Source of the DNA: Botryococcus braunii
Lineage: Eukaryota; Chlorophyta; Trebouxiophyceae
DNA length: 64,000 nucleotides
Assembly: GCA_002005505.1 (NCBI GenBank)
Contig: KV908509.1
Location: 17,501 to 81,500 of the forward strand
Direction of reading: 5' to 3'
The position numbers and the translations under genes are program-made. Numbering within the stretch: position 1 is the stretch's first letter; each line of letters begins with the position of its first letter. The notes beneath the pieces are model-generated. The model searched no databases. It saw nothing but the letters and a program-made list of their open reading frames with translations, and was not told the DNA's origin. Of the stretch, positions 1 through 64,000 are shown one piece after another.

Positions 1-658
1 CTGCTTTCACATTTCACACAACCTACCAGATTTATAGGTTTCAACTTGCTAATTGCAGCCATAATCAGGCATATCGGTGTGGTCTTGGGTCGATCGGCCG
101 AGATTTCGGGAGTAAGCTTGTTTGCTCTAAGTGATCCTAAGCAAATTTGATATCACCTTGACTGGATAGACGATAGAAAGACTGTTAGACCTGGTGAGGG
201 GCAATCGATTGAATTACTGAACGGGTTGCTGTGTCGTGTTGCAACTACCTACTCGTATATACCTGAAGACTGAAAGGCAGAGAGCATATAAGCGATGCAT
301 TGATGTGTCCACTGATGATATAAGTGAGTGCGTGTGAGCGGCCCCCTAGGGCGAACAGGGTGAAAGATCCGGCGGACACGAGCAACGCTCCGTTTGGGTA
401 GACATCGTCGCTTATGTTCCTTGCTGATTGGTACAAAGGTTCGAGTAGGAAGACAACACACTCACAACTGAAGTAAGTGATTGAGATCAAGGATTTGTCC
501 TGCAGGAGCCACTATCTGATCTGCAAAAGTCGCCGGTGTTTTTGTTGGGGTCACGGCTTGCTTGGAAAGATCCTGTGACATATGCACTGATGATACAAGC
601 TTGCTGGTGATGCATAAAGCTTTTTGAAATGAAATAAATTCCGGGTAGAGCGCGTTTT
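1..658. other. Unassigned sequence left of the interrupted ORF
   Basis: I see no open frame with a recognisable domain, no LTR end and no RNA gene here. Short frames on both strands are of the size expected by chance. The stretch may be upstream sequence of the gag-like ORF that starts to look coding near 780, but nothing proves it. Confidence 0.5.
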
Positions 659-972
659 GTGGGGGGACAACCGGGAAGGGAGACCCGGCGGTGTGAAAGT
701 CAGCTAAAAGCTTTGGAAGTAATTGTTTTGAAGTGTTCCGTAGCTGTCAGGTGCAAATCATGGCTGATTATGCATTCCACAGCCAGCTTACCACCTCGTG
801 AAGATAGGGAAGATCTGGATGATCATCATGAAAGTCCAGATGGGTCAGAACGTCAAGTGTCACCTGAACCTCCTCAACAAAGAGCATACATTCCTGAGCT
901 AACTAGAAACGCAGAAGCCCACCATGCTTTGCGCAGGCTAATGAATTCGCTCGACAACACACGTGTCCCAGG
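659..972 (+). pseudogene. First piece of an old interrupted gag-like ORF
   Basis: An open plus-strand frame runs into the left LTR of A1. The part from about 780 is hydrophilic and proline/glutamine rich. The frame is interrupted at 972 by A1; removing A1 with one CCAGG copy (968-972) continues the same frame at 7985 with Ala-Ala-Ser-Asp, so these are two halves of one ORF. The true start is not visible; the first ATG of the frame need not be the original. No domain is recognised in this piece. The later pieces look like a retroelement Gag, so this is probably the 5' part of an old retrotransposon gene rather than a host gene. Confidence 0.5.
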
Positions 973-1666
973 TGTGAAAGGTTATGGGCAATCGGCTTTC
1001 CCTGTACAAAGCAGACAGGTCGTCAATAGACGAAGTTACTCCAGCTACAGTCCGTACGACTGTCTGCTGAGTGCCACACACAACTGTCGGACAAGACTAG
1101 CATCTGGTGATGCCCAGCATCTTTCACAACCAGTTCCGTTACATCATTATCTTGTACACAAGCACCGATCAAGCAATCACTAGATAAGGCTCTAGACGGC
1201 TACGTTCAAGTACATGCCTATACTCCCTGAAGTCACTGTCCCTTATCTGTTTGAGTGACTACAGGGTACACTAAGCTTGTTCACTCTCACAATAGCAACA
1301 ATGATACAACACACACTGCCGCACCGTACCTGTACAAAGCAGACAGGTCGTCAATAGACGAAGTTACTCCAGCTACAGTCCGTACGACTGTCTGCTGAGT
1401 GCCACACACAACTGTCGGACAAGACTAGCATCTGGTGATGCCCAGCATCTTTCACAACCAGTTGGTATTCACTCCGGTGGGGCAGCCTTAAGAGTTCATC
1501 CGACAAACGTGTGATCTAGATAGGATTGTACCTTATGTTCGAAAACGTCCAGAATCTGCCGTGTCTCAAGGTACCTTATGTTCTCAATGGACCCATATCC
1601 TAATAGTGCACACATGAAGATCACTTAAAGCACAAGGCATTCAATAATAATGTTCAGAACTCAACA
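973..1666 (-). repeat. 3' LTR of A1
   Basis: 694 bp, matching 7286-7979. In sense it starts TGTTGAG and ends TTTCACA. It carries two perfect 134-bp direct repeats whose starts are 328 bp apart. The purine-rich tract GGCAAGGGGAAG lies directly upstream in sense (plus 1667-1678). Confidence 0.95.
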
Positions 1667-1686
1667 CTTCCCCTTGCCTGCATGCT

Positions 1687-3513
1687 TTAAGTGTATCTTC
1701 TCAAACCTAGTGAATCACGATGACCAACAAACACGGGCTTGGCAAGTGGCTTGGTCATAATGTCAGCCACATTGCGAGCAGATTCCACATAGAGGATATC
1801 TACCTGCCCAAGTGCCATAGCTTCCCTAGCGTAGTGGAAGCTTACTGCAACGTGCTTTGTGAATTTGGAATACAGGGGGTTCCGTAAATTAGAAATGCAT
1901 CCTTGGTTGTCACAGAAAATTTTGACCCTCCAAGGTGCAGCCCCTATCTCTTCCAAGAAGCCCCTTAGCCAGTTGGCTTCCTTCACAATATGGCCAGCTG
2001 CCATAAACTCAGCTTGCACAGTTGAGGTAGCAACTGAGCTCTGCTTCTTGCTTCCCCAAACCACGGCACTACCATAGACTGATAGAACATAGCCAGTGGT
2101 GGAATACCTGTGGTCCAGGTCCCCAGCATAGTCGGCATCAACATAGCCTTCTAGCTCAGGGCCCTTTCCACCCAGAGTAAGAGCTAACTCTCTGGTATCT
2201 CTCAAGTACTTCAGCACTCGAATGGCCTCATTCCAGTGTGAGGTAGTGGGTGTCATTCTATACCTTAACAACACTCCAACAGCCTGAGAAATGTCAGGCC
2301 GGGTCGTATTGGCTATGTACAGTAACGATCCAATTAACTCGCAGTATCGATGACCAGGTGGCAGAGGGGTACCAGCCCCATGTGACATACCATCTGAGGA
2401 CTCGGGTCTGCTGCTAGCCACGAAGTCCTTGGACATGGGGGTATCAACCCCACGTCCATCATCAGCAACGCCAAACTTCTCCACAAGAGCATCAATCTTG
2501 GGAGTGCAACTCATGGAAATAGTGCCCTGAACTCTATTGCGTAGGACCTGACACCCCAGGAAATCATTCACCTCTCCCAAATCATGGATGGTGAAGTCCT
2601 TCTTCAATAACTCTTTCCCCCACTCAATCTCTGCAACCACTCTGGCAACTATGAGAAGATCATCGACATAAACAAGAATAAACGACAGATTACCATCAGG
2701 GGCCCTCCTGATGTATACCCCAGCGTCGCTCTTGCACACACTATACCCCATCACGCTCAACTTGTCGCTCAAGGTCTTGTGCCAAGCCCGTGGGGCTTGC
2801 TTAAGACCGTACAGTGCCTTCCTGAGCTTGCACACAACTCTCGTGTTGCCATTCTCAAATCCTGGTGGTTGGGTCACATAGACCTCTTCCTCCAACTCCC
2901 CATTGAGAAAAGCTGTCTTGATATCCACTTGGTGGATCTCAAGATTTTGTGTGGCAGCCACTGCCAGCACAGCTCTCCTAGCACCATAGCTGCTGGTAGG
3001 TGCAAAAACCTCACCAACATCTATACCAGGAATCTGTCTGCAACCCTGGGCAACCAATCTTGCTTTAAACCGAGTGACATTCCCATGTGCATCGTTTTTT
3101 GTAGAAAAAATCCAATGAACAGGGATAACTTTCTGCCCATGGGGTCTTTCCACATACTGCATAACCTCATGGGTGTCTAAAGACTCCATCTCCTCTTGCA
3201 TTGCCTGCTGCCAAAACTCCCACTGAGGTGAGCGCTGGGCTTCCCTCAAGTTTGAGGGCACGTGAACTTTTCCCAACCTGACAGAAGGTACACTCTGTAC
3301 CTTATGCTGTGGTGCAGCAGGGCTGTCAGCCTTACTGGTGCTGTTCCCTTCTCTCTCTCTCTCTCCCTGGTTGCCAGAATAAGGTACATTATGTACCTTA
3401 TGCTGGGACTGGGCAGTACTGCCGGGATTATCTGATTCCTTCTCAAGTCTCTCTCTCTCTCCTTGACTACTGGACTCATGTGCAGCACCCTTACATTCTC
3501 GCACCTTCCGCAA
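1687..3513 (-). CDS. A1 reverse transcriptase and RNase H part of pol
   Basis: 608-residue open frame covering the C-terminal half of the Copia polyprotein. It begins in a low-complexity spacer, then shows the RT opening (FKARLVAQGCRQ), the IHQVDIKTAFLNGELEEEVY block, the YVDDLLI catalytic box and the Copia RNase H block (GYVDADYAGD ... GSKKQSSVATST ... KPL). It ends just before the polypurine tract. It is cut off from the integrase frame by a GA-run contraction just upstream; the first Met is not a natural start, because in A2 this region is continuous with the spacer. RT and RNase H motifs look intact. Confidence 0.9.
   Translation of the reverse strand: MRKVRECKGAAHESSSQGERERLEKESDNPGSTAQSQHKVHNVPYSGNQGEREREGNSTSKADSPAAPQHKVQSVPSVRLGKVHVPSNLREAQRSPQWEFWQQAMQEEMESLDTHEVMQYVERPHGQKVIPVHWIFSTKNDAHGNVTRFKARLVAQGCRQIPGIDVGEVFAPTSSYGARRAVLAVAATQNLEIHQVDIKTAFLNGELEEEVYVTQPPGFENGNTRVVCKLRKALYGLKQAPRAWHKTLSDKLSVMGYSVCKSDAGVYIRRAPDGNLSFILVYVDDLLIVARVVAEIEWGKELLKKDFTIHDLGEVNDFLGCQVLRNRVQGTISMSCTPKIDALVEKFGVADDGRGVDTPMSKDFVASSRPESSDGMSHGAGTPLPPGHRYCELIGSLLYIANTTRPDISQAVGVLLRYRMTPTTSHWNEAIRVLKYLRDTRELALTLGGKGPELEGYVDADYAGDLDHRYSTTGYVLSVYGSAVVWGSKKQSSVATSTVQAEFMAAGHIVKEANWLRGFLEEIGAAPWRVKIFCDNQGCISNLRNPLYSKFTKHVAVSFHYAREAMALGQVDILYVESARNVADIMTKPLAKPVFVGHRDSLGLRRYT
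3283..3401 (-). promoter_or_regulatory. Two ATAAGGTAC palindromes in the A1 integrase-RT spacer
   Basis: Two imperfect-to-perfect palindromes at 3283-3305 and 3379-3401: arms ATAAGGTACA and TGTACCTTAT around 3-base centres CTC and TTA (plus-strand reading). The first has one arm mismatch. Equivalent pairs occur in A2 and A3. Half-sites ATAAGGTAC occur twice in each A-family LTR. Function unknown. Confidence 0.6.
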
Positions 3514-3533
3514 TGCAGAGGGGAGCAGCAGCT

Positions 3534-5888
3534 CTCTCTCCTGGACTCACACTTGGGCACACTACCCAGACTTGCCTGAGCTGCGCCTACAATGTCAGCC
3601 TGCACACCATAAGCATGACTAGCCAGTGACTGGGATTGGGCACCAGCTTCCCCTACTACTGGCATGTCTAACCCACTGCTCTCATCTCTTACATCTGCAC
3701 CGAACATAGCCTCGACTGTCTCAACCTGCCCCTGCATATCAGGGAGACCAACCATGTTTGGCTCACTCACAATTGCCTGACCTGGGTCAGGGGCATGCAA
3801 TGGGATGTCAGAATGCTCTCTCCTAGCCACGCGCTGTACATAACGCTGCTCCCTTGTAAGGGTGGTCCCTGGAGGAAGGGGAATTTGTGACTTCCCCTGC
3901 ATTCGCAACCCCTCTTGTACCTTCTGCATTTTTTCTACCTGGGATTGAGTTTCTACACCCCCCCTGGCCAGATTCTGCATATGCTCAAGCACCGACCACG
4001 AGTGCTGAGATGGTTCTGGGGTCCCAACAGTAGAATCCAGGCTGGTGGGGGTTCCTTGGTCATGTGCTGCTATGGTCCCGTCTCCAGACTGATCCCCAGC
4101 ACAAAGTCCAGAGGTCCCAGGAGCCCCAGTGGAAAGCGTCTCCACTCCATGGTCATCCTCCTCATCCCAGAACGTGGGTGGAGCAGCAGAGGGAATTGCT
4201 TGAGGCGTTGCCAGATTCTCACTGCCAAGGGGGGGTGATATCCTAGAATCATAGACAGACCCAGGCTGGACCTTTGATAGACCCACTCTCTCAGCCCCCC
4301 TCAAGTGCTCGATAAAGCTGACGTCCCTACTCTCCTTCCACACTCCATTCCCCACGTACACACGATACGCTTTAGACTGGGGACAATAACCAGTAAACAT
4401 CCCAGGGATGGTCTTGGGCCCAAAAACAGACCTTTGGCCACTGGGAATGTGCACATGGGCTACACAGCCAAACGTGCGCAGCACAGACACATCAGGTTTG
4501 ACACCAAAGAATAATTCCATGGGGGTCAGGGACCTGCCTGAAGTAGGACCCACATTGTAGAGGAGGGTAGCTGTCTCAAGCGCCTCCTTCCAAAGGGAAG
4601 GGTCTGCTGCAGCATGGACCAACAGAGTCCTTGTTCGCTCCTTCAGGGTCCTATTCATCCTCTCCGCCACCCCATTCTGCTGAGGCGTGTAGGGCGCTGA
4701 GGACTCCATCTTAGTGCCCTGCTGAGCACAAAACTCTTTGAATTGCTGGTTCAGGAACTCTGAACCCCTGTCAGTCCTCACACACTTCACAACCGTGCCT
4801 CGTTGGGTCTGCCAAAAACGGAGCAGGTCTATCACAGCCTTTGGGATGCAATCCTTTGACTTCACAGGCAGGGAGGCAACTTGGTGTGAACTTTCATCCA
4901 CTACAGTGACCCAATATCGTTCACCTGTGATGGCAGGAGGTGATATGGGACCCACAGTATCCACATGGACTCTATCGAGTGGGTGATGTGCAGGCCTGGA
5001 AGATACAGGGAAAGGAGGTCTGGAGTGTTTCCCTTGTATACACGATTCACAGTGCTTGGGGCACTCAGAGCAGGGAGCAAGGGAGATATTGATTCCTGTA
5101 ACCAGATCTCCCTTGGAGAACCTCTGCATGCTGCTGGCACCAGGATGACCTAACCTAGCATGCCACAGAGATCTCTCGCTACACACGTGTCCTTTCCTAA
5201 GATGAGACGCCTCAGCCATGTGATCAATATGTCTGCAGCCAACTTGCTGCCCTCTGACAGGACTAACAAACTCCAAAAAAAACAGACCTCGTGCGCGGGT
5301 GATATCTCCACACCACCCTTCAGGTCCCTTCATGGCTGTGTAACCACCTGCAGTGTCAGTCAGGAAAGATGCTCCATCCTGAATTGCACCAGTGACTGAA
5401 ATGAGGTTGGTATGCGCAGAAGGAACACACTGCACATTGTGCAGCCAGAATACTTCGTGCCTTGCATTCACAAGGCATACAGACCCAGATGCAATGATTC
5501 CTCCCTTGGCGTCTGAGGTTGCCAAGTGCAGAGGAAGAGGCTGTCTATGCATAACTGGATTATGGAGCAATGAGAGATCATTGACTATATGCACAGAGGC
5601 ACCACTATCTATTAACCAAGATGTGCTGCTAGCTCCATGCGAAGTTGGGGCAAGCACATTGAGAGAGATAAACATCGCCTCACCAGAAGGAGGGGGTGGA
5701 GGTGGTAAATGCCACCCCGGAAACGTGTGTTGACTTGTTGGATAGTTATATGCTGAAGGTGGTCCAGGGCTGGAAGCGGATGAAGGCGGGCCACCCCGGC
5801 CAGATCCATGGTCCCACCAGGCTTGAGGAGACGACTGTGGGCCTCCCTGGCCCCAGTAAGCTGCAGGCCCAACGCTTGCCGCTTGCAT
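3534..5888 (-). pseudogene. A1 protease-integrase part of pol
   Basis: This frame continues gag-pol after the TAA at 5892. In order it shows a Pro-rich linker, the aspartic protease site WLIDSGAS, the integrase zinc-binding HHCC domain (LWHARLGHPG ... CSECPKHCESC), the catalytic core (VHVDTVGP, RTDRGSEF, PYTPQQNGVAERMNRT giving D, D and E) and a long hydrophilic spacer. Near 3532-3541 a GA run is 4 bp shorter than in A2, so the frame leaves the coding path and runs on to 3246 in nonsense. It therefore cannot make RT. It can only be expressed from gag if the TAA is read through. Confidence 0.88.
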
Positions 5889-5891
5889 GTT

Positions 5892-6896
5892 TTAATGCAG
5901 AGCCTGCAGCTGCCTGGGCGGTCCGCAGTCAGTCATGAAGTGGCCCTTTGCCTTGCAGAAGTGGCATGTAAGCTCCTCTCTGGGCCTTCTTGCCCTGCCA
6001 GGTCCACGCCCCCTGCCACCAAAAGTAGTTGCAGAGGGGCCAGCGGGAGGCTGTTCGTTTGCTGGTAGTGCTGCTCCAACTCCCGGTACTGCTCCCACTC
6101 CTGGTGCAGCTCCAGCGCTTGATGACGCTCCAGCTACCCCCCCAGAGGGACCAGCCACTGCTGCAGCTGCCATGGCCTGAGGTGTTCCCTCTGCAGGTGG
6201 GTCCTTGTACCCACGGCTGGCTGCGGCGCGCAGGATTCTTTGAATCAGCTCCAATGGCGGCTTGTCGGTTGCCATAACCTCCAGGGACTCGAGCCTCAGC
6301 ACAGGAGGGAGGCCCTTCACCATCAGCTCCCCAACATTGTGGTCCAAGAGGATGAACGCGTTGTTTCTGAGACTTGTAGCCAGATCCATCATTCTGTAGA
6401 GGTAGACCTTGAGTGTCTCCCCTGTCTTGATGCCCTGCTCCATTTCCTTGTACCACTCAAGGTTGATGTCTTGGTTGCTCCCTCCAGTGTGACTGTTCTT
6501 CACCCACGCGATGAAGTCGAACGCTGCTTTGTGGCATGAGATCTGAGAATGCCAGATGACTGGAACTGACTGGATCAGCCACTGCTTGATGGCTGAGTTC
6601 TCCACCGACCCTGGCATTGGCCTCTCCAAAGCCGCTCTGACCCCCTTGGTGTTTGCGCACGCCTCCAAAGCTTCATACCAAAATTCAAAATTGCGCCCTC
6701 CATCATCAAGCATGACAGTCATCTTTGGATTAGAGGTATTGGGGATGTAGGCTGCCTTGTCAATCTCCACCTTTGGTTCTGCAGTGGCTGATTGTGTCCC
6801 GGTCATAGACTGCCCTGGAGTGGCCCCACTGACTTCTCCAGGTTGAGACATTGCTGTTTCACTGCTACTTTCCTTTTCTTTGCCCCTTTTTGTCAT
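5892..6896 (-). CDS. A1 Gag
   Basis: 334 residues from an ATG at 6896. The N-terminal and central part is Copia-type Gag (FEFWYEALEACANTKG; DINLEWYKEMEQGIKTGETL), followed by an Ala/Gly/Pro linker, a basic RGRG stretch and a CCHC zinc knuckle (CHFCKAKGHFMTDC). It ends at TAA where A2 has CAA, so in the family gag and pol are one ORF and A1 has a nonsense mutation. Forms the particle and binds element RNA. The start is supported by conservation in A2; A4 has the same region with a changed N-terminus. Confidence 0.9.
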   Translation of the reverse strand: MTKRGKEKESSSETAMSQPGEVSGATPGQSMTGTQSATAEPKVEIDKAAYIPNTSNPKMTVMLDDGGRNFEFWYEALEACANTKGVRAALERPMPGSVENSAIKQWLIQSVPVIWHSQISCHKAAFDFIAWVKNSHTGGSNQDINLEWYKEMEQGIKTGETLKVYLYRMMDLATSLRNNAFILLDHNVGELMVKGLPPVLRLESLEVMATDKPPLELIQRILRAAASRGYKDPPAEGTPQAMAAAAVAGPSGGVAGASSSAGAAPGVGAVPGVGAALPANEQPPAGPSATTFGGRGRGPGRARRPREELTCHFCKAKGHFMTDCGPPRQLQALH

Positions 6897-7251
6897 ACTA
6901 TTGTCACTTCACCAGCCAAACTTACTCATAAACTTCTGGAATGCAGCAATACCCTACAATTCCCTCCATGTCATGGAAATTTACCAGCCAGTCTTGCACA
7001 GTAGTAGCAGATATGTTCCCTCAGAAGTTTGCGCCGGAGTCCGGCCCGACTCACTCAGTGCTTCTAGACAACGTCTATGAATGATAAAGCACAGCTAAAA
7101 CTTCAATTATGAATTTCCCAGAAAGGTAAACTGTGAGTAAGATAATGGTCCTGGTACACTCGAGTTCCCTTGCGCCGCTGCGCCATGCTCGAGCTCCTTT
7201 GTTGACGCTTACGTCTGACCCATCCGTAGACGACCTTCACTCCTGCTTTTA

Positions 7252-7285
7252 CTTGGCTCAGCTGGAAGGGCGTGGGCCCATAACC
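7252..7285 (-). other. A1 primer-binding site (initiator tRNA-Met half)
   Basis: Directly after the 5' LTR in sense is GGTTATGGGCCCAC, complementary to the anticodon stem-loop of the plant cytosolic initiator tRNA-Met. Weaker complementarity continues through the tRNA D-arm for about 20 nt more. This is the half-tRNA priming known from Drosophila copia, not the usual plant TGGTATCAGAGC site. Confidence 0.75.
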
Positions 7286-7979
7286 TGTGAAAGGTTATGG
7301 GCAATCGGCTTTCCCTGTACAAAGCAGACAGGTCGTCAATAGACGAAGTTACTCCAGCTACAGTCCGTACGACTGTCTGCTGAGTGCCACACACAACTGT
7401 CGGACAAGACTAGCATCTGGTGATGCCCAGCATCTTTCACAACCAGTTCCGTTACATCATTATCTTGTACACAAGCACCGATCAAGCAATCACTAGATAA
7501 GGCTCTAGACGGCTACGTTCAAGTACATGCCTATACTCCCTGAAGTCACTGTCCCTTATCTGTTTGAGTGACTACAGGGTACACTAAGCTTGTTCACTCT
7601 CACAATAGCAACAATGATACAACACACACTGCCGCACCGTACCTGTACAAAGCAGACAGGTCGTCAATAGACGAAGTTACTCCAGCTACAGTCCGTACGA
7701 CTGTCTGCTGAGTGCCACACACAACTGTCGGACAAGACTAGCATCTGGTGATGCCCAGCATCTTTCACAACCAGTTGGTATTCACTCCGGTGGGGCAGCC
7801 TTAAGAGTTCATCCGACAAACGTGTGATCTAGATAGGATTGTACCTTATGTTCGAAAACGTCCAGAATCTGCCGTGTCTCAAGGTACCTTATGTTCTCAA
7901 TGGACCCATATCCTAATAGTGCACACATGAAGATCACTTAAAGCACAAGGCATTCAATAATAATGTTCAGAACTCAACA
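7286..7979 (-). repeat. 5' LTR of A1
   Basis: 694 bp, same sequence and internal 134-bp duplication as the other A1 LTR. The right edge is bounded by target duplication CCAGG (7980-7984). Confidence 0.95.
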
Positions 7980-7984
7980 CCAGG

Positions 7985-8654
7985 TGCTGCTTCTGACTTT
8001 GCAGGTTCTTGTCTAGATGTCAATCACAGAGCTCCCTATGATGTTGCTGTTGTTTTAATGTATAATTTCACAATGTTTGTCAATAGAAGTATTCGTCATG
8101 GCACCTCCCGTATGCACGATGTGATTGAGTCAGCTGTGGCATCAGCAATGAGAGTTAATAGTGCAGTCAGTCAGCACACATAGTCCAGCAGACCGTCTTC
8201 CTCGCAGCATGAGCAAGCCTTGAGAAGGAAGCTGCTTACTGAAGCCATTGTACCCTTGCAGAAAGGTGCGAATATCCAATTTTATAAGGAGAGGGTATTT
8301 CGTGCTTGGCGACATGAAGGTCAAGGTTTGAATGAGCTTGAGAGGCTGATGATAGTACGTAAAGCTGCTGAAGCTGACAAAGATGTTGCAAGACGTTTTG
8401 AAGCTGTGCATGGAAGAAAAGTATACAATCATGTTGATGAGTATATTACTGACCTGTGTGAAGTCTTTAAACCTGACACTGCCTCCTACCGCGACGCCTT
8501 GAGAGGTAAGTACCAGCAAAAGAACCAGACCGCGACATCGTACCTTGCGCACATCCGAGATGTGGGCTATGACCACTAGGTAGTTGTCCCCGAGTCTAAT
8601 GAAATCTTTCTGCTAATTATTAACTCCATGAATGACGAGTGCAAGCCACTGATG

Positions 8655-8746
<92 letters not shown>

Positions 8747-8848
8747 GCTAGCTCGGCTGACGTTAGATAGGAGCACCTCAGCAAAACCTATCTCATTCGG
8801 AGATTTAGAGAAATGGGCCTCGCAATGTGATGCTGATTTGTTGATAGC
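7985..8848 (+). pseudogene. Middle piece of the old gag-like ORF
   Basis: Continues the frame of 659-972 after A1 is removed. The frame is kept for the whole piece, with only two in-frame stops: TAG at 8181-8183 and TAG at 8577-8579. The part from 8220 resembles a retrotransposon Gag: a helical, charged region followed by Ala-Leu-Arg-Gly-Lys-Tyr-Gln-Gln and Ser-Tyr-Leu-Ala-His-Ile. After the second stop the same frame passes through an in-frame (CA)n tract coding alternating His-Thr, then ends at target site ATAGC (8844-8848), where D inserted. It continues at 33408. Family not identified. Confidence 0.55.
8657..8745 (+). repeat. (AC)n microsatellite, about 44 units
   Basis: Uninterrupted AC dinucleotide tract of 89 bases inside the old gag-like ORF, read there as alternating His and Thr. 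It probably expanded after the ORF lost function. Confidence 0.95.
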
Positions 8849-9519
8849 TGTTGTGTATTAGTTGGAGGATGCCGTAACTGTAAGCGGTACGTATGCCGTA
8901 GGAGAATCACTTTCTGTGAACACCACCAAGTAATCTCAATGTCTATATAGACCAGTGCTCGCACTGCCGTCTATATCTGCCGACTGCTCTCCGATCAGGA
9001 CACCCTTGGCCCTTCAGCAGTCCCAGGAGTTTAATGGCTACTCCCAACCAATCGCTATAACCAGTGTGCAACTCGTCACACACAAATAGCCTTACTGTTC
9101 GCACAACAGTAACATTCAAGCAATGCAGCTCCTGTATTGAAATGAATGTGACAGCAGTATATCAAGCAGTCCTTCAATACAGAGCAAACACTATTCAGCT
9201 TGGAGCTCGAAGCCCAGATGCATTCCACACCCCATCGACTGTTACAAATGGTTTACGTATGTTTACCTGTGAACACCACCAAGTAATCTCAATGTCTATA
9301 TAGACCAGTGCTCGCACTGCCGTCTATATCTGCCTGCACCCGAGCGTTACGATTTACTTGTGGGTTCATCAGTGTCCATAAAATATATCTAAACCACATA
9401 AAACACACACGCAACCTATCCACATATGTGTACGTACCGACTGCTCTCCGATCAGGACACCCTTGGCCCTTCAGCAGTCCCAGGAGTTTAATGGCTACTC
9501 CCAACCAATCTGCACAATA

Positions 9520-10008
9520 TGAAACAAAGGGAGACGTGTATGCAAGTTTAATAATAAGAGATACTAGGGTTTAAGGAAGGGGTGACACCGCGAGACAGTA
9601 AACGTGACGCCGATTCCTCTTACAATACGCAGCTCCTCCTCACGCAGGCGATTCCGAGTCTCCAATAAACAATATGGCCAACGCCAATACAATATAATAT
9701 GCAACAGATATATCCAGGCCCCAAAGATAAGTGTGTCTCTCGAAGTGTGAGTCCCACTTGTGGTGAACCCGGCTACATCGCCCTTCTATGTGATGCTCTC
9801 GCGAGCACCACGAGAAGGATGACGAGAGGGCATCCTTTTGGACATTTCATGAACATCCTATATTGTGAAGCTTCTCGTAGTACGACGTGCGTGAAGACAC
9901 ATGCGCACACATGCAGGCGTGCACGTAATTCGAAAGACCTGCACATAATTCGAAAGGCGAGCCGCATGAGGTACGCAGACGCGGCACCGCACGCGTCACC
10001 TCACTACA
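9520..10008 (-). repeat. 3' LTR of G1
   Basis: 489 bp; in sense starts TGTAGTGAGG and ends CTTTGTTTCA. Matches 15990-16478 except for one base. Confidence 0.95.
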
Positions 10009-10365
10009 TACTCCCCCCCCTATTCCTGTGCGTCCCCGCGCAGAAGGCAGAGCGCAACAAAACAACAAAGACCTTCCAACATGCGGAGACTCAGAACACT
10101 ACCTACGGGCAACCCGCCTCCCGTGTTGCCAGACCCCAGCCGATCGCTGCGTATCGGGGTCCCCACCATATAGAAATAAGAATAAGTATCATTCATGACA
10201 AACATGACAAAAGACGAAACGGAGGAAACAGCTAAGTCCACGTAGAGCCAAAAGTCCAGAAGTTCATAAGTCGAGAAGTCCACAAGTCCATAAGGCAAAG
10301 TTCAAGTGAGGTTCAAACCAAGTTCGAGTCCAAAGTTCCAGAGTCCAAAGTTCCGTGTCCAGTGG
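10009..10365 (-). other. G1 3' module: GGACTT repeats, two hairpins, polypurine tract
   Basis: In sense: degenerate GGACTT-type repeats (plus 10240-10365); hairpin HP1 (plus 10132-10161; arms GACCCCGAT and ATCGG-GGGGTC); hairpin HP2 (plus 10026-10043; CTGCGCG, loop GGGA, CGCACAG with one mismatch); then AATAGGGGGGGAG at the LTR. The same order recurs in G2, in the gag-only element, and in part in E/F. Confidence 0.7.
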
Positions 10366-10531
10366 CAATGAAGTGAAGCGGCCATGTCGAGCCTAATGTG
10401 CACAATGATCTATCCAGGTAAGGGACCCATGGTCCACCCTACCGGGTAAGGCAGCCTTACCCTAGCCTATCCACAGTCCATATGGCCATACAGAGAGACC
10501 CCTCCAAGGAGGGCCAACCGGTCGACGGGGC

Positions 10532-13500
10532 CTAAGGGCGAATCCGAGGGATTGTGCCCCTGGGAGGCAATGGAGGCAACCCGTGACTCCCTCTGTACTG
10601 CTCCACTTGCTGGCGGCAGCGCGTAAAATTCGTGAGTGGTTCCCACGTATCGTCGTCGGGCGTGTAACCTTTCCATCGCACAAGGTATTGCATATGCGGG
10701 GTTCCATCCGGGTCGTAGAGAGTGCGGCCGCGGTCGTCCATGAGTGGCTTGTGGTCCACAATGCCACCAGTCTCGTATTCGATATGGTCGTTGACGAGGT
10801 GCGGGGGCGGCGGCGGCGGACGCACACGTGCGACATCAGCGGTACGGTAGGGGGTGAGGAAGTTGACATTCACGGTCGGATGATACCGGTCGTAGCCGTC
10901 TGGAAACTCCAAGCGGTACGCGTTGGGGCCAGGCGAGCTAAGGACCTTGAAGGGTCCCACACGCCGAGGCGCAAACTTCTGTGGAAGTTTCCTGTGAACT
11001 GCAAAGAAATCCCGATCCACAAGCACGTAGTCACCCGGCGCAAACGACACATCGCTGCGACGCCTATTTGCATAGGCAGTTTGCCGGTCCTGGGCTGCAG
11101 CCAAAAACTTTTGTGCCCGTCGGATGTCCAAACCCATCTTCCTCACAAACTCATCCGCACTCCCAACTCCAGTTTTTCCCAAGTGCCCATTCACAAACGG
11201 GACGTTCGGATCTTGACCATATGTAAGCCTGAAGGGTGTTGTGTTGATAGAAGTTTGCCAAGAGTTATTGTACGCAAATTCGGCTTCGGGCAAATAACTA
11301 TCCCAATCCCTTCCATGATCTGCAACATAATGTTTCAGATAGTCTCCCAAAATGCGGTTTGTCCTTTCAGTTTGCCCATCTGTTTGAGGATGGAAGGCAG
11401 TTGAAAGGGCAGGCCGACATCCCGTAAGTTCATGTAACGCCTTCATAAACTTACTCACAAAGCGGGGGTCCCGATCAGAAACAATTTCCTCCGGATATCC
11501 ATGATACATCCATACCCGTGTCCTTAGCAATTGTGCCACCGTATAAGCATCCGCATTCATGGTTGTAGCTGCAAAATGAGCACACTTGCTAAGCCTATCC
11601 ACGACAACCCAAATAGCATCATTTCCATTGGAAGTCTTTGGCAAATTAGTAATGAAATCCATGGACAAACTTTGCCACTTCCTGACTGGTATTTGTAAAG
11701 GGTGAAGAAGACCAGCAGGCAAAGTATTCCGAGCCTTGACCCGCTGGCAAGAGTCACAATGAGCAACATAGGCTCTGACATCCTCATACATTCCAGGCCA
11801 ATACCATTCCCTTGTGAGAAGCTCATACATGCGAGTTACTCCAGGGTGGCCAACATGAGGCGGGTCATGCAATGCTTCCAAAATTCCACGTCGCAGATTC
11901 TCAACAACAAGTTCCCCATTCTTCCTTTCCTCAAACAATGCAGGAACATACTTCCGTCCATTCCTTTCCCAAAAGCCTCCCTTAAGACTAACCTTCCGAC
12001 GATTCGCGCGCACTGCCAACCAAGGATCATCTGTGTAAGCCTTCCCAAGTTTTCCAAGTAAGGTTTCGTACCCATCGGTATCGGGGGTGAGCTCACTTGG
12101 GCTGGCCAACCCAATTTGCTCCATCGTGCCCAGGGGGTCTTGGACCTCCTGAGCGGGCTCCGTGACTTTTCGAACCTTGCGGGACCGAGCTGCATCCAAT
12201 CTGGAGGGGGTGAGGCAGTCCGGAGAGGGGCGCGTACGCTTGCGCCGGAGGGCAACCCCGGCCACTACTCCATTGTCCCTCCCCCCAGATCCAGGGTGAC
12301 CATGTTGAGTGAAACACCTGGAGAGCGGGTCCGCAATGTTGGTCTTTCCCGGTTCCCATACCCATTCAATCTCAAACTCCTGCAGGCGCTCGGCCCACCG
12401 AGCCCTCCGAGGACTAAGCCCAACCTGTTGACCCAAGAAGGTATTACACTTGTGATCCGTTACCACTGTCACTGGCTTCCCCAAAAGATAACATCTCCAT
12501 TCCGTGAGAGCATACACCACAGCCAATAATTCCCGTTCCGTGGCACTGTAGTTCCTCTCGCTTGCTCCCAACTTCTTGCTAAAATAAGCACAAACCTTCC
12601 CATCTTGAAACAACACAGCTCCCACGCCGTAATCGCATGCGTCGCACACCACCTTGAATGGCCGACGTACATCCGGGAGTGTCAGGATAGGGGCTCTTAC
12701 CAATGCTTCCTTGATTTTGGTGAATGCTTCCTGTTGCTCCTGTCCCCACTTCCAAGGTGCCTTTGCTCCAGAGAGAGCGGTCAATGGGGTTGCTAGGATA
12801 CTATAGTTTTGGATGAATTTGCGAAAATAGTTAGACAACCCCAAAAACCTTCTAACTTCCGTTACGTTTGTGGGTGAAGGCCACTCTTGCACCACCTTGA
12901 CTTTATCCATATCCACTTCCAATCCATTTGCACCAATAATGTGTCCCAAGTACTTCAATTGGTTCTCAAAGAAAGAACATTTAACAGGTTTTGCCAAGAG
13001 TTGATGTTCACGCAGACGGGTGAAAACTCTCTCCAACTGCCCCAAGTGTTCATCTTCCGTTTTGCTGTAAATGAGCACATCATCTAAATACACCACCACA
13101 AATCCTTCCCTTATAAAGTCATGAAAGACTTCATTCATCAACCTCTGAAATGTGGCGGGGGCATTTGTCAGACCAAAGGGGAGAACAAGAAATTCGTACA
13201 AACCAAAAGGGGTCCGAAAGGCAGTCTTTGGCACATCCTCCTTCCGAAGCCTGACCTGATGGTATCCAGACAGTAAGTCCAAGCTTGAAAACACTTTTGC
13301 TCCCTTAAGTTTATCTAACAGGTCATCAATTCTGGGTAGAGGGTATCTATCAGAGATGGTGATTTTGTTGAGGGGACGGTAATCTATAACCATCCGTAAA
13401 CTTCCATCCTTCTTCCTAACGAACAAAACAGGTGAAGCAAAAGGGGAGCAACTTGGCCTGATCAATCCCAATTTCAACATCTCATCCACTGTTTTCTGGC

Positions 13501-14698
13501 ACTCCGCAAGCTCACTTGGAGCTAGCCGGTACGCGGGCCTATTGGGAGGCCGATGTCCTTCCTCCAAATTTATTGTGTGAAATACTTCCCTTTCCGGAGG
13601 TAGCCCCGGGAGTTGCTTGGCAAACAAATCCTCATTAACACGTAACAACTCCTTCAATGCCTGCGGTTTTCCTTCCAACATATCATTTATTTGTTGAGTG
13701 AAAGTCATACCGGTACCACTGGTGGGTTTTGTGACGACGGGCGTGTCGTCCACAGATTGGTCGGTATCCGCCAGGTCGACCCCACTTGAGGCGTCCTCCG
13801 CGGTGATGTCCATCAACTCAGCCTGGTCATTCACAAGCACAGTATACAAGCAAACTTTCCATACATCTTGCCCCTTCCATCCCCTTCCATTCCTGTCCTT
13901 CCTTCCCTCCTTCCTTTCTTTTGCTTGAAGACCCCAAACAAGTTTTGGCCCAACCGGCAAGGGTGAATCTGCTCGTGTTAAGGTAACCCACTTCCCATGA
14001 TGTCTAAAGTGAGCAGCTTTCACACGAAAATCAATGGAGGCTCCCCTTGCTTCCATCCAATCCTGCCCCAAAATCATGTCTACCCCATCAATCATGGCAG
14101 GGCTTACAATGAAGTTATGACGGGAGCTTACACCGGGCTTAAGCGTAAATGACACATCGACCGTTCCTTTCGTATCAGACACACTTCCATCCGCAAGAGT
14201 CACTGAGATACTCGAGGGTTTATAGCGCACCCCAAGTCCTTGCAAAGTATCACTTTTAATAAAGGAATGAGACGCCCCACTGTCAAACAACACTGAAAGG
14301 ATTTTCCCCTTAACATTCGCAGGAAAGGTCATAGCGAGCGGAGAGTCAGTAGTAACACTTCCCATGGTGAGTGTGGGTCTTGGGGGAACCACACAACATA
14401 TAAAAGAGAATGGGTATACACTAGTTTGACCATTCATGTCTACCGCCTGTCCCTTCCTTCCTGAACACACTTCCACAATCCTTCCTTGCATACGGTGAGC
14501 ATAGAGACTCTTACTTTTCCAAGCTTTCCTTCCCACAATGAAACAACAAGTGAGGGACGGGTTGCACCTTTGTTCCCCTAAAAACTTGGAAATCTCAGAT
14601 TCAGCCTTCCTAACATTTGGCACCACAAGGTTCACCCCTTCCTTTCCCAATTTGGAGGCCACAAGAGAGTGCAATTCATGCAAGCAAGTGGCATCCAT
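10532..14698 (-). CDS. G1 Pol polyprotein (chromovirus)
   Basis: 1,388 residues. In order: N-terminal extension; aspartic protease (VLFDSGASHSFI about residue 135, then DMILGQDWM); RT (SPFASPVLFVRKKDGS, IDYRPLNKIT, VVYLDDVLIYSKT); RNase H (VVCDACDYGVGAVLFQ ... YSATERELLAVVYAL); integrase zinc finger (HVGHPG ... HCDSCQ), D,D,E core (SMDFITNLPK, DRDPRF, HPQTDGQTERTNR); C-terminal chromodomain (YLVRWKGYTPDDDTWEP). The chromodomain marks a chromovirus, a lineage that can target modified histones. The ATG lies 11 nt after the gag stop and in another frame, suggesting coupled reinitiation rather than a fusion protein. No lesion seen. Confidence 0.95.
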   Translation of the reverse strand: MDATCLHELHSLVASKLGKEGVNLVVPNVRKAESEISKFLGEQRCNPSLTCCFIVGRKAWKSKSLYAHRMQGRIVEVCSGRKGQAVDMNGQTSVYPFSFICCVVPPRPTLTMGSVTTDSPLAMTFPANVKGKILSVLFDSGASHSFIKSDTLQGLGVRYKPSSISVTLADGSVSDTKGTVDVSFTLKPGVSSRHNFIVSPAMIDGVDMILGQDWMEARGASIDFRVKAAHFRHHGKWVTLTRADSPLPVGPKLVWGLQAKERKEGRKDRNGRGWKGQDVWKVCLYTVLVNDQAELMDITAEDASSGVDLADTDQSVDDTPVVTKPTSGTGMTFTQQINDMLEGKPQALKELLRVNEDLFAKQLPGLPPEREVFHTINLEEGHRPPNRPAYRLAPSELAECQKTVDEMLKLGLIRPSCSPFASPVLFVRKKDGSLRMVIDYRPLNKITISDRYPLPRIDDLLDKLKGAKVFSSLDLLSGYHQVRLRKEDVPKTAFRTPFGLYEFLVLPFGLTNAPATFQRLMNEVFHDFIREGFVVVYLDDVLIYSKTEDEHLGQLERVFTRLREHQLLAKPVKCSFFENQLKYLGHIIGANGLEVDMDKVKVVQEWPSPTNVTEVRRFLGLSNYFRKFIQNYSILATPLTALSGAKAPWKWGQEQQEAFTKIKEALVRAPILTLPDVRRPFKVVCDACDYGVGAVLFQDGKVCAYFSKKLGASERNYSATERELLAVVYALTEWRCYLLGKPVTVVTDHKCNTFLGQQVGLSPRRARWAERLQEFEIEWVWEPGKTNIADPLSRCFTQHGHPGSGGRDNGVVAGVALRRKRTRPSPDCLTPSRLDAARSRKVRKVTEPAQEVQDPLGTMEQIGLASPSELTPDTDGYETLLGKLGKAYTDDPWLAVRANRRKVSLKGGFWERNGRKYVPALFEERKNGELVVENLRRGILEALHDPPHVGHPGVTRMYELLTREWYWPGMYEDVRAYVAHCDSCQRVKARNTLPAGLLHPLQIPVRKWQSLSMDFITNLPKTSNGNDAIWVVVDRLSKCAHFAATTMNADAYTVAQLLRTRVWMYHGYPEEIVSDRDPRFVSKFMKALHELTGCRPALSTAFHPQTDGQTERTNRILGDYLKHYVADHGRDWDSYLPEAEFAYNNSWQTSINTTPFRLTYGQDPNVPFVNGHLGKTGVGSADEFVRKMGLDIRRAQKFLAAAQDRQTAYANRRRSDVSFAPGDYVLVDRDFFAVHRKLPQKFAPRRVGPFKVLSSPGPNAYRLEFPDGYDRYHPTVNVNFLTPYRTADVARVRPPPPPPHLVNDHIEYETGGIVDHKPLMDDRGRTLYDPDGTPHMQYLVRWKGYTPDDDTWEPLTNFTRCRQQVEQYRGSHGLPPLPPRGTIPRIRP

Positions 14699-14709
14699 GG
14701 CTTCAGAAT

Positions 14710-15924
14710 TTACTTTTGAGGATTATGCCCCGGCCCTTTTCCCTTCCAATGTTCTCCCCGGCCACCACGGCCCTTCCACTGCCCACCTCGAGCTTGATTA
14801 GAGGGAAAAGGAGGAGGTGGGGGCAATTGACTGTCGCGCCTGCTCTTCCTTTGCAAGTAGTCCCGCTTGGCCTGACATTGCCATTGCTCGTGACCAAAGT
14901 TTTTGCAGAAGTAACACTGGCGCTCGGAGGGGACGCTAGTCCGGGAATCTAACTTCCCACCAACGCTGTGGCCGACGGCTCCAAGCACAGGCCCCTGGGT
15001 GAATCCCGGAAAGTGTGCCGGCGTGCTTATGGGAGTCCTCTTCACAGCTTTGAGAACCTTCCTTCCTTCCTGTCCCCTCAGCATCCCCCCTGACTTTAAG
15101 TTACTTTCATATTGCACCACATAAGTGCACAATACGTCGAGGTCTGAGAATCTAACACCAGTTTGTGGGTTTATCGTGCAAGCAACTCTAATATGAGCAT
15201 TCAAGCCTTTGAGAAACATGTATATTTTATCATTTTCGCATATCTCATACTCAGTTTCAACGTCACTCAAGAGCGTTATGAACCTTTCGATATATTTTTC
15301 AACACTTTCATGGCCTTGATAGACATGATCAAGCTTTTGGCGTGCGGCCATAACAAGGTCGGTTGAGTCATAGCGGTTCCCCATAAAAGTCTTGAACTCC
15401 TCCCAAGTTGCTTCCATTTGATCCCCTTCCCGTTCCTTCCTTTTTAAGTGAGTTCCCCACACCTTTGTAGGTCGCTCCTCCATGCACTGGAGTGCGACTG
15501 CCACCCACTTGTCACGTGCCACATTCGAGATGTCAGCATAAGATTCTACTTTGCTAGCAAAGAACTGGAAACTCCCCCGTTTGCCCGTGAACATTGCGGG
15601 TGTAGGCACACGCACTACGTGATTTGAGGATGGCGTCCGCTGGGAAGCTCGTTGACCCTCCAAGGCCTCGATCCTTTTGAGTAGCTTAGCAATCAAAATT
15701 TGGGTTCTGTCTTTCTTCAAGGGTTTCTTCATTGGTGCAAGCTTGGTTTTCCGTTTGGGTGTGGGTTTAGGCGGTGGAGCTGGTTCCGTTTCAAACTCCT
15801 CTTGCATGAGATCGTCCACTTCGACACCCTCCTTTTCAAGCCCTTCCAACAATTCCTTTTCCAACAAAGGGATACCAGCGTACTTGCTTCCTTTCCTGAC
15901 GGACGCCATACTCGCAAGGGACAA
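14710..15924 (-). CDS. G1 Gag
   Basis: 404 residues from the first ATG about 65 nt after the 5' LTR. An acidic and Lys/Pro-rich N-terminus precedes a Ty3-type Gag core (VPTPAMFTGKRGSFQFFASK ... TWEEFKTFMGNRYDSTD ... ESVEKYIERF), then a CCHC knuckle (CYFCKNFGHEQWQC) and a Gly/Arg/Lys-rich tail (RGGQWKGRGGRG) likely to bind RNA. No break. Ends TAA just before pol. G2 has the same protein without a usable start. Confidence 0.93.
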   Translation of the reverse strand: MSLASMASVRKGSKYAGIPLLEKELLEGLEKEGVEVDDLMQEEFETEPAPPPKPTPKRKTKLAPMKKPLKKDRTQILIAKLLKRIEALEGQRASQRTPSSNHVVRVPTPAMFTGKRGSFQFFASKVESYADISNVARDKWVAVALQCMEERPTKVWGTHLKRKEREGDQMEATWEEFKTFMGNRYDSTDLVMAARQKLDHVYQGHESVEKYIERFITLLSDVETEYEICENDKIYMFLKGLNAHIRVACTINPQTGVRFSDLDVLCTYVVQYESNLKSGGMLRGQEGRKVLKAVKRTPISTPAHFPGFTQGPVLGAVGHSVGGKLDSRTSVPSERQCYFCKNFGHEQWQCQAKRDYLQRKSRRDSQLPPPPPFPSNQARGGQWKGRGGRGEHWKGKGPGHNPQK

Positions 15925-15975
15925 TCCGATGGCAACCTTCCTTACGTCTCCCTTCGAACCGAGGCTCTAACCGCC

Positions 15976-15987
15976 TCGCCGATACCA
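15976..15987 (-). other. G1 primer-binding site
   Basis: Sense TGGTATCGGCGA, two bases after the LTR end. It fits a tRNA 3' end beginning with the universal TGG complement of CCA. The tRNA could not be assigned. G2 and the gag-only element share the site. Confidence 0.7.
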
Positions 15988-15989
15988 AA

Positions 15990-16478
15990 TGAAACAAAGG
16001 GAGACGTGTATGCAAGTTTAATAATAAGAGATACTAGGGTTTAAGGAAGGGGTGACACCGCGAGACAGTAAACGTGACGCCGATTCCTCTTACAATACGC
16101 AGCTCCTCCTCACGCAGGCGATTCCGAGTCTCCAATAAACAATATGGCCAACGCTAATACAATATAATATGCAACAGATATATCCAGGCCCCAAAGATAA
16201 GTGTGTCTCTCGAAGTGTGAGTCCCACTTGTGGTGAACCCGGCTACATCGCCCTTCTATGTGATGCTCTCGCGAGCACCACGAGAAGGATGACGAGAGGG
16301 CATCCTTTTGGACATTTCATGAACATCCTATATTGTGAAGCTTCTCGTAGTACGACGTGCGTGAAGACACATGCGCACACATGCAGGCGTGCACGTAATT
16401 CGAAAGACCTGCACATAATTCGAAAGGCGAGCCGCATGAGGTACGCAGACGCGGCACCGCACGCGTCACCTCACTACA
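15990..16478 (-). repeat. 5' LTR of G1
   Basis: 489 bp, one visible difference from 9520-10008. Bounded on the right by CAATA. Confidence 0.95.
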
Positions 16479-17315
16479 CAATATGTGGATCATCAGAGAT
16501 CAAAACAAAACAGTTACTTAACCAGCAGGAGCATGCTTGTTATACGTATCTGTACTCACCGCTATAACCAGTGTGCAACTCGTCACACACAAATAGCCTT
16601 ACTGTTCGCACAACAGTAACATACAAGCAATGCAGCTCCTGCAACACAAGACACATGTAATGTTTCATAATCAGCAGAAACATCAGTACGCATGTGCTTA
16701 ACGCCTACGATCGCAGCCAGACGACTGCGACCGTTACCCTTGCCAGCGATCGCAAGCTTACCTGTATTGAAATGAATGTGACAGCAGTATATCAAGCAGT
16801 CCTTCAATACAGAGCAAACACTATTCAGCTTGGAGCTCGAAGCCCAGATGCATTCCACACCCCATCGACTGCCAAGCTTGCTCGCGATCTGGCGTTTATA
16901 TGCCTTCTGATCGTAACCGGCGGTAACGGTACAGTTCCTTTCGAGAGGCTGCACCGTACTGCATGGTCACATAAACAACCCTGACTTGGCCCTATGCCAA
17001 CGTGTAGCTCTATAGCTGCACCAGGGATCTCATACTTATACACGCGTACACACTCAATGGAGTCTTTACCTTGTGACCTTACCGTCACTAGTACAAGACC
17101 TGTACTGCATGGAGGTCACTTATATGATCAACCTAACTGAACATAATACAATACCCTTTGACACGCAATCAGGCGCATCTTCTTACTTGTACTCCACACG
17201 TGGAGAAATTCAAGTTATACAATGTTTCCTAAAACCACTTGATAAACTGATAGCGCCCGTGTATCTAGTACGTTTGCCATCACGTATCTATACGTACCAA
17301 TCAGTTTATACAACA

Positions 17316-17459
17316 ATCTTCCCCTTTTAGAAAACATGTATAATGTCGTTCATTAATGTTGAGTTCAATTGTTCCCATTAACGCACTACTCTTCCGAGCC
17401 AAACTTAGAATCTTTGAAGCCCTAAAGCCCTAAAGCCCTAGAACTTCAACACTCTAGGC
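17316..17459 (-). other. D 3' untranslated region and polypurine tract
   Basis: In sense, from the pol stop (17460-17462) to the 3' LTR. It contains three tandem TAGGGCTT units (plus 17418-17441), similar to the plant telomere repeat, and ends with AAAAGGGGAAG next to the LTR, a good polypurine tract. Confidence 0.7.
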
Positions 17460-20400
17460 TTAACCCATTCTCAAGCTGTCACGATGCTTGAGAAATGCTG
17501 GACTGGCCAACGGCTTTGTAAAAATGTCAGCCACATTTTCCTCTGTGTTGACGTACACCGGCGTGATCTGCCCCCATGCTACCTTTTCCCTCGCTTGATG
17601 ATAGCACACGCTAATATGCTTGGTGTACTTGGACAATACATGGTTTTGCAGATTTGCAATACAGCCCATGTTGTCCATTCTTAATTCTACACCAGACACA
17701 GACTGACCGAGCTCCTCCAACAAGCTCCCAAGCCATACTCCTTCCTTTATTGCATGGCTCGCCGCAATAAACTCCGCCTCGACAGTGGAAGTAGCAACTG
17801 ACTGTTGCTTCTTACTTCCCCACGACACTGCTCCCCCATTCAGCATGAACACGAAACCAGTTGTTGATTTTCGTGTATCAACATCTCCCGCAAAATCTGA
17901 ATCTACAAAGCCAGCCAGACTTTGCTTCCCCTTTCCCCCATAAACCAAACCCATCTCCTTGGTGCCCAACAGGTATCTCACAATCCTCAACCCTGCACGC
18001 ATGTGTGCAGTGGTTGGGGCAGCACGGTAACGTGCCAGCAGGCTTACTGCCTGTGAAATATCAGGACGAGTGGTATTGGCCAGGTACTGCAGTGACCCTA
18101 CGAGTTCCAGGTACCGGTGTCCGTCCGGTAGTGGAGACCCTGAACCCGCACTCTCATCCCCCACCTTCCCTTGTGGAAGCTCTGTCTGCACAAAGCTTTT
18201 ACACATGGGTGTGCTCACTCCCTTGTCACTCTCACTCACTCCAAATGACTCAGCAAGATCCTTGATCTTCTGAGCGTTGGAAATCACTATCACTCCCCCA
18301 TCGCGATCACGCCTGACTTCACTTCCGAGGAAATTCTTCACTTCCCCCAAGTCGTGAACCTTAAATCTTGCTTTCAACTCACCCTTGATTTCTGACACTC
18401 TCTCACCACTCTTGCAGATGATCAGCAAATCATCCACATAGGTAACAATGAACGCCCGGTCTTCACCCCTTCCGGAGTCCAAGAATAAGGCCGGGTCGCT
18501 CCTACATGCCTTGAAACCCATCTCTCCAAGATCCTTGGAGAGACTTTTGTGCCATGCCCGAGGTGCCTGCTTGAGTCCATACAAAGCCTTCCTCAAGCGA
18601 AACACCTCCCTTTTATCACCATTAGAGAAACCAGGAGGCTGCGTTACATACACCTCCTCCTCTAATTCTCCATTGAGAAATGCCGTCTTGATATCCACTT
18701 GGTGGATTTCAAGATTTTCTGTTGCTGCAATATTCAGCAACACTCTCCTACATGCATGGGTGCTGACAGGTGCAAAGGTTTGATCACAATCTATACCTTC
18801 TACCTGCCTGCAACCTTGCGCTACGAGTCTTGCCTTAAACCGGATGACATCGCCATATTCATCCGTCTTTAAGGCAAACACCCAAATCAGAGGAATCACT
18901 TTTGCTCCCTCTGGCCTCCTCACCACCTCATACGTGTCACATTCTTCAATAGCATCTAGCTCCTCTTGCATGGCTTGCTTCCAGTACTCCTTTTGAGGAC
19001 TGGCAAGCGCTTCTCCAATGTGTTTTGGAATGGACAACTCTGATGCTTTCAATTTTGCCTCCTCAACTACTACTGCATGGGCTTTTACTTGCGTGTGATA
19101 TGCCCCAGGAACATACTTATCTGGCGGGCCAACTCTCTCTCTCAATTCGTAACGCCCACCACCTCTTCCCCTCTCTGCATTCTCCTCATTATCATGCTGC
19201 TCTTCGTCTCTCTCACTTGCCTGCCCTTGACTTTCACCATCACCATTTCCCTCATCAGTCACTTCCCCGGCTGGAAGTTCTGCAGGAAGCTGCTGCAGCA
19301 CCTCCCGTGCACGCCTCATGACTTCATGCATATCGTCCGTTCGTAATTCCGGGTTTATCGCAATTTCGCGCGGGGCATCAATTGCCTCTTCCCCGGAAAC
19401 CTCAGGTACCTCCTCTTCATCATGAAACAACTCTTCAACCCTCATTTCAGGTTGTAGTGTGGGTGGAGTTACAACCGGATAGCCCAACTCATCTTCAATA
19501 AATCTCACATCCTTACTCACCATTACCTTGCCTTGCACCAGGATCCGATACGCCTTGGATCCTGTTTCATATCCCACAAACATGCCCGCAACTGAGCGCG
19601 GACCAAGTGCTGACAGCTGCCTATCAGGCAGCTTCACATAAGCCAAACAACCCCAAACCTTCAGGTGAGCAACTGAGGGTTTCTTGCCATAGAATGCCTC
19701 ATACGGACAAGACTCCTTTCCACTGACGGCACTCACATTCAGCAGTCGTACCACAGTGTGTGCTGCCTCAGCCCATAGTTCAGGCCCTGCCTCTGCTGTG
19801 AAGAGGAGAGCCCTCACTCGTTCCTTGATTACCCTGTTTACACGCTCTACCTTGCCATTTTGTTGAGGCGTGTACGGTGCAGAGGTCTGATGCGCGATCC
19901 CCTTTCTGGCAAAGAAATCTGCCAGCTCGCGATTTACAAATTCAGTACCTCTGTCCGTCCTAACAGTGCCAACTTTACATTTAGTTGACACCTCCCAATT
20001 CAAGAGGACCTCTTGAACGAGTGCTCCTACCTCAGTCTTTGAACTGAACGTCCTGATTTGGATTCTATGCGAGAAGTCGTCCAAAAGGACCAGCATATAC
20101 TTCTCTCCATTCAGCCCAGCCACAGGCAGCTCTCCCACTACGTCCATATGGACTAGCTGAAGTCTCTCAGTAGACTCAGCCGCAGTGGAGGAAGGCGTGG
20201 GAGTCCTAGTCTGCTTCCCCCGTATACAACCGTCACAGTGAGTCACAACTCTTTCTACTTCACCCACACTTCCTTTAACCTCATTCACAATCTGCTCTCT
20301 CAACATTCTTGACATGCATACAACTCCCGGATGTCCCAACCTTTTGTGCCACAACTCTGTCTCTTCTCGTGTAGTTACTAAAAGTGCAGCCGCCCCTCCC

Positions 20401-21283
20401 CATGCACAGAGCCCACTTTTGTGTGACAGGAAGTATAAGCTCCCTTTCGGTTCAATGTCACACATGAACTCATTTGCTTGGCACATGACAGCCACATATT
20501 CCCCTTTTTCATTTACAGAGAATGTGCAGCCATCTTTGACAGCAGCTGACACGGACAAGAGGTTATCAGTCGCTGTCGGGACATACTCAACATGTGTAAG
20601 CAACACACTTCCCCCACCTTGCACAGATAGACACACATTTCCCTGTGCCTTTCGCAATCCTTGACCATCACTCGCTGCCAGTCCCAGTGGTTTGGCTTCA
20701 TCATAAACAATGACATTGGACATTAAATGCAAATCATTGCATGTATGGTTAGTAGCACCCGTGTCAACAATCCACTGCCCTTCCCCAGTGTTTTGTAACT
20801 TTGAGGATGCCATCCCTGCCCTTGGATTTACCTCTTCTCCAGTGGGTGGGTTACCTCGGTTAGGAGGGTGCACAAGTCTTGGGCAGTTCACTTTAATGTG
20901 CCCCCTCTCACCACACTCATAGCATGTCCGATTATCGTTCCTGACAGCCGGACCCGGCTTGCGGACAACAGCCGCCCTTGGAGCCCTTGGTTGCTGATCA
21001 TTGAAACCAATGGTTTCTGCAACCACCCTTACAGCAGCCAAGGTTTGGTTAATATTGCATGTAGCAGTGGAAGAAGATAAACTTGGTTTATGAGCATCAA
21101 ACTGGTACGGAAGGCACTTCAGGATTGACTTCTTGAGTTTTGTTTGCGTTACAAGCATGTTGTTATCGTTCAGTCTTTTTGCCAGCAGCTCTTTCCTAGC
21201 CACATATTCTTCCAACGTGCCCTCATTCCCCATTATTTCACTGTCCAACAGCTCCAGCCATTGGTCATTGATTTCCAAGTTTG
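17460..21283 (-). CDS. D gag-pol, main part (Gag C-terminus to RNase H)
   Basis: About 1,275 residues continuing gag-pol from 30635-31103 after A2 is removed with one CTCCC copy; the frame is kept across the join (Gln-Gly-Gly then Ala-Asn-Leu-Glu). In order: Gag helices (WLELLDSEIMG, LKKSILKCLP), CCHC knuckle (CYECGERGHIKVNC), protease (WIVDTGATNH), integrase HHCC (LWHKRLGHPG ... CDGCIRGK) and core (HMDVVGE, RTDRGTEF, PQQNGKVERVNR), spacer, RT (IHQVDIKTAFLNG, YVDDLLII), RNase H (GFVDSDFAGD ... VEAEFIAASHAIKE). No stop or shift, so D was intact until A2 inserted. Confidence 0.93.
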
Positions 21284-21288
21284 CTCCC

Positions 21289-21982
21289 TGTTGAGTTCTG
21301 AACATTATTATTGAATGCCTTGTGCTTTAAGTGATCTTCATGTGTGCACTATTAGGATATGGGTCCATTGAGAACATAAGGTACCTTGAGACACGGCAGA
21401 TTCTGGACGTTTTCGAACATAAGGTACAATCCTATCTAGATCACACGTTTGTCGGATGAACTCTTAAGGCTGCCCCACCGGAGTGAATACCAACTGGTTG
21501 TGAAAGATGCTGGGCATCACCAGATGCTAGTCTTGTCCGACAGTTGTGTGTGGCACTCAGCAGACAGTCGTACGGACTGTAGCTGGAGTAACTTCGTCTA
21601 TTGACGACCTGTCTGCTTTGTACAGGTACGGTGCGGCAGTGTGTGTTGTATCATTGTTGCTATTGTGAGAGTGAACAAGCTTAGTGTACCCTGTAGTCAC
21701 TCAAACAGATAAGGGACAGTGACTTCAGGGAGTATAGGCATGTACTTGAACGTAGCCGTCTAGAGCCTTATCTAGTGATTGCTTGATCGGTGCTTGTGTA
21801 CAAGATAATGATGTAACGGAACTGGTTGTGAAAGATGCTGGGCATCACCAGATGCTAGTCTTGTCCGACAGTTGTGTGTGGCACTCAGCAGACAGTCGTA
21901 CGGACTGTAGCTGGAGTAACTTCGTCTATTGACGACCTGTCTGCTTTGTACAGGGAAAGCCGATTGCCCATAACCTTTCACA
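21289..21982 (+). repeat. 5' LTR of A2 with 134-bp internal duplication
   Basis: 694 bp. Two identical 134-bp blocks at 21492-21625 and 21820-21953. A TATA-like TCTTAAG (21462-21468) is 30 bp upstream of the first block. The first block is followed by CAG|GTACGG and the second ends in a pyrimidine-rich stretch and TACAG|GG, so 21626-21953 has the form of a 328-bp GT-AG intron. Half-sites ATAAGGTAC lie at 21376-21387 and 21419-21430. Confidence 0.92.
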
Positions 21983-22016
21983 GGTTATGGGCCCACGCCC
22001 TTCCAGCTGAGCCAAG
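21983..22016 (+). other. A2 primer-binding site (initiator tRNA-Met half)
   Basis: GGTTATGGGCCCAC directly after the LTR, complementary to the initiator tRNA-Met anticodon arm, with looser complementarity on through its D-arm. About 390 nt of leader follow before gag. Near 22083 the leader holds TGGCGCAGCGG, identical in sense to the D-arm of the same tRNA. Confidence 0.75.
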
Positions 22017-22372
22017 TAAAAGCAGGAGTGAAGGTCGTCTACGGATGGGTCAGACGTAAGCGTCAACAAAGGAGCTCGAGCATGGCGCAGCGGCGCAAGG
22101 GAACTCGAGTGTACCAGGACCATTATCTTACTCACAGTTTACCTTTCTGGGAAATTCATAATTGAAGTTTTAGCTGTGCTTTATCATTCATAGACGTTGT
22201 CTAGAAGCACTGAGTGAGTCGGGCCGGACTCCGGCGCAAACTTCTGAGGGGAACATATCTGCTACTACTGTGCAAGACTGGCTGGTAAATTTCCATGACA
22301 TGGAGGGAATTGTAGGGTATTGCTGCATTCCAGAAGTTTATGAGTAAGTTTGGCTGGTGAAGTGACAATAGT

Positions 22373-23618
22373 ATGACAAAAAGGGGCAAAGAAAAGGAAA
22401 GTAGCAGTGAAACAGCAATGTCTCAACCTGGAGAAGTCAGTGGGGCCACTCCAGGGCAGTCTATGACCGGGACACAATCAGCCACTGCAGAACCAAAGGT
22501 GGAGATTGACAAGGCAGCCTACATCCCCAATACCTCTAATCCAAAGATGACTGTCATGCTTGATGATGGAGGGCGCAATTTTGAATTTTGGTATGAAAAT
22601 TTGGAGGCGTGCGCAAACACCAAGGGGGTCAGAGCGGCTTTGGAGAGGCCAATGCCAGGGTCGGTGGAGAACTCAGCCATCAAGCAGTGGCTGATCCAGT
22701 CAGTTCCAGTCATCTGGCATTCTCAGATCTCATGCCACAAAGCAGCGTTCGACTTCATCGCGTGGGTGAAGAACAGTCACACTGGAGGGAGCAACCAAGA
22801 CATCAACCTTGAGTGGTACAAGGAAATGGAGCAGGGCATCAAGACAGGGGAGACACTCAAGGTCTACCTCTACAGAATGATGGATCTGGCTACAAGTCTC
22901 AGAAACAACGCGTTCATCCTCTTGGACCACAATGTTGGGGAGCTGATGGTGAAGGGCCTCCCTCCTGTGCTGAGGCTCGAGTCCCTGGAGGTTATGGCAA
23001 CCGACAAGCCGCCATTGGAGCTGATTCAAAGAATCCTGCGCGCCGCAGCCAGCCGTGGGTACAAGGACCCACCTGCAGAGGGAACACCTCAGGCCATGGC
23101 AGCTGCAGCAGTGGCTGGTCCCTCTGGGGGGGTAGCTGGAGCGTCATCAAGCGCTGGAGCTGCACCAGGAGTGGGAGCAGTACCGGGAGTTGGAGCAGCA
23201 CTACCAGCAAACGAACAGCCTCCCGCTGGCCCCTCTGCAACTACTTTTGGTGGCAGGGGGCGTGGACCTGGCAGGGCAAGAAGGCCCAGAGAGGAGCTTA
23301 CATGCCACTTCTGCAAGGCAAAGGGCCACTTCATGACTGACTGCGGACCGCTCAGGCAGCTGCAGGCTCTGCATCAAAACATGCAAGCGGCAAGCGTTGG
23401 GCCTGCAGCTTACTGGGGCCAGGGAGGCCCACAGTCGTCTCCTCAAGCCTGGTGGGACCATGGATCTGGCCGGGGTGGCCCGCCTTCATCCGCTTCCAGC
23501 CCTGGACCTCCTTCAGCATATAACTATCCAACAAGTCAACACACGTTTCCGGGGTGGCATTTACCACCTCCACCCCCTCCTTCTGGTGAGGCGATGTTTA
23601 TCTCTCTCAATGTGCTTG
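22373..23618 (+). pseudogene. A2 Gag and start of pol, interrupted
   Basis: Same Gag as A1 (ATG at 22373; CCHC knuckle CHFCKAKGHFMTDC about residues 311-324) but with CAA instead of the A1 stop, so the frame continues through the Pro-rich linker into pol. It is then cut at 23618 by the gag-only element, which adds a stop a few codons later. The interrupted frame resumes at 25954. Confidence 0.9.
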
Positions 23619-23822
23619 TGTAACAGGGAAAATCACACAATGGCACGGAGACCAAGAAATAGCAATAAGAGTCTGTTACAAACAGACGGCATCCGCCTCA
23701 TGCTCTATCTTCTCTTGTGTCTTCTTCTCGTTCCTTATGCTCGCGACATTAGGGGCACATTCGAGACACCTACAACGCGTACACGCGCTACCAAACCGCT
23801 AGGGACCAAAACACCTATTACA
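23619..23822 (-). repeat. 3' LTR of the gag-only element
   Basis: 204 bp, TGTAACAGGG to CTATTACA on the plus strand; near-identical to 25745-25948. Confidence 0.92.
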
Positions 23823-24040
23823 TCCTCCCCCCCTTATTGTGAGCGTCCTCGCTCACCGAGCAATATGAGACACGGATAGAACAGACGGGCCACGCCCAAA
23901 CTTGGGCATCCTCCACTCCCGTCAGACCCCGGCCTTCTGCCGTCTATTCGGGGTCCCCACCATATAACAACAATACAGACAAACAAGGCAGGCACACATG
24001 CAAGCAAGTCCCGTCCAAGTCCGAGTCCAAGTCCAGCTTA
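23823..24040 (-). other. 3' module of the gag-only element
   Basis: In sense: GGACTT-type repeats (plus 24006-24036), HP1 (plus 23925-23955; arms GACCCCG and CGGGGTC), HP2 (plus 23839-23856; GTGAGCG, loop AGGA, CGCTCAC, perfect), AATAAGGGGGGGAGGA, LTR. Confidence 0.7.
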
Positions 24041-24919
24041 CACAAACAACTCCATGACATGACAAGCATAAAATATCTTAACCGGTTCAATCAAGCATTA
24101 ATTATCCTCCTGGATGGATCCCATTGTCACTGCTGGGGCACATTCATCTCATCCACCAGGCATGCACAGACTAGGGGCGACTCCCTCGTTGGCCCAGCCC
24201 CCTTCCATTCGTCTTCGGGAGTCTTAACTCCTGGAGAACCCCTCTTCGGCGACTCCGTTGGCACACATAGAGCCTTCCCCCAGTGACTAAGGGATGCCAG
24301 AGGGCCCACCCGACCTGCCAAGCCCCTCCCGTAAGGACTTGTGGTTTAACCCCAGGAGCCCCACTAGCCCCCTTAGAACATCGACGTACGCATGCGTAAC
24401 TAGTGTTAAGCTTGTTTGGTACCCCACTGAACAAAACCACAAGGGTCACCGAGTAGCAGGGGCCCCTACTCCCAGTGCATCGTAAAGCCCTGACACGGAG
24501 AGAAACTCCCCGGGTACCTGCTGAAGGAGAACTGAATGACGAGCACGCAGAACCCCTCCTGCCACCGCAGTGCAGTTGGCATTTTAGCAGGCACCTGTGA
24601 GGGTGCAAAACACCCTTTGTCAGTATGGCTAGACTCCGCCCCTGCGTACTTGCTCAGTGAAGTAAGGGTTAAGAAAAAGTATGAGATAGAGACTCCTCTA
24701 GTCTAGGGATAAAACTAACTCTGTCCTCGTCGATGCTTCAGGCCCCTAAATCCTACGGGACGTGCCAAGGCCTACCGTTCGACACGGGTCCGGCCTCCTT
24801 ATGCACAGGTCAGCATGCAGCAATCACAAGCAAGGCAACCCTGAGCGCCCATTCGCTCAGACCATGCTGACAAGTGCATGAATCAACACAGAGCAATATC
24901 AAAACAAATACTTACCATA
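24041..24919. other. Non-coding interior of the gag-only element
   Basis: About 880 bp without a supported gene. Frames on both strands are short or of skewed composition, with no domain. It probably fills packaging length in place of a lost pol region. Confidence 0.5.
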
Positions 24920-25664
24920 TTACCAACGCTTCTTCTTGAGGCCAGTCTGATCAAAGTAATCTTTTGAGGGGCAGACACTCTGCTTATGCCCAAAGCCAGT
25001 ACACTTACGACAACGCAGGACATAAGGTAGCTCTGTGTCTGCTCGGCGCTTGAAGTTTACCGCAGCCACTGCCAAATCTGACACATCGACGACGGGAGGC
25101 GACACGACAAGCGTCTCTGCATATTTCTTGTCTGTAATGTGCTGTGTCTTCCCTTCAGCTGATACCCCTGCGTCATACCGAGCTGTATATTGAAGAAGAG
25201 CTGCCAAAGTCTGAAAGTCTTCTCCTGTGGCCGGGTTAAGGGTGACTGCACTCTTCAGGTAGGGGGGCCAGCCCCTTCTTGAAGAGGTGGACCTGGTCTT
25301 GAGCCGAGATAGTGTACTCCGTCGAAACATCCCCTACCAAAGACATGAATTCCTGCGTGTACTCCTCAAGGGTGCCCGCCATTGACGCAGAATCTAGCTT
25401 ATGCCGTGCAGTGCGCGCATGATCAGCAGAGTCGTACACCATTGCCATGGTTCGCTTAAAATGAGGCCACGAAACTCGGTCTGCAGGTTCCATAGACATT
25501 GCAAAAGATAACCATGCTTTGGTCGGCCCGGCACTAAGCCGCTGAACCGCCGTATGAACCTTGTTTTCCTCCGCGGTTTTGTTGAGCGTGAAATACGACT
25601 CAGCAACCCCAACCCAATGGTGAAAAGTCATCAACGAAGGCTCAAAAATACGAAGTTTACCCAT
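24920..25664 (-). pseudogene. Ty3-type gag of the gag-only element, one frameshift
   Basis: The reading starts at ATG 25664 (Met-Gly-Lys-Leu-Arg-Ile), about 80 nt after the LTR. The first part has a Ty3-type Gag core (FHHWVGVAESYF, PADRVSWPHFKRTMA, GTLEEYTQEFMSLVGDV). The second frame carries the rest and a CCHC knuckle (CRKCTGFGHKQSVC) and ends Lys-Lys-Lys-Arg-Trp. The frames overlap near 25236-25330 and switch at a run of six Gs (plus 25263-25268), so the gene has a one-base slip there or the family uses frameshifting. Full length would be about 245 residues. Confidence 0.75.
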
Positions 25665-25744
25665 GATTGAAACGGAAAGACAAAACAAAACGCACAAAGG
25701 TCGACTACAATCCGACGATCGGCAACCAGTCGCCGATACCAGAA

Positions 25745-25948
25745 AGTAACAGGGAAAATCACACAATGGCACGGAGACCAAGAAATAGCAATAAGAGTCT
25801 GTTACAAACAGACGGCATCCGCCTCATGCTCTATCTTCTCTTGTGTCTTCTTCTCGTTCCTTATGCTCGCGACATTAGGGGCACATTCGAGACACCTACA
25901 ACGCGTACACGCGCTACCAAACCGCTAGGGACCAAAACACCTATTACA
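25745..25948 (-). repeat. 5' LTR of the gag-only element
   Basis: 204 bp. Its inner terminal base (25745) is A instead of T, a point change in the terminal dinucleotide. Primer site TGGTATCGGCGA follows in sense. Confidence 0.9.
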
Positions 25949-25953
25949 GCTTG

Positions 25954-27343
25954 CCCCAACTTCGCATGGAGCTAGCAGCACATCTTGGTTAATAGATAGT
26001 GGTGCCTCTGTGCATATAGTCAATGATCTCTCATTGCTCCATAATCCAGTTATGCATAGACAGCCTCTTCCTCTGCACTTGGCAACCTCAGACGCCAAGG
26101 GAGGAATCATTGCATCTGGGTCTGTATGCCTTGTGAATGCAAGGCACGAAGTATTCTGGCTGCACAATGTGCAGTGTGTTCCTTCTGCGCATACCAACCT
26201 CATTTCAGTCACTGGTGCAATTCAGGATGGAGCATCTTTCCTGACTGACACTGCAGGTGGTTACACAGCCATGAAGGGACCTGAAGGGTGGTGTGGAGAT
26301 ATCACCCGCGCACGAGGTCTGTTTTTTTTGGAGTTTGTTAGTCCTGTCAGAGGGCAGCAAGTTGGCTGCAGACATATTGATCACATGGCTGAGGCGTCTC
26401 ATCTTAGGAAAGGACACGTGTGTAGCGAGAGATCTCTGTGGCATGCTAGGTTAGGTCATCCTGGTGCCAGCAGCATGCAGAGGTTCTCCAAGGAAGATCT
26501 GGTTACAGGAATCAATATCTCCCTTGCTCCCTGCTCTGAGTGCCCCAAGCACTGTGAATCGTGTATACAAGGGAAACACTCCAGACCTCCTTTCCCTGTA
26601 TCTTCCAGGCCTGCACATCACCCACTCGATAGAGTCCATGTGGATACTGTGGGTCCCATATCACCTCCTGCCATCACAGGTGAACGATATTGGGTCACTG
26701 TAGTGGATGAAAGTTCACACCAAGTTGCCTCCCTGCCTGTGAAGTCAAAGGATTGCATCCCAAAGGCTGTGATAGACCTGCTCCGTTTTTGGCAGACCCA
26801 ACGAGGCACGGTTGTGAAGTGTGTGAGGACTGACAGGGGTTCAGAGTTCCTGAACCAGCAATTCAAAGAGTTTTGTGCTCAGCAGGGCACTAAGATGGAG
26901 TCCTCAGCGCCCTACACGCCTCAGCAGAATGGGGTGGCGGAGAGGATGAATAGGACCCTGAAGGAGCGAACAAGGACTCTGTTGGTCCATGCTGCAGCAG
27001 ACCCCTCCCTTTGGAAGGAGGCGCTTGAGACAGCTACCCTCCTCTACAATGTGGGTCCTACTTCAGGCAGGTCCCTGACCCCCATGGAATTATTCTTTGG
27101 TGTCAAACCTGATGTGTCTGTGCTGCGCACGTTTGGCTGTGTAGCCCATGTGCACATTCCCAGTGGCCAAAGGTCTGTTTTTGGGCCCAAGACCATCCCT
27201 GGGATGTTTACTGGTTATTGTCCCCAGTCTAAAGCGTATCGTGTGTACGTGGGGAATGGAGTGTGGAAGGAGAGTAGGGACGTCAGCTTTATCGAGCACT
27301 TGAGGGGGGCTGAGAGAGTGGGTCTATCAAAGGTCCAGCCTGG
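25954..27343 (+). pseudogene. A2 protease and integrase
   Basis: Resumes the A2 polyprotein after the gag-only element. Protease site SWLIDSGAS about 25985; integrase HHCC (LWHARLGHPG ... CSECPKHCESC) and D,D,E core (VHVDTVGP, RTDRGSEF, PYTPQQNGVAERMNR) are intact. A single T present in A1 is missing near 27344, so the frame runs out at 27650 without reaching RT. Confidence 0.9.
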
Positions 27344-27345
27344 GC

Positions 27346-29920
27346 TGTCTATGATTCTAGGATATCACCCCCCCTTGGCAGTGAGAATCTGGCAACGCCT
27401 CAAGCAATTCCCTCTGCTGCTCCACCCACGTTCTGGGATGAGGAGGATGACCATGGAGTGGAGACGCTTTCCACTGGGGCTCCTGGGACCTCTGGACTTT
27501 GTGCTGGGGATCAGTCTGGAGACGGGACCACAGCAGCACATGACCAAGGAAACCCCACCAGCCTGGATCCTACTGTTGGGACCCCAGAACCATCTCAGCA
27601 CTCGTGGTCGGTGCTTGAGCATATGCAGAATCTGGCCAGGGGGGGTGTAGAAACTCAATCCCAGGTAGAAAAAATGCAGAAGGTACAAGAGGGGTTGCGA
27701 ATGCAGGGGAAGTCACAAATTCCCCTTCCTCCAGGGACCACCCTTACAAGGGAGCAGCGTTATGTACAGCGCGTGGCTAGGAGAGAGCATTCTGACATCC
27801 CATTGCATGCCCCTGACCCAGGTCAGGCAATTGTGAGTGAGCCAAACATGGTTGGTCTCCCTGATATGCAGGGGCAGGTTGAGACAGTCGAGGCTATGTT
27901 CGGTGCAGATGTAAGAGATGAGAGCAGTGGGTTAGACATGCCAGCAGTAGGGGAAGCTGGTGCCCAATCCCAGTCACTGGCTAGTCATGCTTATGGTGTG
28001 CAGGCTGACATTGTAGGCGCAGCTCAGGCAAGTCTGGGTAGTGTGCCCAAGTGTGAGTCCAGGAGAGAGAGAGAGCTGCTGCTCCCCTCTGCATTGCGGA
28101 AGGTGCGAGAATGTAAGGGTGCTGCACATGAGTCCAGTAGTCAAGGAGAGAGAGAGAGACTTGAGAAGGAATCAGATAATCCCGGCAGTACTGCCCAGTC
28201 CCAGCATAAGGTACATAATGTACCTTATTCTGGCAACCAGGGAGAGAGAGAGAGAGAAGGGAACAGCATCAGTAAGGCTGACAGCCCTGCTGCACCACAG
28301 CATAAGGTACAGAGTGTACCTTCTGTCACGTTGGGAAAAGTTCACGTGCCCTCAAACTTGAGGGAAGCCCAGCGCTCACCTCAGTGGGAGTTTTGGCAGC
28401 AGGCAATGCAAGAGGAGATGGAGTCTTTAGACACCCATGAGGTTATGCAGTATGTGGAAAGACCCCATGGGCAGAAAGTTATCCCTGTTCATTGGATTTT
28501 TTCTACAAAAAACGATGCACATGGGAATGTCACTCGGTTTAAAGCAAGATTGGTTGCCCAGGGTTGCAGACAGATTCCTGGTATAGATGTTGGTGAGGTT
28601 TTTGCACCTACCAGCAGCTATGGTGCTAGGAGAGCTGTGCTGGCAGTGGCTGCCACACAAAATCTTGAGATCCACCAAGTGGATATCAAGACAGCTTTTC
28701 TCAATGGGGAGTTGGAGGAAGAGGTCTATGTGACCCAACCACCAGGATTTGAGAATGGCAACACGAGAGTTGTGTGCAAGCTCAGGAAGGCACTCTACGG
28801 TCTTAAGCAAGCCCCACGGGCTTGGCACAAGACCTTGAGCGACAAGTTGAGCGTGATGGGGTATAGTGTGTGCAAGAGCGACGCTGGGGTATACATCAGG
28901 AGGGCCCCTGATGGTAATCTGTCGTTTATTCTTGTTTATGTCGATGATCTTCTCATAGTTGCCAGAGTGGTTGCAGAGATTGAGTGGGGGAAAGAGTTAT
29001 TGAAGAAGGACTTCACCATCCATGATTTGGGAGAGGTGAATGATTTCCTGGGGTGTCAGGTCCTACGCAATAGAGTTCAGGGCACTATTTCCATGAGTTG
29101 CACTCCCAAGATTGATGCTCTTGTGGAGAAGTTTGGCGTTGCTGATGATGGACGTGGGGTTGATACCCCCATGTCCAAGGACTTCGTGGCTAGCAGCAGA
29201 CCCGAGTCCTCAGATGGTATGTCACATGGGGCTGGTACCCCTCTGCCACCTGGTCATCGATACTGCGAGTTAATTGGATCGTTACTGTACATAGCCAATA
29301 CGACCCGGCCTGACATTTCTCAGGCTGTTGGAGTGTTGTCAAGGTATAGAATGACACCCACTACCTCACACTGGAATGAGGCCATTCGAGTGCTGAAGTA
29401 CTTGAGAGATACCAGAGAGTTAGCTCTTACTCTGGGTGGAAAGGGCCCTGAGCTAGAAGGCTATGTTGATGCCGACTATGCTGGGGACCTGGACCACAGG
29501 TATTCCACCACTGGCTATGTTCTATCAGTCTATGGTAGTGCCGTGGTTTGGGGAAGCAAGAAGCAGAGCTCAGTTGCTACCTCAACTGTGCAAGCTGAGT
29601 TTATGGCAGCTGGCCATATTGTGAAGGAAGCCAACTGGCTAAGGGGCTTCTTGGAAGAGATAGGGGCTGCACCTTGGAGGGTCAAAATTTTCTGTGACAA
29701 CCAAGGATGCATTTCTAATTTACGGAACCCCCTGTATTCCAAATTCACAAAGCACGTTGCAGTAAGCTTCCACTACGCTAGGGAAGCTATGGCACTTGGG
29801 CAGGTAGATATCCTCTATGTGGAATCTGCACGCAATGTGGCTGACATTATGACCAAGCCACTTGCCAAGCCCGTGTTTGTTGGTCATCGTGATTCACTAG
29901 GTTTGAGAAGATACACTTAA
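27346..29920 (+). CDS. A2 integrase-RT spacer, reverse transcriptase and RNase H
   Basis: Open to a stop at 29920 in the frame that follows the single-base deletion. About 270 residues of acidic, repetitive spacer (GA runs coding Arg-Glu; two ATAAGGTAC palindromes) precede RT (FKARLVAQGCRQ, IHQVDIKTAFLNGELEEEVY, YVDDLLIVARV) and RNase H (GYVDADYAGDLDHR ... SSVATSTVQAEFMAAG ... NVADIMTKPL). Protein is almost identical to A1. Enzyme motifs are intact; it cannot be made as part of Gag-Pol because of the upstream lesion. Confidence 0.92.
28206..28324 (+). promoter_or_regulatory. Two ATAAGGTAC palindromes in the A2 spacer
   Basis: 28206-28228: arms ATAAGGTACA and TGTACCTTAT around TAA, perfect. 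28302-28324: same arms around GAG with one mismatch at the outer end. Counterparts in A1 and A3 keep the arms but change the centre. Confidence 0.6.
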
Positions 29921-29940
29921 AGCATGCAGGCAAGGGGAAG

Positions 29941-30634
29941 TGTTGAGTTCTGAACATTATTATTGAATGCCTTGTGCTTTAAGTGATCTTCATGTGTGCA
30001 CTATTAGGATATGGGTCCATTGAGAACATAAGGTACCTTGAGACACGGCAGATTCTGGACGTTTTCGAACATAAGGTACAATCCTATCTAGATCACACGT
30101 TTGTCGGATGAACTCTTAAGGCTGCCCCACCGGAGTGAATACCAACTGGTTGTGAAAGATGCTGGGCATCACCAGATGCTAGTCTTGTCCGACAGTTGTG
30201 TGTGGCACTCAGCAGACAGTCGTACGGACTGTAGCTGGAGTAACTTCGTCTATTGACGACCTGTCTGCTTTGTACAGGTACGGTGCGGCAGTGTGTGTTG
30301 TATCATTGTTGCTATTGTGAGAGTGAACAAGCTTAGTGTACCCTGTAGTCACTCAAACAGATAAGGGACAGTGACTTCAGGGAGTATAGGCATGTACTTG
30401 AACGTAGCCGTCTAGAGCCTTATCTAGTGATTGCTTGATCGGTGCTTGTGTACAAGATAATGATGTAACGGAACTGGTTGTGAAAGATGCTGGGCATCAC
30501 CAGATGCTAGTCTTGTCCGACAGTTGTGTGTGGCACTCAGCAGACAGTCGTACGGACTGTAGCTGGAGTAACTTCGTCTATTGACGACCTGTCTGCTTTG
30601 TACAGGGAAAGCCGATTGCCCATAACCTTTCACA
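29941..30634 (+). repeat. 3' LTR of A2
   Basis: 694 bp, seen as identical to 21289-21982; polypurine tract GGCAAGGGGAAG at 29929-29940. Confidence 0.95.
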
Positions 30635-31103
30635 CTCCCCCTTGGAACTGGCTCATAATCCATTTAAATGCCACTGCTGCAGATTCAGCAAATGCCACCT
30701 TCTGAGCCCACACTTCTGGAACCTTTTGCAGCAACAAATGCAGTGCCACTGCATCCCCTTTAGTCCCCGGCATGGACGTTTTTAGGCATTCCAGCACATT
30801 CCTGCTCACGGCACAATGGAACACATTTTGTTTCCAGATGTCCAACGAAAAACCCAGTCTATCTAAGGAGGTGGTGACCTGCAGACTGGAGTTCACTGGA
30901 CTCGTCGGATCTTCCCGGCCAGATGTACTGGCCGGTTCAGATCCCCTAGCCACTGCCGTTCCAACTCTTGAATCTCTTCCCATGTCAGTCGCTGTAACCC
31001 CATCACTGGTTCCAGCCACCCCCGTGAGATCCCCTCGTAGGTCTGGAAGTAATCCGGATGGAGCCGCAACGGATTGAGTCCCAGCTCCTCCACCTCCCTC
31101 CAT
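30635..31103 (-). CDS. D gag-pol, N-terminal Gag part
   Basis: Begins at ATG 31103, with an in-frame stop four codons further upstream, so this ATG is a real boundary. Gly/Ser/Thr-rich N-terminus, then a Gag helix region (LGFSLDIWKQNVFHCAVS; ALHLLLQKVPEVWAQKV). A2 cuts it at CTCCC; the frame resumes at 21283. The full gag-pol is about 1,430 residues. Its first 210 bp overlap the end of ORF0 in another frame (ORF0 frame to gag frame is a -1 step), so reinitiation, leaky scanning or -1 frameshifting must supply Gag. Confidence 0.88.
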
Positions 31104-31873
31104 GATGGCAGTCGGTCAAATACTGCCTTACTCTGCCCTTGTTGTAAACGGAACTGGAACTGTACCAGCTCGATATACACGTGGTATTCTCTGTACCACC
31201 TGAGTACCTGTCCTGTACCCTCTCTTCCCTCAACAATAGCTCTGTCGAGAAAGAACGAAGGAAAACCTTCCCGTGGCCCGTCTGCAGTTAGCTTAAATAA
31301 CTCCTGCAAACGGTTCCACACTTTCAGAAAATAGTGCACCTCCCAGTCTTCTTTTGGAAGGCTCTTCCCGTATAGCTCTGCTACCTCATGCACCAGGCTA
31401 TCAGCAAGGGGATCACTGAACACAATCAATTCCTCCCACTTGACCAAAATGGGCTCCTCTCGTGGCTGTGTCAGACCAGCCAAGAATGCCGTTGATATGA
31501 TTCCTTCACACAGAGCGGACCCTTCTTCACTTTCACAAGTCTTAACAAAGATGTAGTTTGCTCGTTCAACAGGATCAGGAAGATTGTTCAGCACAATGTC
31601 TTGGTGATGCACAATTGGCCTTTGAAATTGACCCTTTGGAACACCAGGCCTCTCAATATGAATATACAGACCCGGGTCTCCAAAATAGTCAGGAACTTTA
31701 AAGTGAGTCCTGACAAAAGGAATGGGATACTCTGAGTATTCCGGTCTTCTTGGATGCTGTTGACGTACTGCAGGTCGCAGTCCTCTTCCTCTCGTTGTTG
31801 GGAAAGGTCTCGGCGTCCGTTGCTCTTCAGGTTCCGGTGTATCTTCGATCACAATGACTTCCTCCTCTGGCAT
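30893..31873 (-). CDS. D ORF0: unrecognised 326-residue protein before gag
   Basis: Starts 26 nt after the 5' LTR and ends inside gag. Acidic N-terminus (MPEEEVIVIEDTPEPEEQ), a Pro/Arg-rich stretch (RGRGLRPAVRQQHPRRP), then a well-ordered region with many aromatic and charged residues (YFGDPGLYIHIERPGVP; WEVHYFLKVWNRLQELF; VLRWYREYHVYIELVQFQF) and a C-terminal helix (LTWEEIQELERQWLGD). No zinc knuckle, protease or RT motif and no membrane segment. Not standard in Copia. The length of uninterrupted frame, its position and the compositional order argue for a real protein; function unknown. Confidence 0.75.
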   Translation of the reverse strand: MPEEEVIVIEDTPEPEEQRTPRPFPTTRGRGLRPAVRQQHPRRPEYSEYPIPFVRTHFKVPDYFGDPGLYIHIERPGVPKGQFQRPIVHHQDIVLNNLPDPVERANYIFVKTCESEEGSALCEGIISTAFLAGLTQPREEPILVKWEELIVFSDPLADSLVHEVAELYGKSLPKEDWEVHYFLKVWNRLQELFKLTADGPREGFPSFFLDRAIVEGREGTGQVLRWYREYHVYIELVQFQFRLQQGQSKAVFDRLPSWREVEELGLNPLRLHPDYFQTYEGISRGWLEPVMGLQRLTWEEIQELERQWLGDLNRPVHLAGKIRRVQ

Positions 31874-31880
31874 GCATCAA

Positions 31881-31897
31881 GTTGTGGGCCCAGCACC
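31881..31897 (-). other. Probable primer-binding site of D
   Basis: Sense GGTGCTGGGCCCACAAC, two bases after the LTR. It resembles the A and C half-tRNA site (GGTTATGGGCCCACCAC) at 13 of 17 positions, so D may prime from a variant or a different tRNA fragment. Confidence 0.45.
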
Positions 31898-31964
31898 TTT
31901 GTTGTGTATTAGTTGGAGGATGCCGTAACTGTAAGCGGTACGTATGCCGTAGGAGAATCACTTT

Positions 31965-32292
31965 CTGTGAACACCACCAAGTAATCTCAATGTCCATATA
32001 GACCAGTGCTCGCACTGCCGTCTATATCTGCCGACTGCTCTCCGATCAGGACACCCTTGGCCCTTCAGCAGTCCCAGGAGTTTAATGGCTACTCCCAACC
32101 AATCGCTATAACCAGTGTGCAACTCGTCACACACAAATAGCCTTACTGTTCGCACAACAGTAACATACAAGCAATGCAGCTCATGTATTGAAATGAATGT
32201 GACAGCAGTATATCAAGCAGTCCTTCAATACAGAGCAAACACTATTCAGCTTGGAGCTCGAAGCCCAGATGCATTCCACACCCCATCGACTG
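31965..32292 (-). other. Intron-less copy of the D leader exons
   Basis: 328 bp. Junctions at plus 32182/32183, 32103/32104 and 32031/32032 match the three introns to the base. Block sequences are almost identical to the unspliced set at 32318-32958. Confidence 0.9.
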
Positions 32293-32384
32293 TTACAAAT
32301 GGTTTACGTATATTTACCTGTGAACCCCACCAAGTAATCTCAATGTCTATATAGACCAGTGCTCGCACTGCCGTCTATATCTGC

Positions 32385-32488
32385 CTGCACCCGAGCGTTA
32401 CGATTTACTTGTGGGTTCATCAGTGTCCATAAAATATATCTAAACCACATAAAACACACACGCAACCTATCCACATATGTGTACGTAC
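32385..32488 (-). other. D leader intron 3 (104 bp)
   Basis: Sense GTACGTACAC at the 5' end and TCGGGTGCAG at the 3' end. Exactly absent from the spliced copy. Confidence 0.88.
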
Positions 32489-32560
32489 CGACTGCTCTCC
32501 GATCAGGACACCCTTGGCCCTTCAGCAGTCCCAGGAGTTTAATGGCTACTCCCAACCAAT

Positions 32561-32646
32561 CTGCACAATATGTGGATCATCAGAGATCAAAACAAAACAG
32601 TTACTTAACCAGCAGGAGCATGCTTGTTATACGTATCTGTACTCAC
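32561..32646 (-). other. D leader intron 2 (86 bp)
   Basis: Sense GTGAGTACAG at the 5' end and TATTGTGCAG at the 3' end. Exactly absent from the spliced copy. G1 inserted in this intron in the other LTR. Confidence 0.9.
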
Positions 32647-32725
32647 CGCTATAACCAGTGTGCAACTCGTCACACACAAATAGCCTTACTGTTCGCACAA
32701 CAGTAACATACAAGCAATGCAGCTC

Positions 32726-32848
32726 CTGCAACACAAGACACATGTAATGTTTCATAATCAGCAGAAACATCAGTATGCATGTGCTTAACGCCTACGATCG
32801 CAGCCACACGACTGCGACCGTTACCCTTGCCAGCGATCGCAAGCTTAC
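32726..32848 (-). other. D leader intron 1 (123 bp)
   Basis: Sense GTAAGCTTGC at the 5' end and TTGTGTTGCAG at the 3' end. Exactly absent from the spliced copy. Confidence 0.9.
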
Positions 32849-33407
32849 CTGTATTGAAATGAATGTGACAGCAGTATATCAAGCAGTCCTTCAATACAGA
32901 GCAAACACTATTCAGCTTGGAGCTCGAAGCCCAGATGCATTCCACACCCCATCGACTGCCAAGCTTGCTCGCGATCTGGCGTTTCTATGCCTTCTGATCG
33001 TAACCGGCGGTAACGGTACAGTTCCTTTCGAGAGGCTGTACCGTACTGCATGGTCACATAAACAACCCTGACTTGGCCCTATGCCAACGTGTAGCTCTAT
33101 AGCTGCACCAGGGATCTCATACTTATACACGCGTACACACTCAATGGAGTCTTTACCTTGTGACCTTACCGTCACTAGTACAAGACCTGTACTGCATGGA
33201 GGTCACTTATATGATCAACCTAACTGAACATAATACAATACCCTTTGACACGCAATCAGGCGCATCTTCTTACTTGTACTCCACACGTGGAGAAATTCAA
33301 GTTATACAATGTTTCCTAAAACCACTTGATAAACTGATAGCGCCCGTGTATCTAGTACGTTTGCCATCACGTATCTATACGTACCAATCAGTTTATACAA
33401 CAATAGC

Positions 33408-33792
33408 CAAGCATGCAAAAGGTGAGAAGCTTCCTCAATCCAATTCTGCCAACATTGATCCTAAAGCACCGAAAGGTGAAGAAGGGAATGATAAGGGTGG
33501 CAAGAAAGGAGACAAATGGAAGAACAAAGGCAAGGCTGCTGGTGCTGATGTTTTCAAAGAGGTTCCTGCTACTTCTTTCATGCTCCAGATAGATGATGGT
33601 TTAGATGAGGAGGAGGATGTAGATATTGGTGGTATGTCAGACAACCCTGCACTTACTAGGCCTAGTGCAATAGGAAGGTCTGCAGTACCAGTGCCACAAA
33701 AATCAGATAGAATCACGAGGTTGCGTTCTGCAGTAGAACCGTTTCAAGTTAATCAAATTACTGCAGTCAGGAAAACCGTGTATCAATCCAAT
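33408..33792 (+). pseudogene. Last visible piece of the old gag-like ORF
   Basis: Continues the frame of 7985-8848 once D is removed (Leu-Leu-Ile-Ala then Lys-His-Ala-Lys-Gly). Lys/Gly/Asp-rich (KGEEGNDKGGKKGDKWKNKGK), then an acidic patch (DDGLDEEEDVDIGG) and a basic region. Such tails follow Gag nucleocapsid regions or precede a protease, but no motif is decisive. It fuses abruptly with C2 gag near 33793 with no target duplication. Confidence 0.5.
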
Positions 33793-34409
33793 ATATGGCA
33801 GCCAATGAGGCAAAGGGATCTCTTCTTGCAGTACTGGAGGCCATGCCAGGCACCTTGCATGATGTAGCAGCATTACTACTGCTATATGAATCCGTGCCAG
33901 AAGAGTGGCAGGGTGAATTGTCTGAGATGCCTTCTGCATATGATGCTTATGAGTACATATGCAGGAAATTCATTGGTGGCTACAATTTTCAAGCAAACAT
34001 GGACTGGTTGCAAGAGATGAGTCAGGGCATGAGGCATGATGAAACCATTTCTCAGTATGTGAACCGTCTGCTCAACCTCAAGGCCTGCCTTCACAGAAAC
34101 AATCGTCACCTGATGGATGGTTTTGTAGCTACCCAAATCGTGCAGGGCCTCCCTGATGCAGCCAAGGAGCCTGGCAGCCTGTCCTCAGCCGTTGCACACC
34201 CACTCAACAAGCTCGCAGAACTCATGCGCACCACTCCTGCAGCCCTGGGCTTTGACGAGACAGCTCCCCGCCAGCCCAGAGTCCTGGCCATTGCCCCAGG
34301 TACCAGTGGAGCCAGCAACCCACCAGCCGCAAGTGCAGCCAACACACAGCAGACCACTGGACCCCCTGAGCCCAAGGGAGTATGCAATTACTGCAATAAA
34401 AAGGGACAC
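33793..34409 (+). pseudogene. C2 Gag, 5'-truncated
   Basis: Copia Gag related to C1, beginning abruptly at the equivalent of C1 residue about 70 (AANEAKGSLLAVLEAMPGT). It includes LLLYESVPEEWQGEL, FIGGYNFQANMDWLQEMSQGMR and the first half of the zinc knuckle (CNYCNKKGH), where C1 inserted (GACAC). C2 has lost its 5' LTR, leader and Gag N-terminus, by deletion or recombination, not by a clean insertion. Confidence 0.85.
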
Positions 34410-35137
34410 TGTTATAATAGTGAAAGAACAATTAGTGACTTTCCCTCAGAAGAGTAATAGTGGTCAGGCTTCTCTAAAGCAATCACTGTGAACAATCTCA
34501 GAGGTTGAGTAATGGATGGCAGAACTCTAGAGTTCTGCCATAATTGATCTAGACTGATTCCACTTAGGAGAAAGAGAGTAATGCAATTTGACACGTTTTT
34601 GCTAGAAAGGATATAAGCAGCCGGCATGAAGGGCTCGGCACTTGTTTGGGACTGAAAGAGCACTACGGGTGCTTATCTCTGATCAGTTGCCTCAAGTGTC
34701 AACACATAGTCGGGCTCTGCTTGCTCTCCTACACACAGCAAGAGACCCGACCGAGCTTAACACCCTTCGTGCCGGGACATACAGGTAAAGTGCTGCATCT
34801 TAGTGTGATTTGTATGAACAATTGATTAGGAAGAGGTCTAGATAAGAGTATTAGAATGTTGCTAATGCTTGGCTCATCGAACAATGGTAATGCGGACTAT
34901 CTGTCGATGCGTAGAAGAGGTAGTTTGAATTCCTTGGCGTTGAGAGAGAGCAAGAAGCAATGTAATGACTTGTTTGGGACTGAAAGAGCACTCCGGGTGC
35001 TTATCTCTGATCAGTTGCCTCAAGTGTCAACACATAGTCGGGCTCTGCTTGCTCTCCTACACACAGCAAGAGACCCGACCGAGCTTAACACCCTTCGTGC
35101 CGGGACATACAGGGAACATTACGCCCAGAATTGTACA
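34410..35137 (+). repeat. 5' LTR of C1 with 145-bp internal duplication
   Basis: 728 bp. Blocks at 34640-34784 and 34968-35112, starts 328 bp apart. TATAAG (34612-34617) is 28 bp upstream of the first block. The first block is followed by CAG|GTAAAG, the second ends ATACAG|GGAA, so 34785-35112 has intron form. 25 nt separate the second block from the LTR end. Confidence 0.92.
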
Positions 35138-35160
35138 GGTTATGGGCCCACCAACTCTTG
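35138..35160 (+). other. C1 primer-binding site (initiator tRNA-Met half)
   Basis: GGTTATGGGCCCACCA directly after the LTR: 16 bases complementary to the plant initiator tRNA-Met anticodon arm, with patchy matches beyond. Confidence 0.78.
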
Positions 35161-35194
35161 AGCTGGGCAACTGAAAGTATGTTCCGAGCCTACG

Positions 35195-35719
35195 ATGGGA
35201 CGAACGAAGCACAGCGGAAGGATGTCGACCGGCGGTAAAAGACCTTTTATTCCCCCACCTCCTTCACCACCTACATATGATAGCCTGAGGCGAGCTGGAG
35301 GAGATACGGGACCGAGAACACCAGAAGAACGAGCATTTCTAGTGAAGGATTTTGTCAGCCGCGCGTACGGACTGGGCAAAGTCGAACAGCCTCAGTGGTT
35401 CAGACGACGATTCTCTGTTTACCCAGCCTACAAAGTAACTGCGTGGGAGTGTTCATTCATCAACGCGGATCGAGGCTTCGTCACGCGAGCATTATTTGAG
35501 CGGCATCTACAACAGATCGGAGGACCCAGCAAACCCGAGTATTGGGAAGAAAGCGCAGCCTACACAGCAGTGGAGTGTGCTCTCGCCACTCTTGACGAGG
35601 ACTTCCTACTTTCCCTTCTGGGCAGCATAAAAGGATTCAGCCCAGAGGAGTGGTGCACGGACACAGATAACGGAGACGAAGACGGGGACTCGCAGCGTTC
35701 AGAACCTAACGCAGACTGA
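35195..35719 (+). CDS. C1 ORF0: unrecognised 174-residue protein before gag
   Basis: Starts 57 nt after the LTR and stops 16 nt before the gag ATG, in another frame. N-terminus is basic and Pro-rich (PFIPPPPSPPTYDSLRRAGG); the middle is ordered (WFRRRFSVYPAYKVTAWECSF; FVTRALFERHLQQIGG; ECALATLDEDFLLSLLGSIKG); the C-terminal tail is acidic (DTDNGDEDGD). No known retroelement motif, signal peptide or membrane segment. I see no clear similarity to D ORF0, but the position right after the primer site is the same. Gag would need reinitiation after its stop. Confidence 0.7.
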   Translation: MGRTKHSGRMSTGGKRPFIPPPPSPPTYDSLRRAGGDTGPRTPEERAFLVKDFVSRAYGLGKVEQPQWFRRRFSVYPAYKVTAWECSFINADRGFVTRALFERHLQQIGGPSKPEYWEESAAYTAVECALATLDEDFLLSLLGSIKGFSPEEWCTDTDNGDEDGDSQRSEPNAD

Positions 35720-35735
35720 GTGACATTCGAGCAAC

Positions 35736-37847
35736 ATGGCGAGAAAGAGATCTAAATCAAGGGAGCCATCAGAGGAGGAGCCCACAACAGAGGAGGCGTC
35801 TACATCGTCTCCCACACGACAGCCGTGTACACCCAGCACATCAAAGGGCGAGGGAGATGTACTTCCCAAGGTCATAGCCACCCAAGTCAAGGTGCATATT
35901 AAGCTGGATCGTCATGGCACAAATTTTGTGGTATGGGACAATGCCTTTACTGCGGCCAATAGTGCTAAGGGTTCTTTTCCTGCCATTCAGTCAGCCATGC
36001 CTGGAACTATCCATAATGCGGCTGCAATGCTTCTGCTGTATGAGTCAGTTCCAGAGGAATGGTTAGGAGAAGTGTCAAGTAAGCCGTCAGCATATGATGC
36101 ATATCTGTTCATTTGCAAGAAATTTGTTGGTGGTTACAACACTCAAGCCAATGCAGACTGGCTGAAGGAAATGTCAAGAGGGATGAGACGTGGAGAAACG
36201 ATCTCTCAGTATGTGTCTAGAATGATAAATCTCAAAAGCTGCTTGAAACGCAATGGACATGACATCTTAGATGGTCATGTGGCCACTCAGATAGTGCAGG
36301 GACTGCCAGCAGCAGCTAATCCTCCCGGGCTGTTACTCACTGCAGTAGCTTACCCCCTGGATGAACTGGCAGCTCTCATTTCCACCACTGCAGAGGCTTC
36401 TGGCTACAACGATGATGGAGAACAGCCTGCCATGGTGATGAAAGCAATGCCTGCTCAACTAGAGACTGCTCCAGCCCCTTCCACTAGTGGGGCCAATCCC
36501 TCCAAACAGCCAGCAGACACAGAATCAAGGGGAGAAGTGAGAGGCACGTGCAACTACTGCCACAGGAAAGGCCATTTTTGGAGAGACTGCCGCAAACGTC
36601 AAAGGGATGCAGAGACACAACGCAATGTGGTGGCAGCTGTACAACAACTTACTGCCATGTGGCCCCAAGGACAGTTTCCTGGTGCACCCCAGCCACCTCC
36701 AAGCGTGCAGCATGCATTCCCATGCACTGGAGCGTTCCCACTGCTGCACCCTCCTCCAGGCCCACCTTCTCCTCCCTCAGAAGGTATGCCATACGTGGTA
36801 TCTTATAATGTGCTGGATGGCAGTAAACACCAACAGTCCAAACAGTCGTGGCTTGTGGACAGTGGAGCGTCTGTACATCTTGTGAACAACCTTTCCCTGC
36901 TGCATGCCCCTACAGTACATGACCACCCTATTCCACTGCTGCTCGCTACATCTGATGCCACTGGGGGTATTGTTGCTACTGGGTCAGTGTGTCTCATGTC
37001 CTCTCAGCATATTCCAGTGTGGCTGCATCATGTCCAGTGTGTTCCCTCAGCCACCACCAATATTTTATCAGTATCTGCTGCTCTGCGCGATGGAATCCGG
37101 TTCAGTACAGATAGACTGGGAGCATTCACTGCTGTCTCAGGACCGAGTGGTTGGCAGATGCCTGTGAAACCAGAGAATGGGCTCTATTATATCCATAACT
37201 GCCTCCCAGTAGCACCAGTGAAGGTTCCTTATTCAGTAAAAGCTGCTCTGAAGAAGAAATGCTCCAGTGGTCAAAGCCATGACTGTGCCAAACGTTTCCT
37301 GTGGCACAGCAGATTGGGACACCCAGGAGATCCATGGATGAAACGCCTGAGCAGTGAGCAACTGGTTACTGGCCTAGACACCTTAATGTCCCCTTGTGAA
37401 AAGTGTCCTAAGTACTGTGAAGCATGCATTGAGGGGAAGCATGCACGTCCCCCATTTGGTGAAAGCTCTAGACCTGCTGAGAAACCCCTTGACAGAATCC
37501 ACATCGACACTGTGGGCCCCATATCACCAGCAGCCATTACTGGGGAACGCTTTTGGGTAATTGTAACTGATCAGGCATCTGGATGGAAGGCAGTGCTGCC
37601 AGTGAAGTCAAAAGATGTAATTGGAGCTGTTGTCAGAGACCTAATCTTGTATTGGCAAACTGAGAAGGAAACTACAGTGAAGTGCATCCGCTGTGACAGA
37701 GGCACAGAGTTCTTAAATGCCAAGTTCAAGGAATTTTGTGCATCCCAGGGCACTAAGCTGGAGACATCTGCCCCATATACCCCTCAGCAGAATGGAGTTG
37801 CTGAGAGAGCCAACAGAACCCTAAGGAGCGGACCAGAACCCTTCTAA
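35736..37847 (+). CDS. C1 Gag, protease and most of integrase
   Basis: 703 residues. Gag with a Ser/Glu/Thr-rich start, core (FVVWDNAFTAANSAKG; YNTQANADWLKEMSRGMRRGET), CCHC knuckle at about 271-284 (CNYCHRKGHFWRDC), Pro-rich linker, protease (WLVDSGASVHLVNN about 370), integrase HHCC (LWHSRLGHPG ... CEKCPKYCEAC) and core (RIHIDTVGP, RCDRGTEF, PYTPQQNGVAERANRT). It ends early because one A is missing in the codon for Lys after ANRTL (near 37830). The true protein would continue in the frame of 37871. Confidence 0.92.
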   Translation: MARKRSKSREPSEEEPTTEEASTSSPTRQPCTPSTSKGEGDVLPKVIATQVKVHIKLDRHGTNFVVWDNAFTAANSAKGSFPAIQSAMPGTIHNAAAMLLLYESVPEEWLGEVSSKPSAYDAYLFICKKFVGGYNTQANADWLKEMSRGMRRGETISQYVSRMINLKSCLKRNGHDILDGHVATQIVQGLPAAANPPGLLLTAVAYPLDELAALISTTAEASGYNDDGEQPAMVMKAMPAQLETAPAPSTSGANPSKQPADTESRGEVRGTCNYCHRKGHFWRDCRKRQRDAETQRNVVAAVQQLTAMWPQGQFPGAPQPPPSVQHAFPCTGAFPLLHPPPGPPSPPSEGMPYVVSYNVLDGSKHQQSKQSWLVDSGASVHLVNNLSLLHAPTVHDHPIPLLLATSDATGGIVATGSVCLMSSQHIPVWLHHVQCVPSATTNILSVSAALRDGIRFSTDRLGAFTAVSGPSGWQMPVKPENGLYYIHNCLPVAPVKVPYSVKAALKKKCSSGQSHDCAKRFLWHSRLGHPGDPWMKRLSSEQLVTGLDTLMSPCEKCPKYCEACIEGKHARPPFGESSRPAEKPLDRIHIDTVGPISPAAITGERFWVIVTDQASGWKAVLPVKSKDVIGAVVRDLILYWQTEKETTVKCIRCDRGTEFLNAKFKEFCASQGTKLETSAPYTPQQNGVAERANRTLRSGPEPF

Positions 37848-38713
37848 ACTTTGCTGCAGCAAGCCCTGTCATGTGGAAGGAAGCCCTGGAGACAGCCTGC
37901 ACCCTCCTAAATATGGGACCCAGCACAGGCAGGCCCCTATCTCCCTGTGAAATGTTCATGGGATATAAACCAGATGTATCCTTGCTGCGCACATGGGGAT
38001 GCCTTGCGTTTGTGCACGTTCCTGATCAGCAGAGGGGGGTTTTTGCACCAAAGGCTGTGGCTGGGATGTTCACTGGTTACTCTCCGGTGTCAAAGGCATA
38101 CCGTGTCTATATGGGAGGGGGGATCTGGAGAGAGAGCAGAGATGTCCAATTTGTAGAACACATTCGAGGAGCTACTCGGGTGGGAATGGCAGCTCTCCCT
38201 GACCAGCCCCAGCAGTTCTCATACCCTGAAGACCTACCAGGGCAAATGTACAGCAGCAACCCAATGAGGTCATTGCCACAATGCAGCACGCAGAATCAGA
38301 CTGTCAGCAGCCCATGCTCCAGCATTAGACCTGACAGCTCCTTCCCAGTACCCTCTGACCAGGCTGCAACTGAGCCTGATAGTCAGGGGAAGTCTTCCCA
38401 AGAGGAGGGCATCCCCAATGTGACTCCTGAATCAAGCACGGGAGAACAGCAGCCGGACTTGGATCAGTCCGGGGCTCTGGACGCAATTCAACGACTGGCG
38501 CGAGGAAGTTCGGACAGCGGGCAACACCAACGGATATTAGATCGAGCACAGCAGTCACTGCGTAACACTCTTCCGGCAATGACCATTCCGCCTCCGGATG
38601 GACTGTCGCGGGCTCAACGCTATGAGCAACGAACTGCGGCTCGAGATATCCTGCTGGCACAGGATAAGGGAGAGAGCTGTGAGCGAGAGGGGATGACTGA
38701 AGGTGACACATAG
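37848..38713 (+). pseudogene. C1 integrase C-terminus and spacer
   Basis: Continues the polyprotein after the one-base deletion (MWKEALETACTLLNMGPSTGRPLSPCEMF ... GYKPDVSLLRTWGCLAFVHVP ... VAGMFTGYSPVSKAYRVY), typical of the Copia integrase C-terminal part, then a Ser/Gln/Pro-rich spacer. It ends at TAG 38711-38713; the same frame reopens directly to RT. Confidence 0.87.
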
Positions 38714-38731
38714 TCACAGGGACCAGGGGAA

Positions 38732-40987
38732 GTGCAGGAATTGGGTCAGGACACCGAGAGACCTGCTTCACTTGTAAGAGATGAGAGGGGGGCAGTCTCT
38801 GATCAGACTGCAGATGGTCCAAGTGAGCTGAGCTGTATGGGTGGGACCTGTTCAGTGCCTGAGAGAAATGTTAGAGATGGGAACTCAATCTGTGATGCCC
38901 TAGAACAATGTGGTGCCAGCCACGCAAGTGTGGGCCATGCATGGGAGTGTGCTGCTGGGCCTGCGCCCCAGCGCTCATGTCTAGCTGGGAGCAGACAGAG
39001 AGAGAGAGAGGCATGGGCACAGCATCAAGACAGACCAAGAGCTCATGCAATGCAGAGTGGTTCAAATGCCTGTGAGAGTCCAGACGGGACTGCAAACCGT
39101 CAGCCATGTGAGAGTGTGTCTGAGGAGGTGAATCGGAAGCCTGGACAGTGTGAGAATTCCCCCAATTACAAGAGCTTTCCGAGAGGTACCTGTGTTTGGG
39201 AGGATGATGTTAGAGTGTCTGACAGCAAGCTTGAGAGGGCAAGCTGTGAGTCTAAGAGAGAGAAAGAGCAGAGGGGGAGGTCTGGATCGTTGCCCACAGT
39301 CCCCACGTGCAGTGCAGCGACATTCAGCGAAAGAGTAGTGTGTGACAGTGAGGGTGAGAGTAAGCAAGATCAGGGGAAGCACACTGGGGTGAGATTTGGG
39401 AAGATTAGTGTGCCTTCCAGTCTAAAGGAGGCCAAGCAGTCCCCACAGTGGGAATATTGGAAGGCTGCTATGCAGGAAGAGCAAAATTCGTTAGATGCTC
39501 ATGAGGTGATGGAGTTTGTTCCAAGACCTCGTGGCCACAAAGTAATCCCAGTTCACTGGATTTTTTCAGTGAAAATGGATGCTCATGGTAATGTGCTGAG
39601 GTTCAAGGCCAGGCTGGTGGCTCAAGGGTGTAGGCAAATTCCAAGAGTGGATGTAATGGAGGTATTTGCTCCCACCAGCAGTTATGGGTCTAGGAGAGCT
39701 TTACTGTCAGTGGCTGCACAAGAGGGCCTTGAAATCCACCAGGTGGCTGTCAAGACTGCATTTCTAAATGGTGAGTTAGAGGAGGAGGTCTATGTCACAC
39801 AACCTCCTGGGTTTAAAAATGGGGATGGTAACACAGTGTGTCGCTTGAAGAAGGCACTGTATGGCCTGAAGCAAGCTCCAAGGGCATGGCATAAGACCCT
39901 TAATGAGAAGCTACATACCATGGGGTATGAGGTGTGCAAGAGTGATGCTGGTGTCTATGTGAAATGTTCTGTGGATGGAGGAAAATCCTTTGTGCTGATT
40001 TATGTTGATGATCTATTGATAGTTTCCAAGGGCATGAGTGAGATTGAGAGAGTGAAAGGGTTGCTTAAGAAGGAGTTCACCATTCATGATCTAGGAGAGG
40101 TGAAAGATTTCTTGGGCTGCCAAGTGATGAGAGATAGAGAGAAAGGGTTGATTTCATTGAGCTGCATCCCCAAGATTGATGCACTCGTTGAGAAATTTGG
40201 GCTGGATCTGGAGTCTGTGGGGCCTGACACCCCTATGACTAAGGATTTTGTGGCCACACAGCAACCTGTGTCTAAGGACAACAGTGCCAGCATTGGAGCT
40301 GGGAGTTCCTTGCCACCAGGACATAGATATTGTGAACTCGTTGGGTCACTGTTGTACATTGCCAACACCACTAGGCCTGATATTTCCCAGGCTGTGGGAG
40401 TGCTTTCCAGGTACAGGATTACTACCACTACTGCTCACTGGAATGAGACCGTCAGAGTGCTGAAATATCTGAGGGCTACCAGGGATCTTGTTTTAGTGCT
40501 TGGAGGGCAGGATACAGAGCTGGAGGGCTTTGTGGATGCAGATTATGGTGGTGATCAGGATCATCGCTTTTCCACCACTGGTTACATAATTCGTGTGTTC
40601 GGAGGAGCTGTAGTGTGGGGAAGCAAGAAGCAGTCTGCAGTTGCAACCTCCACTGTAGAGGCTGAGTTTATGGCGGCAAGTGCAGCTGTCAAAGAGGCCA
40701 ATTGGATGAAGGGATTCCTGGAAGAAATTGGTATTTCTCCATGGATTGTGAAGATTCACTGCGATAATCAGGGATGCATCAATCATCTCAGAAATCCAGT
40801 GTTCTCTAAGCATACCAAGCACATTGCAATCAGCTTTCATTTTGCGCGGGAAGCTATTGCATTGGGGCAAGTGGATGTGAAATACGTTCCTTCTGCTAGG
40901 AATGTGGCAGATATATTTACCAAACCTTTGACAAGGCAGGTATTCCAGGGCCATCGTGAGGCTCTAGGACTGCCCAAGTTTTTGTGA
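38732..40987 (+). CDS. C1 spacer, reverse transcriptase and RNase H
   Basis: 751 residues in the frame of the preceding piece. About 230 residues of Cys/Ser/Glu-rich spacer, then RT (FKARLVAQGCRQ; IHQVAVKTAFLNGELEEEVY; IYVDDLLIVSKG) and RNase H (GFVDADYGGDQDHR ... SAVATSTVEAEFMAASAAVKE ... NVADIFTKPL). RT and RNase H look complete. One substitution replaces the usual Asp in IHQVDIKT by Ala (IHQVAVKT). If this Asp is the first catalytic Asp of the RT palm, as its place suggests, the enzyme would be inactive. Confidence 0.92.
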   Translation: MQELGQDTERPASLVRDERGAVSDQTADGPSELSCMGGTCSVPERNVRDGNSICDALEQCGASHASVGHAWECAAGPAPQRSCLAGSRQREREAWAQHQDRPRAHAMQSGSNACESPDGTANRQPCESVSEEVNRKPGQCENSPNYKSFPRGTCVWEDDVRVSDSKLERASCESKREKEQRGRSGSLPTVPTCSAATFSERVVCDSEGESKQDQGKHTGVRFGKISVPSSLKEAKQSPQWEYWKAAMQEEQNSLDAHEVMEFVPRPRGHKVIPVHWIFSVKMDAHGNVLRFKARLVAQGCRQIPRVDVMEVFAPTSSYGSRRALLSVAAQEGLEIHQVAVKTAFLNGELEEEVYVTQPPGFKNGDGNTVCRLKKALYGLKQAPRAWHKTLNEKLHTMGYEVCKSDAGVYVKCSVDGGKSFVLIYVDDLLIVSKGMSEIERVKGLLKKEFTIHDLGEVKDFLGCQVMRDREKGLISLSCIPKIDALVEKFGLDLESVGPDTPMTKDFVATQQPVSKDNSASIGAGSSLPPGHRYCELVGSLLYIANTTRPDISQAVGVLSRYRITTTTAHWNETVRVLKYLRATRDLVLVLGGQDTELEGFVDADYGGDQDHRFSTTGYIIRVFGGAVVWGSKKQSAVATSTVEAEFMAASAAVKEANWMKGFLEEIGISPWIVKIHCDNQGCINHLRNPVFSKHTKHIAISFHFAREAIALGQVDVKYVPSARNVADIFTKPLTRQVFQGHREALGLPKFL

Positions 40988-41005
40988 GGAAAAGTCAAGG
41001 GGAAG

Positions 41006-41733
41006 TGTTATAATAGTGAAAGAACAATTAGTGACTTTCCCTCAGAAGAGTAATAGTGGTCAGGCTTCTCTAAAGCAATCACTGTGAACAATCTCAGAGG
41101 TTGAGTAATGGATGGCAGAACTCTAGAGTTCTGCCATAATTGATCTAGACTGATTCCACTTAGGAGAAAGAGAGTAATGCAATTTGACACGTTTTTGCTA
41201 GAAAGGATATAAGCAGCCGGCATGAAGGGCTCGGCACTTGTTTGGGACTGAAAGAGCACTCCGGGTGCTTATCTCTGATCAGTTGCCTCAAGTGTCAACA
41301 CATAGTCGGGCTCTGCTTGCTCTCCTACACACAGCAAGAGACCCGACCGAGCTTAACACCCTTCGTGCCGGGACATACAGGTAAAGTGCTGCATCTTAGT
41401 GTGATTTGTATGAACAATTGATTAGGAAGAGGTCTAGATAAGAGTATTAGAATGTTGCTAATGCTTGGCTCATCGAACAATGGTAATGCGGACTATCTGT
41501 CGATGCGTAGAAGAGGTAGTTTGAATTCCTTGGCGTTGAGAGAGAGCAAGAAGCAATGTAATGACTTGTTTGGGACTGAAAGAGCACTCCGGGTGCTTAT
41601 CTCTGATCAGTTGCCTCAAGTGTCAACACATAGTCGGGCTCTGCTTGCTCTCCTACACACAGCAAGAAACCCGACCGAGCTTAACACCCTTCGTGCCGGG
41701 ACATACAGGGAACATTACGCCCAGAATTGTACA
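41006..41733 (+). repeat. 3' LTR of C1
   Basis: 728 bp, matching 34410-35137 with about two differences. Same internal duplication. Confidence 0.94.
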
Positions 41734-44075
41734 GACACTACTGGAGGGATTGCAAAAAAAGGCGCAGGGACGAGGAGACACAGAGGAACGTGGTGGCAGC
41801 AGTCCAACAGCTGCAAGGCATGTGGCCCCAGGGCCAGCCTCCAGTGGGAGGCCCCCATCCGCCAGTGGCCCAGCTGGCACACCACGGTGCTGAAGCCTTC
41901 CCTGCATGGTTTCAACCTCTTGCTCCTCCCTCACCTCCTCCAGAAGGGAACTAAGCTGGAGACCTCTGCTCCCTACACTCCACAGCAGAACGGGGTGGCA
42001 GAACGAGCCAACCGCACCCTGAAGGAAAGAACCCGGACCATCCTGGCTTTTGCAGCTGCCAGCCCCACCCTCTGGAAAGAAGCACTGGAGACAGCTTGCA
42101 CATGGGCCCCAGTACAGGCAAAGACCTTACCCCTCTCGAATTATTCTGGGGGTACAAGCCTGATGTCTCACTTTTGCGCACGTGGGGCTGCTTTGCACTG
42201 TGCATATTCCAGATGTGCAGAGGCCAGTCTTTGCACCTAAGACTGTGCCTGGGATTTTCACCGGGTATTCCGCCTCCTCTAAAGCTTACCGCATCTACAT
42301 GGGAGGGGGTGTATGGAGGGAAAGCAGAGATGTCATATTCGTGGAGCACCTCAGAGGGGCCTCTCGTGTTGGTATAAGTGTGACTCCAGCCCAGTCTAAG
42401 GAGTTCCTGTACCCGAGTCCCCCTGAGAATAGCAATTCCCGACAGTTCCCTGAGACAGTTCCCATTTCCATTGAGAACGACAGTGAGGCAGAAACCCAGG
42501 ATTCAGACAGTGAGTCCCCACATTCCCACGTTGCTCACGAGAATGCTGACTCGGACAGTCCAGGACCCTCTGGGAAGGCTGAGCCCGAGCCTGACTCTCA
42601 GAGGAAGCCTGCTCCTGTGGAGATCCAAAGGACCATCGAAGCAGCTCAGGACCTGGCTCGCGGCACACACTCGGACCCCGGTCTGCAGCAACACATGATG
42701 CGAGCTCAGGAGATGCTCAGGCGAGCTGCCATGGCGAACTCTTGTCTGCAATCTGATGGGCTGAACAGAGCTTAGAGATATGAGCAACGTACCTTTGCGA
42801 GAGAACTCATGCTGTTACAGGAGGTGGGAGAGAGCAGAGGAGGAGTGGGGCTGACTGAAAGTGACACACTGTCACTGGGACCAGAGGAAGTGCAGGTAGA
42901 TGGGTGTCAGTCTAAGAGCCCTGACTTGAATGTAAGTGCTGTGAGGGGGCAGCTACAATTATGGCTGCAAATGGTCCCAGGGAGGTGAGTTGCATGGGTG
43001 GGTCCTGCCCAGTGAATGAGCAGCATGTAAGTGATGAGACATGTGAGGGAACGTCTGGCTCTTCCCACCAGTGGTGTGGACTGGTAAGGGAAAGTGGTGA
43101 CAGCCACAAACCTGAGAAGAGACACTCAACCCTCTCAGGAACAGCCAGAACTGCTTATGAGAGCACTACTGGGTCTGCATCTCAGTACTGGTGTGAGAGT
43201 CGAGAAGAGGAGGTGAATCCGTTGCACAGACATTGTGGGATATCACCAAATTACAAGTGGAGTCTAAGAGGTACCTGTGCATGGGAGAAGGATGTCAAGG
43301 ATGAGAGGTCACAACCTACTGTGACAAAATGTGGAAGTCAGGGACACACCAGTCACGAAAGTGAGGGGAAGCTCAGTGCTGATCAGAGCCTACCTCTTCC
43401 TGCCTGTGAGGGCCCTCTGGAGCCAGAGCTTCAGAGGGTACGTAAGTGTGTGGATGAGGAGGTGAACCGGAAGCTCAGACAATGTGAGAATCCTCCTGAT
43501 TATGGAAGCTTCCCGGGAGGTACCTGTGTTTGGGAGGATGATGTGAGTGTGCGAGGCAGTAAATTGAGCAGTGCAAAATGTGAGTCAAAAAGGGGGGGAA
43601 GAAAATTCTGATCCCACTGAGAGAAGTGCTAGCTGTAGTGCGGCGAGTGTCAGTGGAAGAGTAGTGGGTTCTGATGGTGCAGCCAACAAATCTCCAAAGG
43701 GTAAGGGAGATGAGGGGAAGCACACAGGTGTTAGATTTGGCAAAATCCATGTTCCTTCTAACCTAAGGGAAGCTCAGATGTCCCCTCAGTGGGAATATTG
43801 GAAGGCTGCTATGCAAGAAGAGCAGAGTTCCTAAGATACTCATGTAGTCATAAAACATGTTCCAAGACCTCATGGGCACAAGGTGATACCAATTCACTGG
43901 ATCTTCAGTGAAGATGGATGCACATGGTAATGTTGTGAGATTTAAGGCAAGACAGGTTGCACAAGGATGTAGACAAATCCCTGGGGTAGATGTCATGGAG
44001 GTGTTTGCTCCAACTAGCAGCTATGGAGCTAGAAGAGCCTTACTGGCTGTTGCTGCAAGGGAAGGTTTTGAGATT
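41734..44075 (+). pseudogene. C2 Gag end, integrase remnant, spacer and RT start
   Basis: Continues C2 after C1. Second half of the zinc knuckle (HYWRDC), Gln/Pro-rich linker, then a direct jump at AGAAGGGAAC from PPEG to GTKLETSAPYTPQQNG: about 1 kb (protease and the integrase zinc finger and first core half) is deleted. Further frame changes lie near 42100 and 42775-42960, with stops in the spacer and near 43834. RT begins near 43908 (FKARQVAQGCRQIPG) and is cut by A3 at AGATT (44071-44075). Clearly dead. Confidence 0.85.
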
Positions 44076-44775
44076 TGTAAAAGGTTCTGGGCAGTGGCGT
44101 ATCCTGTAAGCAAGCACACAGGTCGTAAGTTCGTGCCTCTCCGGCTACAGTCCTCGACGACTGTCTGCTCTTTAGACACATGCAACTGTATGAACAAGAC
44201 TGGCATCCTTATGTGCCCAGTATCTTTCTAAACCAGTTCCGTTACACGTTGATCTGTCAATGAGCATCTACACACGGATAAGCTCCCGACGGCTGAAAGC
44301 AAGTACCTTCCTATACTCAATCAAGACTCCTTCCCTTTGCTGTTTGGGAGACTTGATTGTACACTAAGTTGGTTCACTTACAAACAAGCAATCAGACATG
44401 AACACATTACCAATACACACCCTGCGTCACCGCACCTGTAAGCAAGCAGACATGTCGTAAGTTCGTGCCTCTCCAGCTACAGTCCTTGATGACTGTTTGC
44501 TCTTTAGACACATGCAACTGCATGAACAAGACTGGCATCCTTATGTGCCTCTTATCTTTCCAAACCAGTTGCTTGACTATGCGGTGATCGCAGCTTTAAT
44601 AGTCCTTTCACACTAACGCGTAATCTAGATCAGATTGTACCTTATGTTCGAAATCGTCCACAATCTAACGTGTCTTAAGGTACCTTATGTTCTCAATGGA
44701 CCCTTATCCTAATAGTGCACATCTGAAGATCATTTAAAGCACAAGGCATTCAATAATAATGTTCAGAACTCAACA
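44076..44775 (-). repeat. 3' LTR of A3 (700 bp, two repeat units)
   Basis: Related to but diverged from the A1/A2 LTR. Contains both internal repeat units, TATA-like TATTAAA about 31 bp upstream of the first, and CAG|GTGCGG after it (sense). Polypurine tract follows at plus 44776-44789. Confidence 0.9.
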
Positions 44776-44795
44776 CTTCCCCTTGCCTGCATGCT

Positions 44796-46166
44796 TTATG
44801 TGTATCTTCTCAAACCTAGTGAATCACGATGACCAACAAACACGGGCTTAGCAAGTGGCTTGGTCATAATGTCAGCCACATTTCGAGCAGATTCCACATA
44901 GAGGATATCTACCTGCCCAAGTGCCATAGCTTCCCTAGCATAGTGGAAGCTTACTGCAACATGCTTTGTGAATTTGGAATAAAGGGGGTTCCGTAAATTG
45001 GCAATGCATCCTTGATTGTCACAGAAAATTTTGACCCTCCAAGGTGCAGCCCCTATCTCTTCCAAGAAGCCCCTAAGCCAGTTGGCTTCCTTCACAATAT
45101 GGCCGGCTGCCATAAACTCGGCTTGCAAAGTTGAGGTAGCAACTGAGCTGTGCTTCTTGCTTCCCCAAACCACGGCACTACCATAGACTGATAGAACATA
45201 GCCAGTGGTGGAATACCTGTGGTCCAGGTCCCCAGCATAGTCGGCATCAACATAGCCTTCTAGCTCAGGCCCCTTTCCACCCAGAGTAAGAGCTAATTCT
45301 CTGGTATCTCTCAAGTACTTCAGCACTCGAATTGCCTCATTCCAGTGTGAGGTAGTGGGTGTCATTCTATACCTTGACAACACTCCAACAGCCTGAGAAA
45401 TGTCAGGCCGGGTCGTATTGGCAATGTATAGGAACGATCCAATTAACTCGCAGTATCGATGACCAGGTGGCAGAGGGGTACCTGCCCCATGTGACATACC
45501 ATCTGAGGACTCGGGTCTGCTGCTAGTCACGAAGTCCTTGGACATGGGGGTATCAACCACACGCCCGTCATCAGCAACGCCAAACTTTTCCACAAGAGCA
45601 TCAATCTTGGGAGTGCAACTCATGGAAATAGTGCCCTGAACTCTATTGCGTAGGACCTGACACCCCAGGAAATCATTCACCTCTCCCAAATCATGGATGG
45701 TGAAGTCCTTCTTCAACAACTCTTTCCCCCACTCAATCTCTGCAACCACTCTGGCAACTATGAGAAGATCATCGACATAAACAAGAATAAAGGACAGATT
45801 ACCATCAGGGGCCCTTCTGATGTATATGCCCGCATCGCTCTTGCACACACTATACCCCGCCACGCTCAACTTGTCGCTCAAGGTCTTGTGCCAAGCCCGT
45901 GGGGCTTGTTTTAGACCGTATAGTGCCTTCCTGAGCTTGCACACAACCCTCGTGTTGCCATTCTCAAATCCTGGTGGTTGGGTCACATAGACCTCTTCCT
46001 CCAACTCCCCATTGAGAAAAGCCGTCTTGATATCCACTTGGTGGATCTCAAGATTCTGTGTGGCAGCCACTGCCAGCACAGCCCTCATTGCCCCATAGCT
46101 GCTGGTGGGTGCAAGTACCTCCCCAACATCTATCCCAGGGATCTGTCTACACCCCTGGGCAACCAA
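44796..46166 (-). CDS. A3 reverse transcriptase and RNase H
   Basis: 456-residue open frame from near the RT start (VAQGCRQIPGIDVGEV) through IHQVDIKTAFLNGELEEEVY, YVDDLLIVARV and RNase H (GYVDADYAGDLDHR ... NVADIMTKPL) to the natural stop. Only scattered differences from A1. It is separated from upstream frames by an indel near 46195, so it cannot be produced as part of Gag-Pol. Confidence 0.9.
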   Translation of the reverse strand: MVAQGCRQIPGIDVGEVLAPTSSYGAMRAVLAVAATQNLEIHQVDIKTAFLNGELEEEVYVTQPPGFENGNTRVVCKLRKALYGLKQAPRAWHKTLSDKLSVAGYSVCKSDAGIYIRRAPDGNLSFILVYVDDLLIVARVVAEIEWGKELLKKDFTIHDLGEVNDFLGCQVLRNRVQGTISMSCTPKIDALVEKFGVADDGRVVDTPMSKDFVTSSRPESSDGMSHGAGTPLPPGHRYCELIGSFLYIANTTRPDISQAVGVLSRYRMTPTTSHWNEAIRVLKYLRDTRELALTLGGKGPELEGYVDADYAGDLDHRYSTTGYVLSVYGSAVVWGSKKHSSVATSTLQAEFMAAGHIVKEANWLRGFLEEIGAAPWRVKIFCDNQGCIANLRNPLYSKFTKHVAVSFHYAREAMALGQVDILYVESARNVADIMTKPLAKPVFVGHRDSLGLRRYT

Positions 46167-47243
46167 TCTCGCTTTAAAGCGAGTAACATTCCCATTGCAT
46201 TTATTTTAGTGGAGAAGATCCAATGGACAGGAATAACTTTCTGTCCATGTGGCCTGTCCACATATTCTAGAACCTCATGGGTATCAAGGGAATCCATCTC
46301 TTCCCTCATTGCTTGTTGCCAAAAATCCCCCTGAGGGGAGCATTGGGCTTCCCTCAGGTTAGATGGCACGTTAACCTTTCCCAGCTTGACATAAGGTACA
46401 TTCTGTACCTTATGCTGAGACTTTGCAGTACTGTCAGCACTCCTGGGACTGTTGTCTTTTATATCCCTCTGATCCTGGTTTTTCTAGAATAAGGTACATT
46501 TTGTACCTTATGTTGAGATCCGGCAGTACAGCCAAAACTGCCAGAGCCCTCCCCAACTCTCTCTCTCTCTCTTGGACTGCCAGACTCATGCGCTCCACCA
46601 TTACAATCTCTCACCTTTCTCAATGCAGGTGGAAGCAGCAGCTCTCTCTCTCTCCTAGACTCACACCTAGGTACACTACTCTGACTTTCCTGACTGCGCC
46701 TATTGTGTCAGACTGCACCCCATAAGCATGATTGGCTCCCAGCTCAAATTGGCTACATGCTTCCCCTGCCGCTGGCACTTCTAGCCCACTACTCTCCTCG
46801 CTAACATCTTCTCCAAGCATAGCCTCCCCTGTCTCAACCTGCCTTTGCAAATCAGGGAGACCTACCAAGGGTGGCTCACTCACAAGTACCTGGCCTGAGC
46901 CAGGGTCATGCATGGGGACCCCTACTGAGTCCGTCCTAGCCTGGCGCTGTTCATAACGCTGATCCCTTGTGAGGGTGGTTACTGGGGGAAGTCTATGTTG
47001 AGACTTCCCCTGGAACCTGACCCCCTCCTTCATCTTCTGCAGTTTGTCCAGTTGCGATTGCGCTTCAGCACCCCCGAGATGAAGATGTCCTAGCACTGAC
47101 CAGGACTGCTGTGAGGTCCCTGAGGTGGCAAGGAAACCATCCTGGCTGCTGGGGGCTCCAGCCACAGGTCCGACTGAGCTCCTCAGCCTGCTGTGGTCCT
47201 CTGGAGGCTGGCAGTGATAGCAGGAGATCCAGTGGGCTTGCAC
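46167..47243 (-). pseudogene. A3 integrase-RT spacer
   Basis: Low-complexity spacer broken into several frames: GA/CT runs, Gln/Ser/Pro-rich stretches (LPPVTTLTRDQRYEQRQ) and two ATAAGGTAC palindromes (46391-46413 with centre TTC, 46489-46511 with centre TTT). The RT lead-in (SPQGDFWQQAMREEMDSLDTHEV) lies at 46130-46369. Confidence 0.75.
46391..46511 (-). promoter_or_regulatory. Two perfect ATAAGGTAC palindromes in A3
   Basis: 46391-46413 and 46489-46511: both have perfect arms ATAAGGTACA and TGTACCTTAT with different 3-base centres, although surrounding spacer sequence is much diverged from A1/A2. Confidence 0.65.
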
Positions 47244-48370
47244 TCCACCACTGGGTCATCCTCTGCTTCCCAAAAATTCACGGGAATGGCTGTTGGTGAG
47301 CTAGGGACATTGAAATTGCCTCCCCTGCCATGCGAGGACGCTCCTGAGAGCCATTGAGGGGATCCAGGTTGCACCTTAGACATACCCACTCTCTCCCCCC
47401 CTCTCAAATGCTCAAGGAATGTAACGTCCCTGCTCTCTTTCCATACACCATAGCCTACGTACACTCGATAGGCCTTAGACTGTGGGCAATACCCAGTGAA
47501 CATGCTTGGAATGGTCTTTGGTCCAAATACAGACTGCTGACCTAGGGGAATGTGAACATGTGCCACACAGCCCCATGTGCGCAAGGAAGCAACATCAGGC
47601 TTTACCCCATAGAACATCTCAGTAGGGGTCAGAGGCCTGCCTGTGGTGGGGCCCACGTTGTAAAGCAGGGTGGCAGACTCCAGTGCCTCCTTCCACAAGG
47701 AAGGGTCTGCTGCAGCGTGCACCAACAGGGTCCTTGTGCGCTCCTTCAGAGTCCGATTCATGCGCTCAGCAAGTCCATTTTGATGAGGCGTGGATGGAGC
47801 TGAGGTCTCCATTTTAGTGCCCTGCTGAGCACAAAACTCTTTGAACTGCCGATTCAGAAATTCTGTCCCTCTATTAGATCTCACACACTTCACCACTTTC
47901 TCATGAAATGTCTGCCAGTACTTCAAGAGCTCAATGAGGGCCTTGGGAATGACTTCTTTCGACTTCACTGCCAATGAGGCTATCAGATGGGATTTTTCAT
48001 CAACCACAGTAACCCAAAAACGCTCTCCCGTGATGGCAGCTGGTGAAATGGGCCCCACAGCATCCACATGCACTCGATCTAACACACTCTCTGCAGGTCT
48101 AGAGGAAGCTGGAAAGGGGGGGCGACAATGCTTCCCTTGTATGCATGACTCACACTGGGGAGGACACTCTGAGCATGGAGCAAGGGACACATGGATCCCA
48201 GTTACCAGATCTTCGTTGTCCAACCTTGTCATACTCTTAACACCAGGATGACCCAACCTTGCATGCCACAGTAGTCTATCTATACACACGTGTCCTTTCC
48301 TAGCATGATACGAGGCAACATGAGGACTGGATTGTGGCTGCGCAGCATGCTGGCTCTTGACTGGACACAC
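47183..48370 (-). pseudogene. A3 integrase
   Basis: 395-residue frame with integrase HHCC (LWHARLGHPGVKSM ... CSECPPQCESC), D,D,E core (RVHVDAVGP, RSNRGTEF, HQNGLAERMNRT) and C-terminal part (FGPKTIPSMFTGYCPQSKAYRVY). The second catalytic Asp of the family motif RTDRGTEF is Asn here (RSNRGTEF), so the enzyme is probably inactive. A poly(A) slip near 48378-48387 separates it from protease. Confidence 0.85.
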
Positions 48371-48400
48371 CCATTCTGAAAAAAAAAACAGCCCTCGCTC

Positions 48401-49066
48401 TCAGGCTATCTGACCAGACCAGCCTGCTGGGCCTTTCATGGTCGTGTACCCACCTGCATTGTCAGTGAGGAATGACGCTCCATCCTGAATGGCTCCTGTG
48501 ACAGAAATCAGATTAGTGTGTGCAGTGGGCACACACTGCACATTATGCATCCAAAACACCTCTTGTCTGGCATCGACCAGACACATAGACCCAGTTGCAA
48601 CTATCCCTCCTTTGGCGTCAGAAGTGGCCAAGTGAAGAGGGAGGGGTTGGGCATGCATGACTGGGTTGTGTAGTAACGACAGATCATTTACAAGGTGCAC
48701 CGATGCACCACTATCTATCAGCCACGAGGTACTGCAAGCCCCATGAGACGTAGGGGTAAGCACATTCAACGAAACGAACATAGGCTCACCAGCACCCGGA
48801 GGAGGTGGTGGTGGGAGATGCCAGCCTGGGAAGAAGGGGAAGATAGTAAACACAGATCCAGCAGCATGTGAGGTTGACACGGGAGGGCCTCCTCTGGATT
48901 GGCCAGCATCCCACCAGCTGGCTTGTTGCTGAGGAGCTCCAGGGCCCCACCACGCAGCTGGGCCCGCACTTGCAGCTTGCATTGTGCCATGTAGAGCTTG
49001 CAGCCTCTTCAGATCCAGGCACTCCCTCCAGAAATGTCCCGTCCTGTTGCAAAAGCGACACGCCAA
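48401..49066 (-). pseudogene. A3 zinc knuckle and protease
   Basis: 221-residue frame: CCHC knuckle (CRFCNRTGHFWREC), Gln/Ala/Pro linker, FISLNVL-like lead-in and protease (SWLIDSGASVHLVNDLSLLHN), ending just before the integrase zinc finger. Upstream frame is lost to Gag. Confidence 0.83.
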
Positions 49067-50045
49067 TTCCTCCTTTGGCCTCGTCCAGACCCTCGCCCCC
49101 TGCCTCCAGCGTTGTGAGCAGAAGGGCCATAGGGGGCCTGACCATCAGCAGGTGCTCCAGCTCCCACTCCTGGTGCTGCTCCAGCGCCCGGTGCAGCTCC
49201 AGCGCCTTGGGGAGGCCCATGGATTCCACCCTGAGCTGGCACGGCTGCTGCTGCTGCTGCCACAACTGCTGCAGCTGATGTTGTGACTTGCACTGACTCT
49301 GCCAACGGGATATCCTGGTACTCCAAGTTCTCAATGGCAGTGAGGATCGTCTCCAGCATGTTAAAAAACATGCTGGAGACGATCCTCACTGCCGTTGGGG
49401 TCTGACTTGGCGGAGGTAATTGCCCAAGCGTCGTTCTGCAAGACTGCAGGTAGCCCCTTATACATATACCTGCAGATCTGGCGGTCACCCAGCTGATGGT
49501 TATTGGCCTCCAGGGAGGCGGCAATACTGATGACTCGGTGGCACCATTCTTGCACTGTCTCTCGCTTCACCATGCCTTGTTGGAGCCCCTTGATCCACTT
49601 CTCGTTTATTTCCCTGTACTTCCCTCCAATGCAGCGGTCTGCCATCCACTGAATGAAGTCAAAAGCTCCCCCGCTGTTTGACTTCGTCCTGCCACATGGG
49701 TGGGACAGACTGCAAAATGAAATGTTTTACTGCTGCGTTCTCTGCAGTCCTAGGCATGGCTTTCTGCAACGCTCCCATAGCTCCTTTTTGCATTGCGCAG
49801 GACTCCAGCTCTTCACGCCAGGCCCTGAAATTAGTGCGATCAGCCTTCAGCTGCGTAGACATCTTGGGATTGGAGGAGTTCATTGTGTATGCATACGAGC
49901 TCGCTGCAGTGCCTCGAGTGGTCTGTCTTGACTGTCCAGCTCCTGAGGAGGCTGTGCTGCCTCCTGCTGGTGTTGCCATAGTCTCTGTACTGCTGGGATT
50001 ACTTTCAGAAACCTTGCTTTGAGAACGAGTTTGAGGTCTGGTCAT
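49067..50045 (-). pseudogene. A3 Gag, broken
   Basis: Starts at ATG 50045 (TRPQTRSQSK...). Core pieces FRAWREELESCAMQKGAMG and INEKWIKGLQQGMVKRET are in two frames joined near 49650; a later frame carries NMLETILTAIENLEYQDIPLA and an Ala/Gly/Pro linker with CAG/CTG runs. The inverted duplication at 49336-49393 adds another break. Confidence 0.8.
49336..49393. repeat. Perfect 27-bp inverted repeat with 4-base loop
   Basis: Arms 49336-49362 and 49367-49393 are exact reverse complements around AAAA. One arm is normal gag sequence (codes MLETILTAI in sense); the other is its inverted copy, so a snap-back duplication occurred. Confidence 0.93.
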
Positions 50046-50474
50046 ACACTTTACTTCCTCTCACAGCGTTCAGCCTGACACAGCTGATTTAATCATAACC
50101 TTCCGGCGTACACCACAGCACTTTCAAGTATTCCGCCCTTTCGAGGTCTAGCATGTAACCTTGTGTAGCTTAATATGCAAAGTATTCTTCAGCAATTCAA
50201 TCGCCTGACCACCCGGACCTACTGACGGTCTCACGATAACGACGACGGGTGACAATCTCAGGTCACTTCACGAAAAAAAAAAAAAAAAAAAAAAAAAACT
50301 ACCCAAGAGATTGAAGACTCTGTAGGTGGGCCTTCTGAGTGAATATCCAATTGTTCCTTTTTACTTCTTCTTGCCGTCAGGCGAGTCCGTGGAAAACCCA
50401 GTACAGATGCATCCGATGATGACATGCACTCCTGTCTGCCCTTGGCTCAGCTGGAAGGGCGTGGGCCCATAACT
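50046..50474 (-). other. A3 leader with poly(A) and primer-binding site
   Basis: Non-coding leader. Holds a 26-base A run on the plus strand (50273-50298). Next to the 5' LTR is the half-tRNA primer site, sense GTTATGGGCCCACGCC (plus 50457-50473), with the D-arm-like extension seen in A1/A2. Confidence 0.7.
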
Positions 50475-50842
50475 TGTAAAAGGTTATGGGCAGTGGCGTA
50501 TCCTGTAAGCAAACAGACAGGTCGTAAGTTCGTGCCTCTCAAGCTACAGTCCTCGACGACTGTCTGCTCTTTAGACACATGCAATTACATGAACAAGACT
50601 GGCATCCTTATGTGCCCAGTATCTTTCCAAACCAGTTGCTTGACTATGCGGTGATCGCAGCTTTAATAGTCCTTTCACACTAACGCGTAATCTAGATCAG
50701 ATTGTACCTTATGTTCGAAATCGTCCACAATCTAACGTGTCTCAAGGTACCTTATGTTCTCAATGGACCCATATCCTAAAAGTGCACATCTGAAGATCAT
50801 TTAAAGCACAAGGCATTCAATAATAATGTTCAGAACTCAACA
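50475..50842 (-). repeat. 5' LTR of A3, shortened to one repeat unit
   Basis: 368 bp; lacks one repeat unit plus spacer relative to 44076-44775. Otherwise same ends, followed by AGATT. Confidence 0.9.
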
Positions 50843-51614
50843 AGATTCATCAGGTGGATGTCAAGACGGCTTTTCTAAATGGATAGCTGGCGGAAGAAGT
50901 GCATGTGACACAACCTCCTGGGTTTGAAAATGGTGGTCGCAATACAGTGTGCCGGCTGAAGAAGGCACTGTATGGCCTGAAGCAGGCCCCACGTGCCTGG
51001 CTCAAGACCCTTAATGACAAGCTGGAAGTCATGGGGTATGAGGTGTGTAAGAGTGATGCTGGAGTGTACGTGAGATGCTCTGAGGATGGTGGTAAATTGT
51101 ATGTGCTGATTTATGTGGATGATCTTCTGATTGTATCCAAGGGCATTTCAGAGGTTGAGAGAGTGAAAGAGCTTCTCAAGAAAGAATTCACCGTCCATGA
51201 CCTCGGGGCGGTGAAGGATTTCTTGGGTTGTCAAGTGTTGAGAGATAGAGAGAAAGGGTTGATCTCCCTGAGCTGCATTCCCAAAATAGATGCACTCGTG
51301 GAGAAGGTTGGTCTGGATCTTGAGTCAGTTGGGCCTGACACCCCAATGACAAAAGATCTTGTGATGTCCCAGATGCCTGCGCCTAAGGATGGGAGTGATA
51401 GTATTGATGCTGGGAGTGTACTGCCTCCTGGACACCGATACTGTGAGCTAGTTGGGTCACTGCTTTATATAGCTAATACCACCCGTCCCGATATAGCTCA
51501 GGCTGTGGGAGTGCTTTCGAGGTACCGTATGTCTTCTACAACAGCACATTGGAACGAGGCTATCCGTGTGCTGAAATACCTCAAGGAAACCCGAGACCTG
51601 GTTCTGATCCTAGG
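50843..51614 (+). pseudogene. C2 reverse transcriptase, middle part
   Basis: Continues C2 RT after A3 (IHQVDVKTAFLNG), with TAG in the next codons (50884-50886), then VTQPPGFENGG, LYGLKQAPRAW, YVDDLLIVSKG, SLLYIANTTRPDIAQAVG, up to the target site CTAGG (51610-51614) of the E/F element. RNase H resumes at 53147. Confidence 0.88.
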
Positions 51615-51854
51615 TGTTAGGGAGGATCCGGCGGAAGAGTTTAGGAAAGAAACGCAAGATAGTTACAAAGGAGCAACCGCCCAGACCACCTTCCACGTCC
51701 AAGTCCCTTTCCCATAATATATGCTATATTCTAGTCTAACTCTAATTAACACACGTAACACCCTCCTTCCTACTCCACCGTGCTTCGTCCCATAAGGGCG
51801 CGTCACGCCGCGACAGAGATCCGGCGTTACGACTGTACCGGAATCCCTCTAACA
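51615..51854 (-). repeat. 3' LTR (type E) of the chimeric element
   Basis: 240 bp, TGTTAGGGAG to CCTCTAACA on the plus strand; near-identical to 52902-53141. In sense preceded by HP2 (plus 51871-51890) and AATAAGGGGGGAGGG. Confidence 0.92.
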
Positions 51855-51971
51855 CCCTCCCCCCCTTATTCTTTGGCCGTCCCGGCAAAGAAGAGTGAGG
51901 AGACTAACTAGTCCTAGCCCTCGGTGGTCTTGTCTGACGTCCCCAGCTCCAGGTCAGACCCCGATACCAGA

Positions 51972-52459
51972 TGTAGTAGAATGCACGAGTTAGAGAGAAT
52001 TTCCAAGTTGTGAGAGACAGAGAGACAAGGCTGAGAGACAAGGCCGGATGGCCGACAAGTTGGACGCTCTTTCCAATTACAAGTAACCCCCACCTCACGG
52101 AGCTTCCACTCCCTACTTGTGGCCTACTAAGCTTCCAAATTACCTGAGTGCGTGTCTTCCCGTGGCTTACGTCTCTATCCGTTCCTTCCCGTGGTTCGTG
52201 ATCGTGTGTTCACGTTCCTCCAATGGTAGCGCACTAGTCCACTAAACCTCTACAATAATATCTAGAAAATATCCTAGAATCCTACTATGAGAGTAACGTC
52301 CATAACTATCCAATGGAATTCGACGGCTAGGAAGCCAAGGCTAGACGCTAGGCACGTGCGTACTCGCGTTGCTCGTACGACATGTGCACCACATGTGCGC
52401 CTAGGCTAGGGGGTAAGGGAAATGTCCAGAAATGCCGCGAATCCCTACATTCCATCACA
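51972..52459 (-). repeat. Internal LTR (type F) with primer site and 3' module
   Basis: 488 bp, TGTAGTAGAATG to CATTCCATCACA on the plus strand. On one side (plus 51957-51969) lies primer-site-like TGGTATCGGGGTC in sense; on the other its own polypurine tract, HP2 (52479-52494; TGCATG, loop AGGA, CATGCA, perfect) and HP1 (52572-52601; arms GACCCT and AGGGTC). Thus it has the neighbours of both a 5' and a 3' LTR. Confidence 0.75.
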
Positions 52460-52798
52460 TCATCCCCCCCTTAATTCCTGCATGTCCTCATGCAGCCACA
52501 TACACACATACAGTAGACCACAATTATAAGGGAATGGTCGTCACCGAACGGCCCATCCACCAGCGCCGTTAGACCCTTGCCGAATGGGTTACATTAGGGT
52601 CCCCGCCTCCAAGTTATTCCCCTATCATCCCAAGCAATTGACTAAAGCGTCCATTTTTTTTTAATTTATTTATTAGGTGTGCTTTATTCCATTCCTAAGT
52701 ACAATACTGTACGATACGACACGGTACGATAAATTACGATAAATTACGGCGAACTACGACGAACGTTCGCCTTATTCCTTTCGAACTATCCAAGTCCG

Positions 52799-52901
52799 CC
52801 AATAATTTTTTGCTGAAATAGGCTACCGGCCTATCATTCTGCAGTAAGATAGCCCCTACCCCTACATCACTGGCATCGGAAATGACCTTGAGCTCAAAGG
52901 C
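52799..52901 (-). pseudogene. Ty3 RNase H fragment in the chimeric element
   Basis: Sense frame right after the 5' LTR reads FELKVISDASDVGVGAILLQ then NDRPVAYFS, the start of a Ty3-type RNase H, with decay after that. Only about 35 residues remain. Confidence 0.75.
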
Positions 52902-53141
52902 TGTTAGGGAGGATCCGGCGGAAGAGTTTAGGAAAGAAACGCAAGATAGTTACAAAGGAGCAACCGCCCAGACCACCTTCCACGTCCAAGTCCCTTTCCC
53001 ATAATATATGCTATATTCTAGTCTAACTCTAATTAACACACGTAACACCCTCCTTCCTACTCCACGGTGCTTCGTCCCATAAGGGCGCGTCACGCCGCGA
53101 CAGAGATCCGGCGTTACGACTGTACCGGAATCCCTCTAACA
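52902..53141 (-). repeat. 5' LTR (type E) of the chimeric element
   Basis: 240 bp, near-identical to 51615-51854 (one visible difference, CCACCG/CCACGG). No primer site follows it in sense. Confidence 0.92.
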
Positions 53142-53630
53142 CTAGGTGGAAAAGAAACAGAGTTGGAGGGATATGTGGATGCTGATTACGGTGGTGATCA
53201 AGACCACCGGTTTTCCACCACTGGTTTTGTCCTCACAGTGTTTGCAGGTGCAATTGTGTGGGGAAGCAAAAAGCAATCTGCTGTGGCCACTTCCACAGTA
53301 GAGGCCGAATTCATGGCAGCAAGTGCTGTGGTGAAGGAAGCCAATTGGCTGAGGGGATTCCCGGAGGAAATTGGAGTGTTACCATGGATGGTGAAGATCC
53401 GTTGTGATAACCAAGGGTGCATCAACCACCTCAGGAATCCGGTGTACTCTAAACATACAAAGCACGTTGCAATCAGATGTCACTTTGCACGTGAAGCTAT
53501 TGCAAAGGGGCAGGTTGACTTCAAATATATTCAATCTGCCAGAAATGTGCCTGACATCTTCACCAAGCCACTAGTGAGATTAGTGTTTCAGGGCCATCGA
53601 GACTCACTTGGACTTGCCAAGTTCTTGTGA
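53142..53630 (+). pseudogene. C2 RNase H
   Basis: Last part of C2 pol after the E/F element: GYVDADYGGDQDHR, SAVATSTVEAEFMAASAVVKEANWL, CDNQGCINHLRNPVYSKHTKHVA, ARNVPDIFTKPL, ending LAKFL. Open over its length; the rest of C2 pol is dead. Followed by polypurine tract GGCAAGGGGAAG. Confidence 0.88.
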
Positions 53631-53648
53631 GGAAACGGCAAGGGGAAG

Positions 53649-53704
53649 TGTTGTGATATATATGTGTTTTGTGCCTTTCCCTCAGAGGAGTAATAGTGGC
53701 TATT
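53649..53704 (+). repeat. Start of the C2 3' LTR
   Basis: TGTTGTGATATATATG ... CCCTCAGAGGAGTAATAGTGG, similar to the first 55 bases of the C1 LTR. Cut by A4; the rest must lie beyond the window. The last bases CTATT (53700-53704) are the expected A4 target site. Confidence 0.75.
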
Positions 53705-54405
53705 TGTTGAGTTCTGAACATTATTATTGAATGCCTTGTGCTTTAAGTGATCTTCAGGTGTGCACTATTAGGATATGGGTCCATTGAAAACGTAAGGTAC
53801 CTTGAGACACGTTAGGTTGTGGACGCTTTCGAACATAAGGTACAATCTGATCTAGATTACGCGTTAGTGTGAAAGGACTATTAAAGCTGCAATCACCGCA
53901 CAGTCGAGCAACTGGTTTGGAAAGATACTGGGCACATAAGGATGCCAGTCTTGTTCACTCAGTTGCATGTGTCTAAAGAGCAGACAGTCGTCAAGGACTG
54001 TAGCTGGAGAGGCACGAACTTACGACCTGTCTGCTTGCTTACAGGTGCGGTGACGCAGGGTGTGTATTAGTAATGTGTTCATGTTTGATTGCTTGTTTGT
54101 AAGTGAACCATCTTATTGTACAATCAAGCCTCCCAAACAGCTAAGGAACGGAGTCTTGATTGAGTATAGGAAGGTACTTGCTTTCAGCCGTCAGGAGCTT
54201 ATCCGTGTGTAGATGCTCATTGACAGATCAACGTGTAATGGAACTGGTTTGGAAAGATACTGGGCACATAAGGATGCCAGTCTTGTTCACTCAGTTGCAT
54301 GTGTCTAAAGAGCAGACAGTCGTCAAGGACTGTAGCTGGAGAGGAACGAACTTACGACTTATCTGCTTGCTTACAGGGGAAGCCGATTGCCCATAACCTT
54401 TTACA
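53705..54405 (+). repeat. 5' LTR of A4 with 135-bp internal duplication
   Basis: 701 bp. Blocks at 53910-54044 and 54242-54376 (332 bp apart). TATTAAA at 53879 is 31 bp upstream of the first block. First block followed by CAG|GTGCGG, second ends TTACAG|GGGA. PBS GGTTATGGGCCCACGCC begins at 54406. Confidence 0.9.
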
Positions 54406-54842
54406 GGTTATGGGCCCACGCCCTTCCAGCTGAGCCAAGCAAAAGCAGGAGTGAAGGTCGTCTACGGATGTGTCAGACGTAAGCGGCAACAAAGGAGCTC
54501 GAGCACGGCGCAGCGGCGCAAGGGAACTCTAGTGTACCACGACCATTATCTTACTCACCGTTTACCTTTCTGTGAAATTCATTGAACTTTTAGCTGTGCT
54601 TTATCATCCATCGACGTTGTCTAGAAGCACTGAGTGAGTCGGGCCGGACTCCGGCGCAAACTTCTGAGGGGAAGATATCTGCTACTACTGTGCAAGATTG
54701 GCTGGTACATTTCCATGACATGGAGGGAATTGTAGTGTATTGTTGCATTCCATAAGTTCATGAGTAAGCTTGGCTGGTGAAGTGACTATAGTATGACAAA
54801 AAAGGGCAAAGAAAAGAAAAGGAAAGTACCAGTGAAACAGCA
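54406..54842 (+). other. A4 primer-binding site and leader
   Basis: Half-tRNA site as in A2, then about 430 nt of leader with the D-arm-like sense piece. Around 54793 an ATG followed by a Lys-rich stretch is out of frame with Gag because of a small insertion relative to A2. Confidence 0.7.
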
Positions 54843-56120
54843 ATGTCTCAACCTGGAGAAGTCAGTGGGGCCACTCCAAGGCAGCTTATGACCGGGACAC
54901 AGTCAGTCACTGCAGAACCAAAGGTGGAGATTGACAAGGCAGCCTACATCCCCAATACCTATAATCCAAAGATGATCGTCATGCTTGATGATGGAGGCCG
55001 CAATTTTGGATTTTGGTATGAAGCTTTGGAGGCGTGCGCAAATACCAAGGGGGTCAAAGCGGCTCTGGAGAGGCCAATGCCAGGGTCGGTGGAGAACTCA
55101 GCCATCAAGCAGTGGCTGATCCAGTCAGTTCCAGTCATCTGGCATTCTCAGATCTCAAGCCACAAAGCAGCGGTCGATTTCATCACTTGGGTGCAGAACA
55201 GTCACACCGGAGGGAGCAACCAAGACATCAACCTTGAGTGGTACAAGGAAATGGAGCACGGCATCAAGACAGGGGAGACACTCAAGGTCTACCTCTACAG
55301 AATGATGGATCTGGCGACAAGTCTCAGAAACAAGTTCATCCTCCGGGACCACAATGTTGGGGAGCTGATGGTGAAGGGCCTCACTCCTGTGCTGAGGCTT
55401 GAGCCCCTGGAGGTTATGGCAACCGACAAGCCGCCATTGGAGCTTATTCAAAGAATCTTGCGCGCCGCAGCCAGCCGTGGGTACAAGGACCCACCTGCAG
55501 AGGGAACACCTCAGGCCATGGCAGCTGCAGCAGTGGCTGGTCCCTCTGGGGGGGTAGCTAGAGCGTCATCAAGCGCTGGAGCTGCACCAGGAGTGGGAGC
55601 AGAACCGGGAGTTGGAGCAGCACTACCAGCAAACGAACAGCCTCCTACTGGCCCGTCTGCAGCTACGTTTGGTGGCAGGGGGCGTGGATCTGGCAGGGCA
55701 AGAAGGCCCAAAGAGGAGCTTACATGCCACTTCTGCAAGGAAAAGGGCCACTTCATGACTGACTGCAGACCACTCAGGGAGCTGCAGGCTCTGCATCGAA
55801 ACATGCAAGCAGCAAGCGTTGGGCCTGCGGCCTACTGGGGCCAGGGAGGCCTGCAGTCGTCTCCTCAAGCCTGGTGGGACCACGGATCTGGCCGGGGTGG
55901 CCCGCCTTCATCCGCTTCCAGCCCTGGACCAACGTCAGCATATAATTACCCAACAAGTCAACACACGTTTCTAGGGTGGCATTTACCACCTTCACCCCCT
56001 CCTTCTGGTGAGGCGATGTTTATCTCTCTTAATGTGCTTGCCCCAACTTCGCATGGAGCTAGCAGCACATCCTGGTTAATAGATAGTGGGGATAGTGGCC
56101 TCTGTGCATATAGTCAATGA
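54843..56120 (+). pseudogene. A4 Gag and protease start
   Basis: 425 residues from Met-Ser-Gln-Pro-Gly-Glu, which in A1/A2 is residue about 16; the original start is lost to an upstream shift. Gag core and CCHC knuckle (CHFCKEKGHFMTDC) intact. In the protease the Asp-Ser-Gly site is hit by a 7-base insertion that partly repeats GATAGTGG (near 56085-56100), giving a frameshift right after DSG. Confidence 0.88.
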
Positions 56121-56315
56121 TCTCTCTTTGCTCCACAATCCAGTTATGCATGGACAGCCTCTTCCTCTGCACTTGGCAACCTCAGACGCCAAGGGAGGAA
56201 TCATTGCGTCTGGGTCTGTATGCCTTGTGAATGCAAGACACGAAGAATTATGGCTGCACAACGTTGAGTGTGTTCCTTCGGCGCATACCAGCCTCATTTC
56301 AGTCACTGGTGCAAT
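56101..56315 (+). pseudogene. A4 protease remainder
   Basis: Frame after the 7-base insertion: VHIVNDLSLLHNPVMHGQP ... GSVCLVNARHEELWLHNVECVPSAH, the usual linker between protease and integrase. Ends at the junction with fragment H. Confidence 0.85.
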
Positions 56316-56348
56316 GCAAGGTATGGAGGCGCTGGATGGGGCACAGGG

Positions 56349-56797
56349 TGTAGTGAGATGCCGCGTCAGCGCGACGCGTCTCACGTAGGATGTGCGCGTA
56401 GTTCATGTTTCTTCGTGCCCTTTGGGATACGAGTAGATCTCGTTGTCCTTGTGTGTAGGAAAATGACTGTAATATCCTAGTGGGTCTCCTCTCGTCATCC
56501 ATATCGTTATGCTCGCGAGAGCATCTCGTAGAGGGACGACGTAGCCGGATCCGCGCATAGGTGGACTAGGAACTCGGGTGGTTATCATTGTCTTTGGGTT
56601 TTCTGTTACAAGGGAGGCATCTAGAAATATCTTTATTGGTCATAATATATTGTTCTTTGGAGACTCGGACGACCTGCGTGAGGAGGGCTGCGAACTTGTA
56701 ACGGATTGGAACTTCGATTTCTACCTTCGGTGTCACCCTTGCCTGATACCCTTGCTTAGCTTGTTATAAATCTTAGTTCACGTCTCACTTCGTTAAA
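56349..56797 (+). repeat. 5' LTR of G2
   Basis: 449 bp, TGTAGTGAGATG to CTTCGTTAAA; TSD CAGGG to its left; same length as the 3' LTR with few differences. Confidence 0.92.
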
Positions 56798-56812
56798 TTG
56801 GTATCGGCGAGA
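56798..56812 (+). other. G2 primer-binding site
   Basis: TTGGTATCGGCGAGA directly after the LTR; TGGTATCGGCGA is shared with G1 and the gag-only element. Confidence 0.7.
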
Positions 56813-56874
56813 GGTTGGAGCCTCGAACCGAAGGGAGACGTAGGGAAGGTTGTAATTGCATTGTTCCATTGATA

Positions 56875-58084
56875 TGATGGCGGTTAAACGGAAAGGAAAA
56901 AAAAGTACTCCGGTCTCCCCCTTAAAGAGAAAGAAATTTTGGAAGGTTTGGAAAAGGAAGGTATTGAAGTCGATGATCTTTTGGAAGAGTCCGAAACGGA
57001 ATTGCATCTGGCCCCATCGCCCAAACCGACCACACCCAAAACGAAACCCAAACCCACTCCTTTGAAGACACCCTTGAAGAAAAATAAGACTAAATCCCTA
57101 ATTCTACGGTTATTGAAGCGGATTGAGGCCTTGGAGGGAGAACGAGCATCCAAGCGGACGTCATCCACCACTAACGTCGTGCGTGTGCCTACACCAGCCA
57201 TGTTTACAGGAAAAAGAGGAAGCTTCCAATTCTTTGCTAGTAAGGTGGAATCATATGTGAACATTTCAAATGTGTCAAGGGACAAGTGGGTGGCAGTCGC
57301 GCTGCAATGTATGGAGGAGCGACCTACAAAGGTGTGGGGGACATACCTCAAAAGGAAGGAAAGGGAAGGAGGTCAAACAGAGCCAACATGGGAAGACTTT
57401 AAAAATTTTATGGGAAATCGATACGACTCTACAGATTTGGTTATGGCTGCCCGGCAGAAATTAGACCATGTTTATCAAGGGCAAGAAAGCGTTGAAAGAT
57501 ACATAGAAAGGTTTATTTCCTTGTTGAGTGATGTAGAAACCGAACATGACATCTGCGAAAATGATAAAATATATATGTTCCTCAAAGGCCTGAATGCTCC
57601 TATTAGAGTTGCTTGCACAGTTAACCCTCAAACTGGTGTCAGGTTCACAAGCCTCGACTCATTGTGCACTTATGTGGTGCAATATGAAAGCAACTTAAAA
57701 TCAGGGGGGATGCTGAGGGGACAGGAAGGAAGGAAGGTTCTCAACGTTGTGAAGAGGACTCCAACAAGCACGCCGGCATACTTTCCGGGATTCACCCAGG
57801 GGCCTGTGCTTGGAGCCGTCGGACACACCGTTGGTGGGAAGTTAGATTCTCGGACAAGCGTCCCCTCCGAGCGCCAGTGTTATTTCTGCAAAAACTCTGG
57901 TCACGAGCAATGGCAATGTCAGGCCAAGCGGGACTACTTGCAAAGGAAGAGCAGGCGCGACAGTCAATTGCCCCCACCTCCTCCTTTCCCCTCTAATCAA
58001 GCTCGAGGTGGGCAGTGGAAGGGCCGTGGTGGCCGGGGAGCACATTGGAAGGGAAAAGGGCCGGGGCATAATCCTCAAAAGTAA
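56875..58084 (+). pseudogene. G2 Gag
   Basis: ATG at 56875 opens a frame that goes wrong near the run of eight As (56898-56905); the Gag frame proper is open from about 56939 (EGLEKEGIEVDDL) to 58084. Ty3 Gag core (VPTPAMFTGKRGSFQFFASK), CCHC knuckle (CYFCKNSGHEQWQC) and Gly/Arg tail as in G1. A one-base indel in the A run would restore the start. Confidence 0.85.
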
Positions 58085-58095
58085 ATTCTGAAGCC

Positions 58096-60381
58096 ATGGA
58101 TGCCACTTGCTTGCATGTTTTGCACTCTCTTGTGGCCTCCAATTTGGGAAAGGAAGGGGTGAACCTTGTGGTGCCAAATGTTAGGAAGGCTGAATCTGAG
58201 ATTTCCAAGTTTTTATGGGAACAAAGGTGCAACCCGTCCCTCACTTGTTGTTTCATTGTGGGAAGGAAAACTTGGAAAAGTAAGAGTCTCTATGCTCACC
58301 GTATGCAAGGAAGGATTGTGGAAGTGTGTTCAGGAAGGAAGGGACAGGCGGTGGACATGAATGGTCAAACTAGTGTATACCCATTCTCTTTTGTATGTTG
58401 TGTGGTTCCCCCAAGACCCACACTCACCATGGGAAGTGTTACTACTGACTCTCCGCTAGCTATGACCTTTCCGGCGAATGTTAAGGGGAAAATCCTTTCA
58501 GTGTTGTTTGATAGTGGGGCATCTCATTCGCTTATTAAAAGTGATACTTTGCAAGGGCTAGGGGTGCGATACAAACCCGCATGCATATCCGTGACTCTTG
58601 CTGATGGAAGTGTGTCCGATACGAAAGGAACGGTAGATGTGTCGTTTACATTCAAGCCTGGTATAACCTCCCGTCACAACTTCATTGTAAGCCCTGCCAT
58701 GATTGATGGGGTAGACATGATTTTGGGGCAGGACTGGATGGAAGAAAGAGGAGTCTCAATTGATTTTTGTGTGAAGGCTGCTCAATTTAAACATCATGGG
58801 AAGTGGGTCACCCTAAAACACGCAAATTCATCGTTGCCACTGGGGCCAAAACTTGTTTGGGGTTTACAAGCACAAGAGAGGAAGGAAGGAAGGAAGGATA
58901 GGAATGGAAAAGGATGGAAGGGTCAAGATGTTTGGAAGGTTTGTTTGTATACTGTGCTTGTGAATGAGCAGGCTGAACTGGTGGACATCCCCGGGGAGGA
59001 CGCCTCAAGTGAGGCCGACCTGGCGGACACCGACAAATCTATGGACGACACCCCCGTCGTCACAAAACCCCCCAGTAGTACCGGTATGACTTTCACTCAT
59101 CAAATAAATGACATGTTGGAAGGCAAGCCACAGGCCCTGAAAGACTTGTTACTTGCAAATGAGGACTTGTTTGCAAAACAACTCCCGGGGTTACCCCCGG
59201 AGCGGGAAGTGTTTCACACAATAAATTTGGAAGAAGGACATCGGCCCCCCAATAGGCCCGCGTACCGTCTTGCTCCAAGTGAGCTTGCGGAATGCGAAAA
59301 AACGGTTGATGAGTTGTTAAAATTGGGATTGATCAGGCCAAGTTGCTCACCATTTGCATCACCTGTTTTGTTTGTTAGAAAGAAGGATGGAAGTTTGCGT
59401 ATGGTAATAGACTACCGTCCCCTGAATAAAATTACCATCTCGGATAGGTACCCTCTCCCCAGAATTGACGATCTGTTGGATAGGCTTAAGGGAGCCAAGG
59501 TGTTTTCGAGCTTGGACTTGTTGTCTGGGTACCATCAAGTGCGACTTCGCAAGGAGGATGTGCCTGAAACTGCCTTCAGGACCCCTTTTGGCTTGTACGA
59601 ATTTCTTGTACTTCCCTTTGGTTTGACCAACGCGCCCGCGACATTTCAACGGCTTATGAATGAGGTTTTTCACGACTTTATAAGGGAAGGCTTTGTGGTT
59701 GTATACTTGGATGATGTGCTCATTTATAGCAAAACGGAAGAGGAACACCTTCTGCAGTTGGACAGAGTTTTCACCCGTCTACGCGAACACCAACTCCTGG
59801 CAAAACTTGTCAAATGCTCTTTCTTTGAGAAACAATTGAAATACTTGGGACACATCATTGGGGAAAATGGGTTGGAAGTGGATATGGATAAAGTCAAGGT
59901 GGTGCAGGAGTGGCCTACGCCCACAAACGTAACGGAAGTTAGGAGGTTTCTTAGGTTGTCTAATTACTTTCGAAAGTTTATTCAGAACTACAGTATCCTG
60001 GCAACCCCATTGACAGCTCTCTCTGGGGCAAAAGCACCTTGGAAGTGGGGACAGGAACAACAGGAAGCATTTGACAACATAAAGGAAGCTTTGGTAAGTG
60101 CCCCTATCTTAACACTCCCGGACGTACGTCGGCCATTTAAGGTAGTGTGCGATGCATGCGATTACGGCGTGGGAGCTGTGCTGTTTCAAGATGGGAAGGT
60201 TTGTGCGTATTTCAGTAAAAAGTTGGGAGCAAGCGAGAGGAACTACAGTGCCACGGAACGGGAGTTATTGGCTGTAGTGTATGCTCTCACGGAATGGAGG
60301 TGTTATTTGTTAGGTAAAGCCAGTAACGGTGGTGACGGATCACAAGTGCAACACCTTCTTGGGTCAACAGGTGGGGCTTAG
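58096..60381 (+). pseudogene. G2 Pol: protease, RT, start of RNase H
   Basis: ATG 11 nt after the gag stop, as in G1. Protease (VLFDSGASHSLI; DMILGQDWM), RT (SPFASPVLFVRKKDGS; IDYRPLNKIT; VVYLDDVLIYSKT) and RNase H start (VVCDACDYGVGAVLFQ; YSATERELLAVVYAL) intact. After YLLGK a one-base insertion relative to G1 shifts the frame and it ends at 60381. Confidence 0.9.
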
Positions 60382-61397
60382 TCCTCGGAGGGCTCGGTGG
60401 GCCGAGCGCCTGCAGGAGTTTGAGATTGAATGGGTATGGGAACCGGGCAAGACCAACATTGCGGATCCGCTCTCCAGGTGTCACTCAACACCCTGGACCT
60501 GGGGGGAGGGACAATGGGGCTGCTGTGGCCGGGGCTGCCCTCCGGCGCAAGCGTCGGCGCACCAGTCCGGACTCCCTCACCCCCTCCAGCCGGGATGTCG
60601 AGGGTACCCTCACAGCTCAGGTCCGCAAGGTCCCCAAGGTCACGCTCCCGGGGCCCGCTCACGAGACCCCAAGCTCCCTCGGCACGATGGAGCAAATCGG
60701 GTTGGCCAGCCCGAGTGAGCTTACCCGCGAGACCGATGGGTACGAATCCCTACTTGGCAAACTTGAGAAGGCTTACACATACGATCCGTGGTTGGCAGCG
60801 CGTGCGAATAGAAGGAAGGTTAGTCTAAAGGGAGGCTTTTGGGAGAGGAATGGACGGAAATATGTTCCTGCATTGTTTGAGGAAAGGAAAGATGGGGAAC
60901 TTGTCGTGGAGAACCTACGACGTGGAATTTTGGAAGCTTTACATGATCCACCTCATGTTGGTCACCCTGGAGTAACTCGCATGTACGAGCTTGTAACAAG
61001 GGAATGGTATTGGCCGGGAATGTATGAGGATGTCAAAGCCTATGTTGCTCATTGTGACTCTTGTCAACGAGTCAAGGCTCGGAATACTTTGCCTGCTGGT
61101 CTTCTTCACCCCTTACAAATACCAGCAAGGAAGTGGCAAAGTGTGTCTATGGACTTTATTACTAACCTCCCAAAGACCCCAAGTGGACATGATGCGATTT
61201 GGGTTGTTGTGGATAGGCTTAGCAAGTGTGCTCATTTTGCTGCTACAACCATGAATGCTGATGCTTATACTCTAGCACAATTGTTAAGGACATGGGTGTG
61301 GATGTATCGTGGATCCCGGGTGTGGTGGCATTGTGGATCACAAGCCACTCACTGGCGAACGCGGCCGCACTCTGGACGATCCGAACGAGCCAAATGA
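60329..61397 (+). pseudogene. G2 Pol: RNase H end, integrase, chromodomain remnant
   Basis: Two overlapping frames. First VTDHKCNTFLGQQVGLSPRRARWAE, then a frame change near 60450 to integrase (HVGHPGVTRMYELV ... HCDSCQ; SVSMDFITNLPKT). After WMYRG (61306-61313) the sequence jumps to the chromodomain lead-in (GGIVDHKPL equivalent), so the second catalytic Asp, the Glu and the integrase C-terminus are deleted. Confidence 0.85.
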
Positions 61398-62076
61398 GGA
61401 TAGCTGGAAATAACTTGCACAGGTCACGCGTTGTTGCCACAAGAAAGTGGAAGAGTACAGAGAGAGTCACGGGCTCCCGCCATTGCCTCCCAAGGGCACG
61501 ACTCCTAGGGTCCACCCTTAGGGTCCCGTCGACCGGTTGGCCCTCCTTGGAGGGGTCTCTCTGTATGGCCATATGGACTTTGGATAGGCTAGGGTAAGGC
61601 TGCCTTACCCGGTAGGGTTGACCATGGGTCCCTTACCTGGATAGATTTTTGTGCACATTAGGTGTATGGCCTTTTCACTTCACTACCACACCTGATCAAT
61701 ATGGTGCAATACTGGCGTAATACTGGACTATATGTGGAAATTGGACTCCCCTTGGACTCTGGACTTTTGGACATCTGGACTTTTAGCTCTGCCCTTGTGT
61801 CTCATTTTGGCTGTTCATCATGTGGACTTTCGTTTTTCTCTCAGTGTTTTGTCTTTTGTTCTGTTAGTCATGCCTGATCCTTGTTCTTATTGCATTATGG
61901 TGGGGACCCCGATACGCAGCATTCGGCTGGGGTCTGGCAACACGGGAGGCGGGTTGCCCGTAGGTCTAAGTCTGAGTCTCCGCATGTTGGAAGGTCTTGT
62001 TCCTTTGTTTGTCTTGTCTGTTTGTTGTTGCGCTCTGCCTTCTGCGCGGGGACGCACAGGAATAAGGGGGGGAGTA
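61398..62076 (+). other. G2 chromodomain remains and 3' module
   Basis: Decayed chromodomain coding, then GGACTT-type repeats (61745-61790), HP1 (61905-61934; arms GACCCCGA and TCGG-GGGGTC), HP2 (62042-62059; CTGCGCG, loop GGGA, CGCACAG), AATAAGGGGGGGAG, LTR. Confidence 0.7.
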
Positions 62077-62525
62077 TGTAGTGAGATGCCGCGTCAGCGC
62101 GACGCGTCTCACGTAGGATGTGCGCGTAGTTCATGTTTCTTCGTGCCCTTTGGGATACGAGTAGATCTCGTTGTCCTTGTGTGTAGGAAAATGACTGTAA
62201 TATCCTAGTGGGTCTCCTCTCGTCATCCATATCGTTATGCTCGCGAGAGCATCTCGTACAGGGACGACGTAGCCGGATCCGCGCATAGGTGGACTAGGAA
62301 CTCGGGTGGTTATCATTGTCTTTGGGTTTTCTGTTACAAGGGAGGCATCTAGAAATATCTTTATTGGTCATAATATATTGTTCTTTGGAGACTCAGACGA
62401 CCTGCGTGAGGAGGGCTGCGAACTTGTAACGGATTGGAACTTCGATTTCTACCTTCGGTGTCACCCTTGCCTGATACCCTTGCTTAGCTTGTTATAAATC
62501 TTAGTTCACGTCTCACTTCGTTAAA
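62077..62525 (+). repeat. 3' LTR of G2
   Basis: 449 bp, matching 56349-56797; followed by CAGGG. Confidence 0.92.
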
Positions 62526-62530
62526 CAGGG

Positions 62531-63600
62531 GGCCGTCCTTACGAGTGACGGTCATCACCTCGGGATGAAGGTTGTGCTTCAGTTCTATGGCTTTGAACAA
62601 GACGGCTTCGCCGAGCGGAACTTCCAGGGTGGGGAGTAAGTAGGGGGCGGCATGGACCCCTGCAGCGGCAAGCACCAAATGAGCATGGATGAGGAAGGAA
62701 CAAGGAAGGGGGCCGGGGTAATGAGGGAGGTATAAACAATTGACGGTGGAAACGCAAAGGAGCACGGCAGGGGGCCAAGGGATGGGCAAGGCCAGCAGGG
62801 GCAAGGGGAGCGTAGCCAACAAAGGGGAGTAGGCTGGTGGACATACCCGAGGCCAGCCACAGGTCTTCCAGGCACCAAGAGACTGCTGTAGCCCCCCGAG
62901 AACAAGTCTCCCACAGTATGGTCATTGTGAAGGCATCTCGGTGAAGGCGGAGCAAAGGTACACCCGTGGTGCTGGCAATGCGAGAATCCAAATGCTCCAA
63001 AACTTTCTGCAGGTCATCCAAGCTCTAAGGATGTGCTGATTGTGGATTGTAGCCCAGGTGGGCCAGCCAGCGAGTGTAGCCAGTGGCCCACTCTGCCACT
63101 TCAAGGGAGCGCACGGGGTTTTCTATGGCAGGAAGCAAGCTGTTCATCAATTACACGTTTACAAATTGGTTACACGTTTATGCAATCACATATGTGGTTG
63201 GCCAAGGCAGTTTGTTAATGCATGGGGCAAGAGCATGTCAACTAAGGAGGTACCTCTGCCGTGGAGGGGATCCCAATTGCCATGGGTGGTGGCGTAGCGG
63301 TCAAACTCGGTGGCCAGGAAGGACAACAAACATCGCATGCTGATTGGGGCAACAAGGTCCAAGCCTTGATGCATATATCTGCCGCTGGAAGTAGCCCATA
63401 TGGTCATGTAGACTTTGATATCTTGAGGAGTCCCCTGAAGGGCATGGCGGCCAGTGTCACACATGAATCCACAAAATCTATCAAATGCGCTGATCTTCTT
63501 CTGCATGGTAGCTCCCTTGACGGCTAGCAGCTGGATGGTGTTGGCCTTGGTGAGCCATTGGAAATACAGATCCGCCTTTGTTGCAGTGAGGGGAGGACCA
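62531..63600 (-). pseudogene. Tyrosine-recombinase-like gene fragment
   Basis: Minus strand. The upstream part (about 63600-63186) resembles the N-terminal core-binding domain (FDRFCGFMCDTGRHAL; TPQDIKVYMTIWATSSGR; RCLLSFLATEFDRY). Next (63021-62847) LLRLHRDAFTMTILWETCSRGA resembles the first catalytic box with its Arg. A likely intron follows (plus 62660-62846, sense GTATGT to CTGCAG), then LEVPLGEAVLFKAIELKH and VTRKDGPL, continuing across G2 at 56343. The C-terminal His-Arg-Tyr box is not seen. Could be part of a Crypton or DIRS-like element or a captured host gene. Confidence 0.5.
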
Positions 63601-63637
63601 GGCTGGCAAGGTATTTGGCGTCCCATTAGCAAGGTGT

Positions 63638-64000
63638 CAGCCATGAAGGGACCTGAAGGGTGGTGTGGAGATCTCACCCGAGCACGAGGTCTGGTTTTTT
63701 TGGAGTTTGTTAGTCCTGTCAGAGGGCAGCAAGTTGGCTGCAGACATATTGATCACAGGGCTGAGGCGTCTCATCTTAGGAAAGGACACGTGTTTAGCGA
63801 GAGATCTCTGTGGCATGCTAGGTTAGGTCATCCTGGTGCCAGCAGCATGCTGAGGTTCTCCAAGGAAGATCTGGTTATAGGAATCAATATCTCCCTTGCT
63901 CCCTGCTCTGAGTGCCCTATACACTGTGAATCGTGTATACAAGGGAAACACTCCAGACCTCCTTTCCCTGTATCTTCCAGGCCTGCACATAACCCACTCG
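63638..64000 (+). pseudogene. A4 integrase, continuing past the window
   Basis: Resumes A4: AMKGPEGWCGDLTRARGL, LWHARLGHPGASSM, CSECPIHCESCIQGKHSRPP. HHCC zinc-binding residues are present. The catalytic core lies outside the window. Confidence 0.88.

Follow-up and report, generated by a model that had tools for sequence, protein, structure and literature searches.

Copia retrotransposons of Botryococcus braunii carry their leader twice per LTR, unspliced and spliced, and probably renew the spliced copy

The Ty1 retrotransposon has no introns. In HIV-2 and SIV, the transcript of the 5' long terminal repeat (LTR) contains an intron, located in the R-U5 leader, and to our knowledge no spliced copy of that leader is stored in the LTR. 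The major splice donor of HIV-1 is reported to lie downstream of the primer-binding site (PBS) (PMC1868081), so that splicing there leaves the strong-stop DNA unchanged, and the number of Gs at the RNA 5' end has been described as affecting strand transfer (PMC4668388). For plant Sire elements, one source gives an R region of about 10 bp (PMC3601003), and the available text of a snow-alga genome paper reports no annotated Copia elements (PMC11228838).

Here, a stretch of 64,000 nucleotides from Botryococcus braunii (contig KV908509.1, positions 17,501 to 81,500; hereafter the window) was analysed. The D element occupies the minus strand between 33402 and 8849 and is broken by other elements. 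It is flanked by ATAGC at 33403-33407 and 8844-8848, which we read as the target duplication. Its 1281-aa ORF contains the Pfam domains rve (380-480) and RVT_2 (790-1035), so that the integrase lies upstream of the reverse transcriptase, and its paired LTRs have TG...CA ends and a target-site duplication. By its pol order and ends, D is a Copia retrotransposon of the Ty1/copia group. No Pfam match was obtained for the 326-aa ORF at 30893-31873, nor any Rfam hit in the window at the gathering threshold. In what follows, copy u is the first, intron-bearing copy of the leader and copy s the joined, intron-free one. The left LTR carries the same parts as the right one, but is split by a Gypsy element:

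30893..31873, minus strand: 326-aa ORF after the 5' LTR, in gag position
17460..21305, minus strand: D pol ORF, 1281 aa, integrase preceding RVT_2 (Copia order)
16474..17317, minus strand: D 3' LTR, U3-side part, separated from the other part by the Gypsy element at ~9522-16473
8849..9521, minus strand: D 3' LTR, U5-side part, containing copy s

Gypsy elements are found at 9515-16478, inside the left D LTR, and at 56349-62525, with LTRs of ~494 and 449 bp, respectively; self-comparison of the window revealed no internal repeat of more than 80 bp in the LTRs of either.

The order of parts in the 1503-bp right LTR is U3, exons E1 to E4 with introns 1 to 3, 25 bp of intron 4, copy s and U5:

31900..33402, minus strand: D 5' LTR, TGTTG...CAACA, 1503 bp, target duplication ATAGC outside
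32959..33402, minus strand: U3
32849..32958, minus strand: exon E1 of copy u, RNA start predicted at the A of AGTCG, 32957
32726..32848, minus strand: intron 1, GTAAGC...TTGCAG, 123 bp, missing from copy s
32647..32725, minus strand: exon E2 of copy u
32561..32646, minus strand: intron 2, GTGAGT...GTGCAG, 86 bp, missing from copy s
32489..32560, minus strand: exon E3 of copy u
32385..32488, minus strand: intron 3, GTACGT...GTGCAG, 104 bp, missing from copy s
32318..32384, minus strand: exon E4 of copy u, ending TTCACAG
32293..32317, minus strand: first 25 bp of intron 4 (GTAAAT...), ending with the sole same-strand TGTAA of the LTR, 32293-32297
31965..32292, minus strand: copy s, E1-E2-E3-E4 joined, its end TTCACAG being the putative acceptor of intron 4
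31900..31964, minus strand: U5, 65 bp, putative beginning of the next exon

The exon blocks measure 110, 79, 72 and 67 bp (328 bp in all). An earlier sequence-only reading of this LTR had described leader exons separated by three GT-AG introns, an intron-free copy at 31965-32292 and a 25-bp remnant of a fourth intron at 32293-32317, with the second copy on the U5-proximal side after the start of that intron. Reading the sequence bore out each of these points: copy s is 328 bp long and differs from the unspliced set by three mismatches, at leader positions 110, 298 and 320. The introns had been described as removed to the base; the joins in copy s are exact, save for a single base at the first.

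The same reading placed TATAAA about 30 bp before the leader. The left LTR does have it (minus strand, 16895-16900), whereas CATAGAAA is found in the right LTR and at six of seven other loci, and TATAGAAA at the remaining one. TATA-like sequences about 30 bp upstream of u are TATAAG in family B, TATTAA in family C and TATAAA in the left D LTR, while family A has no clear TATA box and only CTTAAG. These sequences favour a transcription start at u. At the primer-site position, the sequence adjoining the LTR is GGTTATGGGCCCAC in A, B and C, a candidate primer site of the half-tRNA iMet type, and AAGGTGCTGGGCCCAC in D (window 31880-31899); D may prime from another tRNA part.

The two-copy plan had been described for D; it is also found in A, B and C, the other Copia families of the window. 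Their LTRs consist of U3, an exon of 134-145 bp ending in ACAG, a segment beginning with GT, TGTAA and a further 2-3 nt, a second copy of the exon that likewise ends in ACAG, and a U5 of 26-29 bp, and two leader copies were found in all eight LTRs compared:

973..1667, minus strand: family A LTR, arrangement as in the other A LTRs
7286..7980, minus strand: family A LTR, exon 7643-7776, intron part 7449-7642 (GTACGG...TGTAACGG), exon copy 7315-7448, U5
21289..21982, plus strand: family A LTR, exon 21492-21625, copy 21820-21953
29941..30634, plus strand: family A LTR, arrangement as in the other A LTRs
34400..35138, plus strand: family B LTR, TATAAG, exon 34640-34784, intron part, exon copy 34968-35112, U5; extent by self-comparison, start undefined
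40997..41734, plus strand: family B LTR, exon 41236-41380, copy 41564-41708
44076..44775, minus strand: family C LTR, copies more diverged, u/s 124/135
53705..54405, plus strand: family C LTR, exon 53910-54044, copy 54242-54376

In these LTRs the repeated exon has no internal introns. Within a single LTR, u and s agree at 134/134 positions in A, 132/135 in C and 144/145 in B, whereas the leader exons of A and C agree at 107 of 141 columns, about a quarter differing. Genome-wide, 1,548 matches to the junction between TGTAA and exon were found (1,405 for A/C and 143 for B), with patterns that require TGTAA; outside the window, the junction alone was compared, not the whole LTR.

To sample D-type LTRs, the genome to which the window belongs (176 Mb, 989 contigs) was searched at the DNA level, taking the best 40 of 226, 193 and 204 candidates together with a few regions chosen by place; the resulting counts are lower bounds, and the sample favours close relatives. 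Among the 46 LTR places classified, 36 have the full two-copy arrangement, 3 are intron-free and 7 are incomplete, including both halves of the window's left LTR, one LTR cut by another insertion and one that is masked. The LTR at C320 is N from inside intron 2 on. Under the standard U3-R-U5 logic an LTR has one leader copy, yet these 36 places and the eight A, B and C LTRs have two. The intron-free cases are both LTRs of the C48 element and C365:65k; the partner LTR of the C365 element (L078) was not found in the neighbouring stretch examined, and none of the 46 places combines an intron-free u with s. Introns 1 to 3 retain intact GT-AG sites in 32 of the 36 complete LTRs, both C735 LTRs included, with one site altered in two others and two that could not be parsed. 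The C735 subfamily differs by 12-22% depending on the segment, yet introns 1 to 3 are all present in it at unchanged positions. Allowing up to 3 mismatches, pattern searches of the genome matched 144 places for exon 1-intron 1, 141 for the spliced exon 1-exon 2 join and 128 for exon 4-intron 4.

Several loci depart from the plan in other ways. L073 (C8, ~72.45k) was rejected as an LTR without s, given that an apparent family A/C LTR start sits directly at the expected start of s. An extra leader unit is present in L077 (C163:71900-73500) and L079 (C21:786750-787750), and the unit in L079 retains intron 3 only. An origin of these units as retained-intron products was rejected: the C21 place 6.75 kb away, taken as the partner LTR, lacks the unit, which makes exchange after insertion likelier. 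The rearranged LTRs at C163 and C21 thus suggest unequal exchange between u and s. At C735, three junctions (4734, 10402 and 16059) lie ~5.66 kb apart, a spacing that suggests a tandem array of elements with common LTRs.

Whether s was inherited from a single event or follows the u of its own element was assessed after collapsing 39 LTRs by place into 27 elements, omitting the first three columns, which lie at the junction. On average, s differs from its own u at 3.56 positions and from a shuffled u at 8.70; for the 18 D elements only, the values are 1.78 and 2.87. None of 20,000 shuffles, which ignore relatedness, gave a difference as low as that observed. In five of the 27 elements, s and u differ at 8-19 positions, in C532 owing to a truncated E4. 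Among 23 elements (C735, C21, C413 and C163t excluded), there were no fixed differences between u and s and no s-only variants common to two elements. At three of five polymorphic sites s matches its own u, the two being in step in 22/23, 22/23 and 21/23 elements, while two u-only variants (columns 209 and 291), each in two elements, are missing from s. A tree of 24 of these elements, which omits C532, C591 and one C455 element, requires 15 changes of the u/s label, against a shuffled mean of 15.1 and the single change that one duplication would need; one of its 34 branches is well supported, and it joins C735 u with C735 s. The C735 s is 53 columns away from the D-type u and 20 from its own u. 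The absence of fixed differences, the tracking of u by s and the failure of u and s to separate on the tree indicate that s is renewed rather than descended from one old duplication. Given the two u-only variants and the five elements with 8-19 differences, this renewal appears to be frequent, but is not proven for each cycle.

One element is chimeric. In C630, U3 and u are of the D type, while s, U5 and the sequence after U5 are of the C697/C25 type, with the switch falling somewhere from the end of u to the first bases of s, as predicted if cDNA is transferred from one RNA to another. Two LTRs, L065 (C630) and L064 (C3:697k), are recombinant, with U3 of the D type and U5 of the C25 type. Compared with D, the C25-type loci (L023, L024 and L038) show 96-100% identity in the R region, 80-86% in distal U3 and 69% in U5.

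The join between TGTAA and s varies among elements. The start CAGTCG, as originally described, holds for the window, but the start common to most copies is AGTCG, and the preceding C belongs to one of seven junction types. Among 92 D-type joins, these are CG (54), TG (14), CC (12), G (6), C (3), TC (2) and GG (1); CG, TG, G, C and CC recur in TTGTAA subfamilies, and CG occurs in the GTGTAA subfamily as well. The boundary between U3 and u is CTTGGCAG in 68 of 74 locus rows, some of them redundant, with three near-identical variants counted 65, 2 and 1 times, and CAGTCTCG in four further rows (L038, L071, L072 and L074), two rows being without U3. All 21 D-type LTR pairs 5.4-7.3 kb apart agree in their join type, where random pairing would give 9.2; two apparent A/C pairs 6.3-6.4 kb apart disagree (C6:782325/788698 and C11:889128/895446). 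The base before the first exon base of s is G in 75 of the 92 D-type joins, where u has C. By eye, it is also G in 94 of 100 listed family B places and in 83 of 100 listed A/C places (T in 11, C in 4, A in 2). In family B the join is nearly constant: TG accounts for 90 of the 100 places listed out of 143. We infer that the G before s is a copied cap.

The transfer point had been placed within the fourth intron. It is not an arbitrary spot there: in one LTR examined of each of A, B, C, D and C735, TGTAA lies 1-3 nt before s. On the strand of the element, these LTRs have a single TGTAA, except that of C, which has two; its other TGTAA, at position 394, is an extra candidate signal. The motif precedes s in all 64 D-type rows whose pattern did not demand it (rows from redundant loci), and none was found in the spliced leaders of A, B and C. 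The host genome gave 35 matches to the chlorophyll a/b-binding family, plus an Lhca3-like exon, which point to the green lineage. In chlorophytes, UGUAA is described as the main poly(A) signal, with a peak ~17 nt before the cleavage site (PMC1868727, PMC4025486). At that distance, cleavage would fall inside s, and both ends of the RNA would have the first 10-15 nt of the leader exon. With the join 1-3 nt after TGTAA, the transfer point probably marks the 3' end of the RNA.

We therefore propose, with a probability of about 0.75, that s is rewritten from u: strong-stop cDNA made on the spliced leader would jump to the RNA 3' end by means of a short terminal repeat. Transcription would start at copy u, and the leader of the 5' LTR would be spliced, losing introns 1 to 3 in D and a last intron in all four families. 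This last intron would extend from a donor at the end of u, across TGTAA and the old s, to an acceptor made by the end of s (...CAG|G), thereby joining the end of u to U5. Such splicing would strip TGTAA from the RNA 5' end and so keep the 5' LTR from acting as a terminator. In the 3' LTR, the RNA would be cleaved shortly after TGTAA, ~10-15 nt inside s. The strong-stop cDNA of the spliced leader, copied up to the cap, would then move to the 3' end via the short repeat. In the resulting LTR, U3 and u would derive from the RNA 3' end and be followed by TGTAA, by an s newly made as spliced cDNA of the u in the parent's 5' LTR, and by U5. Since the old s would be discarded as intron, LTR length would stay constant and the introns would be kept. 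If the cDNA were transferred to the u copy instead, the product would be an LTR lacking introns, like those of C48 and C365. Such LTRs could also arise by recombination between u and s, but both LTRs of C48 share the state.

Several points stand against this proposal, among them the two u-only variants, the five elements with 8-19 differences, the two discordant A/C pairs and the lack of a clear TATA box in family A. Introns 1 to 3 must be removed at the 5' end yet remain at the 3' end of the RNA, for which we have no explanation. Moreover, pairing of the spliced leader with the u close to the RNA 3' end is also conceivable; this would give intron-free LTRs, and only 3 of the 46 places are of that kind. 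A stronger version, in which splicing is obligatory for replication because it skips the 5' poly(A) signal and creates the terminal repeat, each LTR being rewritten every cycle as a DNA record of the cap site, the spliced leader and the 3' end, is put forward tentatively, at slightly under even odds.

Renewal might also proceed without pairing through a short repeat, by an end-to-end jump or by a joined or branched RNA linking the cap end to the 3' end. The variation at the D join, where 0-1 nt is followed by G or C, is compatible with nucleotides added without a template or with a misread branch, and a lariat intermediate has been proposed for Ty1 (PMC1266399). We consider this route unlikely, given that the reported distance between UGUAA and the cleavage site (~-17, PMC1868727) predicts nucleotides of s at the RNA 3' end, making pairing sufficient, and that the family B join hardly varies. 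Still less probable is a single old insertion of spliced leader cDNA, inherited as part of U5, with the copies kept alike by DNA gene conversion. A fixed copy would, by reasoning, be stable under an ordinary cycle with unspliced RNA, and the rearranged LTRs at C163 and C21 resemble unequal exchange between u and s, so DNA exchange probably does occur. However, such an insertion does not account for joins that vary within ~2 nt, mostly end in a G absent from u and overlap in type across diverged subfamilies, and it leaves TGTAA at the join in all four families without explanation. The C630 chimera, broken near the junction, also argues against it, though ordinary recombination in that interval is possible too.

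The sequence-only reading offered a mechanism in which, in an ancestor of family D, strong-stop DNA of the spliced leader would have moved once into an unspliced R, within a fourth intron. Its choice of a cap-ended cDNA of the spliced leader remains the best source for the second copy, and the anatomy of one LTR agrees with it. The single transfer, in turn, must be considered very improbable: the plan is common to four families, u and s lack fixed differences and do not separate on the tree, s carries its own u's polymorphisms at three of five sites and the joins differ between elements. Even less credence is due to a later insertion of intron-like segments, such as introner-like elements, into a tandem repeat. 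The lack of introns in the repeated exon of A, B and C speaks for it, but the segments would have to have spared s, in which every join is exact save for a single base at the first, and C735 has introns 1 to 3 at those sites too. Insertion into an originally intron-less repeat had been named beforehand as a possible refutation; nothing was found in its favour.

If correct, renewal of s from a spliced leader would make splicing a core step in the replication of LTR retrotransposons. It would also offer a solution to the old question of how the poly(A) signal, which has to act in the 3' LTR, goes unused in the identical 5' LTR. The process would be testable from DNA alone, since every LTR would preserve both the spliced leader and the point where the cap end meets the 3' end. 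No description of an LTR with a stored spliced leader was found in open-licence PubMed Central (titles and starts of abstracts, among the matches listed; subscription papers and preprints are outside that scope), and the two-copy LTR is new as far as the literature searched shows. The proposed step resembles first-strand transfer in HIV-1, where minus strong-stop cDNA moves to the RNA 3' end, and the intron in the R-U5 leader of HIV-2 and SIV resembles those predicted within the 5' LTR transcript of D. The lariat RNA proposed for Ty1 (PMC1266399) would likewise bring the RNA 5' end and the 3' region together. With Ty1/copia elements (Pseudoviridae), D shares an integrase placed before the reverse transcriptase, TG...CA LTRs, a 5-bp target duplication and the U3-R-U5 logic; unlike them, it carries the leader twice per LTR, unspliced and spliced, with an R that would be defined through splicing and a putative poly(A) signal in a leader intron.
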